Source: Arbacia lixula (taxonomy: Eukaryota > Echinodermata > Echinoidea > Arbacioida > Arbaciidae). From it: 64,000 bases of DNA. The notes under the pieces are model-generated. The model had not been told where the DNA came from, searched no databases, and saw only the letters and a program-made list of their open reading frames with translations. The position numbers and the translations under genes were made by a program. Of this stretch, positions 1 through 64,000 are shown one piece after another (the first letter of the stretch is position 1; each line of letters begins with the position of its first letter). Where the stretch lies: positions 18,445,432 through 18,509,431 of the forward strand of contig OZ022589.1 of the NCBI GenBank assembly GCA_963669155.1, given 5' to 3'.

Positions 1-469
1 TGTAGTACTAAGAAGAGCTGTAAGATAGTTGAGCTAATTCTGTGTAGGTTAGAAATATTTATTCCTTCCGGGTATCCATTTACTACATCCATGTTTGAAG
101 GGTGGAGTTTAACTTAAAACTCAACAGGCTAAGGTCTGGTTCTGGTCATTTCACATCGAACATAAAAAGATGGGGCATGGCAGACTCTGACCACTCTCCT
201 TGTGGTCAAGTCCAGACCCGTGGACATGTCCTGACCCAGTGTGTTGTGACAGGACATCCATGTTCACTGACCCACATTGGTGAACCCCACTTGGTGACAT
301 CCCTCTCCACATGCTAATTTTGACTGCTAGGAAAAACTGTCTCACACAATTTATTTTCTGCATTATTTGTCTGCATTGTTTAACTTTGTATTGCATTCAG
401 TGAAATAAAGCTGAATTGAATTGAATTGAATTTTTGATTTGTCATTATATTTACTCCTCTGTCTTGAAG

Positions 470-1007
470 GCACAAGCTGGACGTGGTCACTTGTGGGAAG
501 AATACAGCCAGGGTTCAGAAGGCCATCTGCAGCGGCTTCTTCAGGAATGCAGCTAAGAAGGTATGCTCGCTCTACCCACCGTATTGACTTTGACAGCAGA
601 GCTGCCAAGTCTCCCTGATTTTGCAGGAGACTCCCTGAAAATAGACCAATATTACTACACTTGATTCCATCCCATCACCCAATCTCCCTGATTATTGATA
701 TGTTATTGTCATCGGGTTGTATGCATTTGTTAGACATCTCCCTGATTTCTTATGAAATTTCTCAAAATCTCCCCGATTGTTGAATTTCAATGTTGGTAGC
801 TCTGTACCCACCGTATTTGACAGGAGAAGTTTTGGGAAAGTACTGGGTTCATTAAGGATTTCTTTGCGTTGCTTTTTCATTTTGATTAAATGAATTTTGC
901 AGAATAAGCTTGAGTTTTTTATGAGAAATTATCTGATTTGCATTGAAATGATAGTTTGAAGAACTCATTTGTTTTAGATCCCTCAATCAATCAATCCCTC
1001 AATCAAT

Positions 1008-1090
<83 letters not shown>

Positions 1091-1115
1091 CCAATCAATC
1101 AATCAACCAATCAAC

Positions 1116-1179
<64 letters not shown>

Positions 1180-2731
1180 TAATCATTTACAGTGAAAACA
1201 GTGAAACCTGTCTATAGTGGTCACCCAAATGAAACAAAAACTATGGCCTTTATAGACAGGTGGCTGCTATAGACAGGTTCTTTAACACATGATCTCTCTC
1301 CGGGGAATCAGTTTAGTGGCCACTATAGACAGGTTGGCTGCTATAGACAGGTGGCCGCTAAGACAGGTTTGACTGTAGTAATAAATAAGTAATAACATGA
1401 ATAAATAAAGAGATAAAAGTAGTTGTGATATCTTCTCTTTGCTTGTTGCATCCACCAGGACCCACAGGAAGGCTATAGGACTCTGGTGGACAGCCAGGTT
1501 GTCTACGTCCACCCGTCCAGCGCCCTCTTCAATCGCCAGCCCGACTGGTAAGTTCCCTCGAACAGGCGCTTTCATATGACATCTCATCTAGGCCCCGTTA
1601 CATAAAACTTGACATTAATGGTAACTCCGCCATCAATGTTAACTACCATGGTAACATCGCTCGACAGCCAATCAAATTCAAAATTTTCATAGAAGTTACC
1701 ATTGGTAGCAAAGTTACCATCAATTTGTAAATTTTGTGCAACAGGGCCTTGATGTGAAATTTTACATTTATGCTCGTGTATTTATTTATAGCTTCAGCTT
1801 GGAATTTTTGGAAGAAGACTTGAGCGCACAAGTCATTTTTGACTGAAAGGAGTTGTTGATATATATGTGCTGTGTATTTGCGATGGCTTGACAATGTATG
1901 TGAACACATTCCTTAGTCTTGTGTAAGTGTTATAAAAACAAAAAGAAATCATCTCTTCTCTATTCACTTTTTCTTTTCCTGTCTCCGCCCCATAAGCGGG
2001 TCAATTATCCAAAAGAATACAACCACATGGTGTTACTGAAAGTTTGACTGTTTTCTAAATAGTATTTTTTGGTACACTCACAGCCTGGAAACATTTAAAG
2101 AACATTTAACATTGCTATGAGTCCTGACTCAAAGCCCTGTTTGTCCATGTATGTGGCTACATTGCTGTGGTGAGTCCTCACTTCAAGCCCCATTTGTCCA
2201 TGTACATATCTGCCCTACTCTGACAAAAGGAAACAACTAACAAAAGAGACTTTTCTTGTAAATTATCAAAATGTGTCTTTCACTTGCATTGGCATCAGTG
2301 CAAAACCACATCATGTTAGATTGAATATCTCACAGCAAGATGAACATTTCGTGTCCATATTTTGGCCGTATGTAGGGAGTGCTGGGTACAATCTAAGAAT
2401 ATCAGTAACCCAAATTTGAGTGATTTGTCACTTGCTTCCTTTTGTCAGAGTAGGGCAGATATGTTCCCACGTTGCTCTGAACCCTCTATACCGGCTCTCT
2501 TTGTGCAGGGTGATCTACCATGAGCTGGTGCTGACCACCAAGGAGTACATGCGGGAGGTGACCACGGTGGACCCCAAGTGGTTTGTGGAGCTGGCCTCCT
2601 CCTTCTTCCGCTTCTCGGACCCCACCCGCCTCAGCAAGGCCAAGAAGCAGCAGAGGCTGGAGCCGCTCTACAATAAGTACGAGGAGCCCAATGCTTGGAG
2701 GATCTCCCGCCAGAGGCTCAGGAGGAACTGA
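470..2731 (+). CDS. DHX8: DHX8/PRP22-type DEAH-box RNA helicase, last three exons (5' part outside window)
   Basis: Exons 470-560, 1459-1547 and 2509-2731, all with AG acceptors and GT donors and with compatible phases (the Trp codon is split across the last junction). Joined, they give the C-terminal end of the spliceosomal ATPase that releases mRNA from the post-catalytic spliceosome in the nucleus. Recognisable segments are [61 protein letters not shown] and [20 protein letters not shown], ending in [10 protein letters not shown] and TGA. This matches the extreme C-terminus of DHX8 rather than that of DHX38 or DHX15. The helicase motifs themselves lie upstream of the window. No frameshift or stop was seen. 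The family call is strong; the gene start cannot be seen. Confidence 0.93.
983..1184. repeat. (AATC)n microsatellite in the DHX8 intron
   Basis: About 200 bp of tetranucleotide repeat with a few AACC variants. It produces a spurious Asn-Gln-Ser-Ile reading frame. Confidence 0.97.
1198..1376. mobile_element. Short TIR element (MITE-like) with CCTGTCTATAG motifs
   Basis: The left end reads acagtgaaacctgtctatag and the right end is close to its reverse complement (gctaagacaggtttgactgt). Several internal copies of 'tatagacaggt' occur in both orientations. It sits in the DHX8 intron directly after the (AATC)n tract. No coding capacity. Confidence 0.65.
1591..1748. mobile_element. Palindromic MITE, family 1 (copy 1)
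   Basis: About 158 bp whose ends are inverted: it starts near ggcccCgttacataaaac and ends near gtgcaacagggcc. Internal mirrored 'ttaccat..atggtaac' blocks surround a central 'gccaatcaaattcaa' segment. The same architecture recurs at 28463, 28766 and 30929, and in a diverged form at 12692, 34520 and 53320. It lies in the last DHX8 intron. Confidence 0.75.
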
Positions 2732-4546
2732 GGTTGTGGGCTTGATTCCCCAACCTGCACCCCAACCTGCACCCCCAACCTGCACCCTGACCTGCTGGCT
2801 CCGTCCGTCATGGGTGGTTCAGAGATGCGCTCCTGCTTTGTTGCTGGATAGCGACCCATTTTCAGCAGGGAAAATTGACTGTCCATCCTCATCCTAGAGA
2901 TTTGGGTCACACGGGAAGAGGATCTCATTGTGGGGCTTAGATGGAAGTGACCTGGCGTTTAAACCACCGACCTACAGGATTGTTTACTAAGGCTTCATGT
3001 GTGCATTGACTAGTCCATAAACACATGGATTAGAGTTCTACTGCATAATTCTAACTGAAAGATACTATGATCATGAATCTAGGAAATCACCATCTCTGCC
3101 GATATGTTTTAGAAAAACGCAAGGAAGAAGTGAGCTACATGCATGCTCCACCAACCTGCAAGATATATTGTGAGCTTCTCTTTCACCTTCTTGCCAGAAA
3201 AGGATATTTCCAGACTGCTTTGTAAGAAGTAGAGTATCTTTGACAGCTCATCATGAAGGGTTTCCATCCAGTGGATCATGGAGAAGTGAGGCGAGCACTT
3301 GAACCAGTAACCTGCGGGTTCTATAGATGTGGATCATGGGCTTTCCCCATGCATTCTTGCTGGCTAGGGATCCATATTGAAGACAGGACCTTGACAAAGA
3401 ACATCGTCTCCCGTAATATTTGAGGCTGTCATTTTAATTCAATGTATGCGGCCTAGTTCATTTGCATGTGAAGAATTACAGGACCTTCAATATATATTAG
3501 GCAAATGTCCACAGTAACATATCACGAGTGACTAAAAAGGTTTTTATTTTTCTTTTTTAGTGGGCTGAACTGATTAAATCTTAATTTCCATGACTTCCCA
3601 GTACTTATAAGCGTGAGCCAGTGAGTGCATTGTAATATGATAGTCTTGTTCAATGAGTAGCTAAGACAAAACAGGTATCAAATTTTCTTCCTAGAATGCA
3701 AGACTTTCCTATGAATAGCCCGTGGCTGTCTGCTCAAGCCCCCAAGACAAAACTAGATCAAAAAGAGCATGTCAGGCGTGGGACAAGAATAGCCTGGCAA
3801 CCCACGACACAGAAACTGATTTTTTTTTTAAAAACTGTTTTAAAATGACATTGTTTTGTTCAGTTTTTACTAGGTGTAACAAAATAATTTCTGGTACTTT
3901 TGTAACGTTATTAAAAATCACTCTAAAAAAAAATCTAAGCTCAAATTGGTAAATCATAAAAGCTAAGGATGACAATTTTTTTAACAGCAGGTTTTGTGAC
4001 ATTCCTTGAAAAAAAGATGTTACAAAGAGTGAAAGAAACCATGAATTTGATATTTAGTTTAATCCTCTTTTTAATTACGTGCAAGCTTGATTCCCTTTAT
4101 GAATGTATATATTGAATCTTATCATGAGTTTTGCAGTATGATTTTATTTTAGAGAAGCATATGAATCGAGTGGTGTTTTCTCAAATTACTTAGAGTGAAC
4201 AATTTGTTACAATTTCTGCAAACCTTACCAAGGATGAAATTAATATTAAGTCCTCTTTTAACATGTTCCTTAATTGTATTTTTTACATTGGTCAAGTAAG
4301 AGTGGAAACAGTATCATATCAAAACCGTGAAAGTATTTACAAAAGTGATTAGTTGAATCGACTGCTCTTTATTTTCAGTGTTTTTCATGTAAATCAGGGT
4401 TCCTGACGTAGCTGCAGATAATACAGCTGTCAATACAAGGCTATTAGAGGGAGAACAGACATGTATATAAATTTGATAACTGCAAATGTAATAAACTTGT
4501 ACAGCAAATGTGAAAACTATGGACAACTTTGTCTTTCTCTTTTTTG

Positions 4547-4549
<3 letters not shown>
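2732..4549. other. DHX8 3' side and intergenic DNA
   Basis: Immediately after the DHX8 stop is a short iterated 'aacctgcaccc' stretch (about 2753-2790), probably 3' UTR. The rest is AT-rich with no convincing exon. An AATAAA at 4489-4494 is the clearest poly(A) signal noticed, but at 1.76 kb from the stop its use is uncertain. Confidence 0.4.
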
Positions 4550-4645
<96 letters not shown>

Positions 4646-4672
4646 CCCCCCCCCTCTCTCTCTCTCTCTCTG
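4550..4672. repeat. (CT)n microsatellite with internal poly-C
   Basis: About 120 bp of CT dinucleotide interrupted by short C runs. It generates spurious Ser-Leu frames in several phases. Confidence 0.97.
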
Positions 4673-4739
4673 TCTATTTGTGATGTTGTGGTGTGTGTAT
4701 GTCAGTGTGGATTTATAATATCTCAGTATCTTGTGAAAG

Positions 4740-5592
4740 AGTGAGTGTATGCATGAGTGTAATGCATTGAATGATGCTTCTAGTGTGAGTCTTGGGTCCC
4801 GGACAAGTCAGCCTTGGGATAGCACTGTTGTGTGCATGCGTATAGAAAGTTCGTACAAAGCCAAGATGCATAATCTACTTTTGCAGCAAGTATGGCTTTC
4901 TTCCCACGAATGATAGATAAAAAGCTATGTTCCCTATGTTACCTACATTTGTCCCTTTTCCAACAAAAGCTATGATTATGTTTGTCTTTATTGAGGAGAT
5001 AAAATCATTTGTGTTTATGTTTCAGAATCAAAATGTCCCCACCCTCCAGGGGACTGTCAAACCCCCCACACCTACCTCGCCTAATGAGTAACATGCATAC
5101 AGTATAATAAATCGAACAATAAGTCTCAGTAGGCCGTTGGATGCACTGTGATTGCATCTGGCTCCTCTGAACACCCTTCTTTATTGGGGTATGTAAAACA
5201 AAATGGTTAGAGAATGCCCCGAATGATACGTTTGTCCTGTCTAACAGTATACATCCAAGTGTTGAATTTGATATTGAGTGTGCTTCCACACCCCTAGCTC
5301 CAAGCATCAAAATGTAGAGTTATCCTTTCATGAAAAGGAAAATATTTTATAGACCCACACTCGGGATGACCAGCCAAATTTTCTCCCTACCCCCTCCCTC
5401 TCTCCCTCCCTCTCTCTCTACCTCACTCCCTCGCTCCCTCCCCTTCCCTCCCTCTCCCAACCTTTGCCTAGTAGCACTTCGGGGTAGCACTCACTGTAAT
5501 TACCTTTTGAGCCGACATCGAGTGAGCAAAACACAAACGTAAATTACACCGCGCCCTCTAGTGTCCATCATCTCACGTATTCTGCCCGTAGA
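4740..5592. other. Intergenic DNA, no gene seen
   Basis: Unique-looking sequence with a CCCT-rich low-complexity stretch at about 5386-5460. No open frame has recognisable protein similarity. Confidence 0.4.
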
Positions 5593-5823
5593 TAGAGTAC
5601 CGAAGTGTGACGTCATTTGAGCATTATTGTCAAGACAACTGGTTCTAAAAAATGCATGTAGAGCAAGCAGCGGTGATCACAACAGGGGCTGTAATTGGGG
5701 ATGCCCGACACTAGCCAGATAGACAATATCGGACCGCTAAACCTCTCACTGGGACGAGTTTGTTTAGAGCTAATTGTCTCGACAACATGCTCATAATATG
5801 ACGTCACCACTTCGGTACGCTAT
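5593..5823. mobile_element. Palindromic MITE, family 2 (copy 1)
   Basis: About 230 bp bounded by an inverted pair: tagagtaccgaagtgtgacg at the left and the complement of a matching ..cgtcaccacttcggtacgcta at the right. The subterminal blocks 'attattgtcaagacaactgg' and 'agctaattgtctcgacaaca' also mirror each other. Related copies lie at 15373-15598 and 51986-52216. No coding capacity. Confidence 0.8.
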
Positions 5824-7136
5824 ACTGAATGACATACTACACTTGAGCTAATAGCACTGTATCTCTTATGACTGAATTGAATTCATGTTCAAACAAAACA
5901 AGTGTATATCAATCACAATAATCACTCATATACATCAACATTTTTAAGAATTATATTTTTAATACTTAGTTCATGCATTGAAAAAGTTATATTAAATATT
6001 ATAAACATACCATAGCTTGATTTATCTTACATTCTACAGTTTAAACCATATCAAAATCTTAATATTATTTTATGTACAGTTAGTTATGAAATTTTTATTT
6101 ACGTGATCCATATCCGGAAATGAAAGGCTACATTAATACATGTATGTTACATAAATAATCATATAGTACATATATCATTTGAATATTGGAAATATGTTTA
6201 TCTCTTTCTTTTTCTATTGTCGTTGGGTGCCATAGCGATTGTCTATACTACTCACAACACATACATAATTGTCAATCTTGTCTCGTTTTAAGCCAGGGGG
6301 AATCATTCAAATAGTTATCTTTGGCACGCTGTAGGCCTACCTCATCTGTATACTCATATACCGGCGTTATTTCTATGTTCAAAGATTGCATATTTTGGCT
6401 GAAAGTACTTTATATTATGTAAACAGTGCAACCAGTTAGTTTAAAGTTGATCTAGCAGTTTTGTCTTTGGATGGATAGAATGATTGCTACATTTGTATAA
6501 CATATTATGTCAATAACAGATAGGCCACTCAGTTATGTAAATCACAACAATATCGAATATTTACGCTGAAAAGTTGATATTTCTTTAGAGTTAACATGAT
6601 ATGCGTATAAGTTTTCCTTGAATATAATTCAAGTATACATTATAGACATATTTAGCAGTAATATTCATGTAACTAAGCTCTTTGATTTGAAGATACGTCA
6701 CCATTTCCCCATCGTCTCTATTACTCTGCTCATCAAGCTTTACTGAAATTCCATAATTTGTTTTTAAAAGCTTAACATATGTTTTTACATTTATAATGGA
6801 CATTTGAATAATATTCAGGAACAACCAGTGCTAAGTAAATTTATTTCATGATCAACTGAAAAGAAATATAAACTGGAATACAACATCAACTGAATGTTCA
6901 TAGCCTGACTCTCACAATATCAAAGTCAACATATCTGCAGCAAATACTGCGATCACCAGTGCTCATAGCACTTAAACCAACAATGCGTAGACTTCACATG
7001 AGCCGGTTGATTGAAGGCTTTTTTGGACACAAATGGCTTACCAAAGGTGTAAAATAAATAAATAAATACATAAATAAAAAGGCACGCTTCCCGGGCTACT
7101 CGTGCTGTATGTTATTATGCTAATAGAGTTTGTGAC
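5824..7136. other. AT-rich intergenic DNA
   Basis: Strongly AT-rich, without a recognisable exon or repeat boundary. TTTATT at 6840-6845 (AATAAA on the minus strand) is a possible distal poly(A) signal for LOX-A, 0.7 kb beyond its stop. Confidence 0.35.
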
Positions 7137-7155
7137 CTATCCACTCATGCTAGGA

Positions 7156-7316
7156 ATATCTTCTTCTCTCATCCTTCTGTGCACAGTGGTGGGAGCATGT
7201 TGCCATGGTAATCGAACACACCTTCCCGGGCCACTCCAGTGATGTGGGTTATGTACTAATAGCGTTAGGGACCTCCTTCGGGTATAGGTACGGATATTTG
7301 GCCTCTCAAAAATTAT
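7156..7316 (-). pseudogene. Truncated duplicate of the LOX-A terminal exon, C-terminal iron ligand lost
   Basis: The stretch 7156-7307 is a degraded direct copy of about 7451-7602, the LOX-A last exon plus 3' flank. Both contain the block 'atgttgccatggtaa.cgaacaca' and 'tagcgttagggacctccttc'. Read on the minus strand from about 7316, the copy gives EAKYPYLYPKEVPNAIST and a stop, against EAKYPYLHPKEVPNAISI in LOX-A. The first half of the exon, including its acceptor, is absent and replaced by unrelated sequence, so it cannot be a normal alternative exon. The final Ile, whose carboxylate binds the iron in active LOX, is Thr here. Interpreted as a relic of a tandem duplication offset by about 295 bp. 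Confidence 0.8.
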
Positions 7317-7545
7317 CCAGAGAATCGGCGGGTTCGAACATGGGATCAATATAGAAACTCTGTGTTGTAAAGCATTCTTTTGTGACTAGAAGAAGAGTAT
7401 AATGAATCTACATTAATTAAAAAGGTGATGGTACTCCTTAAACATCCTTGATGATATCTCCTCTCCTCCTTCAGTACACAGTAACGGGAACATGTTGCCA
7501 TGGTAACGGAACACACTTCCTCAGGCCACAGACTGGCACTGAGGG

Positions 7546-7660
7546 TTATATGCTTATAGCGTTAGGGACCTCCTTCGGGTGTAGGTATGGATACTTCGCC
7601 TCTCTGGCCACGTTCCTCCTGTCGATGATGTCTCCAACCTCCACCAGCTCGGATTTGAAC
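7546..7660 (-). CDS. LOX-A exon 12: terminal exon with C-terminal Ile
   Basis: 115 nt including TAA. It completes a split Arg codon, then reads FKSELVEVGDIIDRRNVARE and ends VPNAISI. The terminal Ile carboxylate is the conserved LOX iron ligand. A decayed copy of its 3' half lies about 295 bp downstream at 7156-7316. Confidence 0.95.
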
Positions 7661-8769
7661 CTGCGCAAATGATCAAGAAGTAGAAAAAAGATTAATTTCC
7701 CTTTTGGAAAAAAGTGTGATTTCTTTGGATACTTAATGAATGTACTGTGCTGGAGAATCCACATGGCAAGCATACGAGTTTTTTTCTTGTGTGTTTTATG
7801 AACATTATAATGTCAAGTTTTGTTCTACGTTATTCAAATCGGACGGTATTGGCTACAGGGCTGTTAACCTAGTACAGAAACAATCGAATTGAATCGAGTT
7901 GTGCAAATGGACCTGTTTCTAAACGAGTTCAACTAGGTGTTGAAAATTTAAAAATGAAAATAAGTTATAACTCAAATCAAGCTGATGAAATATGAGAAAA
8001 TTGCTCCCAAAAACATTGCATCCTTTGACTAATGATTAGTGACTTTCAGGTTGATTCGAGTTATTTTTTTAAATTTAATTTTAATCATTTTAAAAGTGTC
8101 CACAATTCTTTTTAACACGTAGAGGTATTGAACTGATTGAACTACGCACTGGTTTATTCCCTGAACATGCTGAGAGATTGAAGCGACTGACCTTTTGAGT
8201 GCTTTGAGGCCTGCAGGGTCGTAGATGTAGTTGACCTCGAAGTCTCCGAGCGGGTTGGTGCCGCGGTCACTGAGCAACCTCGTGACCAGCATCACGCTCA
8301 CGGTCATGTCCTTGGAGGGAAGCTGCGCCAAGACGTCCTTCTCATTTCGCTCCAGCTGATTGAGAATAGGGACGGAGCAGTTTATTGATGGATTTAGTCT
8401 TCTACTTACAGATACCGCTGAAGACAACAGTTTGAAGGCGACAGCAGAACACTCTGCGTTATAACATGACTTGCGCTACTTACAATTACTTGTATAACCA
8501 TGACTACTAGTGAAAATGATCGAAATCTATAACTTGGTCGAGATAATGCGACATATTATCAATGAGAAACTGGTATTTGGCGTCTGTCCTCATAAACCCA
8601 TTGGAAGTGGACTGCATACTTTTACTTAAAAAGTGTTGGCATTTGATCGAACCAAAAACATGTATTGGAACAGCATCATGACAGCTACGATTATTGACAA
8701 GTTCTACACTCGTCATCCTCGTTTCATCGCCCCTCCTCCTTTCACAAACGCACACAAACCCACACACAC

Positions 8770-8830
<61 letters not shown>

Positions 8831-11800
8831 CACACACACACACACAAACACAAACACACACATGAACAATACCTTATCTGTGGGCGGTTGACCAAAAAGA
8901 AATGACGGGTAGTTTGGGGGAAAGCCGTACTCGTCGTACTGCGAGAAGTTGGACGCGGCGTGGCCGACGCTGCTGATGAAGATGAAGTCGGTGATGACCT
9001 TCGTCACCTCACTACTGGTCTTAAAGCAGCCATCGTTGGGCACCCCCTGTAAAACGACAGTTAGAATGTCCAATTTGTTTCGGCTTCTACAAAATGATTC
9101 AAAATCTTCATGTGGTATAATAGGTAACGCCATATAATTATTTCAAAATATAAAACATGATAACGTTGGAGAGCAAATTCTCGCGGATTGTTCAATAATT
9201 ATATTTATATATGCCTTAACGTTGTACTCTCCGCTATGTTGAGTTTTCCATTGTTATGATTAATGTGTTTTTACTATTCATCATATGCAACGATGTATTT
9301 ATGTATTTATCTAGTTTCTATGTATTATGATTACTTGTTATTTTATTTGATTTGTTTATATGTAATGTGATTTTTACTGTACAGGGCCCCTGTAGAGCAG
9401 TTTTTTAACTGAAAGGGCTACCCTGTATAAATGAAACTGAATAAAATAATATAAATGAATAAAATAAAATGTATTATTTGCACTTCGTGTAGGCCTAAAG
9501 AAGGTAGCTAAACACATTCTTAGAGCCCCCCCCCCCCCCCCCGGCAAACTCTTGAACCTTTTGTGAGTCAATCAAACTTGTGTTCTGTGAGCTTTGTCTG
9601 TATTATTTGCACGAACATACACCATTGGCGCATACAGAGCTAAGAGAAATAGGAAGAGCTGACTGACCTTGATGGCGCAATGTTCTTCGGCTGACTTCCC
9701 GGGGGCTAAGGTCTTGCCCCAGGCCTGAAGCTCGAAATCTCCGCTAACCTTCTCCTCAGAATCTGCAGCAAATCGGACCAGATGGAAACAAATTCTCATT
9801 ATTTAAAGCCCATCTATTCAGCAAAGACATTTAATAACATGGATGTACAACTTTGTTTGCTTTTAGATGATTGAATAAATCTTTCAATGAAAGAAAACAT
9901 GTACATGTATGCATAACTATTCATAATAATCCTTTGACACTGCTTTTTCAATTATGCCGTATTCTTATGTTGTAATGTTTTGCTTTGGGAATTTATGTAT
10001 TAGTATTTCTATGGAAGAAAAAACATGCATGACAGCATTTTTTTCGGGACATAACATTTATTTTCCTCCTTGATATTGTTATATGTTATTGAAGAGACCG
10101 ACGATTTGTTTCATATATTAGATAAACCAACATGCACAGTTTGACGTATAACTGGTTTAATGGAAAAGTATAGATCGCTGAATCGGTAGATACTGTAGAT
10201 AAATGGACGGTTTTGTAAATGCCAGACAAAAACAAACAGTATCTTCCGATATGATAAGTTACATGGTTGTGTTTCCATACCGTAATGATGATCGACGACC
10301 GCTTTCACGTAGTTATGTATCGCTGCACGGACCAGCAAGGCATCATCCCGGTAGTGATAGTTGGGAAGCACTTCCGGGTCATCGACTCCCCTGTCCGCGA
10401 GGTCACTTGGAAGGTGACCTTGAACGTCCAGGGACCAATTTTTCCAGGTGCGTTTGATGATCTCGAACATGCCGATTCGCCCGATGGCCATGCACTGGTC
10501 AACCCAGCCGCCTTCGCTTACCAGCTTGGCCAGAGCACGACTGTCGACGGACAAGACAATAAGGAGCAAAATATGGTGATGAGATCTAATGTTATATAAC
10601 ATTAAACGTACTTGTTAATCGGATTTTTTTGAACTATGATATCAATGACAAGATCAGTGTGAGCACTGCTCTCCACAAGGGCCCTGTATTAATATTTCCC
10701 TGTATTAGTATTACCACAGTCACTTGATCTTTGGATCCTACCTGGGGGTGTTTCACCAAGCTGTTCGTATGTTACGAAGGAGTTTACTTTATTGAGTTTG
10801 ATTTAGAAATGGCTGAAAGTCAGGCTATGCAGCCATGGTTGTAGCACATACTCCTGCGATGGCTGCTGGGTTCGAACCCCTACCCATCAGATCATAACGC
10901 TACTAGATCCACTACATCTAACTCACGTATTGATGGCGATAAGATACAAGAAGTGCGGTGCCAGCAGTCTGAAGAGGGGATGCGACGGGGAGAGGTTGCG
11001 ATGGGTTGCCACGGCAACGGTCTCGATGACGATGTGGGTGTAGCCGAGGTGGGTAGCGGATTGGTGGAAGGAAGCATCGGCGTTGTTGAACCACATCTTG
11101 GCCATGAGCCACAAGTATTCCTGGTCGGTCGGGAGGAAGATCTGGAAGGAAGGGAGAAAGCATCGAATATTGAGATTGTTATCCACTAAGTCATCATATA
11201 ATCATCAAGCCATTCTTGAATTCATTCATTCATTCATTCTTGCATTAATTAATTAATTAATTAATTAACTTGTATCGTTGTCCTTCAATAAATTAATGTT
11301 CACTCCTCCCCCTTGAACATTCAGTAATTAAAGGACGGCGTCATAAGTTGATTTCGATACAGACAAACACATTATGGCACAAACAGATCTAAAAACGATT
11401 CGATTTTGAATTTGGGTTTATCACATGCGAGGTGCTCTCCAATATGTTGCGTACAATTTTTTCTCGAAAATAATATGCACTTTCTCAAAAATACATGAAT
11501 CCTTTTACCTGTGCATTTGATGCAACATTTATAAATACGTTTTTACACGCATAACTGTGCGAAAAAACCCAGAAAAAAAAGATCAATTCATGGAATTATT
11601 TTGTACATAACAAATGGGAGAGCACCTCGCACGTGACGTCACAAAATTGAAACTTCAACTCAGCATAAGTTTCTAATCCTTTGACGGATTTTCGTCAAAC
11701 CTTCACTGATATGTTTTTTTTTAATGTTTCTGCTTTTATTGAATACAACTTTTCTTTAGTGTGAACTATCCCTTTAACGGACTACCATTACATAAAGAAG

Positions 11801-12197
11801 AATCTATGGTCAACTCACCGGATTATCCTCAGATGGATCTTGGAAGAGCTGAATGGCCAGTGGCATGAGGTTCTTGTCCTTGTTCACGAAAAATAGGCCT
11901 ATTGGAGCGCAGATCTAGGAAGGTATAAATGAGAATGACGACGACAATATATGAGTAATTGTACCCAAACTATAAACTGACTAGTTGATAATGAAAATGG
12001 CAGTATTGAGAACACCCGTAACAATACTACTTTACCTCTTACTATTGACATTCCTATCACATGTACCACTACTGCTGCTGCTTCTTCTACTACTACAATT
12101 ACTACTTCTTCTACTGCTTCTTCTACTACTACTACTACTACTACTACTACTGCTGCTATTTCTCCTTCTTCTTCTTCTTTTTCTTCGTCTTCTTCTT

Positions 12198-12260
<63 letters not shown>

Positions 12261-12269
12261 TTATTGTCT

Positions 12270-12329
<60 letters not shown>

Positions 12330-15300
12330 CTATTCCTACTTCTTCTTCCTCTTGTATAGCATCTTTAACTTCTTATTATACGACTAATAACTGAAATATA
12401 AAACATGTGGTAGACATTAAAATAGATGTTATACGCACTGAGCGAGACTCGGAACAAGGCAGGTCTCGAAGGATCTCGTAGTCTAGAATGAACAGCCGTT
12501 TCTTCTCGATGGCTTCAGCAATGGTCATGTCTTCCATCAGTGGTTTGAGCATCTCGTCCTTGACAGGAAATCTGGCAAGGAGAATACGTGTAATCGTCCC
12601 TTCAGAACAGTTGACATAAACTTGTACCTGATTATAAACACATCCTTTCTGTTTCCCCTGGGGCAGGCTTTTTATGAACGTTTAACATAATCTGGGTCAT
12701 GTTGCATAAAGGTTTTATTATTTTAACTTACCATCTATGGTAACTACCATGACAACGGCCAATGAGCTCTCATTATTGCTCCTGTTACCACGGTAGTTAT
12801 CATTGATTGTCTGTTAATAGTAACTGAAAAAATCTATCTGCAATATGACCCTGTTCTGTTGAAGTTATGAAGGAAATATAGTATATTTAGTATATATACA
12901 GTATATAGAGTATATATATAGTATGTAGTATATAGAGTATATATATAATATATAGTATACAGTATATAGAGTATATACATAGTATATAGTATAAAGTTTA
13001 TAGTAAAATGAGTATGGCCTGCTATACGGAGTATTGCTGAGAGACGGTCGACTTACTTGGCAGGGATCGCCTTGCACAGTCTGATCTGGGTAGGGTTGCA
13101 TCCAGTCAGACGCTGATAGCCAAATTCTTTGTCCGACCGCCAGTTCTCAATGCCCTAAGAAGACAAACATATCAATCGATTGAGTGAATAATAAACATAC
13201 TGTGAAAACCTACAAACAATTCATTATTAATGCACAATGAATTGGAATGGTAAGTGGACACATTTAGAATTTTGAACAAACATGATACATGCAGTTTGAA
13301 ACTACCGATCTATCAAAATAACATTTTGATTGAGCATCATCTACAAATAACTTACTAGTCAACTTAACGACCAACCAGATAATCAATTGTGTAGCCAGAT
13401 GACAAATTACAATTTGGAATATTCATTTTAACCTAACATATCCCGAGTGTGGAATTAGGACATGGATTTGGAGGATTGCCATTTTTTATTATTAGCAATC
13501 TGCATGTTGATAGCAAACTAACTTTATCAACAGCAACGAATGTTTTAAAACATTGACCAACAAATTAGGTACCAAACCAGCAACAACGAGCGAACGAAAT
13601 AACTACCTGGCAAACATAACCCAACAATCAAAGATAACCAAGTAAAAAGTAGATACCAGTTAACTATGCAACCATCGAAAATAAGAAGCTTGCTATACAA
13701 CAACGTACTGAAGTAACTTACGTATGGTTTGGGCATGTTTCCCTGGTAGAGTTCCCCGATGTCGTCGAGCTTCGTCCAGGCACCGGTGGACAACTTGATG
13801 AGTCCCGCTTGGAGCATGAGACTCGCTTTCATCTTCACAATGTCCCACTGCAGAGGAAGAACAGAGACTGAATCAACGGGCATTCATACATAAGAAGGGT
13901 CATATTTCACCAAGATGTGCGCAAGTTACATACGACTTTTACGCACGACGCACGACATGATTCTTGTGCTAAATGAGATGAGTTCCTGTTTTAGTGGGAG
14001 TGAATTTCCTGATATCCTAATCAAATTTGACAAATTGTAATCTTCGTATTCAGAACATTATTAACAACAAGAATTTAAACGTGTAAAGATCAGAATTCAA
14101 TTTAAGCTCATGGGAATCAAAATTATTGAGAATCTGAATTGGTATCCAAGAATAGGTACTTGCGTACAGTCCTGATCAACTGATGCACATCTTGAAGAAA
14201 TACTCCCCAGAAACATTAACGCTTCAGTATGGTACGCAAATAGGGTAACCATTTATGCGCCATTGAGGCATTTTTACACTGGTAATTAAGACGATTCCAA
14301 CAGGGAATTACTGAGTCTGGCAGTGAAGGAGTTAAAGTAGGTTTCCAGTTGTATTATTGGGAGGGAAGTTCTTATACAGTTTCTTCTTTCATTTCCGTGG
14401 GTTTTAAAAAAATTTTTTTTTTTTTGACCTCCAAAAGGGACATCCTGCCTTTAATTTATTTCCATTAACCAACTTTTCGGCAAGGCGGTAATCATGCATT
14501 TCTGAAATTCTGGTTTGATTTCCTCACCTCGCCCATCCTTAAATCAAGGAGTCAATAGAGTGGCAATTTACAGTACCCCTGTAATATCAATGATAGCCTT
14601 ATCAATGCGTCGAAGAACTCTATACTTACAGAGAAGCGCGATGTGTACCAAATATTTCGTTATATCTTAAAGGAACATTTTAATTGTAGTTCAAGGTAAG
14701 TGCAAAGCTTTAAAATCCCTTAAAAATTTGGGCCTCAGGCCCTATGGTTATCAGTAGAAAAAGGCAGCGATTTGTTTTTACGATTATACAAATTGTAACT
14801 GTACAGATGTCGAGAGGATGTTTTGTTTTCTTTAACAGCGAGGTTTTTAGTTAACTTACCTTGTAGTCATTTGAGAATGATTCATCCATCGGGAAGGTTT
14901 TAATCTGCAAAGAAGGAGGGAAAAATCAAAGAAACATGAACAAATTCATTGCAGACATGTACTTGACGCCAAATATCCCCATTACAACCGGCAATAATGT
15001 GCAATGTTATGCGCGACAACTGACCCCAACTCGATCTACCTCATTTTGTAAAATGAGAAAAAGAGACCGACGAACAAAAAAAATAAATACATGAGCATGT
15101 GACCAGGAGCAAAAGAGAATAGAAGAAGAAGGACTAGACGAAAGCGGAACCAGGAAAGACATGAAGATAAACATGTAAGAACGAGAAGGCAAAACAAAAA
15201 TAGGAGATCAAGAAAGAAGAAGAAGGAAGAGGATGAGCAGGAGGAGGAGGAGAAGAGGAAGAAGAAGAATAAGAAGAAGAAGCAAAGACGAAGGGGGAAA

Positions 15301-16244
15301 CATCGGCTCATACTCCCAGCCTTCACTAATCCGAAACTATAGTATCCGAATTGTCTTTAATGTAATCCAACATAGAGTACCGACATGTGACGTCATAGGG
15401 GCATGTTGTCAAGACAGCTGGTTGTAGTCTATGAGAGTAGAGCGAAACGCAGTGATCATAGCGGTGACTCTTATTGGGAGTGACCAACACTAGCCCTCTA
15501 GACAGTGTCGGACCAGTGAAAGTCTCACTTGAGTGATGTGTTTTAGAACCAGACCGGCGTAACAATGGATATGACGACATAACTTCAGGACCCTCTATGA
15601 GCGTGCGTCTCGGGAGTGCGCGCGTCACAATAGAAGAGGTCATTTGTGGCTTCACTCATGTGGTCCCACGCATAGCTGATTGTTATCGAAACCCCACGAA
15701 GCCTTTTAGTGACAGTTGAAAAGCAGTTGTATGGGACCAGTATAACACAGGATCGTTGATAGAAAAGGTTTTTCCATGCAAGCATTTTGTATGCAACGAG
15801 ACAGGATTTCTGATACTATCTCGATGGTGCTATGTATATTGGCAAAAACCCAATGGGAAAGCGAGACAATTTAAAACACAACATATTAATCCTATTGTAT
15901 GTATATTATTGCATTGTATTGTATTGTATTGTATTGTATTGTATATTTACCATTGCTTGATATGATAACGATGATAACCATCACCACCATATTCAGCATA
16001 ATGACCGTTTAGGAGGTTCTTATGTAGCACATAATTTTTGTGGCCTAGATTGATAATTTTTTACTTCTGCAATTCGCTGAATGAGAATTAAACATAACAT
16101 CTGCTACTGAATTGTTAAGTAGAAGATAACGAAGAGGAGCAGTTTAAATCTCATTAGGGACAGAAAAGGAGAGTTACGGAGGAGAAGCAAAACGAGAACC
16201 CCAGCGAGAGACACAGAGAGAGAGATAGAGAAAGAGAGATACAT

Positions 16245-16275
<31 letters not shown>

Positions 16276-16356
16276 AAGAGAGGTAGAGAAAGAGAGATAC
16301 ATAGAGAGAGAGAGAGAGAGAGATAGAGAGAGAGAGGTAGAGAAAGAGAGATACAT

Positions 16357-16389
<33 letters not shown>

Positions 16390-17594
16390 GAGAGAGAGGT
16401 AGATAGAGAGAGAGATGGAGATAGAGATAGAGATGGAGATAGAGAGAGAATGATAGAGAGACATCCTGGGAGAGATAAGTAAAACGTACGGTCAACGAGG
16501 AGAAATATGGAAGAAGAATCAGAAGAATACCAAAAATTATAAAAGAAAACAACGAAATCAAAAGAAAAGTTAAGCGACGGATCGATCCAAACCTGAAATC
16601 ATGCATACGTTCTATGATATGGTTGTATGCCTCATGATACATACAATATGTATGTTTTCAATCATAGGTGTAAACTTCAATTCATATTATTCCATATAAA
16701 GGCGTTCATAGGACATCAAGTTTTATACCAGTTATATGCCCCCTGACATAAAAATACATGTCGTTGCGGAACACTTGCGGAACACAGCTTTATATCGTAG
16801 TCATATGCCATTTAACATACATACATATTCATATATATATTTTTAAGCCTGATATTTAATGCATATAGTTTACATTGTATATTTTCTTATTCACCTGCAG
16901 GATTATAGTTTCAACCCAGCTTTACGTCTCCTTACATACTGATATATATTTCCGAGCCTAAGAGTTAATGCGTACACTTAACATTATTATACTTAATCTA
17001 AGATTCCCATGCGTTGTGTATAGTTACATCCCAGTCATATGCCACTGATTATCGAGCCTAAATATATAGGTGTTTATTTTCTGTCATGTACTATTCGTTG
17101 TTTACCTGCGGGATAAGTCCTTCCACCTTGCACTCAAACTCATACAGCTGCCTCTTCTTCAGCATCTCGAACTTCCTCTGTTCGATGTGTTCATCGTCCT
17201 GCGGCAAGCACGTATCGAACTCCTTGATGATCACTCTCACCCTTTCCCTGATCCACCGATGGACGGGGAAGACGAACACCTTCTTCAAAGCAACGTGCTT
17301 CACCTCAACTAGGTCCACGTACCAGTCGTCGTTGTGCCCGCTGTCATCCCTCCAGAGCTCGATGCTGTCGATCGCTCCGAAGTTCGGCAGGTTGGTGACG
17401 GGGAAGTGGTCGGCGGATCCCCGCTCGAAGTCGTCCTTGAAGCGGCAGTCGAGCAGCACGTCCCGGGACCGCTCCCCGCGATCGTTGTGCAGCGCTACGT
17501 AGACATTCGCGTCCGTGCCCGCACCTTTGCGATCACCCGTCCATACCGAGACTTGATAGTCCGGCTTCGTTTTGCGAGATGACCCGCTCCCCAT
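7546..17594 (-). CDS. LOX-A: PLAT-domain lipoxygenase, complete 12-exon gene
   Basis: Coding exons in transcript order: 17594-17106, 14904-14860, 13847-13722, 13154-13057, 12571-12439, 11914-11819, 11141-10927, 10540-10281, 9762-9668, 9046-8873, 8355-8192, 7660-7546. All junctions are GT-AG, phases are consistent, and the total is 2010 nt (669 aa). The product is a non-haem iron dioxygenase that inserts O2 into polyunsaturated fatty acids. The PLAT/C2-like domain is at about residues 12-125 and the catalytic domain at about 165-669. Visible iron ligands are His355 and His360 (in FHQSATH), His548 and Asn552 (in GHAASN), and C-terminal Ile669. Ala398 at the Coffa position predicts an S-lipoxygenase (inference). 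The N-terminus MGSGSSRK fits N-myristoylation. It is divergent from LOX-B and has no allene oxide synthase domain. LOX identity is secure; the exact product specificity is not known. Confidence 0.95.
8757..8864. repeat. (CA)n microsatellite in LOX-A intron 10
   Basis: About 108 bp, mostly CA on the plus strand, so (UG)n in the LOX-A transcript, just after the exon 10 donor at 8872. LOX-B and LOX-C carry UG-rich tracts at the same place. Confidence 0.97.
8873..9046 (-). CDS. LOX-A exon 10: third histidine ligand and Asn ligand
   Basis: 174 nt, phase 0 at both ends, encoding 58 residues from GVPNDGCFKT to GQPPTDK with SSVGHAASNF (His548, Asn552) and YGFPPNYPSF. The donor (gtattg) is followed within about 10 nt by a long (TG)n tract on the coding strand. 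Skipping this exon would keep the frame but remove two iron ligands. Confidence 0.95.
10927..11141 (-). CDS. LOX-A exon 7: first two iron-ligand histidines and Coffa residue
   Basis: 215 nt between ttccag and gtgagt. It encodes [20 protein letters not shown] and FHQSATH (His355 and His360), then HPLFRLLAPHFLYLIAINT. The spacing from the first His to the Ala of AINT is 43 residues, exactly as in human 5-LOX (His367 to Ala410), so Ala398 is the Coffa-position residue. Confidence 0.95.
11421..11640. mobile_element. Foldback MITE, family 3 (copy in LOX-A intron 6)
   Basis: The left end 'tcacatgcgaggtgctctcc' mirrors the right end 'gagagcacctcgcacgtga', with inner mirrored 'gttgcgtacaa' and 'ttgtacataac'. 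Similar sequence continues to about 11775 (fall in 'tcgtcaaaccttcactgatatg'). Related segments lie at 20085-20245 and 21340-21640. No coding capacity. Confidence 0.65.
12066..12352. repeat. CTA/CTT trinucleotide repeat in LOX-A intron 5
   Basis: About 285 bp of CTA and CTT triplets with interruptions. It gives spurious Leu- and Tyr/Phe-rich frames. On the LOX-A transcript it reads as TAG/AAG triplets. Confidence 0.95.
12692..12853. mobile_element. Palindromic MITE, family 1 (diverged copy, LOX-A intron 4)
   Basis: Starts ctgggtcatgttgcataaag and ends in a partial inverse (ctgcaatatgaccctg). It has the internal mirrored 'ttaccatctatggtaac' blocks and the 'gccaatgagctctcat' centre that separate this subfamily from copies with the 'ccaatcaaattcaa' centre. 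Confidence 0.65.
12876..12998. repeat. TATAGTATA-type minisatellite in LOX-A intron 4
   Basis: About 120 bp of degenerate 'agtatatag' units next to the exon 4 donor side (exon 4 ends at 13057). Confidence 0.85.
13848..14859. other. LOX-A intron 2, no further gene seen
   Basis: About 1 kb of AT-rich sequence with a poly-T stretch at about 14408-14426. No repeat boundary or exon was recognised. Confidence 0.4.
15207..15290. repeat. GAA/GAG-rich purine tract in LOX-A intron 1
   Basis: Polypurine stretch on the plus strand (polypyrimidine on the transcript strand). It creates Arg-rich and Ser/Phe-rich spurious frames. Confidence 0.9.
15373..15598. mobile_element. Palindromic MITE, family 2 (copy 2, LOX-A intron 1)
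   Basis: Starts tagagtaccgacatgtgacg and ends with a diverged inverse (atgacgacataacttcagga). It shares 'gttgtcaagacagctggtt' and the 'acactagccctctagacagt' core with the copies at 5593 and 51986. Confidence 0.75.
15904..15945. repeat. (GTATT)n microsatellite
   Basis: About eight pentanucleotide units in LOX-A intron 1. Confidence 0.9.
16206..16455. repeat. (GA)n tract with GATACATA interruptions in LOX-A intron 1
   Basis: About 250 bp of GA dinucleotide. A higher-order unit of about 53 bp ('gagatacatagagagag...gagagatagagaaagagag') is iterated two to three times. Gives spurious Ser-Leu frames on the minus strand. Confidence 0.92.
17106..17594 (-). CDS. LOX-A exon 1: myristoylation-type N-terminus, PLAT domain and linker
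   Basis: 163 codons from ATG (context gtcgagATGG) to a CAG/gtaaac donor. Gly2, Ser5, Ser6, Arg7 and Lys8 form a typical N-myristoyltransferase target. The PLAT domain begins at DYQVSVWTGDRKGAGTDANV and includes WRDDSGHNDDWYVDLVEV, the loops that usually coordinate Ca2+. It ends with VFPVHRW, followed by a charged linker (RKFEMLKKRQLYEFE). The whole membrane-docking module is therefore in one exon, separated from the catalytic exons by a 2.2-kb intron. Base composition is GC-richer than the flanks, as for the other LOX exons. Confidence 0.95.
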
Positions 17595-18004
17595 CTCGAC
17601 TAGTACAGTAAAACAAGCTTCCTCTTTATTGCTTTACAAGTTCTTCTTAGTTTCAGGTATCTCGAGGTCTACAATATCAACAAATCATGAAGGAATATCG
17701 GGTGCAGTCGACCTGCGCGCATACTAATAGTATCATTCCAGCGTTCGACGGCGAGGGAACTTGTTTATGCTGGTATCCACGGTCACACACGGGATTGGTG
17801 AACTAGCGCATTATAAGCCTATTCAGGTAAAAATCGATGAAGTAATGAATGGGTCTACGCAACGCCCCGTCCAGCTTCTTTATAGTCGAACAAGTAAATA
17901 AAGAACAAATACTACGAACTATTCAAGCGTATTTACCTTTTTGATGTATCTGTTGTAATCCTGTTCACACTCCGTACTCTATATTGTAGGACAAAGGGAT
18001 CATG

Positions 18005-18130
18005 CTCGCTATTCCGAAGGGTTGTCATTCCTTACTCGAAGGTTTTTTTTTTTTTCCAAAGGTTCGTTATTCCGAAGGCAAGTTATGCCTAAGGTGCGTT
18101 ATACCGAAGGCTTGATGTTCTTACGGTTCG
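18005..18130. repeat. Short degenerate tandem repeat (TTCGTTATTCCGAAGGC units)
   Basis: About five imperfect units of 19-25 bp built on 'tcgttattccgaaggc', interrupted by a poly-T run. Confidence 0.7.
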
Positions 18131-18596
18131 TTATTTCCACTTGCAGTTTGAAAGGTTGCACAAGAACACCAGACAAGAAGGTGACTGCATCACAGTTGTC
18201 GTTTTAACCGTGAAATGTATGTCATTGGAAAGGTCCTTTTTCCCGCAATTCTGGTCAGGTTTTAAACACATAACCCTGCAAGATACAAGACATATTAAGA
18301 GCAGGCTAAAGGTTGACATGACATTAGGGAAAGACATCCACTCTTCAACACAGTGTTGAAGGAAAACCTTCAATATTTTAGTCACATTGCGAGGAGAGAT
18401 GGAGAAAATCTGGAGAAAGAGAAACAGAGGAAGGCAGGGCAGAGACTCAGGTGGACTGATGGCATTGTTTCCACAACTTACATGTCAATATGCCGCTGCT
18501 ACTCAAAATCGCAGTCTCGTCGCGAATAGAGAGCCTTTATCAATGGGGTCACGACGAGAACTCAGCCATGAGTACAACGACGATGACGAAAGTTTG

Positions 18597-18597
<1 letters not shown>

Positions 18598-18646
<49 letters not shown>

Positions 18647-18660
18647 GCGCATACACACAT
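18598..18660. repeat. (CA)n-(CG)n compound microsatellite
   Basis: A CA run passes into a CG run of about 20 bp and then back to CA. Alternating purine-pyrimidine, so potential Z-DNA. Confidence 0.92.
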
Positions 18661-20084
18661 AGACACACAGACAGACAGACACATTTACATACATACGCGC
18701 GTACATAAATGTTGCATACATGTATATCACTCTTTAAATGTTTTAAATCTTCCATTTTCAGGCCTATTTCATTTTGTCATACATTTTTTAAAATGGATAC
18801 ACATTTTATTTTATGTTCTGTTTTGATAATCCATGTGTTAGGATGTGGTTTGTTTATCCTTTGCGGACAAAAGGCATCACATGTATTTTTTTTTCTTTTG
18901 GGATGTATCGTTAAAAAAATTGTGTTTGCCTGTGAATTGACCTAGAATATGACGAATCTTTTATATTTCCATCGGCAGTACATGACCAGACGTCATCTCA
19001 TCGAATGGGTTTATCATATCCCCGCCTGAATAACTAAATAACTTTATACCCAAATACATGCGTGGTTGTTGGACAGGTGTAATTGTTTTATTCTCCCATT
19101 CCCGATTATCCAGGCTTTCGTTTATTAGACAATTACAGGTATTCTCATTGTTTTGTTGTTTGATGCTGTCTTTATGACGGCTTTGTCGGTGTTCTCTTTC
19201 TTGTCCAGGTGCACTTGTGTGCGTGCAGTGTTTTCGTGTGAGTGTGCGTGCGTGTGTGTGAGTATGCTGATTTCTTTTCTGGGGACCTACCCCCACAAGC
19301 TTCTGCTTTTCTGTAGGTTCCCCCACATAACTTATTATATAACTTCAGATAAATTAAATGTACATTCTGTAGATTAATTTATACATGCTGCATGTAAGAT
19401 CGTTATTTTATATCAGCTATATATTTCATTTTATGTATACATGCGGGTATTACTTTTGTTTGTTGTTTGCTTCGATCTCCAGATGTATGTTACAAATATT
19501 ATTTTGTGGAAAACTTGATAAATGAATGAATGAAAAAAAAACCATGATGTTACGACAAAAGAACAATCTCGCCCACATCTAACGTCTGTGAATGGGCCGT
19601 ACTTCGCCTCAGAACTCGCAGGGTGAGCTATTTATACTGTTATGTTCTCTTTCTAGATTGTGAACAATAAACATGTTTAAGCTTCCGTGCCATGGTTTAA
19701 GTTGAAAGAGAAAGTGCAAGCTAAAGTCAAATTTTCTCTGAAAAGTCAAATGTAAAAAGCGCGTGGGCGCGTGCTATGCGAACAATAATGTGCACACAAT
19801 CGCTATGAACACAATAATTACCTCAGTACACACACCCTGTCATGGTTTATTGGGCATCGTGGTTATGTTGATGTTGTCCATCAAACCACATTTGAACAGG
19901 AATTGCATGTTGACATAAAGCATACATTTATTGATATTGTATCAAATGAACAGTTTATCTTACCATGTTTTTCCCTTCAAAATGTTTAAGAGGATTGTTC
20001 AAGGCCAAATATAAATGAGCTATCATACTAAACATGTACATCATTAACGTATGACTTATGTATGACGTCATGTACATGTAATTA

Positions 20085-20245
20085 TTTGGTACACAACATA
20101 TAGGAGAGCATCTCGCACGTGACGTCACAAATGTTATAACTTTATTTTCCTTTGACCGATTTTCATCAAACCTTCACGAATATGTTTCTTTCATGTGTCT
20201 GCTCTTATTGAAACAAACATTTCAGGGTGAACTTTCTCTTGAAGT
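20085..20245. repeat. Family-3 repeat fragment
   Basis: Shares 'gagagca.ctcgcacgtgacgtcac' and 'gattttcatcaaaccttcac.aatatg' with about 11610-11775. Only the right part of the element is present. Confidence 0.6.
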
Positions 20246-20284
20246 GAATCTAAACCAAATCACAAACCGTTCTGTTTGCAGAGC

Positions 20285-20420
20285 ACATCATTCCTGTCAC
20301 TCGGCAAACAGACAATAGCAGACGAGAGTGGGCCAATTGATGACTGGTACGTCGATCGAGTCAAGGTTGATAGTGTTGATTGAATGAAGGAAATCTACCT
20401 ACGCCCTCGCGCTCACTGAC
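20285..20420 (+). pseudogene. Decayed lipoxygenase PLAT-exon fragment
   Basis: Reading from 20321: DESGPIDDWYVDRVKVDSVD, then TGA at 20381-20383, then MKEIYLRPRAH. The intact LOX-B exon has DDSGLNDDWYVDLVKVDSAA followed by LKKVFVFPVH, so the two align without gaps. The upstream part keeps an open frame (SFLSLGKQTIA) but has lost clear PLAT identity. The stop and the absence of the rest of the exon show it is non-functional. Same orientation as LOX-B, 1.8 kb upstream of it. It records a fourth LOX copy or an exon duplication between A and B. Confidence 0.82.
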
Positions 20421-21339
20421 ATCGTAAACCCCATGGTAAACATTTTCCTTTGTTATGCAGACAAAAAGATTGATATTGAATTTTGTCCGCCTAAAAAAAA
20501 ATATGTTCATAATGTGAAGTGCCGCTTTTATCCCTCAAGGATATCTAACTATTCAACGCTTGGGTAAAGACCTATGTAGCTTCAAAACACGATAAAAGTC
20601 ACCATACCTATAGTTAGCCCAAGCACTGTGATCTTCAACATGTTCAAGAGCGTTTTCTCTCAACTTCAAACCATTGTATGTTTGGTAGCTATGGTGAAGC
20701 ATACGATTATGATTTTGCTTGTTTTACAATCACATCGTTACATGAAACATATGTAAACTGTAATTCCACTATAATATGATATTGTTATAGGTTCGTGATA
20801 AACCATTAGTAACATAGATGATCTGTATAGCTATGAGAATTTTTTTTTAGAGAGTGTTACATTCCGTACACTATAGAGTACCGCAGCGGTGCCGTCATAT
20901 CCATTGTTCTGCCGCTTTCTGGGTCCTGTGTCTGCATTTGACATATCAGAATGCCTGTGACATCACACTTAGGACTCCCGCTAGTATTAATGATGCTAAA
21001 CCATTTTTTCGAAGAGAATGCTAAGTCGGATGACCTCTCGTGTATCAATACCGGATCGGAATTTTCAGACAAATTGATAGCCTTTCTCACGAAGCTCAAT
21101 AATTAATACAATATCAGGTTGAAATATTGACAATTGTGTTAAATGTGGGGCGAAATATCGTTTAAATCGTGGATTATTCAATGACTTGATGTGTAACGCA
21201 TCATTTTAATGGAGATTGTTACGCTTTCAATCCGTTATTTTCTTTGGTTAAATCGTGATACCATGTTAATGCTAGTCTAGGCAGACATGTCATTCCTACT
21301 CCCCCTGAAATTAAATTGATATTATGAATAGGAGATGGC

Positions 21340-21640
21340 ATGAAAGAAACACATCAGTGAAGGTTTGATGAAAGCCCGCCACAGGATAAGAACGTTATGA
21401 GTTGCTGTCCCATATGTTGTGTACGATATTTTTTTTTCGAAAATTTGCATTTTCTCAAAAAGATATGCGCCCTTTTACCTGTGCATTTGATACATTATTA
21501 GAAATACATTTTGTACACATGCCGTTCATATATGAAAAAAAATAATTCCGTTGTCAAATACAGAAAAAGGGCAATTTATGGAATCATTCTGTACATACGG
21601 TAGAGCAGCTCGCACGTGACGTTACAAAATTTCCAAACTT
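21340..21640. repeat. Family-3 foldback repeat (second full-length copy)
   Basis: Begins in the reverse sense ('catgaaagaaacacatcagtg', 'ggtttgatgaaa') and ends 'gagcagctcgcacgtgacgt'. The middle ('tgtgtacgatattttttttt', 'cccttttacctgtgcatttgat') matches 11440-11515. Confidence 0.6.
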
Positions 21641-22233
21641 AGCGCTGAAATTAATATTACCATTAAATCATCATGTGCCAAGACCGAATATCGAGACTTT
21701 TTCAATGCAAGTACAGTTCGTAGGTCAGAAGAGATGCTTAAGCATGACGTAGTATCAGATTACGAAGATCTTAACTATAAACTTTACCTGACCCGCCTTC
21801 GTAACTTTAAGCGTGATTTGGGGATATCGTGGAATGTAAGCATTCAAACCTCTTGGTGCAAAACACACCCTAGTGCTCAAATAACAGGTGAGGCGTGTCA
21901 TTCACCATGCGCGTTCAAACGAACTTCAGTTTAGGGAGACATCCTCCATGAATATTACTGTGTGACTAACGACTTGATGCTTGCTACGTATTAGATAGTG
22001 GTGGTTGCTGATTGGTTTATCACTTATCTCACGCAAGAGCAACCCAATCTGCCTCGCCCTTCTTCGACAGCGTATTATTAATCGGGGTAATGCAAGTGTC
22101 CACAGCAGGATATTCCATCCATGGGTTTTGGAATGGAATGACGTGATTTTCTTTTTAGCAGAATTAAGCACAGCATTGTACCTAAATCCAGTAAGGAAAT
22201 TAAAGGTTATTTTGGCACAATTTTGTTTTCAAG

Positions 22234-22722
22234 ATGGGAAACTGTTCATCCCGTAAGTCGACGCCAGACTACCAGGTATTGGTGTGGACAGGGGATCGCA
22301 AAGGTGCAGGAACGGACGCAAATGTCTGTATAGCGCTGTACAACGATCGGGGAGAGCGGTCCCGGTATATTCCGCTCGACTGTCGCTTCAGGAACGACTT
22401 CGAGCGAGGATGCATGGACCGCTTCCCCGTCGAGAACCTGCCCGAGTTTGGTGCGGTCACGTCCATCGAGCTCTTGCGAGACGACAGTGGGCTCAATGAC
22501 GACTGGTACGTCGACCTAGTCAAGGTCGACAGTGCGGCCTTGAAGAAGGTGTTCGTCTTCCCCGTCCATCGGTGGATCAAGGCGAATGTGAGGGTGGTCA
22601 TCAAGGAGTTCGATACGTGCTTGCCGCAGCACGATGACCGTGTCGAACAGAGGAAGGCCGAGCTGCAGGAGAAGCGACAGCTGTACGAGTACGAGCAGAA
22701 GATGGAGGGATTCATGCGACAG
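22234..22722 (+). CDS. LOX-B exon 1: lipidation-type N-terminus, PLAT domain and linker
   Basis: 163 codons, start context caagATGG, donor cag/gtcaac (weaker than consensus; the open frame runs on for 26 codons into the intron). Gly2 and Ser6 followed by Arg7-Lys8 fit N-myristoylation, and Cys4 is next to it. The PLAT domain runs from DYQVLVWTGDRKGAGTDANV through DDSGLNDDWYVDLVKV to VFPVHRW. The linker EQRKAELQEKRQLYEYEQK is probably helical. Confidence 0.94.
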
Positions 22723-25700
22723 GTCAACATAATCTATCATTTTAACATTGTATATAGCTCCGTTTACAATCAAGTTGTAACCTTAAAAGTTATTCCATAT
22801 TGATATTGAGACCTACAATCAATAAAAAAGACATAACTCTTTATGTTATATCTGATTTAGAAGAACACAGTAAGTGGTACTTTATGTATCATCAGAAAGT
22901 TAACCATCAATCATCCTTGATTCGGTGATTTCCTATGAACTGACGTTTGACTATTCTTTAGGTAAACTTTTTATATTTAACAACGAGTTGTTACATGTCT
23001 ATTTTCTTTACAGTTTTATATGGCGGGAAAGACTACAAGCACAATTTCTATCAAACTTATAATATCATGATATCTCTTCATGAGGCATGTTAGGTAGGAA
23101 TATTGTACGACCTGAAATTATTAATATTATTTCGCATGGCACTCGCAATGCCTGTTTGAAACCGTTTGAGGCTAAATAACCTTTTTGGGTGAACAACGAG
23201 GGGTAGGCATTTCTCACTCGTTCTCTAGTATAGGATATCTGTGCACTTCACTGCGTTTCTTATCTGCACCTGCAAGCTATCAAAAACAATATTATCCATG
23301 ATTTAAGTTCTAGCAAAAGTTACCGGCAAATTGTACCTCACGCACGGACATTAGTTACCTCTAATGCCGTTAATATATATAAAATTATATCGTCTAAATG
23401 TTCATATTAGCAATTTCATGCTTCCGAGCTGTTGGAGATTTCTAATCGAAACTGAAAAATAGAATCAAGTCGTCGCAAGACTTTACCATCTTTTTTTCTC
23501 AGTCCGTTAGGGGAAAGAATGATCAGTCTACTGCAAATGATATTGAATACATGTAGTACTAAGGACGTTTAAGTACATGGATATATCCATTGCTTTGAAC
23601 AAGGTTTGATTCCACCACTTAATATTCATGACTAGCAGCTGCTCTCAACAATATGATGCATATGCGATTGCGTCACGTTCACCTGGATTTTATGATAGGT
23701 AATGCACATTCCTAAATACATACATTTCAGCTTTCGCTGCTGAACTTTTAATTTTTTTCACTAGGAACTTGTTATGTAGTTACAAGCGAATAAGAAATTT
23801 GCTACTTTTTGAGATGGAAATACTAGCTTGGGCGCGGCTGGACACGTTTTTCATTTTACTTATCTGAAAGGAAAATACCTGAAAGCACCGTTTCATGTAT
23901 TTTTTTAGTGGAATATGATGCGGAACATTGTGAAATTTAGACTTGTATGCAGCAACTTGACATCACGTTTAGAACCTTTTTGCCATATTGTAACAATATT
24001 CCTAGATTTAATCTTTATAGATGCATCGTAGGTATTACATTCACAACTGCGCGAGCATATGGGGTGAGGATATTTCCCCAAATTCTCCTGCGCATCTGAT
24101 TTTGTTAAAGGGCATATACTGTACTGGGAAGGCAAAAAAGCCTTCAAAATGTAAATGTTAGCAATCTTCTTGCCCATGGTCTTAAATTCATGTATTGTCT
24201 ATTTTAGAAGCTTGCTGAAAGTTATTTGCCCTCAAATGATCTACATTTGGAGTAATGAGTGATTAAATCACAAATCCTCAAAATGTTCGGGCCGAACATT
24301 TTGAGGATTTAATCATTAATCATTAATTACTCCAAATGTGGATCATTTAAGGGAAAATAACTTTCAGCAAGCTTCTTAAATAGACAATACATGAATTTAA
24401 GACCATGGGCAAGAAGATTGCTAACATTTACATTTTGAAGGCTTTTTTGCCTTCCCAGTACAGTATATGCCCTTTAATACGTCAAATCCAGGCAAAAATC
24501 ATCCAGAGCATCGGCGGCATTGAACATATAGATCAAAGAAAAAATCTTTGTAGCATTCTTGTGTGACTTGAAGGAGAGTAAAATGAATTTGCATTAACGA
24601 AAAAGCTGATGGATATCCATGTATTTAAACATCCTTGATAGTATATACTGCTCTCAGGGACGTGGTTGAAACTACAGGCACAATGTGATCTTTAAACATA
24701 GTGTGCCAACACCCTTTCATTTTACTCTCAAAATTTTAGTTTTCTTTCTTCGGGTAACGACCATGCAAAGAGATGAAGATAAAACGATACCCGTACTTTG
24801 ATTGTGATAGTATCCCCTCACATATCTTTATGGGTCTGGCCTCCTTAAGACCTCTCGAATAAGAAATAAACATGTCATTTGAAGCCATTAAAGGAGTTGA
24901 AACCATATTAATGTACATAATTATTTTTTATGATGTAATGTATCTACAATATTATGTTTCTATTTCTTTGGTTGAACATGATATGTATGAGCATACACGC
25001 CTCATTGACCCAGCTCTTTGATATACAGTAGGTGGTATCATCACGAGATTTTTTTTATATAAATTATATTTGAAGCCATGATCCCACCTTTAAACAGGTT
25101 AATAAACGTGGTAATCATCGTTTACGATGTAATGCAGTTGAGGTATTATTTCCATCTCTCTGATTAAACATGGGATAAATGTAGGTACATGGTAGTACAT
25201 TTGTATATATTGTTCATTTCAGATCAATATTTGCAATCGTTTGCTTGAGTCGTCCGTTTGTCAAACTGTTGTGGTGTTTTAGTCGCATAAGGAGTGAAAT
25301 GCCGTCTGGTATAACATTTCCTCGGCATTATCGATTGATATTTCTGATATTGTTTGAAGCTTACGTACTCCAGTATTGTTACTAGCTGCCCCTGTCGCCA
25401 CATTCCCCTATTTAGTGCAACAAGTTATATGTTCTATACTAAACGATATGGTACATTTCATCTTTCCATCATCGAAGATCATTCATAGGAAAATAGCATT
25501 TGTTCCTCTTCCTCTTAAAAGTACTTCTTATTATCTATCTTTACAAATGAAGCATGTGCACCATACTACGCATTTTAATCTTGCTTTTTAAGATGATGTC
25601 ATGGAGTTGGGCCAAATTTCATTTCTCTTTTTACATAAAATGTCTTATGTCACCACAAAACGAGAATAAAGACAAATCGTTATATCATATTTCATTGCTG

Positions 25701-28700
25701 GTTTTAATTGTGTTAACTACATTCTTTTGGTAATTGTATACGTGTACCTGCAAAAGAATGGGTCACAGTCGGTCAAGAGGGCATTGTTTTAATATCTAAA
25801 GACAAGAGTTAGTGAACACTATAGCTTTGCCTAGTCATAGATCTCTGTCGTTACTGAGCGAGAGCGCTTTACTCGTATCAAATAATTTCTGGTTGGTCGA
25901 GCGTGATCATCGCCTTATGAGTAAGATTGAGAAAGAAGTTATTGCGATTTCTTCTCGTTTTCCTCACCTTCCTCAGTAATTTTTTTTCTTATCCGCCACT
26001 TAATTCTGCTGCATACATGTCTTTATTTCTTACTTCTTCCTCTCTCTTCTTCTCTATCGTATTCTTCTGCTTCCCTCCCTCCTTTTCCTTCTTCTACATT
26101 TGATAAAATTGCAATCTTGCGTTCATGTCCTTCAACGATTTTCACCACTACTCTTTAGACCGGTTCATAACGCGTTTGAATTGGGCCCCTCGCCGGAGTA
26201 AACGGTGGGTGTTCAGCGGCTTTTTGAAGTTTTTTTTCTTTTTTTTTCTTATTGACATGTCGTCTTGTGAGAAAGGAGATGTATTATAGATCTTCAGACC
26301 GTGTTGCAGGTACGGCATGGGAATCCGGTGCTTGAGATGGTTGCAGTGTTGTTCCTTCTTGCCCTCCAGTCTCTTACTTGTCTAAATGGGTTGATCGCAA
26401 ATTTCTTGACGCCATCGTGTGACGCGCGGAGCGTAACAGTTGCCTGGCTCCTTTGCTATCACCTCCCGGTAATGGGTCGTTGATTCAATTCAATTCAATT
26501 CAAGGTTTATTAAAAATCATCTTCGCAGCCATGCAGCTGAATTGCGACAATTTAAAAACAAATATAAATACAACATATGAAATAAGACGAATATCCTCTG
26601 CAAGTATAAATATTTACAAATTCTTATAAATGGTATGAAAACTATAAAAGATAATTATACATTAAACATATTATAAGTTTCTTTAAAATGCATTGTAAAT
26701 TTACTGTACGACAATAAGATAATAACCGTAACCACTTTATGTCAGCATTACAACCTGTCAAAAACATAAGTTAAGGATATATTGCAAAACTAATGCAAAG
26801 TACTGCGGTTTAGGTAGAAACAACATTTTCATCAATAATAGGAACCCCCCATAAATATTAGAAACAATAGTAAATGTAATGAACGTCCCTAAAACGAATA
26901 ATAAAATCGATGTACGGCAAAATTATCATAATTGCAGCTAAGTCACATCAGCATTAAAAATCATGAAAGTATTGTGATAACATCAGTAAGAAGCAAGTGT
27001 TTGGTTGTAAAGTAGGGTATTAATTGATTTTCATTTGAGCTTTATAAAATTCATGGGGAAAAAGCAAACAATTGTAATGGCTGGTTTCTTATTAATGGTG
27101 GTAGATAAAATATATACATGTCTACAAAATAATTATGTAAACTGAATAGTGAGTGTATCAGTTGTACCAAACTTTCAATTTCTAACTTAAGTTACAGGGA
27201 TTCATTTAACACTCTAACAAGGTAAGGTATCAAGCTTTTTCGGTAGCGTTCTGTTCTGCATTTTATTTCAGTGAGTTTGTGGCTATTTCTGAGGGATGCC
27301 CTTCGAGATGCCCTTGCTGGTGGTAGCCAAGAACGAAAGTTTTTGAACAATTCAAATGCAAACTTTCTGCAGAGCTGGTCTAAGATTACTCTTTTGTAAT
27401 GCGTGCTGATACGAGTTATATTGGTCTGCGAATATAGTTCGAAGGGCTCTTTTCTGTATGAGTTCAATTGAGGTAGTTTGTTGTTGTGTCAGAGAGGAAT
27501 GCCACACAACACAACGATATTCCATAGTTGGTCGAATATATGATGTAAATACTGTGATTAGATCAGATGCTGGCATTCCAAACCGTTTCAACAGTCGGAG
27601 CATGTAGAGTTTTCTCGAAGCGTTGGTAGTTACGTAAGTTACATGGTTCGACCACTGCAGATCGTTTCTGATAATGACACCTAGAAGCTTGATGTCTTCA
27701 CATGTTGGTACTGTTTGATTTCTAAGTTGTATCTCTGCTGGAGGGAGTTGACGGCGTGTGAAAGAGACCTAAAAGGCTTTACATTTTAACGGGTTGAGCC
27801 GCATCCGAGAGACTTCACACCATTGCTCAAATGAATCGAGGCTAGTATGAAGGGTACATGGTGAATTTAGACAACGGCTTTGTGCTATGGTTAGATCATC
27901 TACATACTTCCACCTTCTAACATCTGATGATATAAGAGCATCATTCACAACACTTGGGAAGATCAGTGGACCCAAACGCGTGCCTTGAGGAACTCCAGCT
28001 TCGGTGGAAAGTGAGGATGATAACTGACCTCGGTAACGGACCTGTTGTGTACGCTCGGCCAGAAATGAACACAGCCACTGGATAAGAGAAGGTCTTGCTC
28101 CCATTGTGTAGAGGCTATTTACAGCGACATTGTGGTCGACGAGATCGAACGCCTTTGAGAAGTCGGTAAGTATGACCGTAGTAACATTGTTGGGTTTGTC
28201 GGCATTTGATTGCAGGTATTCCAAGAGGCTCAACAGATAATGGCTTGTTGACATGCCGCGACGGTTCCCAAATTGTTGGGGATCTATTGATATGTTGATA
28301 TTGCTTGAGTGCAATTTACTTCTGAAGCGGAACCTACCACGGTCCTCTTTGCACACTTCAGCTGGCCATACATGACTGCCTCGGGGATTCTAGTGTCAGC
28401 CATCCGCACGACATATCCCACCCAACATACCAGGGGCCAGCTGAAGTGAGCATAAGAACAGTGCCCCGTTGAATAAAACTTACCATTAATCGTAACTCTG
28501 TCATCAATGGTAACTAACATGGCAACATCGCTCAACAGCCAATCAAATTCAAGGTTTGCGTAATAGTTGACACTGGAAGCAGAGTTGCCATCAACGACAA
28601 ATTTTATGCAACAGGGTCCAACTCACTAGTCGTGCGTAAAATCATGCGCAGCTTAGGAAAACACCCCCCCCCCCCCTACTCTAGGTTTGTATAGGTCGTC

Positions 28701-31700
28701 GATGAGTTGTCCACGTATCACAGCCATACAGAAGAAAGATTAGAATAACTGCCTTGTATAATCCTGGACCCGTTTGCATAAAACTTACCATTGATGTGAA
28801 TTTTGTTACCAATGGCAACTTCTATGGAACCTAGAATTTGATTCGCTGTCGAGCTGTGTTTATTGTAATTACCATTGTTGACAAAGTTCTCACTGATGTT
28901 AAAGTTTGTGCAACGGGGTCCTTGTTGCTAGCTTCACACCATGCGCAGCCATTAGTCGATGGCGGAGTCATCCCAAAGAGGGAGCTGGCCTTAAAATCCT
29001 ACTGAGTGATTTCTTCAGTCAGGAAAAGTGTGTTTAAGAGAACACCGCTGGCGGAACAAAACTTCTCTACCGACTTCAGAGGATTGTTTATTGTCACAAC
29101 TCGTAGTGATATTTTATGTGGACAATAGGGTAGATCAGCGCGGTCCCCGCGGATGATAAACAGTCTAAATCTGCTCGATGCCCGAGTGGACATGTCCGTG
29201 ATGAATTGTAGGGTCTGAAGTACTTGGACCAGTTTTGCTTATTCATCTTCAAAAGCACGTAATCTGTCAGCATGTCCAGCGCCTGAGCTGGTAGTCCTCA
29301 AATGAAAACAATCGTTCATCGATCAGATTTGAACTGTAAATACATTATGCACATGTTGTAGAATGCCTCAAATACCTAAGTGTAAACACAATGAGCATAG
29401 GGTAAGGGGCAAGGACACAAGTTGTTACGGAGAATGGGTCTGCTATCTCTCAACACTCCCACAGCCAGCAGCCCTTCTTGGGAGGATTGAATGAGCTTGA
29501 CAAAGTTATCAGGCCATCCAAGCATGGTTAGGATCTTCCACAGGCCGTCACAGTTCATGGTGCCAAACACCGTGGTAAGATTAGCAAATACCTGTCTAAG
29601 TTTTGCTCCTGACATTTATCCTGCATGTTTTGTCTAAGCGGCTAATATATAGTCTGTGGTGCCTCGGCCTGGTCTAAACTCACACCGTAGTTCGGGGAGG
29701 AAGGTCCCTACCATTTGCCCTATCACTATATTGTAAACGATTTGTGCCGGGATCTTTCCAGCGTATAAAGTTGTACTTTTGGGCGTCTTTCAAGTCTTGT
29801 ATGACTTGCATGGCACTGTTTCCAGACAATATTGAACGAACGAGTATAAGTTTCCTTATCATGAAATCACCCTCATTTTGTCATCTCGACAGTGATTTCG
29901 TCAGCACCAGGGTACCTGTCTGGTGACCTGCCTGACGAAGTATGTTTGATGGCGTTGTAGACCCCATGTGATAGTGAGGGCAGGTCCAGGTTGTAGCCTT
30001 TGAGGTATACTATCCAGAGCGTCCCCTGACTTTGATAATGGCCGGCTTAGGAGATAATTAAAGGCTTACTAAAGTAGAAAAATAAGTTCCCACTAATCTA
30101 TGTAAAATTATCCACTAAAAACGAATTTCACATTCCTTTGCCGTAATAAAATCTCATATTGACGAAAATTTGAAAAAAAACGCACACCTCCAGTGACTTA
30201 GAAAGTCAAAATGCCATAAATGCCACCGGCGTGAATAAAATATTTTATTCACGCCGTTCAAACAATACGTTACCAATGGGAACCCCAAAGCATGTCCGAG
30301 GTTTGTCCGAGTAGCAACAACAAATAGATTCAAAGTGCATTCCATCCATTGAATATGAATGACAAGATACAGGTGAATGCAATAACGCGTTACTACGCAG
30401 TTAGGGGGAAAGTTATGAATACATTACGAAAGTGGTCTATTGTTGACTTCCGTGCACGCCGTTGGCATTTATGGCATTTTGACTTTTCTGACGTCAATGG
30501 ATGTGTGCGTTTTTTTTTCTTCAAATTTTCGTTAAAATGAGACGTTATTGCGGCAAACAAACGTAAAATTCGTTTTCAGTGGATAATTTTACATAGAATA
30601 CTGGTAACTTATTTGTTTAATTTAGTAACACTTTAAGGTGCTCGACCCAGCGAGTGTGGATGTCTGTCTTTTCTATGAGTAGTTTGCCACCATCGATGGA
30701 GCAGACAGGAACGCTACAACATGACGTGGGACTGCATACTGCTCTGATACCCTCATGGATCAGCTTTGAGCTGTGTGCCTGCAACTTTTGGGTCTTCTTT
30801 TTCCCACCATGATCCCTTGATATGTCTGAGTTTGGGTTGATCCATATGCTTGGCCTGACGGTACTGTGACATGGCTGTGGTTTATGAATTGTAAGTTACG
30901 TACCTGCAGCAGCACATATATCTCCAGTGCCCTGTTGCATAACACTTACCATTGATGGTAACTTTGCTATCGATGGCAACTTCTATGGAAACCTTGAATT
31001 TGATTGGCTGTTAAGCGATGTTACCATGGTAGTTACCATTGATGACATAGTTACCATTAATGGTAATTTTTATGCAACGGGGCTCATTACTAGATCTCCT
31101 GTAGATGGATCCGTGATGTGTTCTTTCACCAGAGTTCAGTTTCTCTGTTGGTGCCTTTTTTTTTAGAACAAGACTTACATTAATACTTGTTTATTAAAAG
31201 GGCCCCTGTGTATTGGCAGCGCTCGTGTGAAAAGCACATCTGATTTGCAATTAAAACTCCTGTGGTGGATTCTTATGACACCAAAAAGATCAATGTAATC
31301 AAGTATGATATTAATTGATTTTCTTTTAATTTCCCTCTGCAGATCAAAACTTTACCAAAGGATGAATCCTTCTCATTTGCATACCAGGTAAGTTTACTAG
31401 TGAGCATGGTTAAAGAATGACATTGAAAATAGTGAACATTTAAGCTCAGATATGTTTTTCCGTTCTACATTTCAGTTGGCCGATGTGTTAATTTTTCTTG
31501 CAGTACCGTAAAAACTATACAGTTGCTATAAATCTGCAGATCTTTTCGCTTGTACTATGCTACTACAGACGCATTTTCTTTAATGGTTGAATTGTTGTTC
31601 TGTTAAGACGTTCGTTTTTCTTTCTCTTATGCCTCATTATACTGATCTATGACCACCCCATTCTAGTGTCAGCCACAATCTGATAGGATACTAGTGTCGA

Positions 31701-34700
31701 TTTATGAACGAAACATTCGATTTGCAATCAACCACTCCATTTTCATAGTGGGACCTTCTGAAAATGGCAGTCAAGATGAAGCTGGAAGAAGGGTTCATCA
31801 ACTTCAAGCCCACTCCCTGGGAGACCATAGAGGATATCAATGAACTCTACACGGGCAAGCTTCCCAAACCACAAGTAAGTTCCGCCGAAACATGCATTAT
31901 TTACCAAGCCAGTGAGTTGAAACCAAGTTTGCTATATAGTGATCATACATTTCAAAACATCTCACATGTTGCCAACATTAAGCCTGTTGTTCGTTTTGTC
32001 AACTCCAATAATGAAATATAGTTATTAATACGTGCTGAAGTATATCTGCATTTAGAGACCTCACATTTAAACTACTTATGTACTGGATATGTAATAATAC
32101 CTTGTTTGGTTAATGTTTCGGCTCGATATACATTCTCCTTTTAACAATGATGATATGTATCTTATATATAGCTTAAGATTTAACAGTATCATCTCTAACC
32201 GCTTTACAATATTATACCTCGGTGATTGGACGCTTGTAAAATATGTGACACCTGTCCGACCCCATTGAATCATTTTAACTAAGCATCCCGAAACCATTAA
32301 GACGCAGTCATTCCATTCTTACACTGGGTGGAGAGCAGCAATCTGGTTTAAGTATTTATGCTGAAGGACACAAATGCCTTGGAAGGACTTGAACCTGGGA
32401 CCTTAAAATCTGCAGTCACAGTACACAACCACGACATCTCCTTTAATGTGATTAACATACGTATTCATCTCTGCCCCTCATTTGATTCTGTAATCATCGC
32501 AGGGTACAGAGAAGTGGCGATCCGATAAGCATTTTGGTTACCAGCGTCTCGTTGGATGTAACCCCGCCCAGATCAGACTCTGCAAGGCAATACCGGACAA
32601 GTGAGTCATGCAATAGAACTGAAGCATGTCCCACATATTTCCATAGATCTATTTCATTTAACAAAATGTATAGGAGGAAAGAAATAGTACGTCAGTTTGA
32701 CTTCATGAAAGAGGCGAAAACGAAGTAAGTGGACGATGTATATCAGGATGTTTTTATATCTACCGTTTATTGCCAAACCTTAAAAATGTTGAAAAGTATT
32801 AATTATACATAATCAGCTAGCATACAGGCTAATTATACAGCTGTTTGGTGTTATATAAGGTGATCAGTTTGCGTGTTAGTAGGTTGGTTATAAAAACTGT
32901 TTGGCTTATGTCTGTTGGTAGGTGGGCTAAGTCGGTTCTCAGTTGGTTCTTTGATTGACTAAGTTTGGTTAACTTCATATTTTTCTTGTTTATTCAATTT
33001 TATTTCAACAGGGTAGCCCTTTCAGTTAAAAAACTGCTCTACCAAGGTGCCCCGTACAATAAAAATCACATTACATATAAACAAATCAAATACAATAACA
33101 AGTAATCATAATATATAAAAACAAGATAAATATAAATCTACAGCGCGATTTTCACGTATTCTTCTTACCAGGTTTCCAGTAACTGACCAGATTCTCCAAC
33201 CACTGCTGGAAGGAATGACCATAGTTGAAGCCATCGACAAGAAACGACTGTTTATCATAGACTACGAGATCCTCCGAGACCTTCCTTGCACCGAACCAGC
33301 TGGTGTTCGTATATTAGTATTATATTAACAATGGGTTGCATTATTTTTTGGAAGCAGAATTTTCTAATTCGTTTACCATATTGAGATTGTGACATTTATT
33401 TGATTTGATATACTACCACTACGTGTTAAGAAGTCAAATCAGGACACAAGTTCTACCGTTTAAAGTATGTCAGGGTTTTAGAAGTTTCGTGACATGTCAT
33501 CAATCGATTTTATTTAATCATTCAATTAATCAAATGTTAACTTTTTGACATAGCAGGATCTAAATGATGTGTATTATGAGATTGATTTCGGAGTAACAAT
33601 GCACATTGTGAATCTCTCCTGCTAATCTACGGAGACTTTGCCGCCAAAAGCCTATAAATGATTAATGACGCTGTGAGAACAAGTACTAATGGATTGACAG
33701 GAGAAGTGCACAATCGACAGTGCGTTATGAATGAATTTTCTGATACACACTAACTGTACTTTCTGCATTATCAACAAATCAAAATGATAATGAAAAATGA
33801 AAATGAGATATTCAAAGGAATTTAACAAGGATATCAATTAGAGCAATGTCACGAAACGTGTGCCCCCAAAACAGACTTCCTTCAATTAAACAATGTCTAA
33901 AATTTTTAGATTGATTCGAGTTGTAACAGGTTTTTGTTTTTATTTTTGAAATGTCAAATATTTTGTGGTGATACCTAGTATGTAGTGAGATTATGATTGT
34001 ACTGTACTTCTTGTATCATAATTCATAGTATCGTTCTTATTTCTATGTTTGTCACCGTGATCATTATAGATCTGTGCACCTATCTGCCTCTTCTTCATGA
34101 ACAAGGAGAAGAATCTGCTTCCTGTGGCCATCCAGCTCTTCCAAGATCCTTCCGAAGATAACCCGGTAAGTCTCCTATAGAGCTCTTAGCTCGCTATTTC
34201 GTTACTTTCAAATACTTTACCAGTACTACACACAGCTCCTGTAGACCAGCATCGAATGGATTCATCGTGCATTACACAGAATCATCAGAGCGATAACAGC
34301 AATAATTCGAGTTGGGAAGTTAATCAATATCTTGCTAGAAATGGAAAATATGAAGTGAGAAGCCATATATAATTCCAGGCAAACAAAAGCGATGGATTAC
34401 AGCCAGATGACTCATCAGGTCTTATTCTCGGTGAGACGCTTTGTACTGGATTTGAGAAGTGTGGAGAGATGGGGAGAGGATAGCTAATTTCAAGGGATGT
34501 CCAAATGATTTCAACATCCAGGGACATGTTGCAGATAGATTTTTAAATATTTTAACTTACCATCAATGGTAACAACATGGCAACAGCCAATGAACTATCA
34601 TTTTTGCACCTGTTGCCATGGAGGTTACCATTGATGGCTAGTTACATTAATTGAAAACCTATATACAAAATGGCCTAGTCGTATTCTCTGATATGTTTAG

Positions 34701-35268
34701 TTCTAATCCAGACGGAATCGTTAAACGGCAGTATGAGACAGTGTCTTGAACGTGATCATGATTGACTGAATTTCTGAATGCATGAAAGATTATTTGCATA
34801 CATATTTCACATCTTCTACCATCTTTCCAGATCTTCCTCCCGACCGACCAGGAGTACGTGTGGCTCATGGCCAAGATGTGGTTCAACAACGCAGATGCAT
34901 GCTTCCACCAATCGGCTTCTCACCTCGGCTTCACTCATTTCTTTATGGAGACGGTTACCGTGTCAATCCACCGCAGCCTCTCCCCCTCGCACCCCCTCTT
35001 CAGACTGATGGCGGCACACTTCTTGTATCTTCTCGCCATCAACACGTGAGTATAACGATGTTTCTGGACAATAAATTGTATTGAAAAGAAGGGAATGGAA
35101 GTAACGAGAGGACATACTATACCCTTCCCATCGCACTGGTCGTTAGACGGCTGCTTCAGCAGTTGCTTGATGAGTGGACGTAGATGTGTAAAACGTAGAA
35201 CCGTTGATACTTCAAGTGGAGATATGTTGAGAGTATGGGAGGGGGAGAGGTAACTCTATGTTATAATC

Positions 35269-35321
<53 letters not shown>

Positions 35322-38300
35322 TAACAACATACATGTCGTCAAAAGCCAGTTCCAGGGTATATTCTGTAGCGGCACGATTGAATTGAAACGCCATCTACTA
35401 TGAATTGTTGATAATCCTATTTCGGGGTGCCACGGAATTCGTGTACGAAAGGGAATGGCGAGTTGATATTTGGGCCGAGAATTCGTCCGCTAGTTCGGGA
35501 ATGCAAATAGTTGTGAACCGTCACTATTGTGAGCGGAATAAAGAGCATTGAACGTCAGTCACGTGTCGAGGGCTCCTTTCGTGGAGTGGCGCGCTTCCAC
35601 ATTCTGCAAACAGCCCTCTCTTAGCGTACGAACAGGTGTGTAATCAGCTCAAAGCTGCTGATGGGTGGAGGGTCAAACTTAATGTAACGTACACTGTGAG
35701 CGATGATTTCCTGTGATTTTTTTTATAAGACTCTTAATTATAAGCATGATGAGGGCTTGTTTGCATCACTCTGAGGCTCTGTGTATTACACTAGGATGCT
35801 AAAGGTGGGTTGTTAGTTGCCATGGCAACATCCGAAACATCATATTGACATGATGAAAAAGAGTATCATTGTATCACCCTTGTATCGTATTTGTATCTCC
35901 TTGGTCCAGTCAATCGGCAGCGCTCGCTCGTTCTATAGAAATCGTGAGCGTTTTATTTTTCGTCTCGCGAAATCTCACGCGCAGATTTTGCTGCACGTAG
36001 ATTATGAAGGAATTTGACATGCTCGCGAGATCTTTTGCTGAGGTCTTCTGTAAGCATACTGATCAGGATTTTTTTAGACAGGGATTGAGATTATATGTTT
36101 CTTAATAAATATTTTTAGTTTTTATCGAAATCCGCAAAGGAGTTTTTATGTTATTTGCCTTCAAAAACAGGCCTCAATTTTTTTTTGAAATATGTAAGCT
36201 CTCAGACCTTGCTGGATGCTGACCCTTCTATGGATTGTACGGCAACGACAGTTACGGCTCTAAAAAGCCAATACTTCAGCGGAGATTCTGATTCCAATAT
36301 TGTTTGGGCTCAAAAATAAAACATTTGAGCTATTCGTCTTCAAAGTGACGCGAGATTTTAGAAATCGTACGGACTTCGCAACCGATATATACGTAAGCTC
36401 CCAGACTTTGCTGGATCCTGACCCTTCTACAAATTGAACGGCAATACCAGTTACAGCTTTGGAAAGCCGGTACTCCAGCGGAGAATTTGATTCCAGTTTT
36501 GTTTGGGCTCAAAAATAAAACATTTGAGCTATTCGTCTTCAAAGTGACGCGAATTTTCAGAAATCATACGGACTTCGCAACCGATATTCGTCCGCAGGCA
36601 GCAGAAAACACACGATTTTATTTTCAGCTCGGTAGTCGTGACCTTCGCTTTACCTCTCGAACCGCGAAAAAGGTCTCTTTTTCAAACTGCGATATCTCCA
36701 TGAATATATCATATTTTTGTACACTTTCTTTTGTAACTGTATGTTGGAGGTCGACATTTACTAAGGGTGAAAAAACATTTAATTGAAACAGGCAGACAAA
36801 TATTGAAAATTCGAGATAAATAATGTGGTTCTAATAAAAATTTAAAAAATGAAAATAAACTCTATATTTCAATGTCAATCGCTTTTGAGCCCCTAATATT
36901 TAGAGATCATCTGAAGCGGAATTTATTGTACTTTATGGAGATACCATTATTTTTCAACCTCCCCCCATAGAAGGGTCAGCATCCAGCAAAACATCAACCA
37001 TGTTCAAATCCAGAATGAGCGAGATATGACGAAGTTGTGAGCGATCCTAACCAGTCAATCATAGTCCGCGGACTATGATTGGATCGCCTTGGATCGCCGG
37101 TAGAATTTCGTTATTATCGTGGACTATGATTGGCTGGTTAGGATCGTTCACAACTTCGTCATATCTCGCTCATTTTGGATTTGAACATGGTTGATGTTTT
37201 GCTGGATGCTGACCCTTCTATGGGGGGAGGTTGAAAAATAATGGTATCTCCATAAAGTACAATAAATTCCGCTTCAGATGATCTCTAAATGTTTAGGGCT
37301 CAAAAGCGATTGACATTGGAATATAGAGTTTATTTTATTTTTTTTAATTTGTATTAGAACCACATATTTATCTCGAATTTGCAATATTTGTCTGCCTGTT
37401 TCAATGAAATGTTTTTTCACCCTTGGTAAATGTCGACCTCCAACATACAGTTACAAAAGAAAGCGCACGAAAATATGATATATTCATGAAGATATCGCAG
37501 TTTGAAAAGGAGACGTTTTCCGCGGTTCGAGAGGTCAAGTGAAGGTCACGACTACCTCGCTGAAAATAAAATGAGCGTATTTTCCGGTGCCTGCCGTTTG
37601 GCTGGGTCATGTAAACTTAACCTGAACGTCTTCATGCACATCTCTCTGAAGTATATATCTCACTGACGAATGTGTGTAAATCTCGATTTAGAATGACCGG
37701 TTCTAAACTCTCTGATATCGCTGGATATATGCTGGTTCTATTATGAGAGAAAGAAATAAACACCAAATACATTGTGTATAGAGAAATTGATCGAGAGGGC
37801 CACCTTCTTGTATATACAATGGCGTATACATATTTCAAACAAACTGAACCTCCCTGCGTCAAAGTTCCAAAATTCCAGTGAGGATCAGCTATAACCTTCA
37901 GAATAAGTGGACTTCTGGAAAGTGGTCATAAATATGGATGATATGATTTGGGGTGGGGAGTGGTAAATGGACTTATATCACATAATGATAGAAAATCCAT
38001 GTTAATGAGTTCCAACGTGCATTCAAAGAGAAACAGTCTGCCGTTTCCGCCTGTCGTCAGATGCCAAAGTTTTAGTGCTGCCACATGGCAAGAAATTTTG
38101 CCAATCGATGGTGTACCTTAACACCCCTATCAATCAACTTTAATCTCATTGTGTAGTTCTGGGCTCACTGTGCTCCTAGAGGAAGGGGGATGGGCCGACG
38201 AGATCATGAACATGGGGCGAATCGGCATGCTTGAGATCATTCGACGCACCTGGTCGCATTGGTCACTAGACGTGCAAGGCAACCTTCTCAATGACCTCGC

Positions 38301-39427
38301 TGACAGAGGGGTTGATGACCCGGAAGTGCTTCCGAACTATCACTACCGGGATGATGCCTTACTAGTTCGTAAGGCGATACACGACTATGTGAAAGAGATC
38401 GTCGACCACCACTACGGTACGGACACATCTCTGAATAACACAGATCACATATACAAAAAAGAATAAAGATGGTTGCATGGATGTTATGTCTTCCCTTCAA
38501 TTATTACACTTATAAAGTGTATGTCTTGCATTAGTAAATACTTATAGAAGGTAAAAAATACAATAGCTCATTATACATTATTATCAAATACATTATGTCA
38601 AGTTCCTCCACGCAATTTCCTTGGAAATTTGCTGACCTAAGGATCAAAACATGCAATGGACTGCAAGGGCAGATGGAGATATAATGTAGAGGAATACTGA
38701 CTATACAATCGTATTGATTGAGTTAAAATTTCATTTTGACTGGTTTCAGATGCGGACGAGAAGGTTTCCGGTGATCCGGAGCTGCAGGCGTGGGGGAAGA
38801 TCTTGGGGCCGGGGGATGATCCTCTCCAGCACGCTGCAATCAAAGTGAGCTTTCACCTTCTTGCTCTTGTGACGTGTCTGCAGGCAATTCATATTTTTTT
38901 TCTAGATCGCGTTTTATTTTGAGTGAAATTAAAGCAGCACTATGAAATCTGTAAGCCATATGAGGCGTCCGATTGTTCTTGAAGGTAACATAATATAACA
39001 AAAGTCATGAATCTCCATATTACTCAATTGATGTAACTATTCCAATGTTAGAAAAAATAACGTTTGTTACTGTTTTGAGTGTCACTTTGGAAGTGTTTAA
39101 TGTCAACTAAATAAAATCGTGGAAATAGTTACTTTGTTAGAAGCATTTATAGTAAGTATTTACATGGAAAGTTAGCCTCATCAAATTACATTCATTGTGA
39201 ACAATGCATTTTCTACAGGGTATCCCCAACGAAGGTGTGTTCAAGACTGCGGATGACGTCACAAAGGTCGTCACCGATATCATCTTCATCTGTAGTGTCC
39301 AGCATGCGACGGTTAATTTCCCGCAATACGATGAGTATGCTTTCCCGCCCAATTACCCTGGCTTCCTTGCCGGCCCACCACCCACAAACAAGGTATAACA
39401 TGGTGCATACGTGGGTATATATATATA

Positions 39428-39476
<49 letters not shown>

Positions 39477-40489
39477 GTGTGTTTGCGTGTAAGTGGGTGT
39501 ATATAATTATTATTGCCATTATCAGTGGTTAAAGACCTGTTTCACACATTTTGCCGCATCTTGCAAAGCACAGAACCACCTTGCCATAACCTAATTGTTA
39601 TTGGAAATAGTTGATTAACCGTAAAAAGCTTTGTTCAATTTTCAAAAGTGAGCGGCAGCAGTAAAAAAGGCTTTTTTTTTATCTACTTACCTGCTTACGA
39701 TCAGAATGTGTTCCTTCTTTTATGTATTAAGTTAGATACGTACATACGATTCATGAGACCCAAAGAGAGAGAGAGCGAGAGTGACTTGTCTTCTTGATGT
39801 TTAAATTACAAAATGTTTTAATCCTGGATAACTCACATTGGTATATACATGAGTCTAATAGTTCCATCAATAGTCATCATTGGCACTTAGGTACAAAGAC
39901 ACTTGGAGTGAAAGACGTGAGGGAGTGGTCAGTGGCAGGATGCTGTGGTCAAGTGAATACCTAGATAGGAATGCGAGAAGAAGAGGAGGATTAAAAGTTT
40001 GAGACAGAGCGAACACAAAGTGTAAATGATACGCACAAGACATGGCTCAAACTTTAAGGAGCATAACACAAAGATAAGTGTTATTTGGATGTGTAATATA
40101 TCTTATAGCTATGGTGTACTTCAATACACTACATTTGCAGAACGATCTAGAGGAGAAGGACATACTCGCTCAGCTACCTTCAAAGGAATCAACTGTCAGC
40201 GGTATGGTCATGACGAAGATTCTGAGCCAACACACCACCAATGCACTGGGCAATTTCGAGGTGCAATACGTTTATGACCCAGTCGGCACTAAGGCGCTCA
40301 AAAGGTAACTCAATTCAAGTAAACTACTCTATTTCTGTATTCAACGCTTCAACCGTCTGATAAAAAATACCACAAGCCATGTTCTGTATTTCTCCCTCCT
40401 TTCTTTCTTCATTTCCATTTATCTGTTGTTCCCTCCTACTTTCCAATTCATATATGGAGGGTGATATATCGCAACCTCGTAAAGTGTTC

Positions 40490-40531
<42 letters not shown>

Positions 40532-41155
40532 GAGACTATATCAGAACTACTGACAATTCATAATGTTATATGATGTGCGTAATGTTATGAAGACAAACGG
40601 TATTAAGGTCTATGACCGAAGGGTTTAGGATACTACCCTTTTACCCTTTTTAATGGTTGGTGTGTAGTTTCATATGCAATTTTAGCGTCACCGAACCCTC
40701 TACACCCCCCCCCCCCCCCACCCCAAAGATAAAAACGCTTCAGAAGAGTAATATGCTCAATATTTCGGTCAGATACATTTATCAAGAGTGATGTCCTGAA
40801 TTTACATGCATGCATTATATGCGTAATGTTATGACGATGAACGTTTGCATATTGAATTACCTACGTGTAATCATGTGGTAATGCTAGCAAACATAATATG
40901 TAGTATTCCGCCTCTTTGGACAATTGCACACTCTGAAAGTGTAAGTGATGATTGTCAATAGATATTTCTAATAAACAATTAAGAAATGGATTTTTAAAAT
41001 AAGAACTAACGCACCTTTTATGTTGGTTTGTTTTCTGTAGATTCAGATCTGAATTGGTGAAGATTGGAAAAACTATCGACAAGAGAAACGCCACGAGGGA
41101 AGCTAAGTACACCAACCTACATCCCACGCAGATCCCAAACGCTATCAGTATTTAG
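22234..41155 (+). CDS. LOX-B: PLAT-domain lipoxygenase, complete 12-exon gene
   Basis: Coding exons: 22234-22722, 31343-31387, 31749-31874, 32503-32600, 33172-33304, 34070-34165, 34831-35045, 38157-38416, 38750-38844, 39219-39392, 40141-40304, 41041-41155. All are GT-AG and every exon length equals its LOX-A counterpart, giving 669 aa. Role: iron-dependent oxygenation of polyunsaturated fatty acids. Iron ligands are His355 and His360 (FHQSASH), His548 and Asn552 (QHATVN) and Ile669 (IPNAISI). Ala398 (LLAINT) at the Coffa position predicts S-specific oxygenation (inference). The N-terminus MGNCSSRK combines a myristoylation signal with Cys4, a possible palmitoylation site. Intron 1 is 8.6 kb and repeat-filled. 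The donor of exon 5 is the weak gttcgt. AATAAA at 41609-41614 and 41632-41637 are plausible poly(A) signals. Closest relative in the window is LOX-C. Confidence 0.95.
24105..24477. mobile_element. Near-perfect 373-bp inverted repeat (hairpin element)
   Basis: Two arms of about 186 bp centred on G24291 in 'aatgttcgggccgaacatt'. The outer ends are ttaaagggcatatactgta and its complement. The arms differ by few bases plus a short indel near the middle. No open frame. Probably a young foldback MITE. Confidence 0.9.
24490..24660. repeat. Diverged copy of the sequence next to the LOX-A terminal exon
   Basis: Aligns with about 7312-7470 in the same orientation: 'tccagag.atcggcgg', 'gcattcttgtgtgact', 'agagta.aatgaat', 'aaacatccttgat'. 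Either a dispersed repeat or the relic of a LOX 3' flank duplication. Confidence 0.6.
27190..28325 (-). pseudogene. CR1/Jockey-superfamily non-LTR retrotransposon reverse transcriptase, broken
   Basis: Read from 28325 leftwards: IDPQQFGNRRGMSTSHYLLS, TVILTDFSKAFDLVDHN, GVPQGTRLGPLIF, WKYVDDLTIAQ (the YVDD catalytic motif) and RMRLNPLKCKAF. An in-frame stop follows at about 27770. The frame then continues with IKLLGVIIRNDLQWSNHV, YIRPTMEYRCVVWHSSLTQQ and RALRTIFADQYNSY, shifts once near 27400, and ends SWLPPARASRR and RTERYRKSLIPYLVRVLN. The endonuclease is missing. Antisense to LOX-B, in intron 1. 5'-truncated, with at least one stop and one frameshift, so dead. Confidence 0.88.
28463..28619. 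mobile_element. Palindromic MITE, family 1 (copy nested in retroelement)
   Basis: Starts tgccccgttgaataaaac and ends ttttatgcaacagggtcc. Mirrored 'ttaccattaatcgtaac' and 'gttgccatcaacgac' blocks flank 'agccaatcaaattcaa'. Confidence 0.82.
28766..28921. mobile_element. Palindromic MITE, family 1 (second nested copy)
   Basis: Starts ggacccgtttgcataaaac and ends gtttgtgcaacggggtcc. It lies exactly between two consecutive pieces of the reverse transcriptase, so it inserted into that element. Orientation is opposite to the copy at 28463, judged from the central 'gaatttgattcgctgt'. Confidence 0.82.
30061..30636. mobile_element. Foldback element with about 160-bp arms
   Basis: The left arm (about 30061-30225, 'ctatgtaaaattatccact', 'gaaaatttgaaaaaaaacgc', 'gtcaaaatgccataaatgcc') is the inverse of the right arm (about 30457-30636). 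The unique loop of about 230 bp also contains a small 'gcgtgaataaaatattttattcacgc' palindrome. No coding frame. Confidence 0.82.
30929..31083. mobile_element. Palindromic MITE, family 1 (best-preserved copy)
   Basis: gccctgttgcataacactta at the left and ggtaatttttatgcaacggggc at the right, with mirrored 'accattgatggtaac' and 'gttaccattgatga'. It lies 260 bp upstream of LOX-B exon 2. Confidence 0.85.
34520..34675. mobile_element. Palindromic MITE, family 1 (diverged subfamily, LOX-B intron 6)
   Basis: Same subfamily as 12692-12853: 'gggacatgttgcagata', 'cttaccatcaatggtaac', 'agccaatgaactatcattttt', 'ggttaccattgatggc'. No matching element is apparent in the homologous LOX-C intron. Confidence 0.7.
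34831..35045 (+). CDS. LOX-B exon 7: first two iron-ligand histidines and Coffa residue
   Basis: Encodes [27 protein letters not shown] (His355 and His360) and [19 protein letters not shown]. Ala398 lies 43 residues after His355, the 5-LOX spacing. Confidence 0.95.
35271..35317. repeat. (TA)n microsatellite in LOX-B intron 7
   Basis: About 47 bp of pure TA. Confidence 0.97.
35405..35605. mobile_element. Possible solo LTR or LTR fragment
   Basis: Begins near tgttgataatcctatttcgg with 'ggggtgccacggaattcgtg', has an internal 'gaataaaga' poly(A)-like motif and ends near 'gtggcgcgcttccaca'. The TG...CA ends and layout recall Gypsy-type LTRs, but no target duplication or partner LTR was found. 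Confidence 0.25.
36194..36591. repeat. Two tandem copies of a 199-bp unit
   Basis: 36194-36392 and 36393-36591. Both start gtaagctc.cagac.ttgctg and share 'gggctcaaaaataaaacatt', 'gagctattcgtcttcaaagt' and 'cggacttcgcaaccgatat'. They abut the left end of the 1-kb foldback that follows. Confidence 0.88.
36593..37596. mobile_element. 1-kb foldback element in LOX-B intron 7
   Basis: Left arm about 36593-37055 and right arm about 37119-37596 are inverse copies, with a loop of about 60 bp containing 'gattggatcgccttggatcg'. The arms carry 'aactgcgatatc', 'gtatgttggaggtcgacatt', 'ctttatggagataccatta' and 'tgctggatgctgacccttct'. The last motif also occurs in the adjacent 199-bp tandem units, so the two structures belong together. 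No transposase frame. Confidence 0.88.
39219..39392 (+). CDS. LOX-B exon 10: His548/Asn552 exon
   Basis: 174 nt, phase 0 at both ends. Encodes GIPNEGVFKTADDVTKVV, then [14 protein letters not shown] (His548, Asn552) and [10 protein letters not shown]. The (AT)n/(GT)n tract starts about 25-37 nt after its donor. Confidence 0.95.
39416..39484. repeat. (AT)n-(GT)n microsatellite in LOX-B intron 10
   Basis: A short AT run and then about 50 bp of GT, just downstream of the exon 10 donor at 39393. It is in the same transcript orientation (UG) as the LOX-A and LOX-C tracts. Confidence 0.95.
40490..40528. repeat. (AT)n microsatellite in LOX-B intron 11
   Basis: Short AT repeat. Confidence 0.93.
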
Positions 41156-41608
41156 ATAGTAATACCATCGTGTGGTGTTCGTATTATTCAATATGTCCAC
41201 TTTATATTGTGAGGTATATATCTCCGTGTAAATATCGTGTAATTTAAACAAATATTGTACCCTGCTCGTGACGATGTTTCTCCGGGAAAAACAACCTTTC
41301 CTGACAAAGTTGTATGATTTATTACTATTATCTAATCTATTTCGTGAATTGAAAAAGTTAACGCTTGTTTCACATATGTTCCTGTCTTTTAATAACCTTG
41401 CATTTCAATACCAAAAAATAATATATTCCCTGTACTTCCTTTTTCATTTTATCTTGTTCGTTTCTGTATTTATTTAATTCATGTTGTAAATGTGAAATAT
41501 GCTAATTTATGTTTCAATGCATGTCGCTATGTATTTATGGTTCAAAGTTGACTTTTTATTTTGTGAAATCTGTGGACCCGTATAAAAATCAACTGTTGCT
41601 GAAACAGC

Positions 41609-41637
41609 AATAAAAAATATATGCGAAGATGAATAAA
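41609..41637 (+). promoter_or_regulatory. Candidate LOX-B poly(A) signals
   Basis: AATAAA at 41609-41614 and again at 41632-41637, 454 and 477 nt after the stop codon. No cDNA is available to confirm use. Confidence 0.5.
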
Positions 41638-43227
41638 TCTCTCTGACATCTCAGTAAAAGTAGCTTTTACATCAACTAGTACTGCATTACAATGCCTTAT
41701 AATTTCCCCCTACATGTACATCTCATATCTTTGGGGCATGTTCGATTTTGCTTTCTTCTCGGTTAACAACTATTATGTATCTTTGTATATCAGTCTCAGA
41801 AACCATCGTATGTATGTACCTTATATGTAGTTACATTTTATTTACTACTTTCTTGTGCATTGTTTGTATTAGCCTCCTTAACCATCGTGTATGTCTAGTA
41901 TATATGTTGTTATATATGGATACCTACATTATAATATTGTAAGTCATAATTCTCAGGGCTTTGATGAAACGGTATCCATTTTTTGCAGTACAATATTTGA
42001 TCTTCGTAAAGAGCAAAGATAGTGCATTTCTAAATTGATCAGTAGACCATAAGGTTTACTAATTATATTGCTTAGAAAAATGCGGTCATGTTTTTTTTTT
42101 TTTTACCAAGATATAAAGGAAAAATGCATATTTCATATAACATATTTCTGTTTGTAATTATTATTATACACATCGGTTCATGACTTATACTTATCTCATG
42201 TCAACAAATCTTTATTACTTGCTTTGCTGAAAAGCTGATGGTTTGGGCTGATATCCATGTGGTACTTCGACGGTGATATTCATGTGTTATAATAAATTCA
42301 CATCATGCTTCACTAAAATATTTGTAACGTGTATAAAAATTGGACCCACTTTACCAGTCATTACTCATAATTATTAATGTCAAATAGTGAAATGTAAGAT
42401 GCAAAGGCTTGAAGCAGGGATGTGTTATGGAAGGAGATGAAACAACTTTCTTTCTTTGAACCCATGCGTGGCACCGCCAAAAAATCATGTGGTCTCAGCA
42501 TGTGCTTTTCACGTGTTTTAACAATAACGAACAGGATTGCCTAGCAACGGTTTCTCAGAGAGAACAAAAGAAATGTAGAGTCTTATTTCGCTTGTCCAGT
42601 TCTGTTGGATTGCATCAATACTTTTGTGGGGAAATGAGATATCAGCGAACAAAAATAAACAGTTTTTTTCTACTAAAATATCTCAGTTGCACGCAAATGC
42701 ACGCAAATTCTGTTAATGAAAATAAACAGCTTTAGATATAATTTTGATAATGATTGAATCCCACATTTGCGGAAATCTGCGGAAAGTGAAGAAATTTGTT
42801 AATTGTGTAAGTAGGAATATTATATTTTATCTCCATTTGTGCATCATTCAACAATTATTTAGAAGAAAAACGAGTACAGGATCTTTAGTGGTGTTGCCCG
42901 TAACGTTCTTGAAAATTGCACAAAAATGTGATAAGAAACACAGCTTCCAAAGACAAAACATTGAATTAAAGATATTGCTTTCCAAGTTGACAGCAGCTAA
43001 ATGTCAGTGCCGCGCATGGGACATCAAAGCATTGTACAGTGATTGTGGAATGCTTTTGACATTCATTAGCACGCTTTAGTATCCATACAGATGTTTGAAT
43101 ATATTATGGTCGAGTTGTTTCTCCTTCCTAATACATCCCAGGGGTATGCGTGTAAGTGGTTGCTTTTACATGTTGGTTAGCAGATATCATCGTGTGTTTG
43201 TGTGTTTATGTGTGTGTGTGTGTGTGT

Positions 43228-43515
43228 GTCATGGGCGGAAATCCCGGGGGGGACGGGGGGGGGGGGTCGCGTCCCCCCCCCCCCACCATTTGGAAAGGGG
43301 GGGGGGCACAATATCAAATATCCCCCCCACTATTTTCTGTCTGAATGAATTTTTTTCGAAAAACGTCATAACCCCCCCCCCCCACCACCATTTCGAAGGG
43401 GGGGGGGGGGGGGACACAATATGAAATGCCCCCCCCCCCCCCACTATTTTCGGTCGTGTACCCCCACGAGACTGGGCGGATTAAATTTTTTTCGAAAAAC
43501 GTCATAACATAACGT
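43228..43515. mobile_element. G/C-homopolymer repeat element (copy 1)
   Basis: Starts catgggcggaaatcccgggg. Two consecutive internal units each have a C-run, 'ccaccatttsgaa', a G-run, 'acaatatsaaat', a C-run, 'actattttc.gtc' and 'tttttttcgaaaaacgtcat'. The right TIR seen in the copy at 54145 is not present here. Confidence 0.7.
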
Positions 43516-45244
43516 CATAAAAAAGAAGCAATTTAGTCATTTGAATAATGACGTGCAATTCCCTCCAAAATGTGCATTAGTGATTTGGATTACTCGTGTG
43601 TTTAATGAAGGGAAACAAAAAGACATTTTGGAGTTGTATGGTGATTTCAATCGCTAATTGCAATGCGTTTTGGGGTTCGTTGCATCCTTCTTAAGTAGTC
43701 AGACTTCATCACTTATACAGAACAGAATCCTCCGTATTATGTGCCAGTTCTCATTACCTTGAATCTCCGTTACCCCTGTTTGAACGTTGCTTAATGTTTT
43801 TGATATGAATACGATGCAAATTGCCTGTTTAATGCGTAGATACTTTTCAAACCTAATATCTCATGCACATCTTTTCATTGAATGCTGAAATTCATCAGTA
43901 CAATACCTTTTTAACCTGTAAAATTCCGCATGTGGAAAGTTAAATACAAAATACTCTTTCCAAATCAGCCCGTTGTTTAGGTCCAGTAACCTAGATTTTA
44001 TTACCAGCCCACATTCAGAATGTTTAGTTTCGTAATTCTTTTAAAATCAACTTATAAACAGTGTCAAAATAAAATGTAAGCCAAATTACAAATGTTAACT
44101 GACTGGCAATGGAAGCCACGTTGCTCAGTAATGTGTTTCTTTTGTAATAGCTTTAAACACCACATGGCCGAGTTAATTCGACTCATCTTCTAAAAGCCCT
44201 TATACCAGTATACCATATGTTTTATAATACAGGTAACCTAGGCTCTGTGGCGCACTGGATGCATCGCATTCTTAATTCTTTTATCTATCCTTTTCGCAGC
44301 TAGGAGCCGTGCCTAATCTATTGTTACCCGCGTTTTTTTTCGGTTTGCCTGATTTTGCCCTAAGGGTATTATGTAATAGTAAGTGACGAGACACATATGG
44401 GAGAACATGATTGGTAGATTTTGTTTTGGTATGATGGAACGAGGGTCCGAGGGTACATGAGTTTGAGCAGAGAGGTGTAAGGAATGGAGTCAGCACGAAG
44501 TGTAATTTATTCCTACAGCAGTCGTGTGCATTGATGTCACAATGGAATAGTTTACGCGTTTGGCTCTTTGATCGAGGGAGATCCGCCGCCAAACAAGCAT
44601 GACAAATTTTGGATGCATTTAGAGGAATATATATTCTGTATGCGCAGAAGATTTCAGAACCACTACATGAACTGAAGTGCATGTGCAGTAGTATTACATC
44701 TTATAAAGATACGATTCTGTGAATTTCAGATTATATTGTTGCTTCGTTTTTGTGATAAAATGAGAACACTGTAGAAAACATGCCAGAGAAATGCCTCCAT
44801 ATCACACATTTCCAAATCATATTTCCTTAAAAATATCTTGTAAATCGTTTATTGAGTGTTTCATCTTTCATGGAAACAACCTCAATTTCGTGTGCGGAGG
44901 TGTCCGAAAAAGTTACGGACCAAATTCTTTCTATAATTTTTTCAAAGTTTCCCTTCGCTTACCCCAAAACTAATTCACAGTATGTGTAAAAAGATCAGCA
45001 ACGAGCTCCCAGCGAAGGCTGAACGGTTGGCATACTTCTCAAAACAGATTTTCTTTTGTTATTCATAGGAAGGCACTACCTAATTAGAAATACAGCTAGT
45101 TGTTTAAAACACCTGAATGTCTTGGATTTTTATGAGGCGGCGGACCTCATAGATCAAAGGAAGTCAATCCGAGCGCAGTCCATCCATAATAGGTCCATGG
45201 TTTGAGGGAGTGGTGTGAGAAGCTATTTTGTCGTAATTGACGTG

Positions 45245-46507
45245 TTTTGTCACCCACGGGGAGGAGTCCTGTGCGCGGGAGAGAGTCGGGGAAGTCTGGG
45301 GACTTGCTGCATGAGAGTGAGTGCATCCACCCCAACTCTAGCTGCCACTGTTTCTGCTGTCATGACCGGGAAGTGCAGACGGCCGTCGTGTGGACACAAA
45401 TTCCTCCGGGAGGCAGGCAACAGGATCTTCAATTCTTCAAAATAACTGTAAGTCTGAAACATGCCAGTTTGCGGGGTGTCTACAACTGTTTAATTTCTGT
45501 ATAGGCAAGTCTTTCAGATTAAAGTTCGACTTTCTAAAAATCAGTGCTTTCAACTAAAGTGAACATTTTAAATGCAAACAATTTCTGACAGGAAAATTAC
45601 CATTTCAAATTGAATGATTTCTTCTAGTTCGGAAACTGAACGTATATATTTTTCAGCAAAAGCTGAAATGTATTTAATTAGTAGTCATATGTCATAAACG
45701 CCCTCTTTTGGCAAGTAACAAAAGTCGGCCATTTTATGTCGGCCATGGCGAACTTTGAGGAAGCCTATATTGTTGGGTATTTCTCATTGATCGGTACCAC
45801 CGTGTATTTACGGCAGATATTTATATTGGGATGAAAATGAGAACTACTTTAGCGTGGCTATATATTTTGATAATCAATGGTTTATGCAACTTACGCATTT
45901 TGTTAACAAGCGGTCATAAGTAATGGTTGCTGGTTAAATGGAAGTATTGTACAAAGCAGAGGTATGAATCATTCTAGCACTGGACATTATTATGCTAGTA
46001 AATGGCTATTATGGTAATAATATCGAGGAGATATCCGGTTGCTGTTTTTTTTTTTGCGAAGTCTATTAATTTGTAAACCAAATAGTGTGGTTATTGCCAT
46101 TTTAAGATGTCGTGTGCTTCAAAATATAAAGTTAAAGCGTACAAGTTATACTTGGGTTGAATATATATTTATGATTCGGTGTAACTGTATTTCAGACGTA
46201 ATCAAGGGTTCAGCCATCACGTGCCCTTGCACCCAGACCGGTTGGTGACAGTTCGGTTTCCTGGTCTCCTTCATCGACGTCGCCGAGCATCGAGGATCGC
46301 AACTACAACCACCTCAGCTCGGGAATCGACGTCCTATCGTGTAACCTCGACAGTGGGTCTTTCGATGAACTCGCGCTTCAAAAATCAACGTTATCGCGAT
46401 CGCGTCGTCAAGGCAACCGGGTTGTATTGACGCTGCACACTGCGCTGAACATTATCAACCGGCCATGTGCAGGTTTTGATATCTGTACCGAAGATAGTTT
46501 GTTGTAA
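45245..46507 (+). other. Unassigned candidate coding blocks
   Basis: Two GC-richer islands stand out from AT-rich DNA: 45245-45449, ending at a GTAAGT, and 46202-46507, which has an open frame of 101 codons to TAA containing SIEDRNYNHLSSGIDVLSCN and RRQGNRVVLTLHTALNIINR. Neither matches a family I recognise, and no start codon or joining phase could be fixed. They might be exons of a small gene or unrelated noise. Confidence 0.22.
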
Positions 46508-46899
46508 ACCCATAATTTCATTCATTACTTTTGATATATATATGACTAGTAGACAGAGTCAATCGGAAAGTATTTGATTGTTTATCCATCATCATGCCTA
46601 TTTAAAGATGATTGTATTGAGGCAATATTTCACTGTTCAATTCAATTGATATGTGTATGTTATTGCGTTTCATTATAATCTGATTATTTCATGCATTCCT
46701 TTTAATTAAAGTTTCATTTTGAAACTACATAAATATTAGTTCCGATTTTTATTAATTATTTATCTTATTTATGAAGAAACCCACTATGTGACAAACAGCA
46801 TTCATCCTCTCTAAATACTCTTTACCTGGCGCAACATAGAATAAAATAGGTTAGCAGCTTTAGCTCCCCGGTGTAATTATTTTATTAACATGATTTATC

Positions 46900-47215
46900 T
46901 GCATGCTCTTTTTACACAGGTGTACCCAATTTATCAAGCCAGTGAGGCATTTACGGGTAAACCTTCTTCTGAATTGTTTATACTTGACCCGTGCTCGTAT
47001 TGGGCATTCTCATTTGACTCATGCATACTTATTTGCACTAGAAACTCCACCTCAATGCATGTCATGTAGTTATACACTAACAATTAAACACATTCTCCTT
47101 GAATGTGTTGAACTTGCAAATATTCGTATTAACTTTTTGATTGTCCTGACCTCAAGACATTATTTAGAGATATTTCGCGATTATGTGTTACAAACTTTCT
47201 AAAGAAGATCAATCT
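46900..47215 (+). pseudogene. Non-LTR retrotransposon 3' ORF end (RNase H-distal region)
   Basis: Encodes LTRARIGHSHLTHAYLFALE, PPQCMSCSYTLTIKHILLEC and a tail ending YVLQTF. This is the conserved zinc-knuckle-like C-terminal region after the RNase H domain in Jockey/I-type elements. 5'-truncated; the upstream reverse transcriptase is absent. Confidence 0.75.
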
Positions 47216-47264
47216 TTACACTTGATTTTAAGTGGAAAACTGATCGGATCCCAATCACAACATG

Positions 47265-47425
47265 TATACCCTTGGGCAACGTATTTTATTCCAATTGCCT
47301 AGTCTTTCGGAGGAGACTTTAAACCGTCGATCCCGTGTAAAGGAGAGTCACACCATTGGCACGTTAAAGAACATGCTTCTCTTTTCATAAAGAGTAGGGA
47401 AGTTATTCCGAGGAAGTAGTTAACA
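47265..47425 (+). repeat. Dispersed SINE-like tail repeat
   Basis: Contains 'cccttgggcaacgtatttta', 'ttcggaggagactttaaacc', 'gtcgatcccgtgta' and 'ttggcacgttaaagaacat'. This block layout resembles a short interspersed repeat I associate with marine invertebrate genomes (memory-based, not verified). Confidence 0.45.
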
Positions 47426-47730
47426 TATTGATTTATTTCTGATTTATAATCCTTCTCAAATTCTGTAAATCACATTAGGGAAACTTGAATGGTATAATCT
47501 TTTTAGATGAACTGTTCGACACTTATATGACACTCAAGTGTTAGTAGCTGTCGTTAATTTCTTATCAGTCAATCAATCAACCAATCATTGTTTATACTTA
47601 CATCTTTGCGATACTCATGTTGTGCCGCTTTTTATTAATCGTCGCTATTGCCGATCAGTCACTATTAATATTTTCCTATGTGAAGTCATATGTTGATATA
47701 ATACATATTTCAATTTTGTATATTTTTTAG

Positions 47731-48720
47731 TTCTAGATTCGATGTACTGGTGTCATGACGCGACCCATCGACATCGCCTGGCCCGCCAATGCCAAGGAGA
47801 TCGCGCGGGAGATCCTGGATTATGTCACGGACGGCGACACACGCCCTCTCCTGGTTCATACCTTCTCCGTCAGCAGCCACGTGCGTCTGCGGAGCGGAGT
47901 AGCCGTTAGGCCTATGCATCGGTGCGTTACCGCATCGTTGCTCAGATCCTGTACAGTTGTATTCTCTCCAGGGATAGCTACGAGGGTATCTACTCGTAGG
48001 ACGCCAACAACTCCTTTACGCAGTTTGTCACCAAGAGGGTTACAGAGACCTACCATTGGCTGACCAACAAGTACACCATGGATAGCATCGTCAAGGTGAG
48101 CTTGAAGGGTGAACTCTCCCGTGAGCATTGGCGTGAAGATGTGTAGTTCGCCAATGTGGTTTTCAGGAAATGGTAATGTAAAAGTTAAAGGTCCGTCTCA
48201 TTGGTGGAGATGTCGCAAGGACAGCATAGATAAGTTACAGAGACTTACAGGAGACTTGAAAAAAAATAAAACACATTCGAATTCACGATGACCCGTCTAG
48301 TCTCGCAACGACTCGGTCTCAAACAATCCACATATTTCTAACATTTTACAAGGCATAAACTCAGCAGTAATTTACATCTTGGGGAATCATAATTCATAAT
48401 GATTCATTAATGTATGAAGGAAAGCGAGAATTCCATAAGAATTTCCAAAGAAACAAAGCAGAGTTTATTAACGGTCCTACTGTTCTGCATTGTCCTTCAG
48501 GTGAATGAGATCTTTACTGGCCGCACGGTCAAGGCGCCCGCCTTGAACCTCTTCTTTCGCGATGACCCGATCGCCACGGCCAAGGAAAACGACGAGTTGG
48601 TCGAGCAGTGGCGCAAGCATGTGGAGAGCGACCTTGACGTCAAGTGTTGCAGAACTCCCCACTTTGCGAAGCACAGTGACGAGTAGGAGGAGAGCATCTA
48701 CGGCTTTATGGGCAAGCTGA
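47731..48720 (+). pseudogene. TMEM53-like (DUF829 alpha/beta-hydrolase-fold) unprocessed pseudogene
   Basis: First fragment 47731-48095 follows a tttttag acceptor. It reads SRFDVLV, a one-base shift, then TRPIDIAWPANAKEIAREIL and TRPLLVHTFSVSSHV, a further shift, then RIVAQILYSCILSRDSYEGI, a TAG stop at about 47998, and FTQFVTKRVTETYHWLTNKY, ending at a tcaag/gtgagc donor. Second fragment 48501-48720 follows ccttcag: VNEIFTGRTVKAPALNLFFR, DDPIATAKENDELVEQWRKH, an altered KC..PH..KH block and a stop at about 48684. The order LLVHxFS, then DDPI, then EExW/KC..PH matches TMEM53/DUF829 proteins of the nuclear envelope. Two frameshifts and stops make it non-functional. The retained intron shows it is not a retrocopy. 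The N-terminal part was not found. Confidence 0.75.
48358..48446. repeat. Direct repeat flanking the pseudogene last exon (left copy)
   Basis: About 89 bp ('aaactcagcagtaatttaca', 'tcttggggaatcataattca') nearly identical to 48753-48843 in the same orientation, 395 bp apart. The pair brackets the second pseudogene exon. Confidence 0.9.
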
Positions 48721-48752
48721 CACTGCAGCGCTGCCGCACGTTCCAGTTAGAG

Positions 48753-48843
48753 AAACTCAGCAGTAATTTACATCTTGGGGAATCATAATTCATAATGATT
48801 CATTAATGTATCATAATGAAAGCGAGAATTCCATAGGAATTCC
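48753..48843. repeat. Direct repeat flanking the pseudogene last exon (right copy)
   Basis: Differs from 48358-48446 mainly by a 'tcataatga' versus 'tgaaggaa' change. It starts immediately after the coding similarity ends. Confidence 0.9.
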
Positions 48844-48894
48844 GTCGTCGGCGGGGACGCTACTATGGGAAGCGCCAAAGCAGGCCGAATTAAA

Positions 48895-49310
48895 GTAGAT
48901 TGAGTGAGGGAGCTCAACAAATGGACACTAGGCTAAATCTTCCTAAAGGAGTGGTCACTATAGACTGTAGGATGGACTTTGCCACGACTTAACGAAGGAT
49001 GAGTGAGGGAGATAATTAATCCGCGCAGCTAGCTTGACAAATGAACAAGAAATCTCTCCTACCAGAGATGCCATTTTAGGATGGACTTTTGCGAAACTTG
49101 ACAAAATGGTAAGGGAGAGAGAGAGCCCGCTGAGCTAGCGCAACAATCTTGCCTAAAATGAAGGTCACGATGAATTAACGGATGGGCTTTGGAACGATTT
49201 GAAGAGAACGCGCAGAGGTAGCTCCACTAATCAACGCTACATCTCTCCTTAAGGAGAGGTCATTGAAGGGTGGACTTTCCCACAGAGGAACACCGGGGTA
49301 ACTCCACACA
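48895..49310. repeat. Degenerate tandem repeat, units of about 95-115 bp
   Basis: About four diverged units, each with 'gagtgagggag..', an 'agctagc.caacaa' block, 'atctctcct..agagatg' and '.ggatggactttgc.a'. No coding frame survives across units. Confidence 0.6.
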
Positions 49311-49920
49311 TGTCCTATATAAATATCAGTGACACATCTCTCTCTTGATTAAGCTGCGAGCTTTAGTATTGACTGGTCAGAAATAACCGCCAATCTGAAT
49401 TGTTTACATGCCGAAACTCGCACATCATTATTGAACCAGCGGACTGCATCTCCTTTGGGGTATTGAGCATTAGTTTATAACTGATGCAGGGGAACAAAAG
49501 GTATTTTGTATCCACCCATTGGACTGTCAGTATAGACATGCTCACCGTAATACCGGATCATATTCAGATATGCCTAGAACGAGTATTTACCTAACTTGTG
49601 ACATATGACTCAAGTCATAGATGTATGCGTTATGTCACACAAAGAAGAATGTTTCATTATCATGTATGTATATTATGAAACTGATATGTGAGCCAAGAAT
49701 CTGGAGGTTGAGATTTTGTACGTCGTATACTGTGTAAAGTTTACTTGAAATATTTTGGATTGATGAAAAAGAACCAGGTGTATGGGGCATGGGAAGAAGG
49801 ATTATTAAGTTGATAAGCATCCTGACTGACTGGTTTACCATGATATGCAATTGATACAAAGAGCTCAGTACAGAGAACTGTGTGGCACTCCATGATCGCC
49901 TACGTCACACGACAAAGCAC

Positions 49921-49960
<40 letters not shown>

Positions 49961-51985
49961 TATATCAAGCAGTCATATCAACATAAGATAGCTTGGACAG
50001 ACCACAAGGCAAATCATGATCGTTGAATTATTTCACGAAAAGTTAAATTGCATGCATGAATACATTTGAACAAAGAATGCTACGACCTCTCTTAACCCTA
50101 ATACTACCGGGGTATTTCAAAGCATGTTAGGAGGGGGGGGGGGGGCATTATGGCCATGGGCCGCCCGATTCCCTCATTTTTTTTTTATAAGGGTCAAGAA
50201 TTATGTACTCTACTAGTTGTATAGCTAAATATACGAAAGTGCCTTTATGTTTTTAATTCAATAATGTATGCTCATTTATGCAAGAAATCACTAGATAAAG
50301 CCTTAGGAATATCAATTTCTGGTACAGATATCTTTAAAAAATCCCTCATCAATTCCCGAGAAAAGGATAGGTTGTGGTAATTATTTCTTACGTATTTCAT
50401 TGTTTTTTTGTCAAGCGCATTTTGCGATTTGGGTGTAAGTGTGCGTGAATGTGGGTGTATGCGGGTTTGTGTGTGTTGTAATTATTTACACTTCCTATAA
50501 GAAAAGTATTTACATAAAATGGGAAATCTCCTGCATGATTTTGTCTATATGGTTATGCTCAGTCATATAGAGAAATAGCGAAATTTCAGTCACATGTGTT
50601 TGGTAAACGTAATCTGGTATTTGCACGGTAGGTCCGGTCGTCATAAATTTGGTATCAAAATGCGCGAAAAGGATCAGAAAAAAAATCGTGTTCGTTTCGA
50701 AATATTGAGGTGTTCGGAAGTACCGACAAATAAATGACGGGTGGTGGGGGACTAATGCACCCCCGTGAGTATTAGGATTAAAGGATTATGTGAAGCACGT
50801 TGAATTCTCAATACTGCACATATAAGGGAAAGTCGTCCCATGATGTATTAGTGTAAGAGACCGGCGGCATGGATCATTCTTCGACACATATCCCCGTCAC
50901 ACACACGCCTGAGTTGCAAGTAATAGCATGTGAAGTGCACAGTATTGATGCAAGAACACGACATGGAATTCATTCTCTATAAGAAGCAGAATAATTGTGG
51001 TTGTATTTAATTGAGGAAAGCAATGTTTGAGCAAACTATTTCTCTCTCAAATGACATTCTATTGCATGTGAATCTCCAACGATATAAGCTATCCATCATG
51101 TACATTGTATATCTATATATTCATGTTATCAGAATCAGTGTCGGCGTGTGTAAAATATCTAATTGGTGATTCAAATGGCCTAGCTTCTTTGCATTGTAGA
51201 GTGTACAGCTCGGTTTTTCTTGATTTCCCCCAAAATGTTCCTTCACATATATATATGATTCTCTCTGCTTGTGATCTGCGTCGGGTTTCACTGAAACTCC
51301 TTGCGTCGGACGCAAGGACGACGCAGGGAAGGATTGTAGAAGTTTGCAAGCAAGCTGCCAACTCCACGTAGAAAAAACACGGACGGCCGGTTGTGACCAT
51401 GGCATAAGGCATCCTAGTATAAATGTACTTATCTTTTAAAGGATGAATAAATAAGAACTTAATCAGTTATATTTCTAAGCGTTTAATAAAGACAGCATTA
51501 TATAAGAACAGGTATGTATTTTTAATTTGTAGTTCTTGAAATAAAATGTATGTTTGTCACATCCCACCTAATATCCCTCATTCTCATTTTCAATTTTATA
51601 TTGTAATAAATTATTTTACTTCCTTACTCTGATTTTAGTTGTATTTTTGTGGGGAGGGGGGGGGGGGGTCAGCCAGCAAATAATATGTAAGAAAACAACA
51701 TGACATTTTTTATATTCAGGAGAGTTTTTGTCGACAATTGCCAAAGTGTTGCATCACTGTTTGAATTGAGTTTTGATTAGGACAATTCTCTGCATCCACA
51801 ATACAGTGTATAGATATTTGAATGTTTCCTTCATCAAAACAATGAGCATTTACATGATTATACATGGACCAGTTTCATCATTACCGTATTGATATATGTC
51901 ATGAATTTGAAAATGTTGATGCATTCAAGAATAAAAAATATATTTGTGGGGAAAATATGCAACCGTCTACGTCTGCTTATCTGAA
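49311..51985. other. Intergenic DNA between LOX-B and LOX-C
   Basis: No recognisable gene. It holds a (GA)n tract at 49924-49960, a G-run at about 50132-50145 and another at 51652-51668. Overlapping frames at 51105-51412 lie on both strands and lack similarity. Confidence 0.4.
49924..49960. repeat. (GA)n microsatellite
   Basis: Pure GA dinucleotide. Confidence 0.95.
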
Positions 51986-52216
51986 TATGGAGTATCGAAG
52001 TGTGACGCCATTTGAGCATTATTGTTAAGACAAATGGCTCTAAACAATACGGGCAGAACAAGCAGCGGTGATTACAACGGGGAATGTAATTGAGAATGCC
52101 GGACACTAGCCCGGTATACAGTATCGGACAGGTAAACCTCTCAGTTGAGTGAGCTTGTTTAGAGCCAATTTGTCTTGACAACATGTTCATATGACGACAC
52201 CACTTCGGTACTCTAT
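51986..52216. mobile_element. Palindromic MITE, family 2 (copy 3)
   Basis: Left 'tatggagtatcgaagtgtga', right 'cacttcggtactctata'. The inner blocks 'attattgttaagacaaatgg' and 'ccaatttgtcttgacaacat' mirror each other. Closest to the copy at 5593. Confidence 0.82.
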
Positions 52217-52671
52217 ATGAACGAATGCTTGCATCGGAAGAGAAAAGAACAACGATGATGGCTTTAGAGAAACAGAGGGGGGGGGGGGGGAAGGGGGGTA
52301 GAGAGAGAAAAAGAGAGGAGGAGGGAGAGAGAGAGGTGGAGAGAGGAGGTTGGGAGAGAGAGAGAGAGAGACGGAGAGAAAAGCGAGCGCCATGGAAAAG
52401 AAGTAACATTTATCAATTATCTCACAGCATAGAAGATGTCATATCATAGTTCACGTTGCTACAAGATTGTATCAGATTTATAGGGCTCTCGGGTCACTTT
52501 CAGGGTACATTTGGGCAACAAATCCCCCCCCTCCCCCATGTGATTTTTTTTCATAAATTGCACATTTCCTTATATCAAAAAGAAAATTACCTAAGTAATA
52601 GATAGAAACTTGTTGACAATCTGCAAGTATATATGTTTAATACTCTATGAAAACGTACCAACATCAGCAAT

Positions 52672-52745
52672 CGGTCTGTTGGCTCAGTTGGTAGAGCGTC
52701 AGACTGATAACCTGAGGGTCATGAGTTCGATTCCTGACATAGATG
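52672..52745 (+). tRNA. Degenerate tRNA-Ile(GAU)-like sequence, likely SINE head or pseudogene
   Basis: A-box 'ttggctcagttggtagagc' with a perfect four-pair D stem, anticodon stem tcaga/cctga (four of five pairs) with loop ctgataa (anticodon GAT), and B-box 'agttcgattcc'. The acceptor and T stems are largely unpaired, so a working tRNA is unlikely. Confidence 0.5.
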
Positions 52746-52822
52746 CTCTTTTGGTTTTTTTTCTCGTTGATTTGAAACTAATAGTCTATACGCTAAAATC
52801 ACCAAGCAAAACCACCGACGTC

Positions 52823-53125
52823 TTATAGCCTAGTGGTAGGGTAAGCGCCGGGACTACCTCACACTCGTGCTAGCGAGCACGGGTTCGAAACCCGCTAACT
52901 CCAAGGTTGCAAAGCCAAGGTTCAAGGATTGTCGGATGGCCCGGCAAAGGCATTGGGATCGCCCTTGTTCCTCCCCTAAAGAGTTAGAGTCTATAGTTCT
53001 TATAGGCTATAGTTTTTAGGAGGTAGGAAGGGATACGCGATGGGCCGGTCGCCATACCAGAAGGGAACTAATGGTAGTCGGTAAAGGGTGAAGAGCCCGA
53101 AGTCACGACACCTGAACTCCTGGCA
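52823..53125 (+). mobile_element. Candidate tRNA-derived SINE
   Basis: Begins with a second pol III-type promoter: A-box-like 'tagcctagtggtagggtaag' and B-box 'gggttcgaaaccc' (52881-52893). It is followed by an unrelated body of about 230 bp. Lies 80 bp after the tRNA-Ile-like unit, so the pair could be one composite element. Confidence 0.5.
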
Positions 53126-53319
53126 ACCATCGCTTAACCTTTTATTTTTTTGTTGTTGAACTATTGACTTTAATTGTTGTTTTCCTTCTATCTTTGATGA
53201 CAACAATCATCCAGAGCCTTATCATCTTTGTTGTTCCGTTTTTCATTATTCCATATTCCTCTTCTTATTACTTTTCTGCCCGGTTTTTTGTCCATTGATT
53301 TTCTACACTTTCCTGGAGC

Positions 53320-53392
53320 ATGTTGCATATAGGTTTTAAATTCTACCTTACCATCAATGGTAGCTACATATCTTCAACACGACCCTGATCTC
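53320..53392. mobile_element. Partial family-1 MITE
   Basis: 'gcatgttgcatataggtttt' and 'cttaccatcaatggtagct', then truncated before 'cacgaccctg'. Belongs to the 12692/34520 subfamily. Confidence 0.55.
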
Positions 53393-53419
53393 TGATATCA
53401 TCCAATCTTTCTTATTTGC

Positions 53420-53690
53420 ACAGAGTAGAGGGTATCCTCAACCAGCAAGGCTATCATTCAATCCTACAGCGGAAGGCCTTCCCTTCAGGGAAACGTCTGA
53501 TTCGAGGAGGGTTCGTTTTCCAGTAGAACAATGACCCAAAGCACACGTCACGACTATTCAAAGAATATGCAAAGGCTACTTGAAGAAAACGGAAGAGACA
53601 CAAGTCCTGGCAATCATGGATTGGCCGCCCCAGTCTACAGATTTCAATCCCCTTGTCATTTATGTTTTTGAATAAAAAAAAGAGGTTTCC
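53420..53690 (+). pseudogene. Tc1-type DNA transposase relic
   Basis: Reads VEGILNQQGYHSILQRKAFP, SGKRLIRGGFVFQ, a TAG stop, NNDPKHTSRLFKEYAKAT and a further stop. The FVFQQDNDPKHTS signature of Tc1/mariner DDE transposases is recognisable. Only the middle of the catalytic domain remains, with stops and at least one frame change. Confidence 0.8.
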
Positions 53691-54143
53691 ATACAGGTTA
53701 AACACTAAATATCGTTTAATTTTATTTGCGTGTTTGACTTCTAACTAGGAAAAGTTAAAATGAATGAAGTTACGCATTTAACCCTGTATAATGGTGAAAA
53801 GCTCTGGATATGTAGATTGAGCGAATGTAATAAAAAGGTTAGCATTTTGAGAAAATGCCAAACTGACTGGTAGGCAGCCATTTAATAGAGTATAACTTTG
53901 TTTGAATCAAGGATAAAATGTACATTCTTATATACTATTCACTTTAAAACGAAACTTAATTGAAATATGCTATGAGCCTGAATATCAATAAAGCCTACCA
54001 ATTATACACTGAATGCCGGTGTTCCGAAACATTTGGAGTTTAGTGTATCTCTCTTACTTTCTCCCCCACTACATATTACTCTTACTTCCTCTCGATCTCC
54101 CTATACGGTACACACAGCTGGCCACCATACCGTACCGGGTAGG

Positions 54144-54470
54144 CATGGGCGGAAATCCCGGGGGGGGGGGGGGGACGCGTCCCCCCCACCATTTCGAAGG
54201 GGGGGGGGACACAATATCAAATGTCCCCCCCCCCCCACTATTTTCGGTCGCGTACCTCCACGAGACTGGGCGGATTAATTTTTTTTCGAAAAACCTCATA
54301 ACCCCCCCCCCCCCCATCCCCCACTGAGAGCATTTTCAGAGACTGGGCGGAAAAAAAAAAAATGAAGGGAAAAAAACACCTCCCCAAAATCCCATCACTA
54401 CCCCCCCCCCCCCCCCCCCCCTTGAGGAAAAACATGTCCCCTCCACCTTCGGGGAGCGATTTCCGCCCAT

Positions 54471-54472
<2 letters not shown>
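54144..54472. mobile_element. G/C-homopolymer TIR element (copy 2, both ends present)
   Basis: Left end catgggcggaaatcccgggg and right end gcgatttccgcccatg form an inverted pair of about 14-16 bp. The interior has alternating long C and G runs, 'actattttcggtcgcgtacc', 'cacgagactgggcggatta' and 'ttttttttcgaaaaacctca'. A (GT)n tract follows directly at 54473, as one precedes copy 1 at 43228. Confidence 0.75.

Positions 54473-54506
<34 letters not shown>
54473..54506. repeat. (TG)n microsatellite
   Basis: Adjacent to the right end of the G/C-homopolymer element. Confidence 0.95.
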
Positions 54507-54507
<1 letters not shown>

Positions 54508-54603
54508 ATGGGTAAGTGAATGCATTGATATATCTTACAATTCACACCCTGCTATATGAATTTCGCAATTCCCCACTACCTGCACATAATTGTATCAAAC
54601 TAA

Positions 54604-55334
54604 ACACAACAAAAAAATAAGTCCCCCCCCCCCTAAGCAAAATAGCATAACTTTTGATTTAAAAGATTTTGGGCAAAATAATTTGGAAGGATTATTCCTT
54701 AACTTATTGACTTACTTCTCTGTGAAAATCACATTAATTCTATTAGTCATCCATGAGTGGGCACATTTAAAGGCAAAAATGTCACTTTTGAAAAGCCACA
54801 AGGGTAATTGTTTATGCCGTTTAAACAAAATATTTTGGCATTTCTTGTGCAATTTATAAAGTGTTTTCACTCAACCATGACACGAAAATGACTTCTTATG
54901 TTTACATAGTAGGTCATGTCAAAATATCCTGATTTTTTTTTTACCAAAATAAAGGGTTTTTAAAAGTTTCAAACTCAAGAGGGATGACTATTTGGTAAAC
55001 AGTGCTTACTCATCCAGAACAATTGGTTAAGTGTCGGGATAGGTGTTAGTGCATCGAGAGATGGATGATAAACATTGAAGGGACATAAATTATGTACCAG
55101 AACTGGAATTCATCCAAAATTCATATGGCAGAATCCCCAAATTACCCTTGTGACTTTTCAAAAGTGACATTTTCCTTTAGAATTCGCCCACTCATGCATG
55201 ACTAATTGAATTATGGTGATTTTCACACATAAGTTAGTTAATAAGTTATGAAACAATCCTGCCAAATTATTTTGCCCAAAACCTCTTCGATAAAAAGTTA
55301 TGCTATTTTGCTTATGGTGGGACTTTTTGTTATG
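54604..55334. mobile_element. Inverted-repeat element with about 200-bp arms
   Basis: The left arm 54604-54812 ('gcaaaatagcataacttttg', 'gggcaaaataatttgg', 'tgtcacttttgaaaagccac') is inverted at 55139-55334. The loop of about 330 bp has no frame. Confidence 0.8.
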
Positions 55335-57042
55335 TTTATATACTCATCGAGACACAAAGACAAACAGACACACACAGACACACACGAGCACAAATGCACT
55401 GTACACACATCAAACAGGAAGACACTGTCTAATCCATATACCATTTCGATTATCATTATCAAGGATGGACAGATGTAGATTGAAATACATGTAAGATGTA
55501 TTGATGTGTGAATGCGTGGGCTACGCAGAAAACTATGTATCATTTCACAGTAATTTAAAACAGTTCTCAGAGTAAGATGGCATCAAACCAATCAATTTAT
55601 TTTGGATATATCACATCAACTAGAAGCTTTCGATTGCAGTCAACTGGTATGCCTCCGTCCTCCTGTGTAGACACTGAATTATTGCCAAAATCTAATTAAC
55701 TGAATCATCATCTTCTAATGCATGGAAAACTTGCTATTCGGCTGTTATATATCATCATTGCACCACGTTTAGTGATATTTGGTCATATGTGTCAGATTTT
55801 ATCAAATAAACAGCAGCCTTTCTGACCCACATTAGAATCACTTAATTGTCTTGTCATATATCATCATTGTAGCAACTTTGATAAAATTCAGTTCTCATTT
55901 CTCAAGTTGTCATGTCAAAAATGACATTTTAGGATTTAACTTTAACGGAACACTTAACTGTCCTGTCATATTTCATCATTGTACAAAGTTGGACAAAATT
56001 TGATTAATCATTTCCCGATTTAACAGGTAAAAAGTGAAATTTTAGGATTTCGGCTTGATTGACCTATCTGACCAAAAGTTGTAATCACGTTGTTAATTGT
56101 CCTGCCATATTTTGTCATTGTACCAAGTCTGATGAAATTTAGTGAAATATTTCTTTAATTATCGCCTAGACAAGACCTAACATGGAATATTACAATGTCC
56201 CACATTACGACGATGCAATATCAAATAAAAAACAACAACACTGCACTAGTTACTTGCGAGGTTAAGGAAAGTATAATACTCCTGAGTAGTGAAAACAGTT
56301 CGTGAGCTCAAGAAAACATGCTGAAGACACTTCAAGCCTTTCCATGTTACATTTGTGTACATTTCATTATCCTGACACCATGGGTAATTACGATTATGAG
56401 TAATAACACTGAAACTGTGATCAATTTCCATACGCGTTACGAATATTTTACCAATACATGATATAAATTCATATAATCATCAAGGTACCACGTGGATATC
56501 AACCCACACCATCAGCTTTGGAGTAGAGAAAGTGTTTTCTGACATGAGATGAAAATAAGTCGATGATATGTTTTCTAAATATAGGCAGAAATATACTAAA
56601 TAAAATATGCATTTTCTTATATACCTTGGTGAAAACGTAGATATATCTTTCTAAACAATTTGATTACTCTACCTTAATTTATAGGTTACCAATCTAAAAT
56701 AGCATTATCCTGCTCTTCAAGAACATCAAATATGGTACTGCGAAAATTTGATACCGTTTCATCCACATCCTGAGGTATATAACTGACATCATTATAAAGA
56801 AATTAACGACATGCAACACGAGATGTGATAAACATGTACGTTGGTTAACACGGCTATTACAAACAGATACACAAGATAAAATCTCAAAGTATTACACAAT
56901 ATATATATATACGGATATATATGGATATATGAATATATACGATAAAGATACATAACAGTTCTGGTCCTTATTTGTTTCACATCCTGCATCGAAACCTTAT
57001 AAAGAACCAAGAAGAAGGCCCGCAAGCACAAAGAACGCTGAA
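55335..57042. other. Intergenic DNA, LOX-C 3' side
   Basis: No gene recognised. 55700-56150 has a degenerate iteration of 'tgtc.tatcatcattgta.ca' and 'gataaaattt.gt' at roughly 110-125 bp spacing. 56470-56535 (minus) matches the LOX-B 3' flank at 42233-42296. Confidence 0.45.
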
Positions 57043-57219
57043 AGCAGAGGCTTACTAGTACCAAAAGCAAGAACAGAGAGTGGTAGGAAGGCGTTTTCTT
57101 TGGAGGGTGCAGTTCTTTGGAACATCCTTCCAAACCAAGTAAGGAATGTCAAATCCAAGAACAAATGTTTTTCTCAATACCTAAAATTATGTGAAGAAGA
57201 ATTGTTTACAAATTATTAG
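57043..57219 (+). pseudogene. Non-LTR retrotransposon reverse-transcriptase C-terminus
   Basis: 59 codons ending in TAG with SRGLLVPKARTESGRKAFSL, EGAVLWNILPNQVRN and SKNKCFSQYLKLCEEEL. The R-T-x-x-G-x-x-x-F-x-x-x-G-x-x-x-WN-x-LP pattern is the usual 3' terminal motif of L2/CR1-like elements. 5'-truncated. Confidence 0.7.
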
Positions 57220-57802
57220 TCATAGTAACTTTTGTATAACTTGTTTTCCGACCAACTCTCTAGCAACGATGACTTTTAATTCAATATCCTTAGGATGATT
57301 ATGGCTTTTGATGTTTAACACAACTGATCAAACTGTAATGATCAAGCTGTATGTAAACGGTCTTTATCATAATTCACGTTTCTGTACTCTATCTTTATTT
57401 TAGGTAAATTACAGTACTTATACTTTGAAAAAAAAACACACACACACAACATTTCCGCTCACAGAATGAAAGTTTTTCAAAAATTGAAATGACAAATTCC
57501 ATCTCTGATGATCAAACACAGTATAATATTTTCTCGATATGTATTGCAAACTCCATTGAATCTCCAATCAAAACATATTGATTTATTTTCCTTTGTCAAA
57601 TTAGATTTTAAACTGCCAGAAGCGCCAGTTAATCAGTTTATTTTAACATTCGGGGCTTACATATTACGGCCAAAACAATAATTTCCGGGTTGATCGATTC
57701 AATATCAATCAATTACGTTACTGGGAAGAGAGTTCCAAGTTGTTGGTGTCGTGTGTAGAAATCAAAATGAGACCAACAGTTCACGCATGATATTGATTTA
57801 TA

Positions 57803-57808
57803 TTTATT
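57803..57808 (-). promoter_or_regulatory. Candidate LOX-C poly(A) signal
   Basis: TTTATT on the plus strand (AATAAA on the transcript), 285 nt beyond the LOX-C stop codon. Confidence 0.35.
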
Positions 57809-58092
57809 TTCAGTTTAAGCATTAAGCAAAATGGGCTCGATAAAATAGGCTGTTGATGTGTGAAATGCGGAATTGCAATACAGTACTTGTTGACCAGAAG
57901 GTGATTGTGACTGTGATGTCAGAGGAATGATTTTAACTTTTCAGGAGAGGTTGTTTTTCCACTAGAAATATAGTCCCGTGCATTGAGCGGGATTTCATAA
58001 TAACATGATATTTAGTATAAGATATAAACTACCCAATATACGGAACACGGAACAAACTCCGTAACACGTAGACTTCACGCTGGTACTAGAAT

Positions 58093-58397
58093 CTAAATGC
58101 TGATAGCATTTGGGATCTCCTTTGGATGCAGGGTGAGAAACTTGACTTCCCTCGTGGCGTTTCTCTCGTCGATGACTTTACCAATCCGCACCAATTCGGT
58201 CTTGAATCTAGAGAAAACAAACCAACAAAAATAATTGCATTTATACATTCTCTGATAAGCATCAATTATTACTAACAGTGTGTGCAATTGTCCAAAGAGG
58301 CAGAGGTAGAACATTTGCTAGCATTACAGTTAGGTATGCATATATATATATATATATATATATAGCTCTATAAAACTAGACTCGCTCTTCATTCACA

Positions 58398-58474
<77 letters not shown>

Positions 58475-61400
58475 TATATATATATATATATGTTTGGTAA
58501 TTTGTAATTCGCATGTTCATGTACATGCATGTACGTATATATATATATATTTATATGTATATATAAATGGTAATTCATGGATTAGAAAGTTGGAGGAAAC
58601 AACAGATAATTATGATGAAGAAAGAAAGGAGGAAGAAAAACTGGACATTTCTTATCAGACAGCTAAGGCATTGAATGCGGAAATACAATAGTTAACCTGA
58701 ATTTAGTTACCTTGTGAGTGCCTTAGTGCCGACTGGGTCGTGTACGTACTGAACCTCGAAGTCCCCCAGTGGGTTGGTGTTTTTCAGGCTCAGAAGTGTA
58801 ACCATGACCAAACCGTCGAGGGTTTGTTTCTTTGAAGCTAGCTGAGCGAGTATGTCCTTCTCCTCTAGATCGTTCTGCAGATGTAGTGTAGTGAATTAAC
58901 ATAAACTACACATCCAAATTACAATTATATTTGTTTTATGCTCGTTGAAGTTTCAACCAAACCTTGTACGTATCATTTACACTTTGTGTTCGCTCTGTCT
59001 CAAACTATCAATCCTCCTCTTATTCTCGCATTCATATCTAGGTATTCACTTGACCACAGCATTCTGCCACTGGCCACTCCGTCACTTCTCTCACCCTAAA
59101 TGTCTTTGTACCTACCAGTGCCAATGACGACTAATAATGGAACTATTAGACTCATGCATATACCAATGAGTGTTATCCAGAATTTAAATACTTGTAGTTA
59201 ATACAGATAAGTCACTTTCGCTCTCTGTTAAGGTCTATTATATTTATATATGACTTTTGATAAGTAAACAAATCCTTTTTACTGCTAATTAACTATTTCC
59301 AGTAACAATTAGGGTATATGGCAAGGTGGTTCTGTGCTTTGTAAGATGCGGGGAAACCTGTGGAATGAGTCTTTAACCAGTGATGATATGACCAACGACA
59401 TAAGAGATACTAGTAATAGTAATAATAAGTATATGCACTCACTTACACGCATACACACGTGCACGTAAACACACACGAACCTAAACACATACATAAACAC
59501 ATGCATAAGCGTGCCAAAATTATACCTTGTTTGTCGGTGCTGGGCCGGCCATGAAGGCAGGATAATTTGGCGGGAAAGCATATTCTTCGTACTGCGGAAA
59601 ATTAACCGTCGCATGCTGGACACTACAGATGTAGATGATATCGGTGACGATCTTTGTGATGTCATCCGCCGTCTTCAATACACCTTCGTTGGGGATTCCC
59701 TGTAAGAAAATGAATGTACTGTGGTAAAGAAAACCTTCGACGTAAATACTTTTCATAGAAGCTTCCTACAAAGCAGTTAACCTCATGATTTGAGCAACTT
59801 GACCTTTAGAAGTTCGAAAGACACCTAAAACAGTAATCACTATTACTACTTCTAACATAATGGAAATGGAATAGATAAATTAACATACTTATATATAGAA
59901 AACCATGACCCATGTAAAATGATGGTACCTTCAAGAGCAATCTAGCGCTTCATATGGTGTACCTGATTCATATTGCTGCTTAATTCCACCCAAAATATAA
60001 CGCACACTAGAAAGAAGATTCCCTACAGACACGTCACAAGAACAAGAAAGTGAAAGCTCACTTTGACTGCAGCGTGCTGGAGAGGATCATCCCCCGCCCC
60101 CAAGGTCTTCCCCCAAGCCTGCAGCTCCGGATCACCGGAAACCTTCTCGTCCGAATCTGAAACCAGTAGAGTCAAAATTAGATTTTCACTCAATACGATT
60201 GTTCAATAATCAGTAATCCTCTACATTACGTACGACATTTGCCTCTGCCTTTGCAGTCCATTGCATAATTAAACCCTTATTGATCCTAACGTCAGCAAAT
60301 CTCCGAGGAAAGTGCGTAGGAAAAGTTATACGTTTGCCTTTTTTTTACCCTTCAAGCATGCACTTTTTCAAGACAATGTTTACATGTAAAAGTGTGCTGT
60401 AATAATTGAAGGGAAGAAATAACATCAAATTGAATATCTTTGTTTTGTATAACCATAGCTAATTTATGTTATTCTAAGCATTGTACGTACCGTAGTGGTG
60501 GTCGACAATCTCTTTCACATAGTCGTGTATCGCTTTACGAATTAGTAAGGCATCATCCCGGTAGTGATAGTTCGGAAGCACTTCCGGGTCCTCAACCCCT
60601 CTATGCGCGAGGTCATTGATAAGGTTGCCCTGCACGTCTAGGGACCAATACGTCCAGGTGCGTCGAATGATCTCGAACATGCCGATTCGCCCCATCGTCA
60701 TGACCTGGTCGGCCCATCCCCCTTCTCCCAAGAGCACGTCGATCCCAGAACTACACGTGGAGATGGATTAGTTGATAGGGTTTAAAGGTATATCATCAAA
60801 ATTGTTTTTCATGTGGCAGCATGAAAACGTTGGCATCTGACGAAAGGCGGCAACAGCAAACCTTTTTCTTGTGAATGTTTTTTGAAACTCATTAAAACGA
60901 AGTGGATATGTAAGGCATGACATAATTAAACATCACAGAGTTGTAGTTTGATTGGTCCTAAGTAATTATACCCACTTTCCAAAGAGGCGAGACCGTTGAA
61001 TTGAGCGACCAAAACTTGGCTGTATGTAAGCAGTTTTCAAGGTCCCGCGTACTTCCAGGCTCTGAACAAATATTTTTCAACACATTTCAGAAAATGCCAT
61101 AAAGATTTTTTTTCTTCAAATAAGACCATTATTCATGTTCTTTTACAGCATAAACATAACAAATGGATGTATTTGTGATGGAAACATGATATATTTGAAG
61201 AACAAGATACAAAAGAAATAAAAAAAGGAAATAGCATAGATGTTGAATAAGTCGGACATGTTTCCTATTCAACGCTCCAAATATGTGCAACATATGCTCC
61301 GTCGACAATTACTCCGCCGACAATCGCTCCGAAAAAGAATTTTTTAGTCTGCTGATAATTGCTTCCAATATGTGCGACATATGGTATGATATGGCCTCTT

Positions 61401-63262
61401 GCTAGTTTCGGCTCCTTTCCATCACTACAATTCAATGTCTAGATACACCCTGATACTCACTCGTTGATGGCGAAAAGATACAACAAGTGTGCCGCCATCA
61501 GTCTGAACAGGGGGTGCGAGGGGGAGAGGTTGCGATGGATTGCCACGGCAACCGTCTCGATAAAGAAATGAGTGAAGCCGAGGTGAGAAGCCGATTGGTG
61601 GAAGCATGCATCGGCGTTGTTGAACCACATTTTGGCCATGAGCCACACGTACTCCTGGTCGGTCGGGAGGAAGATCTGGAAAGATGGGTGAAGATGTGAA
61701 AGATGAATGCAAAAAAATCTTCCATGCATTCAGACATTCAGTCAATCATTATTATGTTTGAGACCCCGTCCCATACTGTAGTTTACCTATGGACATGTTC
61801 AAAGTTTGGAACGACCATCTTCTCAAATGCAACTATGGCATTTTTGTCATTTTCATCGTTAGTCGGGCGGAATCTTACCGGGTTCCTAAACTACTATGGC
61901 AGTTGGACAGACGGACAGCACGCCAGTCTCCAGGCACGGTACGCACCGTACGTCTACGGAATGGTAAAGTGAATGGTAATATACGTATTTCAAATGTTTT
62001 TTTAGTCGTTTCGTTCGGTACTCTTGCTCAAGCATACGTTACTCAGTCGTCCGGTATTCCGTAAGCTGGGCTTTACGATGACGTCACTCATACTTTAGCA
62101 AACGTTTCTTACGGTTTTTCAACTATCGTTCATGTCGAGTCAGACATAACTAGTATTCTAAATGTCAAAGTAAGTTTTACACATTTAATTCAAATCGAAC
62201 AGAGAAGGGTTTCAATATGCTGTTTGTACGTAGGGTCTCCTTGGGATGTTACCAGTTCAAGTAAGAAGTATAAGACCCTGTCGAGGACTTCGAGGACCAA
62301 ATCCATTTAATTTGAATGTACTGTTAAGTCTAACATAGAAGGTATGAATAAAAAAGGTTGCGATGGTACTCTTTTTTGGCTAAGAACTTTCTCATCTCAT
62401 CCGAAGTGAAAGTATATCACCCAAAACAGGTATTCTAAATTACCCACTATTGCTGTGTAGGTAATATCAGTGCCATGTATTGCATACGACTCATTTTGAT
62501 TACAAGTGTCGTCATTCACATAAGATGTTATATAATAATATATAATTATCAGTAATAGTAATATTTCACCTCTTTAACCCATTTGTGCCAGATAAGATGC
62601 TGCTCTATGGGATTCGTGTGTGTTGATAGGGAAATGATCCATCTGTGGGACGTTAAGGGTTAATTATGACTGAATAGGCAGAACCTGAAGGTGATCAGGT
62701 GATGGCATGGTCAGAGTCGCCACCTCTTCCTATACTCATTTTGCCGATGCATTTATTTGGCCAGACGTCAGAGTGAGACTAGGTCCCTACACACTTGGAA
62801 AATGATAACATCTACTGGCAGTCGTTTGACTTTGGCTATCATCGCTACATCTGCCGGTACTACTTCCCGCACTCCTCAACCCCAGTACAAAGCGTCTCAC
62901 CCGAGAATAAGAACTGATGAGTCATCTGGTTGTAGTCCATCGCTTTTGTTTGCTTGGAATCATATATGGCTTCTCACTTCATATTTCCCATTTCTAGCAA
63001 GATATTGATTAACTTCTCAACTCGGATTATTGCGGTTATCGCTCTGATGATTCTGTGTAATGCACGATGAATCCATTCAATGCTGGTCTACAGGAGCTGT
63101 GTGTAGTACTGGTAAAGTATTTGAAAGTAATGAAATAGCGAGCTAAGAGCTCTATAGGAGACTTACCGGGTTATCTTCGGAAGGATCTTGGAAGAGCTGA
63201 ATGGCCACAGGAAGCAGATTCTTCTCCTTGTTCACGAAGAAGAGGCAGATTGGTGCGCAGGT
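58093..63262 (-). CDS. LOX-C: lipoxygenase, exons 6-12 (5' exons outside window)
   Basis: Exons in transcript order: 63262-63167, 61675-61461, 60750-60491, 60156-60062, 59699-59526, 58874-58711, 58207-58093. All are GT-AG with exactly the sizes of LOX-A/B exons 6-12. Catalytic features: FHQSASH (two His ligands), LFAIN (Ala at the Coffa position), VQHATVN (His and Asn ligands) and C-terminal IPNAISI. The deduced protein is much closer to LOX-B than to LOX-A, and several introns align with LOX-B. Differences include Thr instead of Ile at the first residue of exon 6 and Asp instead of Thr at the exon 7/8 junction. Exon 5 should lie beyond 64000, so the PLAT domain and the N-terminus cannot be checked. 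The visible part is intact. Confidence 0.94.
58340..58566. repeat. (TA)n microsatellite cluster in LOX-C intron 11
   Basis: Several TA runs (58340-58364, 58399-58495, 58536-58566). The LOX-B intron 11 has a shorter AT run at a comparable position. Confidence 0.93.
59435..59505. repeat. Degenerate CA-rich tract in LOX-C intron 10
   Basis: 'acacacgtgcacgtaaacac', 'acacatacataaacacatgc' on the plus strand, i.e. UG-rich on the transcript, beginning about 20-25 nt after the exon 10 donor. Confidence 0.8.
59526..59699 (-). CDS. LOX-C exon 10: third histidine and Asn ligand
   Basis: 174 nt, phase 0 at both ends: [32 protein letters not shown] and [11 protein letters not shown] degenerate TG-rich tract (59435-59505 on the opposite strand) follows its donor. 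Confidence 0.95.
61461..61675 (-). CDS. LOX-C exon 7: first two iron-ligand histidines and Coffa residue
   Basis: Encodes [34 protein letters not shown] and [11 protein letters not shown]; the donor is gtgagt. Nearly identical in protein to LOX-B exon 7. Confidence 0.95.
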
Positions 63263-64000
63263 CTTTAAAGATTATGGTGACAAACATGAGAACGATACTA
63301 TGAATTATAATACAAGAAGTACAGCACAATCATAATCATTAAATTACTACCAGCGACTTCTTCCACCACATCCACAACTAGGCGTTGAAACCCAACATTT
63401 GACACTTTAAATAATAATAACAGTTACAATTGTAATGACGCTGAAACGTAGACATCACTAACTTAAAGAATATATATCGCGATATATATATATTTTTTGG
63501 TGGGGGGGGGGGCACAGGCTTTGCGACTTTTCATTAATTGCTTGTCTTTAACGTTCATTTGGACATTTCATTAGATTTCCCTTTTTTTGATAAAGCAAAA
63601 TAGACAGCTGTGTGTGTGTGTGTATCTCATTATTCATTCAGAACATATTGTGTACTGTGCATTGCCATATCGATCCACTCATAACTGGGATCACACTATA
63701 CCATGAATAGAAATTGGCCTTGTAGATCAGCGGGGGAGATGTGCAATGAGTATCGTAGTGTTCTACATTTATCTTATGATGAACATTATTTTTTTGGTCC
63801 TGATTTGTCAAAACATACACATCTGATTAAGTATTCCAAAAATTATAATATTACGAATATGAATTAAGAAATGTCACGAAACTTTCACTTTATTAATATA
63901 TTAAATCATATTAAGGTGGAATGTAAAAAGAAGTAGAAATGTCCGCTTCCAGATAATCATGTCAAGACATTGTTAATATAATGCGAGTGTACAAACAGTA
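63263..64000. other. LOX-C intron 5 (partial), right edge of window
   Basis: AT-rich intron with a G-run near 63500 and a short (TG)n at 63609-63624. Exon 5 was not found before the window ends. Confidence 0.6.

Follow-up and report, generated by a model that had tools for sequence, protein, structure and literature searches.

The location of a lipoxygenase (LOX) decides which lipids it encounters and when it produces its signals, and the family is regarded as cytosolic, with Ca2+ bringing it to membranes by way of the PLAT domain. Ca2+-dependent membrane binding through this domain is described in PMC7436259. The best PDB matches of full-length LOX-A, one of the two genes described here, are coral 11R-lipoxygenase (3vf1) and the coral 8R-lipoxygenase domain (2fnq, 3dy5), with E-values of 2.8e-108 and 3.8e-103; human 5-lipoxygenase (3o8y) and 15-LOX-2 (4nre, 7laf), with E-values between 2.7e-95 and 1.4e-83, are two-domain enzymes of the same family. 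An initial annotation of this locus held that known animal LOXs start almost at the PLAT domain, and this is what the solved coral and human structures display: the coral polypeptide starts at PLAT (in 3vf1 a tag, then MKYKI) and has no Gly2/Ser6 leader, and the human enzymes begin there without an acylation leader, unlike LOX-A and LOX-B. In 3vf1, the MG that aligns with the Met-Gly of our LOXs is followed by a run of His and by MKYKI, which looks native; we read this MG as an expression tag. Human ALOX12 and ALOX15 start with Met-Gly but are not known to have Ser or Thr at position 6. In the open-access literature, of which our coverage is far from complete, no N-myristoylated lipoxygenase came to light.

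LOX-A and LOX-B lie in a 64,000-nucleotide stretch of the Arbacia lixula genome, referred to here as the window (Table 1). Both are intact, with GT-AG introns and exon lengths that are equal between the two genes, and both encode an N-terminal PLAT and a C-terminal Lipoxygenase domain above the Pfam cut-offs; over the whole coding sequence, dS between them is 1.00 and dN 0.19. Each has an HxxxxH pair, a His further downstream whose +4 residue is Asn, and NAISI at the C-terminus; the His pair, the later His/Asn and the C-terminal Ile presumably have iron-ligand roles, and the HxxxxH pair is present in 8/8 LOX-domain loci of the genome (paralog D2 is outside this set). They share the PLAT and catalytic layout of the coral 11R- and 8R-enzymes, and keep both the N/D-D-F-E motif of the Ca2+ loop and the Trp at the interface (W114 here, W107 in 11R-LOX); the K172 partner in 11R-LOX corresponds to Lys169 in LOX-B and Met169 in LOX-A. 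LOX-A and LOX-B are ordinary PLAT-lipoxygenases that look catalytically competent.

Table 1. Positions of the LOX features (window coordinates unless a contig is given).
Feature	Position	Strand	Description
LOX-A gene, coding part	7546..17594	-	12 exons, 669 aa; Pfam Lipoxygenase E 1.6e-71
LOX-A exons	17594-17106, 14904-14860, 13847-13722, 13154-13057, 12571-12439, 11914-11819, 11141-10927, 10540-10281, 9762-9668, 9046-8873, 8355-8192, 7660-7546	-	
LOX-A exon 1	17106..17594	-	MGSGSSRKTKPDYQV; leader MGSGSSRKTKPD and whole PLAT domain; start ATG 17594; PLAT E 1.3e-20 on 167-aa ORF
LOX-A predicted N-myristoylation signal	17559..17594	-	codons 1-12; Gly2, Ser6, Arg7, Lys8, Lys10
LOX-B gene, coding part	22234..41155	+	12 exons, 669 aa; Pfam Lipoxygenase E 2.8e-65
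LOX-B exons	22234-22722, 31343-31387, 31749-31874, 32503-32600, 33172-33304, 34070-34165, 34831-35045, 38157-38416, 38750-38844, 39219-39392, 40141-40304, 41041-41155	+	
LOX-B exon 1	22234..22722	+	MGNCSSRKSTPDYQV; leader MGNCSSRKSTPD and whole PLAT domain; start ATG 22234; PLAT E 8.2e-19 on 189-aa ORF
LOX-B predicted N-myristoylation signal	22234..22269	+	codons 1-12; Gly2, Cys4, Ser6, Arg7, Lys8
LOX-C, last 7 exons	58093..63262	-	close copy of LOX-B; nucleotide identity of these exons 89%
LOX-C exon 1	C14:18527056-18526568		MGNCSSRKST; outside the window
Decayed PLAT-exon fragment between LOX-A and LOX-B	20320..20375	+	56 nt matching LOX-B exon 1 at 83.9% identity (E 1e-12); an in-frame stop follows shortly

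The N-termini MGSGSSRK (LOX-A) and MGNCSSRK (LOX-B), from which the initial annotation had predicted N-myristoylation, are present in these two complete genes where it placed them, and the Pfam PLAT domain follows directly, from residue 13 in both. As many as 19% of random MG peptides match a PROSITE-like pattern, which is therefore weak evidence by itself. Ranked against random MG peptides by a scoring matrix for N-myristoyltransferase (NMT) built from 38 known substrates, LOX-A falls in the top 0.4% and LOX-B in the top 1.4%. Among the 57 ATGGGN starts in the window that are followed by at least 10 open codons, the two come first and third. Between the two genes, codons 2, 6, 7 and 8 (Gly2, Ser6, Arg7, Lys8) differ only synonymously and codon 5 is identical, and at codons 3, 4, 9 and 10 the residues have been replaced. 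In a neutral simulation, residues 2, 5, 6, 7 and 8 were all kept with P of 0.009, 0.002 and 0.0004 at 0.5, 0.7 and 1.0 substitutions per site, respectively. Judged by this codon comparison, the synonymous changes beneath the leader motif show it to be under selection. Modelled with AlphaFold2 on an alignment of two sequences, exon 1 reached a mean pLDDT of 45.7, and no claim or fold search rests on this model.

The Gly2/Ser6 signature holds among the paralogs of A. lixula's own genome, the relatives compared here: nine out of the nine LOX first exons found there encode Met-Gly, Ser or Thr at position 6 without Pro, and Arg or Lys at position 7, and thus fit MGxxx[ST][RK], a pattern that only 1.6% of random MG peptides show. 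This agreement is the strongest argument for the signal. PMC10908362 and PMC1885993 give GXXXS/T as the consensus and Ser as the preferred residue at position 6. The nine were drawn from 18 PLAT-exon matches, ten of which represent LOX first exons (H being split in two). Eight single PLAT exons (seven on contig C109, one on C4), whose alignments set in at query residue 10 or beyond and whose starts were not traced, were set aside, as were PLAT fragments in L013 (6939-6768, 6392-6454) and the relic in the window; D2 is counted, with no LOX-domain match listed nearby. The nine share ancestry and are not independent observations. They form four lineages (A, B, C, D, D2 and E; F; G; H), with 71–99% identity in the PLAT exon within the first and 36–47% between lineages, whose leaders differ in length and in residues 3–5. 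Among eight of the genes, Gly2 is encoded by GGG, GGA or GGC, and position 6 by TCT, TCC, TCG or AGC for Ser and in one case by ACT for Thr. A search by pattern for relatives in viral contigs and in other genome contigs gave 1 and 14 matches, none of them a relative.

Residue 3 is Ser, Asn or Val in seven of the nine, LOX-A and LOX-B lying within the permitted set, and Asp in F and H; the PROSITE pattern PS00008 excludes Asp3, and the same seven pass it. At best, F scores in the top 3.9%, G in the top 9.0% and H in the top 7.1% of random MG peptides. These weak scores, and the disfavoured Asp3 in F and H, count against myristoylation.

A rival reading is that another coding exon precedes exon 1 and is spliced to an AG before the ATG, so that Gly2 would be internal. 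In A, B, D and H, the ATG comes directly after an AG. Scored against 27 true acceptors of these LOX genes (leave-one-out scores –8.9 to 14.3), that of LOX-A reaches 3.7, above 5/27 true acceptors and matched by 9% of the AGs across the window, and that of LOX-B 2.1, above 2/27 and matched by 15%; LOX-C has a better AG 46 nt upstream of its ATG (score 5.5; 4% of all AGs are as good). The AGs of LOX-A and LOX-B thus resemble weak acceptors and that of LOX-C is better, so that a spliced upstream exon retains some small probability in these three genes. The best AGs of G and H are poor, however (71% and 59% of all AGs are as good), the figure for D being 30%, and in E an in-frame TAA stands four codons before the ATG with no AG between them, which rules out a canonical upstream coding exon there. 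The start context (purine at –3, G at +4) is good in 8/8 genes scored, which are all but D2, as in gtcgagATGG of LOX-A and ttcaagATGG of LOX-B, and in the same eight the stretch from the last in-frame stop to the start contains no in-frame ATG; the open frame upstream of the ATG extends for 13 codons in LOX-A and 10 in LOX-B. The 4.6 kb between LOX-A and LOX-B, searched on both strands for an upstream coding exon, yielded nothing above random region pairs: the best conserved phase-0 candidate scored 17, a value reached by 35/60 such pairs, in a comparison that detects equal-length, gapless, phase-0 exons only; a search of the same type recovered the 45-nt micro-exon of the LOX genes from intron 1 with a score of 48. 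Known LOXs, moreover, begin at the PLAT domain. An upstream coding exon is unlikely in LOX-A and LOX-B, and we regard a hidden upstream start that buries Gly2 as very improbable.

If the start is correct, the leader might still have been kept for another reason, such as a phosphorylation or protein-binding motif, with myristoylation absent or confined to some paralogs. S-S-R-K looks like a PKC/PKA site, all nine leaders have basic residues after Ser6, and Asp3 in F and H is unfavourable. Against this, the positions kept across the four lineages are those that NMT reads (Gly2, Ser/Thr6 and basic residue 7) and their neighbours vary freely, and an invariant Gly2 at the extreme N-terminus is not explained by a phosphorylation motif; we consider this explanation unlikely. 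Chance resemblance among recently duplicated genes draws on the looseness of the PROSITE-like pattern and on the close similarity of A, B, C, D, D2 and E, whose shared leader is therefore one event. It is scarcely credible, given that F, G and H are so distant from this group and from one another yet fit MGxxx[ST][RK], and that the synonymous changes beneath the motif speak for selection.

We conclude, with a probability of roughly three in four, that the 10–12-residue leader of LOX-A and LOX-B is an N-myristoylation signal common to the lipoxygenase family of A. lixula. As a conserved sequence signal, the proposal of the initial annotation is upheld by the nine first exons, the synonymous codons and the start of E; the modification itself stays a prediction, and a likely one. 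The genome contains an NMT gene (three PF02799 matches, best E 6.0e-18). Met1 would be removed and NMT, recognizing Ser6 and basic residue 7, would attach myristate to Gly2 during translation; lying about ten residues ahead of the PLAT domain, the myristate would hold its membrane face near the membrane. Dwell time may then be set by a second signal, namely palmitoylation of Cys4 (B, C), extra basic residues, which the leaders of LOX-A and paralog E contain, or Ca2+ binding by the PLAT loop.

The initial annotation went further, proposing constitutive lipid attachment in place of Ca2+-dependent docking. This part is not borne out. A single myristate is a weak membrane anchor, second signals differ among the paralogs and the PLAT Ca2+ loop is largely kept; a joint mode of myristate and PLAT fits better. 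Cys4, the putative palmitoylation partner, is present in LOX-B, as proposed, and in LOX-C, but the other seven have no Cys in their first 10 residues. The Trp of the coral 8R-LOX loop (DKWFHNDF) is Arg51 in LOX-A and LOX-B, and we considered whether a lipid had taken over from lost membrane-inserting aromatics; we set this aside, as the Trp is missing from 11R-LOX as well and the loops of F, G and H contain hydrophobic residues. Membrane location and second signals are inferred throughout.

Two acylated proteins offer partial parallels. In the Leishmania PPEF phosphatase, with a dual-acylated N-terminus, a Gly-to-Ala reporter is cytosolic and a Cys mutant misplaced (PMC1885993); its Met-Gly and nearby Cys make it a model for LOX-B and LOX-C, although it is an unrelated enzyme with Cys3 rather than Cys4. 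FSP1 (AIFM2) is a redox enzyme of lipid peroxidation that is put on membranes by N-myristoylation (PMC12905584); unlike LOX-A and LOX-B, it suppresses lipid peroxidation and has an unrelated fold.

It seems moderately probable that N-myristoylation is ancestral and family-wide in the lipoxygenases of A. lixula, and possibly in a wider lineage, the enzymes being pre-placed on membranes by the lipid and each paralog having its own second signal, be it PLAT/Ca2+, basic residues or palmitate; oxylipin synthesis would then be localized by acylation and not by Ca2+ alone. Among the classic settings for R-type lipoxygenase products are the eggs and oocytes of echinoderms. A family-wide acylation signal, if true, would be a further way of placing lipoxygenases and would make NMT inhibitors relevant to oxylipin biology.

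Three lipoxygenase genes lie in the window, LOX-A (-), LOX-B (+) and most of LOX-C (-), the first two head to head with a start-to-start gap of 4.6 kb. In models guided by the similarity between copies, LOX-A and LOX-B each have 12 exons, of the same lengths in both genes; the borders are GT-AG, and one exon is a 45-nt micro-exon. Their proteins (669 aa each, 70.6% identical) carry PLAT and Lipoxygenase domains (Pfam), PLAT starting at residue 13, directly after the N-terminal motif as the initial annotation had it. Among solved structures, LOX-A comes nearest to those of coral 11R- and 8R-lipoxygenase, followed by human 5-LOX. LOX-C is a near-duplicate of LOX-B, with 89% nucleotide identity across its last seven exons, and decayed PLAT-exon fragments within the cluster point to further lost lipoxygenase copies. 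At the position of the coral R-lipoxygenase Gly (TIG/TLG), LOX-A has Ala (INTRA), and LOX-B (INTSG) and LOX-C (INDSG) have Gly. Ala marks S-type and Gly R-type enzymes; by this rule, LOX-A would be S-type and LOX-B and LOX-C R-type. A reverse transcriptase fragment (PF00078, E 3.4e-21) lies inside LOX-B intron 1 or 2, and an exon-like PF07717 (OB_NTP_bind) match (E 1.4e-08) probably belongs to a DEAH-box helicase gene.

Ahead of PLAT stand MGSGSSRKTKPD in LOX-A and MGNCSSRKSTPD in LOX-B, leaders opening with the MGSGSSRK and MGNCSSRK first annotated. Between the whole genes dS is 1.00 and dN 0.19. Within the leader, codons 2, 6, 7, 8 and 11 carry synonymous changes only, 5 and 12 are unchanged, and the amino acid is replaced at 3, 4, 9 and 10. 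In neutral simulations, residues 2, 5, 6, 7 and 8 were all kept with P 0.009, 0.002 and 0.0004 at 0.5, 0.7 and 1.0 substitutions per site. Upstream of the two starts, 60 nt compared without gaps are 48% identical, by our estimate about the level for unconstrained sequence at this divergence.

The genome assembly (606,990,701 bases, 590 contigs; the window is on C14) yielded 16 PF00305 matches, which we grouped into eight loci, all with the iron-site His pair. For the six loci besides LOX-A and LOX-B, upstream DNA was taken, the PLAT exon located and the start read. A ninth first exon, D2, came from a protein search; its DNA is 93% identical to that of D. No LOX-domain match near it was among the PF00305 matches listed, and the gene may be incomplete or its LOX domain below threshold. 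The same search returned seven consecutive single PLAT exons on contig C109, which we take to be perhaps a LOXHD1-like gene. The conservation of Gly2 and Ser6, which the initial annotation proposed to examine in orthologs of related species, holds among these same-genome paralogs: Gly2, Ser/Thr6 and Arg/Lys7 are each present in 9/9 first exons. First-exon identity is 71-99% among A-E; for F, G and H, compared with these and with one another, it is 36-47%, and their leader lengths differ. In eight genes Gly2 is encoded by GGG, GGA or GGC, Ser6 by TCT, TCC, TCG or AGC, and Thr6 by ACT.

Lipoxygenase features and predicted starts (unprefixed positions are in the window; L013 and L030 are stretches of the same genome, G000; C14 and C109 are contigs)
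Feature	Position	Strand	Remark
LOX-A start			MGSGSSRKTK
LOX-B and LOX-C start			MGNCSSRKST
D and D2 start			MGNKLSRKST
E start			MGNKLSRRSK
F start			MGDILTKLQS
G start			MGVVFSKITN
H start			MGDFISKLID
D2 first exon	L030, C14:18635285-18635767	-	protein search
Ala/Gly position, LOX-A	10927-11141	-	and following exons
Ala/Gly position, LOX-B	34831-35045	+	and following exons
Ala/Gly position, LOX-C	61461-61675	-	and following exons
Micro-exon, LOX-A	14860-14904	-	K172-equivalent position
Micro-exon, LOX-B	31343-31387	+	K172-equivalent position
Decayed PLAT-exon fragment	20320-20375	+	
Decayed PLAT-exon fragment	L013:6768-6939	-	
Decayed PLAT-exon fragment	L013:6392-6454	+	
Reverse transcriptase fragment	27769-28356	-	
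PF07717 match	2420-2731	+	
Seven single PLAT exons	G000:C109:1684-40760	-	

GXXXS/T is given as the N-myristoylation consensus in PMC10908362, and Ser6 as preferred in PMC1885993. The stricter MGxxx[ST][RK] fits 1.6% of random MG peptides and 15/38 known N-myristoyltransferase (NMT) substrates, 33/38 of which have Ser/Thr6. In a home-made matrix built from those 38, E ranks in the top 0.08% of random MG peptides, A 0.4%, B and C 1.4%, D and D2 2.0%, F 3.9%, H 7.1% and G 9.0%. Asp3 also makes F and H fail the PROSITE pattern. On these grounds the case for the predicted signal is strong in A-E, fair in G and open in F and H.

This reading requires that the ATG be the true start. A purine at -3 with G at +4 is found in 8/8 starts scored, and a second in-frame ATG between upstream stop and start in 0/8. 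A coding exon spliced ahead of the ATG would bury Gly2, and weak acceptor-like AGs do lie at the ATG of LOX-A (9% of all AGs as good) and LOX-B (15%), with a better one 46 nt upstream in LOX-C (4%); for the upstream AGs in D and F the shares are 30% and 18%. In E, however, an in-frame TAA lies four codons upstream with no AG after it, so canonical splicing cannot add a coding exon; the upstream AGs of G and H are poor (71% and 59%), and comparison of LOX-A with LOX-B for gapless phase-0 exons of equal length found no conserved upstream exon. We consider such an exon very improbable.

The leader is best explained by myristoylation of Gly2. The N-myristoylated lipoxygenases initially proposed gain from the signal's conservation and from an NMT gene in the same genome (profile search), with F and H as the doubtful part. 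No report of an N-myristoylated lipoxygenase was found in the part of the open-access literature that was searched, and the available portions of PMC10908362 and PMC12905584 tie myristoylation to FSP1, not to lipoxygenase. Databases may well already hold Met-Gly-starting lipoxygenases of other invertebrates.

A single myristate is seldom enough for stable membrane attachment. B and C have Cys4, a possible palmitate site; extra basic residues are found in A and E. The Ca2+-loop motif of the coral enzymes is kept in PLAT as D54-D55-F56-E57 (LOX-A) and N54-D55-F56-E57 (LOX-B), residues that presumably act as Ca2+ ligands. PLAT binds membrane Ca2+-dependently, with W107 of 11R-LOX as interface Trp and K172 as cationic partner, according to PMC7436259. 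The W107 equivalent, Trp114, is kept in both proteins; that of K172 is Lys169 in LOX-B (placed by equal length) and Met169 in LOX-A (by alignment to the solved relatives). Constitutive attachment by a lipid anchor in place of Ca2+ docking, as first suggested, is not supported. Given the retained loop and Trp114, the myristate would act with PLAT, and the lipid most likely complements the domain and does not substitute for it.
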